The notes beneath the pieces were generated by a model. The model had not been told where the DNA came from. It ran no database searches and saw only the letters and a program-made list of their open reading frames with translations. From a virus, in IMG/VR virus record IMGVR_UViG_3300042691_012242, positions 1-27,648 of that record: a DNA stretch of 27,648 bases, one strand, 5' to 3'. How positions within the stretch are numbered: the stretch's first letter is position 1; every line of letters begins with the position of its first letter. The position numbers and the translations under genes are program-made. Positions 1-27,648 of this stretch are shown one piece after another.

Positions 1-2830
1 CAGACTGATTTAAAACATATCCATCTACTGGTAAACTTGCTATTCTGTCATCATAATTAATTGATGTTGGGCCAGACACTACAGTTTTATTTGGACCAAA
101 TCCTTCGATGTCTCCACCTGTTGCGAATTTAGGAAGTCTTGTTGTTTCAATACTGTATGGAGCTCCAAATGTCCTAATGCCACGAAGTCTTCCAATTTCT
201 TCAAGGACACCCTTGTTGGATTCTTTTTTAAATAAATCTCTTAATGTAAATTGTCCACTAGCATCTACTACTGGCTGATCCATCAAGGGGGCTTTTGTAA
301 AGTCAATTGTTCTTCCCTTTGATGCTGCGTATAAACCAACTTGCTCTCTAAGCATTGCATCTATTTGTGCATTAAGAGCAATAATTTTTGCTCTTGCCTG
401 TTCAATAGTTATTGTTCCAGCTCTTAGCTCTCCAACAATTGCTGCGGACTGTACTGCTGCACCGTCTGCAATTTTAGCTGTTATTGGCAATATATCGTCA
501 AACGTATCTAATAGTTCTTTGCTTACAGTTCCACCAAGTGCAACTGTTTTCTTTAAAGCAGCAACTTCTTCTTGAGTTTGCATTCCAAGAGTTGCCATTA
601 ACGCATGGAATCTGGCAGCTTCTCCTGAAACAATACCTGTAGATATTCCCTTAACAGATGTTAGACCTTCTATATCTGGGAGTCTTTCACTCATGTATAT
701 TTGAGGAGTTCTTCCTATGCCTCTATTTACTGGAATAGCTCCTGGCACAACGCCCATTAATGATGCTGGATTATTTGGATCTCTTGGATTTATGTGAGAC
801 ATTGCTCTTGTCTCTAATTCTCCAGCGTAAGCACTTGTAGGGTCAACTTCTCTTCTCATTCCAGGAACTCCAGGAATAATTGTACTTCCGCCAACTGTAG
901 ATACTGTTGGATTAACTGGTATGACTCCAGCGGCCATAGACGTCTTTAAACTTGCGTAATCAAATATTAATTTTTGTAAAGCTGTATGCAACACATTTGC
1001 TGCCGCTGCATCCGAATAAAATGATTTCTCTACCATTCTTGCAGCTTTTTCTGCTGCAATCATTTCTGGCGTCAACATCTTCCATCCCTTTGTTCCCTGG
1101 AAGAAAGACCTCATTAATACAATGCCCTTAGTTATATAGCCAAAGAAGTTTGCAAGAACACCAGTTATCATAATCAAAGGACCAGCTATGGCTGTTACTC
1201 CGCCGAATAATGCTAATAATTTTTGAACTGGGCCAGGAAGGTTGTTAAAAAAGTTAACAATCTTTTCAAATACGTTTAAAACTTTGGTTCCAAATTCTAA
1301 GAATTGCTCACCGATTCCACTCATACTTGCTTTTAGAGATTCAACAGCTCTCTTAAATTTTCCAGAAGCTGACTCAGTAACTAGACTTAATTCTCGACCA
1401 GCCACTGAAGCAAGTTCTCCTGCTGTGGCATTCATTAGTTCCATAACTTGAACAGTTTGGCTTCCAGATTTATTTAAGTTATTAAATAAAGCTGCCATTC
1501 TGGCGAACTGGAACTTTCCAAACATTTGCTCTAATGCTCTTGCCTTACTTAATGGATCTAAAGTTTCTAATGCTGCCTGCAAATCCAAAATCATTCCAGT
1601 GGTGTTACCAGTATTTCTTGCAACCATTCCCATTATGTCGATTCCAAAATCAGACATAACCCCAATTGTTTGTTTTGTCGGATTGATCATAGAAGCAAGA
1701 CCAGACTTTAATGCGTTTGCGGCTTCAGACGCATTAACGCCACCTTCACGCATTGCTGTAATGTATAATGCTAAGTCTTCTACGCTACCACCTAATTGCT
1801 TTACTACTGTACCAGCTTTAGGAATAGCTTCTACTAAATCATTTAGAGTTGTTGAAGTTTGGTTTTCTACTGCGTTTAAAAAGTTAATTGATTCAGTTAA
1901 TTCTTCTGTGTTTGATTTAAATGCTGTTTGAATTGCAAGAGTTGCTTTCATTGCTTCTTGCCTATCTACTTCACCAAGAACTGCAAGTCTCGTAGTTTCT
2001 TTTACTGAAGCAATTAAATCTTGGCCAGTTTTACCAGTAGCTGCTACGTCAGCAGCAAGTGCCAAAGTTTCTTTAAAACTCACACCCATTGCGCTAGATA
2101 ATTCTTTTGCAGTTGCGGTTACATCTTTTCTGATTCTGCCTAGTTCTTCTGCTGATGTACCAGCTATGTCTCCATAAACCTTTACTAATCTTGTTAATTC
2201 TTGATCTGCTTCTTTAAATGCTTTTGCGGCTGCTGCTCCAAACATGGTAAGAGGAACAGTTAAACCTACAGTTAATTGACGACCTGCCCACTGAGTATTT
2301 TTACCCCAGTTAATTAATGATGTCGAACCTTCTAGTAATGCTTTATTAAATATCTGAAGCTCCATACGAGCTAATTGAGATTTATTTTTTATTGCATCTA
2401 GGCCTCTTGGGACATGCACATTGTACTGCATTAATCCTTGTGCATTTCTGCCTAATGGTTGCAGAATTGCATTCTCAAGCATTACCTGTTCTTTAGCAAG
2501 CTCTCTAATTAACCCTTTAGATGTTTTTAGATGTGTTTGAAATGTTGAAAAATAATCTCTTAACTTTAATCTCCCAGTATCTAAATTTTTACCAAATTTA
2601 TTTACATCTGAGTTAAGATTAACAAAGTGGCTAGAGAATAGGCCGCTTTGAACCAAAGTATCTCTAAACGCATTGTTTGCTACTTTGGTTGAAGCGGCTA
2701 TAGACTTATTTGAAGCAATTAATTCTCTTTGTAATTGTTGTAGGCTGGCAGTTACCCTGTGTACTTCGGACACAAGGCTAGACAAGTCGGCTTTAGCGAC
2801 TATACTAGTTACTATTTGTTCATCAGCCAT
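1..2830 (-). CDS. Tail tape measure protein (partial, C-terminus beyond window)
   Basis: The frame is open from ATG at 2830 to the window edge, at least 943 residues, and continues outside. The protein sets tail length and is extruded during DNA ejection. The start MADEQIVTSIVAKADLSSL is followed by a helical, coiled-coil-prone N-terminus. A TP901-type tape-measure core lies at roughly residues 190-420, rich in Ala, Thr, Leu and Lys, with segments such as SMGVSFKETLALAADVAATG and AMREGGVNASEAANALKSGL. A hydrophobic stretch at about 530-570 (LLALFGGVTAIAGPLIMITG) fits a membrane-interacting segment. A good Shine-Dalgarno (AAGGAGT) lies about 10 bases upstream and overlaps the end of the chaperone frame. 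Position directly after the tail-assembly chaperones is the canonical one. Family assignment is confident; total length is unknown. Confidence 0.95.
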   Translation of the reverse strand, partial: MADEQIVTSIVAKADLSSLVSEVHRVTASLQQLQRELIASNKSIAASTKVANNAFRDTLVQSGLFSSHFVNLNSDVNKFGKNLDTGRLKLRDYFSTFQTHLKTSKGLIRELAKEQVMLENAILQPLGRNAQGLMQYNVHVPRGLDAIKNKSQLARMELQIFNKALLEGSTSLINWGKNTQWAGRQLTVGLTVPLTMFGAAAAKAFKEADQELTRLVKVYGDIAGTSAEELGRIRKDVTATAKELSSAMGVSFKETLALAADVAATGKTGQDLIASVKETTRLAVLGEVDRQEAMKATLAIQTAFKSNTEELTESINFLNAVENQTSTTLNDLVEAIPKAGTVVKQLGGSVEDLALYITAMREGGVNASEAANALKSGLASMINPTKQTIGVMSDFGIDIMGMVARNTGNTTGMILDLQAALETLDPLSKARALEQMFGKFQFARMAALFNNLNKSGSQTVQVMELMNATAGELASVAGRELSLVTESASGKFKRAVESLKASMSGIGEQFLEFGTKVLNVFEKIVNFFNNLPGPVQKLLALFGGVTAIAGPLIMITGVLANFFGYITKGIVLMRSFFQGTKGWKMLTPEMIAAEKAARMVEKSFYSDAAAANVLHTALQKLIFDYASLKTSMAAGVIPVNPTVSTVGGSTIIPGVPGMRREVDPTSAYAGELETRAMSHINPRDPNNPASLMGVVPGAIPVNRGIGRTPQIYMSERLPDIEGLTSVKGISTGIVSGEAARFHALMATLGMQTQEEVAALKKTVALGGTVSKELLDTFDDILPITAKIADGAAVQSAAIVGELRAGTITIEQARAKIIALNAQIDAMLREQVGLYAASKGRTIDFTKAPLMDQPVVDASGQFTLRDLFKKESNKGVLEEIGRLRGIRTFGAPYSIETTRLPKFATGGDIEGFGPNKTVVSGPTSINYDDRIASLPVDGYVLNQS

Positions 2831-2838
2831 TTATACAA

Positions 2839-3500
2839 TTACTCCTTAGAGTAGCCCAACCCCATTCCAACTCCGAATCCAGCTTCTGCGGCAAATGCAC
2901 CTCGTAGTGAAACTACATCGTCAGCGCTTGTATCAATACCCATAGCTTTTCTTCGGACATCGTCAAAAGTTTTGGTCTCCTCTTTATCTTGTCCATCTCT
3001 CAGGTCTACACCTTGTAGTGATGCCAAGAATATTCTATTTTCTTGATCAGCCTTTTGTTTTGCTTTTAATGTTAAAAGCACTTCTGGCATTGAAAGGCTG
3101 CTCTCTATTTCATCGTAACTTTTCCAGTTACCAAGAAGAAATAGTTCTCCTAATAGTGCGGCAATATCTAGTTCTGACCAGCTAGAACCGCTGCCGCCAT
3201 CAGGTTTGGGTCGTCCATTTTAATACCTCCACAAACTTCAAGGATGCGGTTGATTGTTGGGACGTCCAATGCGTCTTCTAATGCATCACGATCAGCAACT
3301 AAATCTGGTAGTTGCTTTTCTAATGCCACTGCACAAGCGTCGATAAGAATAGTTAGTGTCTCATCTTCGTTTTGAACTGTTGCTGTCTTTTGAATTGCCG
3401 TCATAAACTTACGAAGCTCTTTAATCGTAAGCGGCTTTAGAGTGACTTTTGCGCCATTCTGTAATTGAATTTCTTCTACGTCATATACTGTTGTAGCCAA
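2839..3500 (-). CDS. Tail assembly chaperone fusion (G-T type) made by -1 ribosomal frameshift
   Basis: The two frames between the major tail protein and the tape measure overlap as in lambda gpG/gpGT. The second frame has no convincing start of its own: it is open from just after a stop at about 3219 and runs -1 relative to the first frame until TAA at 2839. Slipping at CCCAAAC (3210-3204) joins 99 residues of the first frame to 121 of the second, giving about 220 residues. The second part (for example WSELDIAALLGELFLLGNWK, then KAKQKADQENRIFLASLQGV) is helical and ends GLGYSKE. By analogy the fusion binds the tape measure through its C-terminal part and recruits the tail tube protein. An ATG at 3090 could start the second frame alone, but the in-phase heptamer makes frameshifting much more likely. 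Confidence 0.85.
3168..3500 (-). CDS. Tail assembly chaperone, short form (G-like)
   Basis: A 110-residue acidic helical protein that starts at TTG 3500, chosen because AAAGGAGG lies 6 bases upstream and the next ATG would lose the conserved N-terminus. The opening TTVYDVEEIQLQNGAKVTLK resembles the beta-hairpin start of siphovirus tail chaperones. The segment KPLTIKELRKFMTAIQK and the rest are helical. It ends at TAG 3168, about 12 codons after the slippery site, so unshifted ribosomes make this form and a minority make the G-T fusion. It has its own promoter at 3535-3527 behind the major-tail terminator, so it is not only read through from upstream. Confidence 0.88.
   Translation of the reverse strand: MATTVYDVEEIQLQNGAKVTLKPLTIKELRKFMTAIQKTATVQNEDETLTILIDACAVALEKQLPDLVADRDALEDALDVPTINRILEVCGGIKMDDPNLMAAAVLAGQN
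3204..3210 (-). other. Programmed -1 frameshift slippery site CCCAAAC
   Basis: On the minus strand the 0-frame reads GAC CCA AAC, so the heptamer C CCA AAC fits X XXY YYZ in exact phase. Both tRNAs can re-pair one base back as CCC and AAA. The -1 frame is open from just upstream and through to 2839. This is the arrangement known for dsDNA-phage tail chaperones. I did not establish a downstream stimulatory structure. Confidence 0.88.
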
Positions 3501-3526
3501 TTTATCCTCCTTTAGGATTCTAAATT

Positions 3527-3535
3527 ATTATAGCA
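3527..3535 (-). promoter_or_regulatory. Extended -10 promoter TGCTATAAT
   Basis: The minus strand reads TGC TATAAT in the gap between the major-tail terminator and the chaperone start. The -10 box ends 26 bases before TTG 3500, leaving a leader of about 20 bases that carries AAAGGAGG. No clear -35 is seen, which fits an extended -10 promoter. The same nonamer occurs at 7587-7579. Confidence 0.6.
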
Positions 3536-3553
3536 TAAGGGTATTACAGATAC

Positions 3554-3588
3554 AATAAATAAGCCCCCATTTCTGGGGGCTATTTATT
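3554..3588 (-). terminator. Rho-independent terminator after major tail protein
   Basis: A strong stem AGCCCCCA / TGGGGGCT with a 4-base loop is extended by an AT arm (AATAAAT / ATTTATT) with one bulged base. On the minus strand it is followed by TTATTTATTG. It lies 18 bases past the major tail stop and upstream of a fresh promoter, so it probably insulates the highly expressed tail-tube gene. The near-symmetry means it could also act on the plus strand, but no plus-strand gene is present. Confidence 0.85.
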
Positions 3589-3605
3589 AATAATTAAATT
3601 AATTA

Positions 3606-4352
3606 TTAAACTTCAAGAACACGATCAATAATTACGCCGTATTCTTTTCCAGTGTAGTCTTTATATGCAGCTGGTGTTCCAACTGTATTTGAAGACTGGC
3701 TCTTTGGAAGAAGACGGAATGTTACTGGGAATGTTGTTGGTGTGGTACGAGCAAGCGAGAACTGTGATTGCTGTACTGACAATACACGACGAGCATAATA
3801 AATACGCTCTGTACGTGCTAATGCAGTACCGTCATCTGCTGTTGTAGGAGCATTTCCTACAGCAACTAATTGACGCTCTGTTGGCTGTACGCCAAGAGCT
3901 CCTGCTTCAAGACCCAAAGTGTCTGTTGCACCTGTTCCAGAACCTGTTGATGTTAATGTATCGTTTCCTTGTCCAAAAACAACTAGAATATTTGCTAGTG
4001 TACCTTCGGACATTTCTGTTGCAATCATAACCTCCATAGCAGACTTGAAAAGCTTAGCTGTATCAAGCAACTGATCTACGGTAACAGAGTCATATGTTGG
4101 ATTATAGGTAATTTGAAGACCATTGTTGGTATAACCAACGTTTCTCCATTTAGCTGTAGCTGAATTTGAATCGTATGCATCATTAAGAGTCTTAGTATAA
4201 GAAACTCCATTAGCGAATGCAACTCCACCCAAATCAGCATCGTTTGGCACTAGGTCTGCGCTGTAGTCAGAGCCTTGTGTCGAATCTGTTGTGGACAAAA
4301 AAAGCGGAGAAGCACCAACGATGATGTTTCTGGCCTCATTGTATTTTGCCAT
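3606..4352 (-). CDS. Major tail (tube) protein
   Basis: A 248-residue protein starting MAKYNEARNIIVGASPLFLS, with AGGAGG about 8 bases before ATG 4352. Its position, immediately upstream of the frameshifted chaperones and tape measure and downstream of the tail-completion genes, is that of the tail tube subunit. The size is typical, and the beta-rich sequence with a long Gly/Thr/Ser loop near residues 130-145 (TLTSTGSGTGATDTLGL) fits tube proteins. It ends YGVIIDRVLEV. Dedicated strong termination behind it is also expected for an abundant structural protein. The assignment rests on position and general character rather than on a specific motif. Confidence 0.82.
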   Translation of the reverse strand: MAKYNEARNIIVGASPLFLSTTDSTQGSDYSADLVPNDADLGGVAFANGVSYTKTLNDAYDSNSATAKWRNVGYTNNGLQITYNPTYDSVTVDQLLDTAKLFKSAMEVMIATEMSEGTLANILVVFGQGNDTLTSTGSGTGATDTLGLEAGALGVQPTERQLVAVGNAPTTADDGTALARTERIYYARRVLSVQQSQFSLARTTPTTFPVTFRLLPKSQSSNTVGTPAAYKDYTGKEYGVIIDRVLEV

Positions 4353-4453
4353 GTTTTTTCCTCCTATTTCATGAAATAAATATATATATATTGTGGCTGG
4401 CTAGGCCCTTTCCTCTAAGACTAATTTTAAAGTATAATGTGGCCTAAAGCAAA
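4353..4453 (-). other. 101-base gap before major tail protein
   Basis: This non-coding gap holds a run of alternating AT (about 4378-4393) and the Shine-Dalgarno of the tail-tube gene. A weak promoter-like pair (TTGCTT, 17 bases, TAAAAT, ending near 4425) can be drawn, but the -35 matches only 3 of 6 bases. I see no strong hairpin. Confidence 0.3.
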
Positions 4454-4963
4454 TCAGGCAAATCTGCCTGAAGAATCAGTAATTCTTGAATATTGTATTT
4501 CTAATACTATATCTGAGGCCAAAAATCCTTGTACTTCTTCAGAAGGTTTTGTGGGAGATATATCGGCTATAAATATACTATGAAATTTAAACTTGTCAGA
4601 TAGCCCAGACCAATAATTTATATCCCTAGCAGACTCGTCCATCCTTCTAAACTCATCAGTCATAAAGTTTCTTATCTCTACTATGTCTATCATGTCTGTA
4701 GCATATACAGTAAATAATATTTGTTCGCAACATATTAGCCAATTGTCTTTGTAGGACATTCCTATCTTGTCATAGATTATATGCTTCTTCCCGCTCAAAA
4801 ATTGATTCATTTCTGGAACCTGTTGAACTGGAATAATTGGCACCATGGTTTCTTTTAGATTATCTGCATAATATGTATGCTCATCAAATATTGAGGCTGC
4901 TTTCATTTTATTCCAAAGATACTTTCTTAACTCAAACATCGCATCTAGTTTATAATTAGGCAT
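4454..4963 (-). CDS. Probable tail terminator / tail completion protein
   Basis: A 169-residue protein with ATG at 4963, overlapping the end of the previous gene by 8 bases, with a G-rich stretch (GGGGG) serving as Shine-Dalgarno. It is the last gene before the major tail protein, which is where siphoviruses and myoviruses encode the tail terminator that caps the tube and joins it to the head. The sequence mixes helices and strands (for example MFELRKYLWNKMKAASIF at the start, DIVLEIQYSRITDSSGRF at the end), compatible with the small alpha/beta fold of such proteins. No diagnostic motif is visible, so the role is inferred from gene order. Confidence 0.55.
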   Translation of the reverse strand: MPNYKLDAMFELRKYLWNKMKAASIFDEHTYYADNLKETMVPIIPVQQVPEMNQFLSGKKHIIYDKIGMSYKDNWLICCEQILFTVYATDMIDIVEIRNFMTDEFRRMDESARDINYWSGLSDKFKFHSIFIADISPTKPSEEVQGFLASDIVLEIQYSRITDSSGRFA

Positions 4964-5747
4964 TTGCTACCCCCGAAAATGCTGCTATTAATGCTGCGTC
5001 CGCTTCGCTTGCAATGCTGTTTGGTGAAAATTTATACTTCACAGTTTTAATTTGAACTGGAGTTGATAATGCCTTTGTCATGGCAGAATTAAATAATCTT
5101 TGAAAACCAGATTTTTTAATTGACATGTTTACTAGCTGTCCTGTAAAAAAATATTTATATGAGGCAAGAAAAGAATTTTTTGTAGCAGCCCCGCCTGGTT
5201 TTGTTACTGTAACAGATTCGCCTTTAGGCATAAATATAACATTGCCATCAATATTAAAAACTAATCTTTCTGAATGTCTTGGTGTTATTATAACAGTTTT
5301 ACCAGATTCCATAACAGAAGCTTTTTTTACAAAAACGTGTCTGCTGTTAGATGACTCAGCTGGTACGAATGAGACTGAATCTAATAGCTCGTAATTAATT
5401 CTAAATGATAATCCAGACTCATCTACTTTTTTTAATTTAAAAAGCCTAGCAGATTTATCTCCAGTCCTTTTCCATTCATAAACGTGATGTAATGATCTGG
5501 GAGATGTACGTGCTTTTGCATCAATATAATCACCAAAATCTTGTTGTATCTGATCAAATATTGTCTTGCTGAAAGCTTTTTGAAACGCTACATTAGAAGT
5601 TAATTTTGCAAGGACATTCGTTTTATAAAAAACAGCAGCAGATATTTGTGCAACAGTACTGTCTTTAATTGCGCCATCGACTGGCTTGCCAGCCATTAAA
5701 TTAACTAATCCGCTAGCAGCCTGTAGAGCTAATGCCTCAGAAGCCAA
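4956..5747 (-). CDS. Probable neck or tail completion protein (HK97 gp10-like position)
   Basis: A 263-residue protein whose best start is TTG at 5747 (MASEALALQ), because GGAG lies about 10 bases upstream and the start overlaps the previous gene by 11 bases. It sits between the head-closure-type and tail-terminator-type genes, the slot occupied by gp10-like neck proteins. The middle (residues about 80-190) contains strands around HHVYEWKRTG and SARLFKLKKVDESGLSFRIN, while the C-terminus is basic and Ala-rich. It is longer than a typical gp10 homologue (about 130-180 residues), so an N-terminal extension is likely. Function is inferred from position only. Confidence 0.5.
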   Translation of the reverse strand: MASEALALQAASGLVNLMAGKPVDGAIKDSTVAQISAAVFYKTNVLAKLTSNVAFQKAFSKTIFDQIQQDFGDYIDAKARTSPRSLHHVYEWKRTGDKSARLFKLKKVDESGLSFRINYELLDSVSFVPAESSNSRHVFVKKASVMESGKTVIITPRHSERLVFNIDGNVIFMPKGESVTVTKPGGAATKNSFLASYKYFFTGQLVNMSIKKSGFQRLFNSAMTKALSTPVQIKTVKYKFSPNSIASEADAALIAAFSGVANA

Positions 5748-6162
5748 TTTGCTGATTCTCCGATCTTCTTAATGAAGTGTTATACCCTACAACATTTCCA
5801 AAGGGATCTGTTATTGGAGTTGCTCCTATGACCTCAAAAACTGTAGCTGTGTCATTTGGATAATTTAATTCGTACCATATTGGATTGCCTTCAGCATCAC
5901 GAATATTTTTAATCTTTTCTCTTATAGTCAATCTTTCTGCAGTTCTAACTTCTATAAATTGCTCATTAGAATACTGATTTCCAAAAGCCTGTTTGTCTAA
6001 ATTTCTATTAGTGCTTTTACTAATAATTCCACGAGCATAGCAATTTAAAGTTTTATAATACATAAAGTTTCTTTTCATTAATCCCGTATCGGGATCTTGC
6101 TCTTCTTCTTGTCTATAGACATCCAATTTCATAGACATTAAGCCATCTACTATACCGAACAC
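5737..6162 (-). CDS. Probable head closure / head-tail stopper protein
   Basis: A 141-residue protein. The longest start is GTG at 6162, overlapping the TAG of the upstream gene as TAGTG. An ATG eight codons later (MSMKLDVYRQEEEQ, base 6138) is a reasonable alternative; neither has a strong Shine-Dalgarno, consistent with translational coupling. The theme of a short modification-sensitive loop (DPDTGLMKRNF), then strands, then a C-terminal segment with VFEVIGATPITDPFGNVVGY is common in stopper proteins that follow the adaptor gene. Position third after the capsid gene supports the call. No catalytic motif is present. Confidence 0.5.
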   Translation of the reverse strand: MFGIVDGLMSMKLDVYRQEEEQDPDTGLMKRNFMYYKTLNCYARGIISKSTNRNLDKQAFGNQYSNEQFIEVRTAERLTIREKIKNIRDAEGNPIWYELNYPNDTATVFEVIGATPITDPFGNVVGYNTSLRRSENQQIGF

Positions 6163-7145
6163 TATACCACAACCATTTGAGTGACAACATAATCAAGCAG
6201 TAATTTATCTGCGTAGGCTGACCCAGTTCCGCTAAAAGCATCTGAACCATATTGGAAATTCCAATCTGTTGTCGATATCTTATTTACATACCTGTCTTTC
6301 CATAAACGATCTTGTGAAAAATACATTCTCATAATTTCAATGGTGGCTTGCTCCACCTCATCTGGAACAGAATCCCAGCCGAACCTGGCATAAACTTTAT
6401 ATTGCTTGCCTCTTCTAAATATATTTGGAGAAACGTCATGAATAGATGGTGGCACCATTCCATTTGCAATATACGCATCGTTATCTAAAAAAGCTGATTG
6501 GTTTACTTTAATTCCAAACCCGCTTGTTGTTGGCTCTATAACATAACCCAAATGATTAATACCATCTAAATTATCTATCCACAATTGATCATTTTGGTGT
6601 AATGTATGTAGTGTATGTAATTTTCTAGGAAGTGGCAGAGTATCTGAGTCATTGCCCATTACTGTAAATGTATCATCAAATAAAAAGAATTTTTGACCAG
6701 TATAATATTCAACCATTTTTCTTGCATATTTTTCTGCCATACGAATTTCATGATATGTTTTATGATTTGGGTCGTTAGCATCTGAACCAAGATTCAGGTC
6801 TTCTATCGCCTCTTGTACAGAAACGTATGGCGTAACAACATCAATATAAGATTCTTGAACTGAAGCTTGAGATCCATATATGTAAGTCCACTCTATTCTA
6901 AATTTTCTATCTCTGCCTAAAGCAGATAATGGAAAATAAAATTTATATGAGCCAACATCTGTTTCGTCTGCTTCGGCTATAAAATCATAAACTACTGTAT
7001 TAGGATTAATAGGTGGAGAAATTAAAGGATCCTCTGTTATGTCGTGAACCTTTACAGTAACGTCAGAGTCTGGAGTAACAGGTTCGCCTCTATAAAAAAG
7101 TTTATTTGTTACTGCTGTACTTACACCTTTATATATTTCTGCCAT
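6162..7145 (-). CDS. Head-tail connector/adaptor with beta-rich N-terminal domain
   Basis: ATG at 7145 gives 327 residues; an in-frame TTG one codon earlier (7148) is possible but less likely. Residues about 1-108 are beta-rich (TNKLFYRGEPVTPDSDVTVK, then GSYKFYFPLSALGRDRKFRI) and look like an Ig-like or sandwich module. From about residue 110 the sequence becomes helical (VSVQEAIEDLNLG, EIRMAEKYARKMVEYYTGQ), like gp6-type adaptors that bind beneath the portal. The C-terminal half contains YKVYARFGWDSVPDEVEQAT followed by helices. The two-part architecture is one I associate with actinobacterial phage connectors. Linkage to the capsid module is clear; the exact ring it forms is not. Confidence 0.6.
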   Translation of the reverse strand: MAEIYKGVSTAVTNKLFYRGEPVTPDSDVTVKVHDITEDPLISPPINPNTVVYDFIAEADETDVGSYKFYFPLSALGRDRKFRIEWTYIYGSQASVQESYIDVVTPYVSVQEAIEDLNLGSDANDPNHKTYHEIRMAEKYARKMVEYYTGQKFFLFDDTFTVMGNDSDTLPLPRKLHTLHTLHQNDQLWIDNLDGINHLGYVIEPTTSGFGIKVNQSAFLDNDAYIANGMVPPSIHDVSPNIFRRGKQYKVYARFGWDSVPDEVEQATIEIMRMYFSQDRLWKDRYVNKISTTDWNFQYGSDAFSGTGSAYADKLLLDYVVTQMVVV

Positions 7146-7154
7146 CAATAAAGC

Positions 7155-7553
7155 TTAGTTGTAGTACTCCTGTACCTCTTTTGGAGTTGCTAATCTAAAC
7201 CCTTCCTCCTTATCAAAAATTTGTTGCGCTTTTTCAGGTTTCATAGCTACAAAAGGATGTTCTTTTGTAAACGTATGTCCTGCAATATCATATCTATAAT
7301 TTGCTCTAGTCATTCTAACTAAAACCATGTCCTCATTTAATTCCTGGTTAGGATCAAATTTAGGTAAAACTTCTGGTGCCTCTTCTTTTGAGTCTTCTAT
7401 ATTTTTAAGTGTATTTTGATAGACTGACCAAGTTACGCCTTCTTCTGCCAATGCGGCAACAATATCTGCTTTGTTTTTTAGTCCATCTGTGTCTACGGCA
7501 AAATCTTCAGCAATTTGCTTTAAATCTTTTACCTTCAGTGTGTCAAATGACAT
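7155..7553 (-). CDS. Capsid-associated protein with SAP/HeH-like N-terminal domain
   Basis: A 132-residue protein with AAAGGAG about 7 bases before ATG 7553. The first about 45 residues (LKVKDLKQIAEDFAVDTDGL, KNKADIVAAL) match the helix-extension-helix SAP/HeH pattern often seen beside phage major capsid genes. Residues about 50-75 are an acidic Pro-containing linker. The C-terminal half (MVLVRMTRANYRYDIAGHTF, then FVAMKPEKAQQIFDKEEGF) is a compact domain common in phages at this locus and probably participates in the head-tail connection. It has its own promoter (7587-7579) after the capsid terminator. Nucleic-acid binding by the SAP-like part is plausible but not shown. Confidence 0.6.
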   Translation of the reverse strand: MSFDTLKVKDLKQIAEDFAVDTDGLKNKADIVAALAEEGVTWSVYQNTLKNIEDSKEEAPEVLPKFDPNQELNEDMVLVRMTRANYRYDIAGHTFTKEHPFVAMKPEKAQQIFDKEEGFRLATPKEVQEYYN

Positions 7554-7578
7554 ATTTACTCCTTTGGTATGTAAATAA

Positions 7579-7587
7579 ATTATAGCA
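7579..7587 (-). promoter_or_regulatory. Extended -10 promoter TGCTATAAT
   Basis: The minus strand reads TGC TATAAT between the capsid terminator and ATG 7553. This leaves a leader of about 18-20 bases containing AAAGGAG. The possible -35 (TTTTCC at 17 bases) is poor. The nonamer is identical to the one at 3535-3527, in the same terminator-then-promoter layout. Confidence 0.6.
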
Positions 7588-7603
7588 TTAGTGGGTTAAA
7601 AGG

Positions 7604-7635
7604 AAAAGCCCCCAAAAATTAATTTGAGGGCTTTT
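7604..7635 (-). terminator. Rho-independent terminator after major capsid protein
   Basis: A 13-base arm AAAAGCCCTCAAA pairs with TTTGGGGGCTTTT on the minus strand around a 6-base loop, followed by CCTTTT. The one non-Watson-Crick position is a G-U wobble in the minus-strand RNA but a C-A mismatch in the plus-strand RNA, which marks the minus strand as the functional direction. It starts 25 bases past the capsid stop. Confidence 0.88.
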
Positions 7636-7660
7636 CAGCAGTTTTAATCCTATTTATTAA

Positions 7661-8695
7661 TTAGGAAGCAACTTTAACGTTCTTAACAACGACCCACGCA
7701 TCTGCCTGCTCAATTTGGCATCCAACACGAGTATACATTGTATATTCGATGGAGTCCTTCTTTGGCCAGAAGAAGCGATAAACTGTTACATCACGCTTGA
7801 TACCAATAACGACGTTATTTGGGAATGTCAAGTGGATATCGCCAAGATCATTGTCAGCACCCTGAGTTTCCTTCAATAGAGGAACTTCAACAATTGGAAT
7901 ACCAAATGCAAATGGCGCTGTGAATCCAGCTGGACCACCTAATCCTGCAGTGTCTCCACGGATAATGCTTGCAGCAATATCTTGTGGGTTAACATTCTGG
8001 ATATTTTGTGATGTTGAATACAAATAATCCTGAATTAGATTTGATCCTGACAAGAAGCGAAGATCTGGTCTGCGCTGCTTGTACTTACGTGGCATAGCCT
8101 TAAGTGCGTTATTGAATACAGCACGTGAGACTGCGTCTCCGTCTGCATCTACAACGTGACCGTTGGCCTTAGCAAGCTTCACAATACCATCGAAGGCCTT
8201 GTAAAGATTGTCTGATGAAAGCGAAGTATCTCCATTAAGGACTACGTCCTCAAGGTCGTTACCTGCCTGTGTTGCCATAAGTCTTGCAATGTGGTCTTCG
8301 AGATCGGCACCTTCAATATTATCTTCTAGAGATTCTGTTGAAAGCTCCCAATCCAAACGAAGCTTCTTTGTTGTAAGAGAGATCTTTGAGAACTGTACAG
8401 CAGAATTGCTGCCAGTGTTCTCAGCTTCAGCGGCAAGCTTCATAAGCTTCTCGCCAACACCGATACGATCTATCTCAGTAGTATCAGCTCGCATGCGAAC
8501 TGTACGTGCTAATTTTCCGACTACTGTTGCATCGAACATGTAATCAAGGAATCTTGCGGACTGCTCTGGATTGAGCAAGCCACCCTTACCCTCGGAACCG
8601 ACGTGGATTCCAGTGGTGGGATCTGCTGCGCCTTCCATACTACCTGTTATAGTAGTACCTGCTGCAGCCGCTTTAGCTAATAGTTCATTACTCAT
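7661..8695 (-). CDS. Major capsid protein (HK97 fold)
   Basis: A 344-residue protein directly downstream of the protease-scaffold gene and followed by a strong terminator. Length and pattern fit HK97-type capsid proteins. An N-terminal Gly/Ala-rich segment precedes LLNPEQSARFLDYMFDATVV, a typical start of the N-arm/E-loop region. The P-domain-like stretch follows, with LTTKKLRLDWELSTESLEDN and DHIARLMATQAGNDLEDVVL. The C-terminus is beta-rich (NVVIGIKRDVTVYRFFWPKK). The start at ATG 8695 has AGGTGA about 9 bases upstream. No separate delta domain is obvious, consistent with scaffolding supplied by the protease fusion. Maturation cleavage, if any, cannot be placed from sequence alone. Confidence 0.9.
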   Translation of the reverse strand: MSNELLAKAAAAGTTITGSMEGAADPTTGIHVGSEGKGGLLNPEQSARFLDYMFDATVVGKLARTVRMRADTTEIDRIGVGEKLMKLAAEAENTGSNSAVQFSKISLTTKKLRLDWELSTESLEDNIEGADLEDHIARLMATQAGNDLEDVVLNGDTSLSSDNLYKAFDGIVKLAKANGHVVDADGDAVSRAVFNNALKAMPRKYKQRRPDLRFLSGSNLIQDYLYSTSQNIQNVNPQDIAASIIRGDTAGLGGPAGFTAPFAFGIPIVEVPLLKETQGADNDLGDIHLTFPNNVVIGIKRDVTVYRFFWPKKDSIEYTMYTRVGCQIEQADAWVVVKNVKVAS

Positions 8696-8714
8696 TAGTT
8701 ATTTTCACCTACCC

Positions 8715-10046
8715 TTATTTAATCAATTCACTAACGGAACCGAGGAAAGTGCCGTTCCATTTTGATTTCTTTATTGTTACTTCCTGAGACCCGCCAAGGT
8801 CTGAGGACTTCTTAATTGCAGTCTCTGATTCGACTGCGTCTACTCTCTTCTCAACACCATCAATAGTGTTTTTAATTGCATTTACTGCATCTGAGAGAGC
8901 TGTATGTTTTTCTGCTAATTCTGAAATTCGAGCATCTACGCTCTTGCTAAAAGTTTCAACTGTTTCTTTAATAGTTGTAACTTGAGCTGCGTTTGCCTCA
9001 GAGGCCTTTTCCAAAGTCTCGGAGAAGAAACCCTTAAGGTCGCCAAGCATCTTAGCAAAATCAGGCTCATTAACCTGTGCGTCTGATACATCGGCTGCTT
9101 GTTCCAGAACTTCGGCAGAAGTGTTGGTTTCTGCAGACTCTTCTACTTTTTCAACTGGTGTTTCTTCTGCTACTACAACCTGATCAGCAACTTCTGTTGC
9201 TTCTGGTGCACGTAACTTTTCAACAGTCTCTTCAGTATTTGTTGTTTCTACGTTTTCCACTTCATTACCTCCTTCTGCGTTTGCCTGTTTTGCAATTTGT
9301 GTATCAGGCAACGTTTGCAATCTTGATTTATACGAATCAAGAATCTTATCTATTTCTTTTGACTTGTTATAGTCATTTGATTCCACCCAGCCAATAAGTT
9401 CTGTTTTCTTACCAGTGACTGGTGAAATATACTCAGACTCTGTTGACATAAATACAGAATCACTTTCTGCACAATAGAAAATATTTTCCATTTTAACATC
9501 TGCAGCAATACCTTTGAAAATCATTTGACCATTGACTTTTTCAATAGATAAAATGTTACAGAGTTCATTTGCTGGAGAATCAACTATTGATAATTCAACA
9601 AGTGAGTAATCTTTGATGAAGCGAACACTTTGCCCAGTAGACTTATTTACTTCTGTATCTGAGTCTATTATTTTACCGCCGATTGAAAATCCTGTAAGTG
9701 TTCCATCAAGAACCTTTTCCCAGGTATCTTGTGCGCCTTTTGAAATGTATGCATCAACATACACTCCGTTATAAAATTCTTTTGTTTTTGGATCATAATA
9801 AGTTTCTGGTCTAAAAGATGCGACCTTGCCAACCGCCATCGGCTGATGCATTTCTCTTAGATTTCCACGGAAGCTTTCAAATGCCTTCATGCTTGCTTCT
9901 TGCGTGACCACATCGCCAGTCTGATCTAGGTTGTCTAGTGTTGCGAAACCTGAGACTGTTCTTTTTTCTCTGTTGACCTTCGTAAACGGAACTGATAAAT
10001 TAATAACATTTCCGTTAGAAGACCAATGTGATTTTTCAATGGTCAT
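8715..10046 (-). CDS. Prohead protease fused to capsid scaffold
   Basis: A 443-residue fusion. Residues about 14-170 are a herpes-assemblin-like (S78-type) prohead protease, with candidate catalytic His67 in NLREMHQPMAVGK and Ser153 in YSLVELSIVDSPAN. A short module at about 185-225 (NIFYCAESDSVFMS, ELIGWVESN) follows, then an acidic Glu/Val/Thr-rich linker (about 260-325). A helical, coiled-coil-prone scaffold occupies about 328-410 (for example LGDLKGFFSETLEKASEANA). The protease presumably removes this scaffold and itself after shell assembly. There is no convincing Shine-Dalgarno before ATG 10046; instead TATAAT ends 8 bases upstream, so the mRNA may be leaderless. The gene is 19 bases upstream of the capsid gene. 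Confidence 0.9.
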   Translation of the reverse strand: MTIEKSHWSSNGNVINLSVPFTKVNREKRTVSGFATLDNLDQTGDVVTQEASMKAFESFRGNLREMHQPMAVGKVASFRPETYYDPKTKEFYNGVYVDAYISKGAQDTWEKVLDGTLTGFSIGGKIIDSDTEVNKSTGQSVRFIKDYSLVELSIVDSPANELCNILSIEKVNGQMIFKGIAADVKMENIFYCAESDSVFMSTESEYISPVTGKKTELIGWVESNDYNKSKEIDKILDSYKSRLQTLPDTQIAKQANAEGGNEVENVETTNTEETVEKLRAPEATEVADQVVVAEETPVEKVEESAETNTSAEVLEQAADVSDAQVNEPDFAKMLGDLKGFFSETLEKASEANAAQVTTIKETVETFSKSVDARISELAEKHTALSDAVNAIKNTIDGVEKRVDAVESETAIKKSSDLGGSQEVTIKKSKWNGTFLGSVSELIK

Positions 10047-10054
10047 ATGTGTAT

Positions 10055-10083
10055 ATTATAGACTTCTATATATCTAAAGGCAA
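10055..10083 (-). promoter_or_regulatory. Promoter TTGCCT-17-TATAAT, probably leaderless transcript
   Basis: On the minus strand -35 TTGCCT (10083-10078) and a perfect -10 TATAAT (10060-10055) are 17 bases apart. Only 8 bases separate the -10 box from ATG 10046, so transcription would begin at or just before the start codon. The gene lacks a Shine-Dalgarno. It would drive the protease-scaffold and capsid genes at high level. Confidence 0.6.
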
Positions 10084-10090
10084 ATAACTG

Positions 10091-10110
10091 GTTGAGTAGG
10101 ACTACTCAAC
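10091..10110 (-). repeat. Perfect palindrome at the end of the portal gene
   Basis: The minus strand reads GTTGAGTAGTCCTACTCAAC, whose arms pair over 8-9 bases around a very small loop, and it contains the portal stop codon. It lies 8 bases upstream of the -35 of the protease promoter. There is no T-run after it, so it is a weak terminator at best. It could instead be an RNA-end or protein-binding site. Confidence 0.45.
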
Positions 10111-11682
10111 TTGTCTGCCGTCGCCTTTTGCATTTCTGCCTTCTCCAGAATTATCTGGGGAATTAGCGGCACGTTCTCCATCCCTTGCCCTGCTTTGCAT
10201 GGCCTGTGCCTTAATTTCAGCAGCCTTTGCCTGCAAATCAACTACCTCGTCTCCCCCATCTAGTGGGACCATTCCCTTTCTAATTCGAATTTCATTTGGG
10301 GTAATTACTTGCATTCTTAAATATCTTTCATCAATTTTAGACTGAGTATCCTCATCTGTCAAACTTAATTCATTAAATTTAAGAATTAGGGCATCTGTCA
10401 TTTCTTGAATAACTCTATTTAATTTCTTTTCTAAAATATCTTGTGCTGGAGCACATACCTGCTCTTTAAATGTTTTATCAGCATCTCTAGCATTTGCTAA
10501 AGATATTCCAGTAGCCGTCCCAACCTTATTAATTGGAACTCTGTGTGCCATAAGTATTTCATCTCTATTTGACTGACGATAAACGTTAAATGACGATTCT
10601 TGTGTTCCAGCCTCAATAGGCTCCATCTTAAACTCAGTTTTGGAATCTGGAGAATCTGGAGGAAGAGGGATATAGAGAGACCTGTGATTTTTTCCCTTTA
10701 GACCTACCTGGAAAAATTCCAACAGTTTACGTTCAGATTCAGGAGACAATTTTGCTCCCTTAACTGTAATAATGTATCTAGGGACAGCTTTATTCTCAAA
10801 ATAATCTAAGTTATATTTACCAGCAAACTCATTGCCAGCCATTGCATTTTGTGCAGCAATAATATCTGGAATTCCATAATAGTTATTTTTAGGCGTATAT
10901 TTTTTTAGATGAATAATTTCATTAGGGCGATCTGTTGCTCCTGCCACTGGATTAGGAGTTTCTGTGTCTCCGAAGTTACGGAAAAATACAGCCTTACCAT
11001 ATAGCAATTGTACAAAGCCGTCTCTAAGGCGCCTTACACGCATTGTCTTAGCTGGTATATGCCCAATATACCCTATCTTGCCAGCAGTAGTTCTGCCAAC
11101 CTCTAAATAACCATTGCCAGTAGCCTCTACATCGGTATAAAATTTAATAAGTGTTTCTTTAAATGTTTCTTCTTCATTGCAATCTTCTAGCCACTGATGT
11201 AGATCTTGTTTAATTCTATTTAACTTTCTACGTGCTCTTTCTAATTGCTTTTCATCTTCAATTGAATCTAATAAATCTGTTGTTTTTTTGCTTTCGATAA
11301 AATCAAACCCAAGGCCAACTATGTTAGAAACCTTGGCATTAATTGCTGCATAATTATATGGAGATATTTCATATATTGATGAAAGGTAATCTAAGTTATA
11401 TTCAGGCATCACTAAATCAAATAGCGCATATCCACTAACCGCCTGCTGTATTAGTAATTGTTGAGTTGCAGTTCCATCAGTTCCAGTAAATCTCTTTTGT
11501 ATGTCTCTAGACGCTTTTCGTCTTAATGCTGGCCCTAATCCAGAAATTTTTAAAAGCTCTTCTCCTTCTACAGAGAAAGGATCATCATTTTTTTGAGTTG
11601 TTGCAGAATTAAATCTCATCCAATCAGCAACATTAGATATTTCAATGTTGCTTGAAACTGCATCTTCTTCGTATTCAATCAT
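10102..11682 (-). CDS. Portal protein
   Basis: A 526-residue portal of the HK97/PBSX-like class, forming the dodecameric DNA entry ring. The N-terminus is acidic and variable. Characteristic portal features include SSIYEISPYNYAAINAKVSN (residues about 103-122), DVEATGNGYLEVGRTTAG, NEIIHLKKYTPKNNYYGIPD with the typical Tyr-Gly-x-Pro turn, and the late HRVPINKVGTATGISLANAR before the C-terminal helices. The final 30 residues are charged and Gly-rich (EGRNAKGDGRQVE). ATG 11682 overlaps the upstream stop as ATGA with AGAAGGG nearby. The protease and capsid genes follow in the expected order, which makes the call secure. Confidence 0.95.
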   Translation of the reverse strand: MIEYEEDAVSSNIEISNVADWMRFNSATTQKNDDPFSVEGEELLKISGLGPALRRKASRDIQKRFTGTDGTATQQLLIQQAVSGYALFDLVMPEYNLDYLSSIYEISPYNYAAINAKVSNIVGLGFDFIESKKTTDLLDSIEDEKQLERARRKLNRIKQDLHQWLEDCNEEETFKETLIKFYTDVEATGNGYLEVGRTTAGKIGYIGHIPAKTMRVRRLRDGFVQLLYGKAVFFRNFGDTETPNPVAGATDRPNEIIHLKKYTPKNNYYGIPDIIAAQNAMAGNEFAGKYNLDYFENKAVPRYIITVKGAKLSPESERKLLEFFQVGLKGKNHRSLYIPLPPDSPDSKTEFKMEPIEAGTQESSFNVYRQSNRDEILMAHRVPINKVGTATGISLANARDADKTFKEQVCAPAQDILEKKLNRVIQEMTDALILKFNELSLTDEDTQSKIDERYLRMQVITPNEIRIRKGMVPLDGGDEVVDLQAKAAEIKAQAMQSRARDGERAANSPDNSGEGRNAKGDGRQVE

Positions 11683-12023
11683 TTTTGACCCTTCTTTAAT
11701 TTAGCTGTTTCGTCTTTATAAACTCCAATATCTAATGGATCAGGAGTTAATCCCCATCTAAGTCTTTGCTTTTGGTACTCAAACTCTTCGTCATCAATTT
11801 GTCTACTTCCTTCAAGAAATTTTGGGGACCCCTCTTGAATTCCATAACCTCTAACTGCTCTTGCCAGTAAATTTATTCTGTCTCTATTACCACGCATTGA
11901 AGCTATTGAAAGAAAATTTCCATCATCATCGCCTATCCATCGTCCATCTGGCATCTCCCAAACATAGACCCCAAGCCTGGTTTCGTTTTCTTTAAATTTA
12001 GCGTTAGTCTTTTTAATTTCCAT
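11679..12023 (-). CDS. Small conserved phage protein upstream of portal
   Basis: A 114-residue protein with the core RLGVYVWEMPDGRWIGDDDG and FLSIASMRGNRDRINLLARA. I recognise this type of sequence from portal-proximal genes of actinobacterial phages, where it has no established function; that recollection was not checked. The Trp-Glu-Met-Pro-Asp-Gly-Arg-Trp and Gly-Asp-Asp-Asp-Gly turn-rich start suggests a small beta-containing fold, followed by a charged helical tail (ETAKLKKGQK). The gene overlaps portal by 4 bases, so the two are probably translated together. ATG 12023 lacks a Shine-Dalgarno, but TGA-TAAAAT ends 8 bases upstream, as at the protease and collagen-like genes. Confidence 0.6.
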   Translation of the reverse strand: MEIKKTNAKFKENETRLGVYVWEMPDGRWIGDDDGNFLSIASMRGNRDRINLLARAVRGYGIQEGSPKFLEGSRQIDDEEFEYQKQRLRWGLTPDPLDIGVYKDETAKLKKGQK

Positions 12024-12031
12024 AGGTTAAC

Positions 12032-12060
12032 ATTTTATCACTTTTGTGACCCTAAGTCCA
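12032..12060 (-). promoter_or_regulatory. Extended -10 promoter TGGACT-17-TGATAAAAT region, probably leaderless
   Basis: The minus strand carries TAAAAT (12037-12032) preceded by TGA, and TGGACT (12060-12055) as a 4-of-6 -35 at 17 bases. The -10 box ends 8 bases before ATG 12023. It would open the head operon (small protein and portal) separately from the adhesin genes upstream. Confidence 0.5.
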
Positions 12061-12063
12061 GCT

Positions 12064-12086
12064 TTTTGTCAATCAAAATGACAAAA
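12064..12086 (-). repeat. Inverted repeat TTTTGTCA / TGACAAAA after the LamG gene
   Basis: Two perfect 8-base arms flank a 7-base spacer, placed immediately after the stop of the LamG gene and just upstream of the -35 of the next promoter. It could be a weak AT-rich terminator or an operator half-site pair. On the minus strand the downstream arm ends in AAAA rather than T, which argues against a standard terminator. Confidence 0.4.
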
Positions 12087-14018
12087 TTATTGCTTTGTAA
12101 CCAGTTGCCATTCCAGATCATATAAATTGACAGATGATTCTGTCATAGACACTGACGCATTTGATAGGTCAAATACTGTATAAACATCTCCATACCTGTA
12201 AAGATTGAAGTTTGATAATGCTTTTGAACTATCAAATGGATACTCATAAATAGCTATATTTTGATAAATTGCAGAGGTACCGCCGCCTAAAGATGATCCA
12301 TTAATTTTTATTTGACCAGTAACAGGATCTATAAATGTAATAGCGACATAATTTATATCGTTTTCTGTAAATAGATCCTCCACATTTGTAACAGAAGACC
12401 TATTGTAATTATTTACATATATCTCTTGTATATTAGCCTTTGCCAAATTACCGTCTGCATCCCAAGACAACAATGTGGAACTTGCAAATATCAGTGAGCC
12501 TGCTCCAGAGAGCGTGTGTGGCGTATAGAAGAGCTCTATTGTTTTTACGTTGTCCGTAGTGGTTATGTCAAAATTAGACCCTGTAGGGACCTTTAAACCA
12601 TTCCTAGAGTCTCTCCAGAGGATCTCTGAGCTTACTCTACCCATTGTAAATGGGGTTTCTGATTCTATATAAGATGGTCCATTTACTGCCAACCTTCTTA
12701 CATTATTATAAAATTTAACAATTAAATAGTCTAGCCTAGGATTAAACCTGCTTGCATCAATAGTGGTCATTGTTACTCTTATAAATAATTTTCTTTCTGA
12801 GCTAAAATCATTTATGCTATATTGTGGAATTTCTTCTCCATTTATACAATGCTGATAATTTATTCCGTCGTCGCTTGTTTCAACAGTAATACCATTATCT
12901 CCGTCCCACTCTATTTTTGAACAATTCATTGTGTTTGAAGGCAAAACAATATTATCTTCTAAAACTATTGTTACTGGAGACTGAGTTTCTGTTTTTAATA
13001 TACTTACATAATCTTCATTTTCATCATAATATAAATCTTGATTTAGAAAAAATTGCCATGACCTGTTTGATGGCCAAGCATATTGATAGACTGGATAGGT
13101 ATTGTCGTCAAACAAATTGAACCATTCTCCGCCGCCAACTTCTATAATTTGAGATGGCATCAACCCTTTTGCGGAATTGTAATGATTTTTAATTTGGTTT
13201 TGAGACAATGAGTACCTGAATACAGCAACACTATTTATAATAAAATTTTGACCAATACCGCATGGTCCAGTTTTAAAATTAACTGAAGTTCTAGTAAAAG
13301 GGTTTCCAGATATTTTTTTATTAACTTTAAATTTCCCATCTATATACAAAAATAATTCAGTGGGAGTGTAATTTGCGGTTACAAAAAACGCCTTGTCTTT
13401 ATATGGAATTGTGTATTCTATTTTTTCTTGATCTACTTGAAATACTATATTGCCTTTATAATAAAACAATCCAACCTCATGGTCTGTAGTTTTATCAGCA
13501 AAAAGCGGTGTGTTGAAGTTACCAGAAATATTAGGTTTAAACCATAATTCAATTGTAAAGTCGCTATCGTAAGAATCCGATGTAGCAAACTTGCTTATGT
13601 TTGTTTGTCCAGAATAATCTTTATCTATAGTATATTCTATATAATTTGAATCGCTTATAGTTGAGCCAGCCGAATTTCCTTTTACTAAAGGTAAAACTGA
13701 AGATTTTGGACGTCCCACATATTTACCATTATTTTGACATTCAGAATTATCATATGCAATGTCTCCACCTAAATTTGAATATGACGCATATGCAGCAGAC
13801 ACATCAGCGTATGTCCCGTATGTAAGTAGTAATTCTGCATAAGTTAATGGTTTTGTTCCAGTTATATCTTGATATGTTTCATAATTTGTAAGTATGTCTT
13901 GATAATCATCATTTTGTGCAAGTAGGTCTGTATAGCCCATTGAGCTAGATGAGGTAAAATCATCTAATGGATAATATGCTAATGGGTAATCGCTTAATAT
14001 TACAGATCTATAAGACAT
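12087..14018 (-). CDS. LamG/concanavalin-like adhesin with tyrosine-led 10-residue repeat
   Basis: A 643-residue protein starting MSYRSVILSDYPLAYYPLDD, the usual opening of phage LamG proteins. The LamG jelly-roll occupies about residues 87-285 (SDFTIELWFKPNISGNFNTP, then TELFLYIDGKFKVNKKISG, then AVFRYSLSQNQIKNHYNSAK), a fold that often binds glycans. Between strand one and the rest of LamG lies an insertion of about 57 residues (29-85) made of six Tyr-led units. Residues 290-643 hold further beta domains, including a second lectin-like half near 480-620 (NVKTIELFYTPHTLSGAG). The start overlaps the upstream stop (TAATG). A tail-fibre or surface-adhesin role is likely; the ligand is unknown. 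Confidence 0.75.
   Translation of the reverse strand: MSYRSVILSDYPLAYYPLDDFTSSSSMGYTDLLAQNDDYQDILTNYETYQDITGTKPLTYAELLLTYGTYADVSAAYASYSNLGGDIAYDNSECQNNGKYVGRPKSSVLPLVKGNSAGSTISDSNYIEYTIDKDYSGQTNISKFATSDSYDSDFTIELWFKPNISGNFNTPLFADKTTDHEVGLFYYKGNIVFQVDQEKIEYTIPYKDKAFFVTANYTPTELFLYIDGKFKVNKKISGNPFTRTSVNFKTGPCGIGQNFIINSVAVFRYSLSQNQIKNHYNSAKGLMPSQIIEVGGGEWFNLFDDNTYPVYQYAWPSNRSWQFFLNQDLYYDENEDYVSILKTETQSPVTIVLEDNIVLPSNTMNCSKIEWDGDNGITVETSDDGINYQHCINGEEIPQYSINDFSSERKLFIRVTMTTIDASRFNPRLDYLIVKFYNNVRRLAVNGPSYIESETPFTMGRVSSEILWRDSRNGLKVPTGSNFDITTTDNVKTIELFYTPHTLSGAGSLIFASSTLLSWDADGNLAKANIQEIYVNNYNRSSVTNVEDLFTENDINYVAITFIDPVTGQIKINGSSLGGGTSAIYQNIAIYEYPFDSSKALSNFNLYRYGDVYTVFDLSNASVSMTESSVNLYDLEWQLVTKQ
13764..13934 (-). 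repeat. Six ~10-residue Tyr-led repeats inside the LamG protein
   Basis: Units begin at Tyr 29, 39, 49, 60, 70 and 80, a spacing of 10, 10, 11, 10 and 10. Examples are YTDLLAQNDD, YQDILTNYET, YAELLLTYGT and YADVSAAYAS. The usual form is Tyr, x, acidic residue, aliphatic residue. The block interrupts the N-terminal edge of the LamG fold. DNA-level identity between units is low, so the repeat is conserved at the protein level. Confidence 0.7.
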
Positions 14019-14218
14019 TAAGATAAGGCCAGTTTTTGATTTTCTTTTTCTTTAATTTGAGCTTCTAATTCAGATATTTTAGATTGATCTGGATTTGTTT
14101 TTACTTTTTCAAGAAGTATCTCTATCTCTGCTGAATACATTGCATACTCTAAATTTCTAATAGCGCTTATTCTTATTTGATTTTTTTCGTTATCTGTAAG
14201 CTCTTGATAATCTGGCAT
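14018..14218 (-). CDS. Small coiled-coil protein between fibre genes (2)
   Basis: A 66-residue, strongly helical protein with ATG 14218 and a perfect AGGAGG about 7 bases upstream. It reads QIRISAIRNLEYAMYSAEIE, then a Lys-x-Asn-Pro break, then ISELEAQIKEKENQKLALS, a helix-turn-helix pair typical of a short coiled coil. No signal peptide or membrane segment is present. It shares its layout (helix, acidic-to-Asn-Pro turn, helix ending in Gln/Leu/Glu) with the preceding small gene, suggesting duplication. Its stop overlaps the LamG start. A fibre-assembly chaperone or a small trimerising virion part are both possible; I do not recognise a family. Confidence 0.6.
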   Translation of the reverse strand: MPDYQELTDNEKNQIRISAIRNLEYAMYSAEIEILLEKVKTNPDQSKISELEAQIKEKENQKLALS

Positions 14219-14231
14219 TTTTCCTCCTACA

Positions 14232-14441
14232 TTAATTTATTAACTGATTTATATCAGATAATTCTTGCTCTAATAAATTTTTTTGATTATAAAAATCTTG
14301 CAATACTTCTGTTCTAGGTGTTTTTCCTTCTATATTAGAATTTGGATTTTTTAATATATCTTCTTCTAAAACATTAATGTGAATATCACAGTTAGATATT
14401 AAATTAAGTATAATTGATTTTCTATATTCTAATTCTTCCAT
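14232..14441 (-). CDS. Small coiled-coil protein between fibre genes (1)
   Basis: A 69-residue protein from ATG 14441 (MEELEYRKSIILNL), one base after the stop of the InlB-repeat gene. An upstream in-frame start at 14522 would overlap that gene by 80 bases and is less likely. The sequence is helical on both sides of a turn (IHINVLEEDILKNPNSNIEG; then FYNQKNLLEQELSDINQLIN). The segment ending in K-x-N-P-x is similar to the same place in the next gene (LLEKVKTNPDQSKI), so the two are probably distant paralogues. There is no good Shine-Dalgarno, so it is probably coupled to the gene before it. Function unknown. Confidence 0.5.
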   Translation of the reverse strand: MEELEYRKSIILNLISNCDIHINVLEEDILKNPNSNIEGKTPRTEVLQDFYNQKNLLEQELSDINQLIN

Positions 14442-14442
14442 A

Positions 14443-16104
14443 TTAAGACCAATTCGATGTGGCAACGCCAGAATTTCCTGCTGAGTTAGAGGCATACACA
14501 GTAAAATATGCCCACAATCCATTTCCAGAATTCATTGATTGAGTAAATGAAGTTCCTGTTGTGTTTCCGCTTGCTGTTGAATTAATAGTTCCACCGTTTG
14601 ATGAAGATTGATAAAGTGTCCAATAGTAAGTTATTGGGGTTGATCCAGTAGAGGCTGTCCATGTTCCAGTCCATGAAGGTCCAGTTGAGTATGTGTTAGT
14701 TGCATTTGTTGGAGTGCTTGGTGCGGTTGCACCTCCACCACCTGGGGCAGTCCAAGAAATGCTTTCTGTATCTGTGTGTCCAGTAGATGAGGTAACTGTT
14801 AATGAAATGCTATATGTTGTTCCAGCGGTATGTGTTCCAATATATTTTTGTCTATCTGCATCTGCTGTACCACTAAATGATGTTCCTCCTCCAGCGCCAC
14901 CAGTTGATGGACTTACAGACATTGACCAATAATCTTGATAGTCTACAGTCCAATTAACATATGTTAGCGTACCGCTATTTGTTACAGTTAAACTTCCTAT
15001 GGTTGGAACTAATGGGGTTACTGTCCATTGAGCATATAAAGTTTGAGATGAATTGGGAGAAAAGCTTGATCCAGCATCAACTATTTTAGATCCTCCAGAT
15101 GTATTATTCCACCATCCAGTACAAGTATATCCAGATCTTGTTGGTGTTGGTGCAGTAACTAAATCTCCAGAGTTTACAGAACTTGAAGTAGGAGAAACAG
15201 AGCCACCGTTAGCATTCCAAGAAATACTGTAAGTAATTATAGACCATTGTGCATACAAGGTAGTTGAGGATGTTGGGTAATATACTGATCCTCCGCCACC
15301 AACATAAGTTCCACCTGATGCTGCTGTATACCAACCTAAGAAAGCGTAATTAGTTCTACTTGGCGTAGGTAAAGAAATTCCTCCAGCATTTGTTCCGTTT
15401 GCAGATGTTGGTGAAACAGAACCACCGTTGGCATTAAAAGAAACAGAATACGATATAGCTGACCATTGTGCGTATATTGTTATATTTGAAGGTGGTGTAT
15501 AGTTGTTTCCAGTTGTACCTAAATATGTTCCTCCAGAAGTAGCAGTGTACCAGCCATTAAATGTGTGGTAATCTCTTGACGCACTTGGAAGTGAAACTGA
15601 TTGCCCAGCGGTAACAGTTGTAGAAGTTGAGGAATTTCCTAATACAATTCCTCCGTTAGCGTTATATGTTAATGTATAAGTTGATGCTTGAATTATTAAA
15701 CTATTTGATGTTGTAGATGGAGTTGGACCTCTACCATTGCTTACTGTAACTCTACATGTTATAGCATTACCGATATCTGCAGAAACCGTAACATACTGAT
15801 TTCCATTAGCGCCAGAAATATTTGAACCATTTCTTAGCCATTGATAGGCTGTAGTTGTGTATGAAAATGCTTTGTCGCTAGGAAAGCCTCTCCAGGTTCC
15901 ATCTGAAACTGTTAAGGTATTTCCTTGAATATTACTTCCTGTTATTGTTGGAGAGGTTATTAATACTGGATATTCTGGATACCACTGTCTCCATCCTGTA
16001 GATGTATTAACCCATCCTTTGGCAGCATCTTTCCATGCTCCATTAAAAACTTTTAGATTTTTGTATTCTTTCCAACTTGAGCCATTCCATATTCTGTTTG
16101 TCAT
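14443..16104 (-). CDS. Adhesin with Ig-like, three InlB B-repeat (Flg_new) and FN3-like domains
   Basis: A 553-residue protein. Residues 1-43 are Trp-rich with RIWNGSSWKEY and NGAWKDAAKGWVN. An Ig-like domain follows (about 46-139; TVSDGTWRGF to ITCRVTVSNGRG). Three InlB/Listeria-Bacteroides B-repeats occupy 142-214, 218-287 and 291-360, each opening like YTLTYNANGG and closing YAQW, with the internal LGWYTAASGGTYVG motif. A beta domain at about 365-455 and an FN3-like domain at about 460-553 complete it. Such arrays are usually extracellular binding or spacer modules on bacterial surface proteins. Here the gene sits between a collagen-like fibre and a LamG protein, so a virion adhesin is likely. 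A GAGG precedes ATG 16104 by about 8 bases. Confidence 0.8.
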   Translation of the reverse strand: MTNRIWNGSSWKEYKNLKVFNGAWKDAAKGWVNTSTGWRQWYPEYPVLITSPTITGSNIQGNTLTVSDGTWRGFPSDKAFSYTTTAYQWLRNGSNISGANGNQYVTVSADIGNAITCRVTVSNGRGPTPSTTSNSLIIQASTYTLTYNANGGIVLGNSSTSTTVTAGQSVSLPSASRDYHTFNGWYTATSGGTYLGTTGNNYTPPSNITIYAQWSAISYSVSFNANGGSVSPTSANGTNAGGISLPTPSRTNYAFLGWYTAASGGTYVGGGGSVYYPTSSTTLYAQWSIITYSISWNANGGSVSPTSSSVNSGDLVTAPTPTRSGYTCTGWWNNTSGGSKIVDAGSSFSPNSSQTLYAQWTVTPLVPTIGSLTVTNSGTLTYVNWTVDYQDYWSMSVSPSTGGAGGGTSFSGTADADRQKYIGTHTAGTTYSISLTVTSSTGHTDTESISWTAPGGGGATAPSTPTNATNTYSTGPSWTGTWTASTGSTPITYYWTLYQSSSNGGTINSTASGNTTGTSFTQSMNSGNGLWAYFTVYASNSAGNSGVATSNWS

Positions 16105-16106
16105 GG

Positions 16107-17861
16107 TTATGCCTCATGCTGTATATATATATCGCCTGTTGCTGTAGCTGTTGGTGGTGTAGCTGAAGTACCATAAAAAATTTTATTTCCGACTGCAGTC
16201 ATTCCATTAGAGTAAACATTAACGCTTCCAGGTCCTGTTGCGCCTGTTGCCCCTACTGGTCCAGTTGGTCCAGTTGCTCCTACTGAACCTTGTGGTCCAG
16301 TTGCTCCTGTTGGGCCAGCAACAGTGCTTGCTGTTCCACTAGCACCTGTTGCGCCAACTGGGCCTGTGGCACCAATTGGTCCTGTTGCACCTGTTGCGCC
16401 AACTGGGCCTGTGGCACCAGTGTCACCTTTATCTCCAGTTCTGGCAAAGGTGATTACTATGTCGTCATTATTACTGAATGTTGCTGCATTACCTGATACA
16501 TACGATCCAGATACAGTAAACCATCCAGTATTATCTGAAAGTCCAGATATTGTAAACAATGCAAAGACAGAATCATCGTTTTTCTTTGATACTCTAAAAT
16601 GTCCTTTAATTGTTGACGTAGAGTCATCAATTGTGTTTAAAAATGAGGATATATTTGTTGAAGAGTCATTTGATGAATCAATATACATTGCTGTAGCACT
16701 TGAAACTATTGCGTTATTAAATCTTACAAAACCCACTCCTGGATCTGCTGCTGTAATTGTTGTACTGTATGTGTAATCAAATGTTGCTCCGCCAAAGTTA
16801 CCAGCTGGACCTGTTGCACCTGTTGGGCCAGTTGCACCTACTCCTGTTGCACCTGTTGCACCTGTTGGGCCAGTTGCTCCTACTGGACCTGTTGCACCAA
16901 CTGGACCTGTTGCGCCTATTGCACCAACTGGACCTGTTGCGCCTGTTGCTCCAATTGGACCTGTTGCACCAACTGGACCTGTTGCGCCTGTTGCGCCAAT
17001 TGGGCCTGTTGCTCCATCTGGTCCAGTTGCACCAACATCACCTTGAATTCCCTGTACACCTGTTGCACCAATTGGACCTGTTGCACCAATTGAACCTGTG
17101 TTACCAACTGGACCCGTTGCTCCCGTTGCACCTATTTCGCCAATTGCACCTGTTGCACCTGTTGCTCCTGTTGCACCAACTGGCCCTGTTGCGCCAGTTG
17201 CACCAACTGAACCTGTTGCACCTACTGGACCTTGTAATGGTCCAACATTAATCCATTGTGATCCATCCCATATATGCAAATCTCCATCAATTACATAGCC
17301 ATCGCCAAGAGATCCTGTTAGTGGAAGTTCGGATACATTTGCTAAAGATCCTTTAATTGTAACGCCTGCACCTTGTGGACCAGTTGCGCCAGTTACACCT
17401 TGTGGTCCTGTTGCGCCTGTAGGTCCAATTGGACCTGTTGCACCTACTGTACCTGTAGCACCTGTTGCGCCAACATTTCCTTGAATACCTTGTAACCCTG
17501 TTGCACCTGTTGCGCCAACATTTCCTTGAATACCTTGTGGGCCAGTTACACCAGTAGGACCAACTGGACCTGTAGAACCTGTTGCACCAACTGGACCTGT
17601 AGAACCTGTTGCGCCTACTGGACCTGTTGCACCTGTTGGGCCAGTTGCTCCTGTTAATCCTTGAACGCCTGTAGCGCCTGTTGCACCAACTGGACCTGTA
17701 GCACCAACTGAACCAGTTGGTCCTGTTGCGCCTGTAGGTCCAGAATGTGTTTCTAAATAGTCATCTATCTGTTCAGCTAGTGTTTGTAAATCTGCTGGAA
17801 CATTTGGTGGATCTGTCTGTAGGGGATAATGAAAATTTAATCCCGATGTGCTAGGTGCCAT
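16107..17861 (-). CDS. Collagen-like tail fibre or spike protein
   Basis: A 584-residue protein. Residues 1-40 are a short N-terminal domain ([20 protein letters not shown]). Gly-X-Y repeats occupy about 41-163, 212-350 and 478-556. They are separated by a small domain at about 165-211 ([31 protein letters not shown]) and a beta domain at about 352-477 ([20 protein letters not shown] to [13 protein letters not shown]). The C-terminus is [19 protein letters not shown]. The dominant triplets are GAT, GPV, GPT and GPI: Pro is only in X, Thr mostly in Y. A triple-helical trimeric fibre is expected. There is no Shine-Dalgarno; TGG-TATAAT ends 7 bases before ATG 17861. The adjacent glycosyltransferase suggests Thr O-glycosylation, as known for BclA of Bacillus. 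Confidence 0.88.
16210..17750 (-). repeat. Gly-X-Y coding repeat region (9-base periodic DNA)
   Basis: Multiples of the nine- and eighteen-base unit encoding GAT-GPV/GPI recur, seen on the plus strand as ggacctgttgcaccaact-like runs. Two non-repeat stretches (about 17230-17370 and 16430-16805) interrupt it. Such DNA is prone to copy-number change, so fibre length may vary between related phages. Confidence 0.75.
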
Positions 17862-17868
17862 ATTTTTT

Positions 17869-17877
17869 ATTATACCA
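17869..17877 (-). promoter_or_regulatory. Extended -10 promoter TGGTATAAT, probably leaderless collagen-like mRNA
   Basis: The minus strand reads TGG TATAAT at the 3' end of the glycosyltransferase gene, 7 bases before ATG 17861. No -35 is recognisable. The start codon has no Shine-Dalgarno. This would uncouple fibre expression from that of the modification genes upstream. Confidence 0.55.
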
Positions 17878-18946
17878 TCTGGTGAGTTATAATATCTTCC
17901 TCATACCAGCCTTCCCCCCATAATTTTGACAAATTATAGAAGTATTTCTCATACTGATATTTTACAGTATCTACTGAATAAAGCGAAATTGCTCTATTTC
18001 TTATATACTCTGGGTTCAAGGATTTTACGTCCTCTGCCGCCTTGCAAAAATCTTCAAACATTCTACATCTATATCCTGTCTTTCCTTGCTCTACAGTCTC
18101 CGTAAATGCACCCCAGTCAGTTGTAATTACTGGAGTGCCGCAAGCCTGTGACTCAATATTAACATTGCCGAAAGGCTCAATGTACAATGTTGGAACAAAT
18201 GTGGCAATGGCATTACCCATAAGCTTTGCCCTTTCTTCTGGTCCAACTGGACCAACATACTCTCCGTATCCGCTAAATTCTCCAGGTCCAGCAACTATTA
18301 ATCTCTTACCAAGTTTTTCACAGACCTGTTGAGCAATTTTCCAACCTTTACGATCTATAAGTCTTCCTATAAAAAAATAATAATCTTCTTTTTCTTTTAC
18401 CAGCGGAAACATTTCTGGGTCTAAGTAGCCTGGAATCACAGCATCAAAAAAGTGGCCATCAGCTTCAGAAGCATTTTTATATTGTGAATATATTGAATGC
18501 ATCCAAGAATACGATTCAAATACTCTAAATTTACTAAATACTCCAGCGTAACCTACACCGAACTCAACAGATATCATTTCTGGAAAACTATCTGCAATTA
18601 TTTTTTGTGCACTTCCACCAATTAAACATATAAAATCTTTTTTGCCTGCACGTTTTTGTATTTCTCTAACAACGTTTGCATTAAATAGCATCCAATGTGG
18701 TTGTCTTGAATCGAAGGAGCCAGAAGTAAAGTGTTTACCTTTTAATGATTTAATTCTTTGCTCTTCTGTTATGCATGTAATTAATTCATCACAGTCTGCT
18801 TCATTTTGTTCTCCAGCATAAAGATAAACTGTATGACCTAACGATTTCATCATATTGCAAAATCTACGTACTTTTTCTGTATATGCACAATTAACAAAAT
18901 CTTTAGTTGTTTGTGTATGTGGCAAAGAAACTACATGGAATATCAA
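17870..18946 (-). CDS. GT4-like glycosyltransferase (GT-B fold)
   Basis: A 358-residue enzyme, expected to transfer sugar from a nucleotide-sugar donor. The N-terminal domain begins [20 protein letters not shown]. The donor-binding C-terminal domain shows [18 protein letters not shown] (Arg195, Lys200), [15 protein letters not shown] and [20 protein letters not shown], containing the E-x7-E motif (Glu257, Glu265) of retaining GT4 enzymes. The start is TTG at 18946, immediately after the preceding TAG; AAAGGA lies about 12-14 bases upstream. It has no signal peptide or membrane segment and is therefore cytoplasmic. It lies last in the modification cassette and directly before the collagen-like fibre, the obvious candidate acceptor. 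Acting on host glycans or another virion protein cannot be excluded. Confidence 0.85.
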
Positions 18947-19498
18947 CTAGACCCAGTATCCTTTTGCAATGTATCGAGAGTTATTTCTTGCAATACCTTC
19001 TTCAATTTTAAAGTCTGAAGGAGCAATAATTATACTTCCAGCCTCTGGTTTAAATGAAGGTTTACCTTGGACTGTAACTTCTCCGCCGTCAAAAGAACTA
19101 TTTATATATAATGTTGCTGTATATTTACTGCTTGATACTGAATCTTGATAAAACTTTTCACTATCAATTTTTTTAACAAAATACGACGTGTCTAAATTTA
19201 CGTCTTCTGTTATATTGTTAAAAATTTTATATTGACTAAAACAATGATGAAATGTAGCTTTTAAATTATTGACTAGAAATAAAGTTCTTCCATCTATTGG
19301 TTTTTGCTCATTTGAAAAGTCTGAGGAAAAACTTTTTTCAGCCCCCCATTCAGTTGGCTTCCAATTACTTATCAAATTATGTCTTGATGGATCAGACTCT
19401 GTTTCTTCAATAAATTTTATATAATTGCCAATTTCTTGTAAACAATACGTAAAGTAAAAAACTTTCGGAGAAAGTTCTTGAAAAACATACATTGCCAT
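18947..19498 (-). CDS. Degenerate 2OG-Fe(II) oxygenase-like protein, probably non-catalytic
   Basis: A 183-residue protein with the scaffold of its neighbours: the opening VFQELSPKVFYFTYCLQEIG, then LYINSSFDGGEVTV in place of LNDDYEGGELSF, then FKPEAGSIIIAP and a final SRYIAKGYW. The metal site is lost. The HxD position reads Tyr-Gln-Asp (117-119), and the distal His segment SHTAHLxKSG reads DFKIEEGIARN. Only the candidate 2OG-binding Arg175 remains. It is also shorter than its paralogues (219-286 residues). It has a weak Shine-Dalgarno (AGAAAGA) and starts 12 bases after the preceding gene. It may be a binding or regulatory pseudoenzyme partner, or a decaying copy; the intact frame favours retention. 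Confidence 0.7.
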   Translation of the reverse strand: MAMYVFQELSPKVFYFTYCLQEIGNYIKFIEETESDPSRHNLISNWKPTEWGAEKSFSSDFSNEQKPIDGRTLFLVNNLKATFHHCFSQYKIFNNITEDVNLDTSYFVKKIDSEKFYQDSVSSSKYTATLYINSSFDGGEVTVQGKPSFKPEAGSIIIAPSDFKIEEGIARNNSRYIAKGYWV

Positions 19499-19510
19499 TT
19501 TTTTATCTTT

Positions 19511-20227
19511 CTATGCTGGTACAAAAACGCCGTCTACGTATTGACCTTTGTTAAGCCAAAATGAGGGAACCATATACTTGTTTCCGCTTTTAATCAGATG
19601 TGCCGTGTGGCTATATGGATCTGTTGAAGGGAAAATAACAACACTTCCTGCCTCTGGTTTTATTCCAAACATGGTTCTTTGTCTATTTCTTTCATCGTTA
19701 AAGTCTTCTATGGCAGCATAGTCAGAGCCAGTTAGAACTCCATCTTTAACATTAAATGATAGCTCGCCACCTTCATAGTCGTCATTAAGATACATAACCA
19801 ATGAATATCTTAGTCTTTTATCGCCTTCTTGCTGGTCAAAATGAGAGCCCATAAATGTACCTGGCATATATTTTTTAACTGCTGTATCGGTCATTAAAAT
19901 TATTTTTGCATCATCGTCTACCTGTTTTGCGTAATCTTCGCAAACCCTTTTCATGCCGTCAAAAATTTGATTATAAATATACTTAGCATCATCCAATATA
20001 TCTTCTTTACAATTTTTTGTTATTTGGTCCAATGACAAACATTTTATTCTTTTGTGTTCTCCATAAATATACATTTCTCCACTACAAGCTGACCACTCTT
20101 CCCAGCTTGTTATAAAGCTTGAAAAATTATCAGATTGTGTAGACTCGATTAGGTCTACCAATTTTTTAGGATCCTCTAGTACATTTTTGTAATAATATAC
20201 CTTGTCAAAAAGTTTTTCTGCTATCAT
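19511..20227 (-). CDS. 2OG-Fe(II) dioxygenase, prolyl-hydroxylase-like (6)
   Basis: A 238-residue double-stranded beta-helix enzyme. The iron triad is His129-x-Asp131 in MGSHFDQQEG and His207 in YSHTAHLIKSG, with Lys217 as the candidate 2OG-binding residue. The family signature LNDDYEGGELSF (residues about 148-158) and IKPEAGSVVIFP are intact. It is most like the preceding gene (20261-21070), sharing the SHTAHLxKSG and the DGVxTG insert, and so is probably a tandem duplicate. It has AGGAGG before ATG 20227 and its own extended -10 promoter (20251-20243). Reaction class is confident; substrate unknown. A neighbouring repeat protein is the favoured candidate. Confidence 0.85.
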   Translation of the reverse strand: MIAEKLFDKVYYYKNVLEDPKKLVDLIESTQSDNFSSFITSWEEWSACSGEMYIYGEHKRIKCLSLDQITKNCKEDILDDAKYIYNQIFDGMKRVCEDYAKQVDDDAKIILMTDTAVKKYMPGTFMGSHFDQQEGDKRLRYSLVMYLNDDYEGGELSFNVKDGVLTGSDYAAIEDFNDERNRQRTMFGIKPEAGSVVIFPSTDPYSHTAHLIKSGNKYMVPSFWLNKGQYVDGVFVPA

Positions 20228-20242
20228 ATTTCCTCCTAGTAA

Positions 20243-20251
20243 ATTATACCA
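20243..20251 (-). promoter_or_regulatory. Extended -10 promoter TGGTATAAT in the dioxygenase cluster
   Basis: The minus strand reads TGG TATAAT in the 33-base gap before ATG 20227, which is preceded by AGGAGG. It is identical to the motif before the collagen-like gene and would let genes 6, 7 and the glycosyltransferase be expressed apart from the upstream dioxygenases. Confidence 0.5.
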
Positions 20252-20260
20252 TTTTCAAAA

Positions 20261-21070
20261 TTATTTAAAAAGATCTTCTTTGTCTGGATAAACAAATTCT
20301 GGTTGCCAATTTGGATCTTGCTTAAATAATGCATCTTCTCCATTTGGATCTATCCAAAACATAGGAAGCATATACTTCCATCCTGATTTAACTAAATGTG
20401 CAGTATGGCTAAATGGTGAAGGTGATGGGAATATCACTATGCTTCCAGCCTCTGGTTTTATATAAAAATCAAACTTTCCTTCGTTTTCTGGATGAAGCAA
20501 ATCATCTTCTAGTGCCTCTGTAGTTCCAGTCACAACTCCATCTCTAATGCTAAATGAAAGTTCTCCACCTTCATAATCATCATTTGGCCAAACAACCAAG
20601 GAGTAAAGAAGTCTTGTATCTCCTTCTTGAGAGTCATGGTGGACCCCCATATAGTTACCAGACCTATATCTATGGACACCAAACTGCTCCAATAAAATTA
20701 AATCTCTATCTATATTCTGTTCCCGCTTATAGTCTTCACATACAGCCCTAACAGCATTAAACAATGGGTCTCTTATTTTTATGAAAAGTTCTTTTGCTTC
20801 ATCAGAAACATCTTTATCTATATTATAAACATTATTCAGCAAACAGAGCTTTTTATACCCGTAAACATATGGGTGTCCCATAGATCTATTAGAATCGACG
20901 TCCCATTGATTCCAGGGGGTAAGAAGTGGAAACATTTCTGGATGATTTTCAGAATCATTTACTGCGTCTAGCCACTCTTTCACATTAGGAATAGCATTTC
21001 TGTAATAATAAACTTGAGGATGCAGTTCTTCTCTAATCATTCCATTATCTAATACAGTTGTTTTTGTCAT
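20261..21070 (-). CDS. 2OG-Fe(II) dioxygenase, prolyl-hydroxylase-like (5)
   Basis: A 269-residue enzyme with an intact iron site: His144-His145-Asp146 (HxD, in YMGVHHDSQEG) and His222 in FSHTAHLVKSG, with Lys232 as likely 2OG ligand. WPNDDYEGGELSF and IKPEAGSIVIFP are typical of the cluster. It has a C-terminal extension of about 30 residues rich in Trp, Pro and Asp (ALFKQDPNWQPEFVYPDKED) not seen in the next copy. Its N-terminus (EELHPQVYYYRNAIPN) parallels the opening of the other copies. The start lies 1 base after the preceding stop. Closest in the window to 19511-20227. Confidence 0.85.
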   Translation of the reverse strand: MTKTTVLDNGMIREELHPQVYYYRNAIPNVKEWLDAVNDSENHPEMFPLLTPWNQWDVDSNRSMGHPYVYGYKKLCLLNNVYNIDKDVSDEAKELFIKIRDPLFNAVRAVCEDYKREQNIDRDLILLEQFGVHRYRSGNYMGVHHDSQEGDTRLLYSLVVWPNDDYEGGELSFSIRDGVVTGTTEALEDDLLHPENEGKFDFYIKPEAGSIVIFPSPSPFSHTAHLVKSGWKYMLPMFWIDPNGEDALFKQDPNWQPEFVYPDKEDLFK

Positions 21071-21071
21071 T

Positions 21072-21833
21072 TTAATTGTTGCCTCCCACTTTAAGTGCTA
21101 CTTCTTTTTTATCGGTTTGATCTGGTCCTGGGAGCATTCTTTCTCCACGCTCTTTCATCTCTGCCCACTTTGCAGCATCATCTGCCTGCCTCTTTCTTTG
21201 CTCAGCAATATCTTCTTCCCAAAGTGCTCTTTTTGCCTCATCATATTCTGCCTCTTCATTATCCCAAAATGATCCTATGGTCCATCTTTCTCCTTTAGTT
21301 ACCATTTGTACTTCATGAATGTTGTGATGCCCGCCATTAAATGCTACCAGCATTCCAGTTTTAGGCTGAATGGTAATATCATGATCTCTAAAATTTAAAG
21401 CTCCGCCTTCAAAATCATCATTTAGATATAGAAATGCTGCCCACTTACTTCTTTCAAAGGAATTATACTCGACAGAATCTATCGCAGTGTTATCAGAATG
21501 GAATCCCGCATAAGCACCTTCCACCCATTTTTGGCAATGGTAACTTACTAGTTTAACTGGCTTGCCCCTGCATATAGCAGTACCTTCTTGAATTTTATCT
21601 TGTAATACTGTAAAAAAATCTGATGGTAAATTAAAATTTAATTTATCTTCATCATCTGGTAGATTGGACGCAAATGAGTCATAAAATGAAATAGGGTCCC
21701 ACTGTAAAGTGCCTTTATCTGTAGAATGCTCCCAATATTTCAATATATTGCTACACTCTTCTTCAGTAAGAAAGTTTTCAAAAATTAAAACATCTTCTTT
21801 AATTCTTGTTTGGCTGTCTAAGTTGTATGTCAT
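21072..21833 (-). CDS. 2OG-Fe(II) dioxygenase, prolyl-hydroxylase-like (4)
   Basis: A 253-residue enzyme with HxD at His112-x-Asp114 (AGFHSDN), distal His173 (NIHEVQMV) and Arg183 (GERWTIGSFW) as the 2OG ligand. The N-terminal part (RIKEDVLIFENFLTEEECSN) resembles the canonical P4H-type opening, with a bind-and-cover helix. LNDDFEGGALNF and IQPKTGMLVAF follow the cluster pattern. Beyond the catalytic core, residues about 192-253 form a highly charged Glu/Lys/Arg/Ala-rich helix that the others lack, perhaps for protein contact. It overlaps the preceding gene by ATGA. Confidence 0.85.
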   Translation of the reverse strand: MTYNLDSQTRIKEDVLIFENFLTEEECSNILKYWEHSTDKGTLQWDPISFYDSFASNLPDDEDKLNFNLPSDFFTVLQDKIQEGTAICRGKPVKLVSYHCQKWVEGAYAGFHSDNTAIDSVEYNSFERSKWAAFLYLNDDFEGGALNFRDHDITIQPKTGMLVAFNGGHHNIHEVQMVTKGERWTIGSFWDNEEAEYDEAKRALWEEDIAEQRKRQADDAAKWAEMKERGERMLPGPDQTDKKEVALKVGGNN

Positions 21834-22690
21834 TGTATCCTCTCTGCTGTTTCAGAAATTTTTGCATAGTCAAGTGGTTGATATGCTCCGCTATTTATAC
21901 CTTCTTTAATTCTACCACGCTCTATTTCCGCCCAAGCATCTTTTCCATAAATTTGTTCTTGCTTTAGCCATTCTTCGGAACCCTCATAAAATCTCTGCCA
22001 ATGATTTCTTATAAAGTATTTTGGTTTTCCATATGTCTTTCTTACTCCATGTCTATAAAGCTCTCCTGGCTCCGACAAATAGTTTGGATCACCTGCTGGA
22101 AAAACTAAAACGTCACCAGCTTTAGGCTTATAATAAAATAGTTTATTTTCTCCTACAAGGAAATCTACTCCGCCACCATCATAATCGTCATTAAGATACA
22201 TAGTTGCAGTAACAGTAAATTTATACCCTCTATTGTTTTCATACTCAACTTGATAATCTGTATGCATATGCATCGCTAAATCAAAAATATTATCATCTAT
22301 TCCAGATTCAATTTCATACTTACATATTGAAGGCCCCATCATTTGCCACAATTTCATATCTTTTTGCTCTACATCATTATGAACAATTTTATCTTTTTCT
22401 ATTGGAACGTTATGTATTTCTGAATAATGTTGCGTTGTTGAATAAAATACATTAACAACGTCTTCCCACATTTCTTTTTCTGTTCTAGTTCTGTCATTAT
22501 CTGGCTTTCCGTCAAAATTTAACATATTAACTTCTTTGCCAAATGTGTACCAGCCTTTCCAATCACTCAAGATTGATCCTTCTGGATTTGTTTCGGATTC
22601 AATTATAGTTTTTGTAAGAAGGTTTATGTCTTTAAATGGATTGCTATACACAAAAATTTTTGGGTATATTTCTTTATACTCTAAAGTCAT
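21830..22690 (-). CDS. 2OG-Fe(II) dioxygenase, prolyl-hydroxylase-like (3)
   Basis: ATG 22690 is preferred: it overlaps the upstream stop as ATGA and has GGGAG about 11 bases upstream. A GTG six codons earlier is an alternative. The protein has 286 residues. The HxD is His143-x-Asp145 (MHMHTDYQVE), the distal His is His214 (YRHGVRKTYG), and Lys224 or Arg228 likely contacts 2OG. The signature LNDDYDGGGVDF is slightly altered (GGG for GGE). It also has KPKAGDVLVFP. The C-terminal about 50 residues (WQRFYEGSEEWLKQEQIYGK) are Trp/Glu-rich and helical. Confidence 0.85.
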   Translation of the reverse strand: MTLEYKEIYPKIFVYSNPFKDINLLTKTIIESETNPEGSILSDWKGWYTFGKEVNMLNFDGKPDNDRTRTEKEMWEDVVNVFYSTTQHYSEIHNVPIEKDKIVHNDVEQKDMKLWQMMGPSICKYEIESGIDDNIFDLAMHMHTDYQVEYENNRGYKFTVTATMYLNDDYDGGGVDFLVGENKLFYYKPKAGDVLVFPAGDPNYLSEPGELYRHGVRKTYGKPKYFIRNHWQRFYEGSEEWLKQEQIYGKDAWAEIERGRIKEGINSGAYQPLDYAKISETAERIQ

Positions 22691-23391
22691 TGTTGCACTG
22701 GCTCCCACTTTTTATTTCCAGTGTGTTCTAATATTTGCCAGAAAAATGGGGAGGTAAATCTTCCTCCTGATATAATCGGCCTTACTCCGTGGACATACCA
22801 TCTATCTCCTGGGAAAAAGTATGCTGACCCAGCAACTGGTTTAAATTCTATACCCTGTACTGGAAAAAATAGTTCTCCGCCTTCATAGTCATCGTTAAAG
22901 TAAAATAATGAAGCTATATCATAATGTGGAAAATCATTTGGGGTTCCAGCATCTGGCCCCTCGTGCAATTCTTTATCTGCGTGAGGATCTTGTCTTGTAC
23001 CAACTGGCCATCTCACTATTGCTGGTCCAGTTGCCTGAACCTTTACTCCAAAAAATTGTTCTACCTCTATCTGTAATCTAGAAATTAATCCTTCAACAAC
23101 ATCTACAATTTTTGGGTCATCCGATATTTCCATTGACATTCTGGTACACACTCTGTCTGCCCACGCATTTGCGTCATATATCACAGTGCCATTTTCATTT
23201 TTATGAGAATTTGTTATGTCCCAAGTCTGATTGGTCTGAGCAAATTTTGTTAATCTTTCCTTTTCCCAATCAAGAAGAAAGTTTGGAAGCTCAACTATAT
23301 TGCTAGCATCTTTACCAAAAAACCCTGAAGGAGTTATTGACCCAAGGGATCTGTAGTCGTGTGTGTTGTTTGTGTTAACCTGTCTTTGCAT
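22687..23391 (-). CDS. 2OG-Fe(II) dioxygenase, prolyl-hydroxylase-like (2)
   Basis: A 234-residue enzyme. The HxD is His137-x-Asp139 (RQDPHADKEL), the distal His is His201 (WYVHGVRPI), and Arg211 (GGRFTSPFFW) is the 2OG ligand. The sequence YFNDDYEGGELFF and FKPVAGSAYFFPGDR matches the cluster. The N-terminal segment (IVELPNFLLDWEKERLTKFA) has the arrangement of the P4H superfamily. The gene lies after the two DUF6065-like genes, starting in a TAATG overlap. With Arg211 rather than Lys it groups with copies 3 and 4 more than with 1, 5 and 6. Confidence 0.86.
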   Translation of the reverse strand: MQRQVNTNNTHDYRSLGSITPSGFFGKDASNIVELPNFLLDWEKERLTKFAQTNQTWDITNSHKNENGTVIYDANAWADRVCTRMSMEISDDPKIVDVVEGLISRLQIEVEQFFGVKVQATGPAIVRWPVGTRQDPHADKELHEGPDAGTPNDFPHYDIASLFYFNDDYEGGELFFPVQGIEFKPVAGSAYFFPGDRWYVHGVRPIISGGRFTSPFFWQILEHTGNKKWEPVQQ

Positions 23392-24110
23392 TATTTATAT
23401 TTCCTTTTTGACCAGAACAATTTTTTATAGACGCCACCTTCAGTGGTTCTAAATGTATCTGAAGTTTCTCTAGTCTTTTTTGCAATATCTTGCGGACTAT
23501 GAAACAATACTTCTGATTCCCAGTCTTCTCTCTTAAATGGAATTATTTGCAAATATGGGGTTCCAGCTGGAACTGTCCCAGTAAATCCTTCTTTTAAGAA
23601 AAAGGGTATAAGCCCAGAAGTAGTAACCTTATCACTGTCTATTATACCACCCACGGTAATCCACGGCAATTCAAAATGATTTATCGGAGGAACATATATA
23701 GAACTATATCCATCTGGTAACTCTGGAGCCCAATTTGCATACCAATGAAAATGCCATGAACTACATCCAATTGGAGTTTTAAAATCTTGCATAGGCGGTC
23801 TTTCTCCAACAAAATCATCAAATCCTATTGGAACCTTAACCCTTACTCTGCCATTTTTTTCATAAAATTCTAAGTCGCATGGTGTGACAAGCATGTAGCC
23901 AGTTTGAAATGTATCCAGTACTGCTGGGCATGCCTTAAAACTAAACATTTTTCCTTCGCCGTTAAAGTTTGCTACTGGATTTCCTAGTGGGTCTTTTACA
24001 AATGTATCTGAGTCTTCCCACCATTTAGGTAAAGTTTTTCTAGAAGTTATTGGAACAGTAGATTCTTTGTTATAATGTTTATTCGAATGAAATATTATTT
24101 TTTTTGTCAT
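23391..24110 (-). CDS. DUF6065-like protein, second paralogue
   Basis: A 239-residue protein. It has recognisable beta-sheet segments, IGCSSWHFHWYANWAPELPD and EGFTGTVPAGTPYLQIIPF, ending in a Lys/Arg-rich tail (FWSKRKYK). Its late part aligns by eye with the upstream gene (ITIPANTPVISVLPI against GTVPAGTPYLQIIPF), so the two are paralogues. I believe both belong to the uncharacterised phage/bacterial family DUF6065, but this is from memory and unchecked. It overlaps the preceding gene by ATGA and the following one by TAATG, so it is translated with the dioxygenases. A role in the same modification pathway is inference from operon position. Confidence 0.55.
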   Translation of the reverse strand: MTKKIIFHSNKHYNKESTVPITSRKTLPKWWEDSDTFVKDPLGNPVANFNGEGKMFSFKACPAVLDTFQTGYMLVTPCDLEFYEKNGRVRVKVPIGFDDFVGERPPMQDFKTPIGCSSWHFHWYANWAPELPDGYSSIYVPPINHFELPWITVGGIIDSDKVTTSGLIPFFLKEGFTGTVPAGTPYLQIIPFKREDWESEVLFHSPQDIAKKTRETSDTFRTTEGGVYKKLFWSKRKYK

Positions 24111-24823
24111 TTAATACCACACTGTTCTGGACCATCAACAATATTTAATCTTAAAACTTTTACTTCATGATCTCCAATTTTATTTCCCTTATAATCAACA
24201 GCATCTCTATAAAAATTAGTCCACTCACCTTTTTTATTTATTTCTGAGACAATTTTCCCGTAATCAGCATCTGGGAAAAAGTTAGAAGGCAACTCGGACA
24301 TGTTTTTAATTACACCCTGTGAATTATTAATATCTGACAAAGAGATTGGTAAAACTGAAATAACTGGCGTATTTGCTGGTATGGTTATAACTTCATTAGC
24401 TTTAGTTATTCTCCATGCTACTGGAAACTCTCCTGCAAAAAATGATGTGCTTATTAAAATAGTAAAAGGCCATACACCTTCTATTGGCCAATTTGGTGTA
24501 GGCATTGCCATCATGCTTAAATTTTCTTTTGTTCTTAAGATTAAACCTGTTTTAAAACTAATTGTGGCATTTGATCTTCCAGTGTAAACATATTTATGTC
24601 CACTTAATACTTTAACATGTGTGTCTGTAGAGTCAGAAATCCCGTCCCATATGAAACTTATATCTTCTGGAAAAGATATCCCCCACCCTAAACCATTTGA
24701 CAGTGTTACTGGAAAACAATGATATGCATGCTTGTCAAAAGTTTCTTCCATCCATTGTCTTTTAATTCCAAGAGGTTTTATTTCAGCAGAATATGGACTT
24801 GCTTTGTATATCTCAAATTCCAT
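24107..24823 (-). CDS. DUF6065-like protein, first paralogue
   Basis: A 238-residue protein with HCFPVTLSNGLGWGISFPED near residues 35-55 and NEVITIPANTPVISVLPI near 145-162, features I associate with DUF6065; the association is from memory. A mostly beta, cupin-like fold is plausible, but there is no clear HxD or metal triad. It has no signal peptide. It begins 2 bases after the first dioxygenase stop and has no Shine-Dalgarno, so it is probably translationally coupled. Being embedded between dioxygenases, and duplicated, suggests a partner or substrate-presenting role. Confidence 0.55.
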   Translation of the reverse strand: MEFEIYKASPYSAEIKPLGIKRQWMEETFDKHAYHCFPVTLSNGLGWGISFPEDISFIWDGISDSTDTHVKVLSGHKYVYTGRSNATISFKTGLILRTKENLSMMAMPTPNWPIEGVWPFTILISTSFFAGEFPVAWRITKANEVITIPANTPVISVLPISLSDINNSQGVIKNMSELPSNFFPDADYGKIVSEINKKGEWTNFYRDAVDYKGNKIGDHEVKVLRLNIVDGPEQCGIK

Positions 24824-24825
24824 TA

Positions 24826-25485
24826 TTAATATGTGTCTTTTATAGATTTATCAGACATAAACTGTCTATAAAATTGCTCGTTATGTGTTGCATCATTATA
24901 ATCTGTCATTGTTACTATTGAATATTTTATGCCAGATTTTACTGGTAATGCAGCATGAGAAAATAAATAATTTGATGGGAATATATATAGGTCTCCCGCT
25001 TTTGGCTTAATTGTTTTATCTATTTTGTCAAACCTTATTCCGCCCTCTTCATAATCATCATTAATATATGCAACCATTGATACTGTTGAAATGTAAGACC
25101 ATCCATGGTCTGAATGATATGAGAAGTGTTGCCCAGGACCATACTTAACAAAGTTCATAGCTTCCCAGTATTTCATCTCAATATTATAAAATGAACAATA
25201 ATCATCCAAAGCTATCTTTTGTGCGTCATGAACATCCTGCCAAATTTTGTCAAATTCTTTTTGCTGATCATCTTTGCCTGGGTAATCAAAATATTTTAAT
25301 TTAAAATCAACACAATCTCTATACTCAGGAAGCTTTTCCCTGTATCCAACTGTAGCATCTTGCCAATTGTAAAATCCATGACTATCTTTAATATTAGACT
25401 CAAGTCTATTTATTATATCCAGTTCTGACTTAATAACATCTCTATATACCCATAACCCAGGAAACAATTCTTCTTTTTCATACAT
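24826..25485 (-). CDS. 2OG-Fe(II) dioxygenase, prolyl-hydroxylase-like (1)
   Basis: A 219-residue enzyme from ATG 25485 (MYEKEELFPGLWVYRD); this start overlaps the upstream gene by 8 bases and has GGAG 8 bases before it, unlike the longer frame start at 25527. The iron site is His124-x-Asp126 (SYHSDHGWS) and His177 (LFSHAALPVKSG), with Lys187 as 2OG ligand. INDDYEEGGIRF and IKPKAGDLYIFP are close to the family. It is the first dioxygenase of the cluster, next to the small Cys-rich gene, and is more divergent in its N-terminal half than copies 5 and 6. Confidence 0.85.
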   Translation of the reverse strand: MYEKEELFPGLWVYRDVIKSELDIINRLESNIKDSHGFYNWQDATVGYREKLPEYRDCVDFKLKYFDYPGKDDQQKEFDKIWQDVHDAQKIALDDYCSFYNIEMKYWEAMNFVKYGPGQHFSYHSDHGWSYISTVSMVAYINDDYEEGGIRFDKIDKTIKPKAGDLYIFPSNYLFSHAALPVKSGIKYSIVTMTDYNDATHNEQFYRQFMSDKSIKDTY

Positions 25486-25717
25486 CTTCTTTACTCCATT
25501 TTCCAATAGGACATTCAGCTTCAGCAAGTTGAACTTTTAATGGCATTATGCATCCACATTTTTCACATCGTTTTGTTATCTTGTAAAACTCACAAGATTC
25601 GCAAATTTTTAATCTTTCGTTAGGCAAATTTTCATCAATAGTATACCTATCTGGATCTAACAAATGCCATGGTCTAGAGTTTCCTAAAGACTTTTTCCAG
25701 TCTTCCCATTTAGACAT
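25478..25717 (-). CDS. Small Cys-rich protein, probable zinc ribbon
   Basis: A 79-residue protein beginning MSKWEDWKKSLGNSRPWHLL. An in-frame TTG at 25768 would lengthen it, but the ATG at 25717 leaves a 14-base gap after the previous stop and starts where such phage proteins usually start. Cysteines at residues 39, 42, 51, 54, 56 and 69 (KICESCEFY, RCEKCGC, AECPIGKW) form a compact metal-binding pattern. I recall similar proteins in cyanophages and other aquatic phages, often near 2OG dioxygenases; function is not established. No Shine-Dalgarno is seen. It could be a structural zinc protein or a partner for the dioxygenase it overlaps. Confidence 0.65.
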   Translation of the reverse strand: MSKWEDWKKSLGNSRPWHLLDPDRYTIDENLPNERLKICESCEFYKITKRCEKCGCIMPLKVQLAEAECPIGKWSKEDV

Positions 25718-25731
25718 ATTAAAGATTCTTA

Positions 25732-26220
25732 CTATGCAGTAGGAGAGCTCCAAGAAGAGCCGTTCCAAATCATTCCAAGTGAAACAATTCCATCGGACTC
25801 CTCTATTTTCCTAAATGATACGTCATTGGTAAACGCTGCGTCAAATTTAATAGATTGAGGTGAATTTGACTGTGTCATGGAAATATAAAAAACTTCATTT
25901 GCCTTTAATAATGCATAAGCACTTATTGGCAATCCGTCTGAATCTATTGTTGGCTGACCATTAGATAGCTCTACTGGTAAATCGGCACGAGGAGATGCTG
26001 GCAAAGTAAATTCGCTTCCGTTCCAAATAGAACCTCTTAATAATGAAGTTTTACCAGTAGCATTTATTCCAGAAATTAGTTGTCCACTAGACAAGGCTTC
26101 GTCGAATCTAGAGACCACAGAACTCTGTTGCTGATCTGAATCATCTAATCTTATTATAAAAAATACCTCATGAGTGTTTTCTGCAATTTTAGTCATAAAT
26201 GCGTATTTGTGTATTGTCAT
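25732..26220 (-). CDS. Small repeat protein with two WNGS motifs
   Basis: A 162-residue protein that I do not recognise as a family. It has AAGGAG 4 bases upstream of ATG 26220 and a near-consensus promoter directly ahead. The middle contains LLRGSIWNGSEFTLP and the end contains LGMIWNGSSWSSPTA, a two-copy Trp-Asn-Gly-Ser module. The same motif opens the InlB-repeat protein (RIWNGSSWKEY), with a related IWDGSQW in the collagen-like protein. Segment LLKANEVFYISMTQSNSPQS resembles virion-associated beta proteins. No signal peptide or catalytic motif is seen. A small fibre-associated protein is the best guess, but it could be a cassette-specific accessory. Confidence 0.5.
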   Translation of the reverse strand: MTIHKYAFMTKIAENTHEVFFIIRLDDSDQQQSSVVSRFDEALSSGQLISGINATGKTSLLRGSIWNGSEFTLPASPRADLPVELSNGQPTIDSDGLPISAYALLKANEVFYISMTQSNSPQSIKFDAAFTNDVSFRKIEESDGIVSLGMIWNGSSWSSPTA

Positions 26221-26236
26221 TTTTCTCCTTTAGTAT

Positions 26237-26265
26237 ATTTTATAATATTGAATATTGTTTGTCAA
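26237..26265 (-). promoter_or_regulatory. Consensus promoter TTGACA-17-TAAAAT
   Basis: A perfect -35 TTGACA (26265-26260), 17-base spacer and -10 TAAAAT (26242-26237) lie in the 47-base gap after the FN3 gene. Predicted transcription starts near 26230, so the leader is about 10 bases and begins with the AAGGAG Shine-Dalgarno. It could drive the 162-residue protein and the modification cassette below it. Confidence 0.7.
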
Positions 26266-26267
26266 TA

Positions 26268-27041
26268 TTAATATCCACAGTTGCAATACCAGCCAGATCC
26301 AAAATATGGAGCCGTACATCTAGGTCCACAGCTTGAACCAACGAAGTGTGGTGGGAAGAACGGTGGGAAGAATGGTGGGAAGAACGGTGGGAAGAACGGT
26401 GGGAAGTGTGGTGGGGTAAATGTTTGAATTGCTGCTGTTGTTCCTGCAGCTGATTCTCCATTAGCATTTGATGCAAAAACTGTATAACTTTCATCTGCAG
26501 TTGCATCTGGTAATGTCGGATCTGCTGTATCAAATGGAGAAGTAGCACTTGAACTTAGTAATCCACGCAAGCTTGAATTAACTCTATATGATGAAATTGC
26601 TTTACCGCCAGTTGATGGTGGGTTCCAGGTAACTCTGTCGTTTCCTGAAGGAATTGCTCCACCATGAGGTCCAGAATTTACAGTTGGAGATGGCGCTGCT
26701 GGTACAGTAGTTATTCTAACTGTATTTGAATTTCTTGCAGCTGAAGATCCAGCATTATTAGAAGCTACTATAGTAAAAGTATAATCTGTATCAGACAATA
26801 ACCCTGTAAAAGTCAGAGATGTGCTTGCTGTAGTTTGAGTAGTTGTTGCAGGAGTTGATGTAATTGTATAAAGAGTAGCTGGAGGAGAAGCTGCTGGCAA
26901 AGTCCAAGATAGGGAGGCAGCGCCATTATTAAACGGCCTATTTGTTCCAATATCTGTAGCAATAAAATTTTCTACTGGATTCGGCTCTAAGAAGTTATCT
27001 TGTGCTGAAGACTTTATGCCTTTTCTTTTGTTAATTGCCAT
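26268..27041 (-). CDS. FN3-domain protein with FPPF tract and Cys-rich C-terminus
   Basis: A 257-residue protein with AGGAG before ATG 27041. The N-terminus MAINKRKGIKSSAQDNFLEP precedes two fibronectin-III-like domains at about 20-112 (TSLTFTGLLSDTDYTFTIVA) and 116-208 (ISSYRVNSSLRG, ATADESYTVFASNANGESAA). Residues 209-233 are an FPPF-type repeat (HFPPFFPPFFPPFFPP). The last 24 residues contain Cys 238, 242, 253 and 255 (GSSCGPRCTAPYF, YCNCGY). FN3 domains are common in phage tail-tip and fibre proteins. The Pro/Phe and Cys tip could be a host-contact or crosslinking module. It follows another fibre-like gene, so a virion role is likely. Confidence 0.75.
   Translation of the reverse strand: MAINKRKGIKSSAQDNFLEPNPVENFIATDIGTNRPFNNGAASLSWTLPAASPPATLYTITSTPATTTQTTASTSLTFTGLLSDTDYTFTIVASNNAGSSAARNSNTVRITTVPAAPSPTVNSGPHGGAIPSGNDRVTWNPPSTGGKAISSYRVNSSLRGLLSSSATSPFDTADPTLPDATADESYTVFASNANGESAAGTTAAIQTFTPPHFPPFFPPFFPPFFPPFFPPHFVGSSCGPRCTAPYFGSGWYCNCGY
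26347..26418 (-). repeat. Six-unit 12-base tandem repeat encoding FPPF
   Basis: On the plus strand the 12-base unit aacggtgggaag (with variants aat- and tgt-) repeats five to six times from 26347, encoding Pro-Pro-Phe-Phe units on the minus strand. Near-identity of the units at the DNA level indicates recent slippage or recombination, unlike the protein-level repeats elsewhere. Confidence 0.85.
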
Positions 27042-27058
27042 TATTTTCTCCTATTTTA

Positions 27059-27648
27059 TTAAGCTGTTAAATCACCCATCAATACCCAAGTATTTGCTGC
27101 TCTCTTAAACAATGTTGCTGAAGACCATTGTGCTCTAAGCTTATTTCCTGGAGTATGATTTAATGTTGTAGTTGCTGGGGTAGCTGCAGCAATTGTTACT
27201 GCGCCACTTCCTACTCTTAGAAGATCTATAGAAGTTCCGATTGGGAAATTTACAGATGCATCTGTTGGTATAGAAATTGTTAATGCGCTTGAAGAATTTA
27301 CTTCAATCATCTTATCTCTATCTGTCAATACTAATGTATAATCTGCTGTTTTTGAATCAACAGTGGTTCTTGACGGAACACCCTCTTTTGTTTGTGTACC
27401 ATCTGTAAATGCGATTCCAGATGCCGCTACGGTAACTGTACCTGTAAAGGTTGGGGAAGCAAGGTTTGCTTTTAAGTCCAACGCTGTCTGCGTTGCAGTT
27501 GATACTGGCTTATTAGCGTCAGAGGTATTATCAACGTTACCTAAACCGACCATTGACTTAGTGATTCCAGATACTGTACCAGTAAATGTAGGTGAAGCAG
27601 TAGGTGCCTTGGCATCTAATTGTGTTTGAATTGATGAGGTTACTCCAT
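27059..27648 (-). CDS. Tail-fibre-like repeat protein (C-terminal part; start beyond window)
   Basis: The frame is open to the window edge, so only the last about 196 residues are visible and the ATG at 27553 is probably internal. Two fibre-type repeats are present: QLDAKAPTASPTFTGTVSGI and ALDLKANLASPTFTGTVTVA, linked by MVGLGNVDNTSDANKPVSTA. These are typical of phage tail fibres and related surface-attached proteins. The C-terminal region (RTTVDSKTADYTLVLTDRDK, SALTISIPTDAS, LRAQWSSATLFKR, NTWVLMGDLTA) is a beta domain common at the ends of such proteins. It is the first gene of the adhesin/modification region in transcription order here. Confidence 0.8.
   Translation of the reverse strand, partial: GVTSSIQTQLDAKAPTASPTFTGTVSGITKSMVGLGNVDNTSDANKPVSTATQTALDLKANLASPTFTGTVTVAASGIAFTDGTQTKEGVPSRTTVDSKTADYTLVLTDRDKMIEVNSSSALTISIPTDASVNFPIGTSIDLLRVGSGAVTIAAATPATTTLNHTPGNKLRAQWSSATLFKRAANTWVLMGDLTA

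Follow-up and report, generated by a model that had tools for sequence, protein, structure and literature searches.

What might a tailed phage modify with six oxygenases encoded in a row? The question is raised by a run of genes in the window, by which we mean the whole 27,648-nucleotide stretch of aquatic phage DNA that was analysed. A preliminary description had listed here six intact oxygenases and a degenerate seventh, followed by a GT4 glycosyltransferase and a collagen-like gene with FN3, InlB and LamG repeat proteins around them, and had read the whole as a system for modifying virion fibres, with the emphasis on collagen and the glycosyltransferase. The features are as follows.

26268..27041, minus strand: FN3 protein (PF00041) with a C-terminal FPP-repeat tail, the proposed substrate
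25478..25768, minus strand: DUF6171 protein (PF19668, E 1e-6), small and Cys-rich, a frequent but non-constant neighbour found in many loci
24826..25527, minus strand: OX1, intact 2OG-Fe(II) oxygenase (PF13640), core member
24107..24823, minus strand: DUF6065 protein (a) (PF19541, E 4e-30), core member
23391..24110, minus strand: DUF6065-like protein (b) (phrog_7084)
22687..23391, minus strand: OX2, intact oxygenase (PF13640), core member
21830..22708, minus strand: OX3, intact oxygenase (PF13640)
21072..21833, minus strand: OX4, intact oxygenase (PF13640)
20261..21070, minus strand: OX5, intact oxygenase (PF13640)
19511..20227, minus strand: OX6, intact oxygenase (PF13640)
18947..19498, minus strand: OX7, conserved pseudoenzyme belonging to the oxygenase fold family (homology to OX6)
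17870..18946, minus strand: GT4-type glycosyltransferase (PF00534, phrog_3408), sporadic companion
16107..17861, minus strand: collagen-like fibre (PF01391), sporadic companion
14443..16104, minus strand: InlB/Listeria-type repeat protein (PF09479), sporadic companion
12087..14018, minus strand: LamG-domain protein (PF13385), near-constant downstream neighbour

Profile matches agree with this composition: six open reading frames exceed the curated cut-off of PF13640 (27 bits), the seventh is without an iron site, and the GT4 and collagen-like genes follow the run with the FN3, InlB and LamG proteins near. The run is strand-coherent, as had been said, in that all of its genes lie on the minus strand and are presumably co-transcribed, but two DUF6065-type genes, previously unnoticed, lie between OX1 and OX2. 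The most telling feature of the locus, the tail of FPP repeats on the FN3 protein encoded just upstream (hereafter the FFPP tail), was likewise absent from the preliminary description.

OX1 to OX6 carry an HxD...H triad and, ten residues on, a 2OG-binding Lys or Arg, with no exception among the residues present in the orthologue alignments. In OX1 these are H138, D140, H191 and K201 (35/35 orthologues); the triad is accompanied by Arg in OX2 (34/34) and OX4 (33/33), and by Lys in OX3 (33/33), OX6 (33/33) and OX5 (23/24, the remaining row being gapped at the distal His and the Lys). Because the triad and its Lys or Arg are invariant, the gene order of the run is conserved over dozens of contigs, and median dN/dS lies between 0.06 and 0.15 for OX1 to OX7, chance can be excluded as an explanation for the run. 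The best solved relatives of the oxygenase profile are prolyl 3-hydroxylase 1 (P3H1, the top match), the prolyl 4-hydroxylases (P4H) of bacillus and chlorella virus, and PKHD enzymes, and by these relatives OX1 to OX6 can be classed as prolyl-hydroxylase-like. The earlier suggestion that specificity is divided among the enzymes fits these ancient, separately conserved paralogues, and the number of oxygenases does change with the type of repeat, in a correlation without phylogenetic correction.

OX7 has no Pfam match and a weak one to the PHROG 2OG family (E 7e-5); against the profile of neighbouring OX6, hhalign gives a probability of 100 (E 1e-39). The full iron triad is found in 0/24 of its orthologues and the 2OG-type Arg is kept in 24/24. 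Recent decay can be rejected, because 24 distinct orthologues are intact at a median dN/dS of 0.067, a sign of strong purifying selection. OX7 is a conserved pseudoenzyme, homologous within the fold family but not one of its active members.

The major capsid protein (MCP) of the window phage is nearest to those of Streptomyces phages of the Stanwilliamsviridae (61-62% identity), and the portal-protease-MCP order also matches, making the phage Stanwilliamsviridae-like by capsid homology and head-gene order. One such phage, Mildred21, shares this order and this level of identity, but its corresponding region has neither the oxygenase cassette nor an FFPP tail. The oxygenase/DUF6065 cassette is syntenic in more than 100 viral loci and is located in the structural region, adjoining tail genes and not replication genes. 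We note that one match in a bacterial genome, a Chitinophagaceae MAG (L066), has this phage-like cassette too; the contig is probably viral and was misbinned. The finding named beforehand as damaging to a fibre-modification system, namely the same oxygenases with no repeat or fibre gene nearby, is not the case, because such genes are near the cassette in its structural surroundings: an FN3 gene lies upstream in 37/37 complete cassettes having at least 1.5 kb of room, and a LamG-type protein is encoded in 50/54 complete cassettes. The proposal of a virion-fibre modification system stands to that extent, but its emphasis on collagen and the glycosyltransferase does not.

The collagen gene is present in 5/54 complete cassettes and the glycosyltransferase in 2/54, and the cassette is the same where collagen is missing. 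Collagen P4H prefers proline in the Y position of GXY repeats; in the collagen of the window, Pro occupies the X position 34 times and the Y position in 0/110, where Thr is found in 64/110. Collagen and the glycosyltransferase were rejected as the main target on this distribution and composition. A broader reading, in which the oxygenases mainly hydroxylate the collagen-like fibre together with the InlB and LamG proteins and the glycosyltransferase glycosylates that fibre, can appeal to the adjacency of the genes in the window and in two other loci (L061 and L062, where the InlB/Listeria-type protein occurs together with the glycosyltransferase and collagen), to collagen being a known P4H substrate, and to a Bacillus anthracis P4H that can accept Pro at the X position of (PPG)n (PMC8968730), but the figures above make it unlikely, as does the presence of PF13640 in just 2/40 collagen-sampled viral records. 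The FFPP tail, not collagen, is the better substrate candidate because the FN3/FFPP gene is the constant partner.

The tail of the FN3 protein in the window reads PPHFPPFFPPFFPPFFPPFFPP and is encoded by a tandem repeat at 26350-26406 with a period of 12 nt. It is short, about 22 residues, which counts against the tail being the substrate; a near-identical contig (L007) encodes a 70-residue tail, and relatives of the protein end in a tandem (F/H/Y)FPP repeat of up to about 160 residues. In one locus (L022) the FN3 gene comes after a tail-fibre gene with an Mtd_N domain. A search of isolated phages at E 1e-5 gave no match to the FN3 protein, although the filtering of low-complexity sequence may conceal the tail. 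A mild excess at third positions of the repeat (0.25 versus 0.17-0.19 in an unconditioned lag-12 comparison) weakly favours selection on the repeat.

The association of this tail with the oxygenases is seen from both directions. Loci sampled through the oxygenases have a tail-type open reading frame in 115/128 cases with more than 600 bp upstream. For the converse, loci were sampled blindly by DNA encoding FFPPFFPP, and all figures on this side are among the matches listed: an oxygenase lies within 5 kb downstream in 53/59 loci, 43 of them with three or more, and on either side in 74/99, versus 2/104 collagen-sampled and 0/49 polB-sampled loci. In whole records, PF13640 is present in 39/40 that were FFPP-sampled (again among the matches listed), usually in 5-11 copies, and in 2/40 collagen-sampled and 1/40 polB-sampled controls. 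A few FFPP contigs, among the matches listed, are without a nearby oxygenase, a point against the FFPP reading. Part of the raw count reflects relatedness, because after clustering at 75% nucleotide identity 12/21 testable clusters (among the matches listed) have an oxygenase within 5 kb; the clustered association gives p of about 1e-9 with the collagen control left unclustered. The FFPP tail and the oxygenases are genetically linked in two phage groups.

The second of these groups shares the FFPP protein, OX1, OX2-type and DUF6065 genes with that of the window; an OX1 orthologue is present there and OX2 has a related clade. Two of its members (G063 and G058) encode the sheath of a contractile tail, together with FFPP tails and the OX1, OX2-type and DUF6065 genes. 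The phrog_1623 capsid protein was not found in either, and the T4 capsid profile PF07068 had no match anywhere, controls included, which makes that search uninformative. Some second-group loci also have a carbamoyltransferase gene. That gene, the broad chemistry of the PF13640 family, and the 2OG genes that cyanophage S-SCSM2R carries inside a cluster of glycosyltransferase and sugar-modification genes are all in keeping with oxygenases that produce or modify a glycan, a lipid or some small molecule, the tail being a separate adhesin of the same exchangeable region. We regard this as rather improbable: the core common to both groups is the FFPP protein, OX1, OX2 and DUF6065 only, sugar genes are sporadic, and the FFPP link is very specific.

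The DUF6065 proteins introduce a different possibility. An AF2 model of protein (a) (pLDDT 74.6, C-terminus poor) has dUTPases as all of its top Foldseek matches (best E 3e-4) and at the top in VIA (Z 9-11; best Z 11.0, rmsd 2.6, 123 aligned), and a trimeric-dUTPase-like fold is predicted on this model. Profiles A1 and A4 gave no dUTPase sequence match against solved structures, even at E 10, and none of 50,697 phage records contained a match to protein (a) (E 1e-5). Protein (b) resembles (a) (hhalign E 1e-4), has invariant residues D158, G183-T184-P185 and Q188, and contains dUTPase-motif-like GIIDSD and GTPYLQIIPF, spotted by eye only. A homologue of (b) in haloviruses matches DUF6065 weakly, and a halovirus homologue adjoins thymidylate synthase and polB. 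We found nothing on DUF6065 or on FFPP in the literature searched. It is hard to see what a dUTPase-like fold would do in protein hydroxylation, and this, like the short tail of the window, counts against the FFPP reading. Such a fold speaks for nucleotide or DNA modification, where dUTPase-fold proteins handle pyrimidine nucleotides, 2OG enzymes oxidise bases and the glycosyltransferase could glycosylate, and the neighbours of the halovirus homologue point the same way. Nevertheless, we doubt that this is the function of the cassette: the oxygenases match P4H, P3H and PKHD, with no TET or JBP families among Pfam matches up to E 0.1 (HMMER filters drop weaker ones), the cassette lies in the structural region and not with replication genes, the glycosyltransferase is usually absent, and the FFPP link would be left unexplained.

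We consider it probable, from gene content and linkage, that several dedicated prolyl-hydroxylase-like enzymes, with a conserved pseudoenzyme, hydroxylate the FFPP repeat at the end of a tail-associated fibre protein. The FN3 protein, putatively a late-operon, tail-associated product carried in the virion, would present its tandem (F/H/Y)F-Pro-Pro tail to OX1 to OX6, which, with O2, Fe(II) and 2-oxoglutarate, would hydroxylate tail residues, prolines being the likeliest, either ahead of virion assembly or in the course of it. Separate paralogues may share out residues or repeat units. OX7, with the fold kept and the iron site gone, would probably be a partner or substrate-holding subunit, while the DUF6065 pair would probably assist as a binding factor or a trimeric scaffold. 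More tentatively, and with somewhat less than even confidence, we suggest that this is an undescribed phage system, in which a Phe/Pro-rich FFPP polymer is heavily modified into a hydroxylated fibre by a set of dedicated oxygenases, alongside an inactive paralogue and proteins of dUTPase fold, in at least two distinct tailed-phage groups.

A survey of Baltic Sea viruses counted prolyl 4-hydroxylase among the auxiliary genes of highest abundance and stated that its viral use "remains cryptic" (PMC9301287). The link described here, seen from both sampling sides with controls, offers a specific candidate substrate for phage enzymes of the prolyl-hydroxylase type. The same loci also yield a 2OG paralogue that is conserved but non-catalytic, a fold that DUF6065 may adopt, and a repeat protein of unusual, Phe/Pro-based composition. 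The P4H of chlorella virus PBCV-1 (PDB 5C5T/5C5U) has the PF13640/P4H-type fold found here and is among the best solved relatives, but is a single enzyme of an algal virus, whereas the cassette has six enzymes, a pseudoenzyme, DUF6065 proteins and an FFPP-repeat partner in tailed phages. The viral peptides that the PBCV-1 enzyme hydroxylates are reportedly Pro-rich repeats. Activity of the enzyme on viral peptides is reported by Eriksson et al. 1999 (cited in PMC9301287). The Bacillus anthracis P4H (3ITQ/5HV0), a bacterial P4H-type enzyme close in the profile search, has been considered for collagen-like proteins (PMC8968730); it too is a single enzyme, paired with collagen-like proteins, whereas collagen is not a constant partner in the phage cassette.

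T4-like cyanophages resemble the window phage in having several PF13640-type 2OG-Fe(II) oxygenase genes each (phrog_61; PMC3037559), but a different function has been proposed for them, the tuning of host 2-oxoglutarate or nitrogen metabolism. Extending that function to the FFPP cassette seems very unlikely to us: one enzyme would suffice, the ancient paralogues, conserved pseudoenzyme, DUF6065 and FFPP link would be unexplained, and there is no sign of a cyanobacterial host, the nearest MCPs being those of Streptomyces phages. Cyanophage ACG-2014h has two 2OG genes directly after tail-fibre genes and no FFPP-type tail, which was not found in the cyanophage stretches examined; the PF13640 enzyme class can therefore act elsewhere. 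Vertebrate P3H1 works with non-catalytic partners, and, by analogy, the pairing of a catalytic 2OG enzyme with a non-catalytic one may be what OX7 provides. If the FFPP tail is indeed the substrate, then phages subject a repeat fibre to post-translational modification by several enzymes, and would have a counterpart to the hydroxyproline-rich structural proteins found in plants and animals.

We have found that the oxygenases of this 27.6 kb virus contig belong to a conserved gene cassette, and that, among repeat proteins, only one shows a constant and specific link to them, an FN3 protein whose C-terminal end is a (F/H/Y)FPP tandem repeat (the FFPP tail), with FFxPPx as the unit in some relatives. 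All genes of interest lie on the minus strand and are listed here in gene direction:

27059-27553, minus: tail-fibre-like piece, first in gene direction
26268-27041, minus: FN3 protein
minus: small protein, then DUF6171 protein
minus: oxygenase OX1
24107-24823, minus: DUF6065(a)
23391-24110, minus: DUF6065-like (b), phrog_7084
minus: OX2, OX3, OX4, OX5, OX6 and OX7
minus: glycosyltransferase (GT), collagen, InlB-type repeat protein, two small genes and LamG protein
minus: portal, protease and major capsid protein

With Streptomyces phages of Stanwilliamsviridae the window shares its head-gene order and 61-62% identity in the major capsid protein. The GC content of the window is 34-40%, even though its capsid protein is nearest to Streptomyces phages; the host is probably low-GC and aquatic.

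A search with OX1 retrieved 58 viral loci in which the order OX1-DUF6065(a)-(b)-OX2-OX3-OX4-(OX5)-OX6-(OX7) is kept, with the FN3 gene at one end and LamG/portal at the other, and a search with DUF6065 enlarged the set showing this order. A tree built from 118 proteins places OX1, OX2, OX3, OX4, OX5 and OX7 each on one side of a branch, with OX6-type genes needing three changes; this separation argues that the multiplication of the oxygenases is old and that the copies have been kept apart. OX5 and OX7 mark one lineage; in others the oxygenases number four or five. We note that a few relatives of the window have an additional opposite-strand oxygenase near the LamG gene (L015/L016, 12.8-17.1 kb; L017:10282), deeply diverged from OX1.

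OX1-OX6 pass the PF13640 cut-off, and across 24-35 distinct orthologues per group their HxD...H triad is invariant, as is a K or R ten residues on, the sole exception being one gapped row in OX5. The full triad occurs in 0 of 24 OX7 orthologues and the Arg is kept in all 24. The preliminary description of six intact oxygenases and one degenerate member holds, and the alignment of the OX7 profile to that of OX6 (E 1e-39) and a median dN/dS of 0.067 indicate that OX7 is a conserved pseudoenzyme and not a decaying copy.

The link with the FFPP tail was also seen when viral contigs were sampled with a degenerate nucleotide pattern encoding FFPPFFPP, with the oxygenases unused. Where the tail was recognisable and 3 kb or more of sequence followed it (59 loci), an oxygenase lies within 5 kb downstream in 53, and three or more do so in 43. 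On either side, an oxygenase is present in 74/99 FFPP loci versus 2/104 control loci sampled by a collagen pattern and 0/49 sampled by a DNA-polymerase motif (Fisher p 9e-31 and 2e-20, respectively); for PF13640 in whole records the counts are 39/40, 2/40 and 1/40. These raw counts are inflated by relatedness; with the loci grouped by single-linkage clustering, 12 of the 21 clusters that could be tested contain an oxygenase (p ~1e-9 in comparison with the collagen set, which was left unclustered). Conversely, a tail-type ORF is found in 115 of 128 oxygenase loci having more than 600 bp upstream, the other 13 each having less than 1.9 kb there. Oxygenase number, which the preliminary description had proposed checking against repeat-protein type, varies with the repeat unit: six or more (OX7 counted) occur with FFPP units only (27 versus 0) and four or five with both units (7 versus 14; p 2e-7, uncorrected for phylogeny).

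The nearest solved relatives of the oxygenases are prolyl hydroxylases, and this, together with the constant and specific FFPP link, leads us to favour, with some reserve, hydroxylation of the FFPP tail as the most likely function of the cassette; the cassette oxygenases would then act on the tail of the FN3 protein. That proline is the hydroxylated residue follows from knowledge of the oxygenase family, and it could instead be Phe, His or Tyr. Of the broader fibre-modification system first envisaged, the FN3 and LamG partners are borne out but collagen and GT are not: among 54 non-redundant complete cassettes, every one of the 37 with 1.5 kb or more of upstream sequence has an FN3 gene there and a LamG-type protein is present in 50, whereas GT is found in 2 and collagen in 5 when Gly-X-Y is scored strictly (a more permissive profile flags more loci at the same place). 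Pfam Collagen is likewise found in 5/40 whole records of the OX1-sampled set. In the window's collagen protein, Pro occurs 34 times in X and 0 times in Y, and Thr occupies 64 of 110 Y positions; Thr-rich Y positions are common in bacterial collagens (PMC8968730).

FFPP tails range from about 20 to 160 residues. That of the window (repeat 26350-26406) has ~22 residues versus 70 in L007 (L007:2184-3101), a contig whose compared genes are identical to the window's, and this difference of 48 residues could reflect either natural, fast repeat-length change or collapse in assembly. Second FFPP-type tails on a different gene of the same contig (L051:17748-18260; L092:742-3123) suggest that the repeat can be transferred as a module. 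In L022 the gene just before that of the FFPP protein encodes a tail fibre with Mtd_N domain, and the FFPP protein itself has only weak matches to tail families. We also note FN3-FFPP proteins with an extra C-terminal domain after the repeat (L123:7005-8666; L126:7855-9261; L138:7823-9163) that is Hint (intein/hedgehog)-like by sequence, with weak Pfam matches (PF07591, E 0.005; PF13403, E 0.05); self-cleavage or attachment are possible roles.

Part of the cassette is shared with a second phage group. The window's capsid family, phrog_1623, is present in 18/40 FFPP records; two of those lacking it (G063 and G058) encode a clear contractile tail sheath, and no such sheath appeared in any long first-group record that was tested. 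Six loci of this second set (two with clear sheaths, two with weak sheath matches and two unassigned) each have an OX1 orthologue, an OX2-type orthologue (join 92/87) and a DUF6065 gene adjoining or close to OX1; their OX1 orthologues fall in a single supported clade, and FFPP tails are present in the second-set proteins inspected (L187, L175 and L202). The core common to both groups therefore comprises the FFPP protein, OX1, DUF6065 and OX2, the remaining oxygenases being group-specific. Second-group cassettes also carry, between the oxygenases, a carbamoyltransferase and, judged by eye, sulfotransferase-like proteins (L211:3985-5430; L175:6805-7593).

The predicted structure of DUF6065(a) is of moderate confidence (pLDDT 74.6, pTM 0.74) and its best structural matches are all trimeric dUTPases; sequence profiles of the DUF6065 proteins reached no dUTPase, and DUF6065-like (b) has stretches resembling dUTPase motifs III and IV by eye. 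A halovirus homologue, in Halorubrum tailed phage 7 (L444; KC292021.1 26718-27608), adjoins thymidylate synthase and polB, which fits a nucleotide-related ancestry for DUF6065. Haloarchaeal tailed viruses carry a DUF6065-type gene in this setting with no annotated oxygenases nearby. Our guess is that DUF6065 may serve in the cassette as a trimeric accessory factor.

In the open-licence literature searched we found no multi-enzyme cassette that combines a conserved pseudoenzyme and DUF6065 proteins with an FFPP-repeat partner; already known are viral prolyl hydroxylases, phage 2OG genes and collagen-bearing tail fibres.
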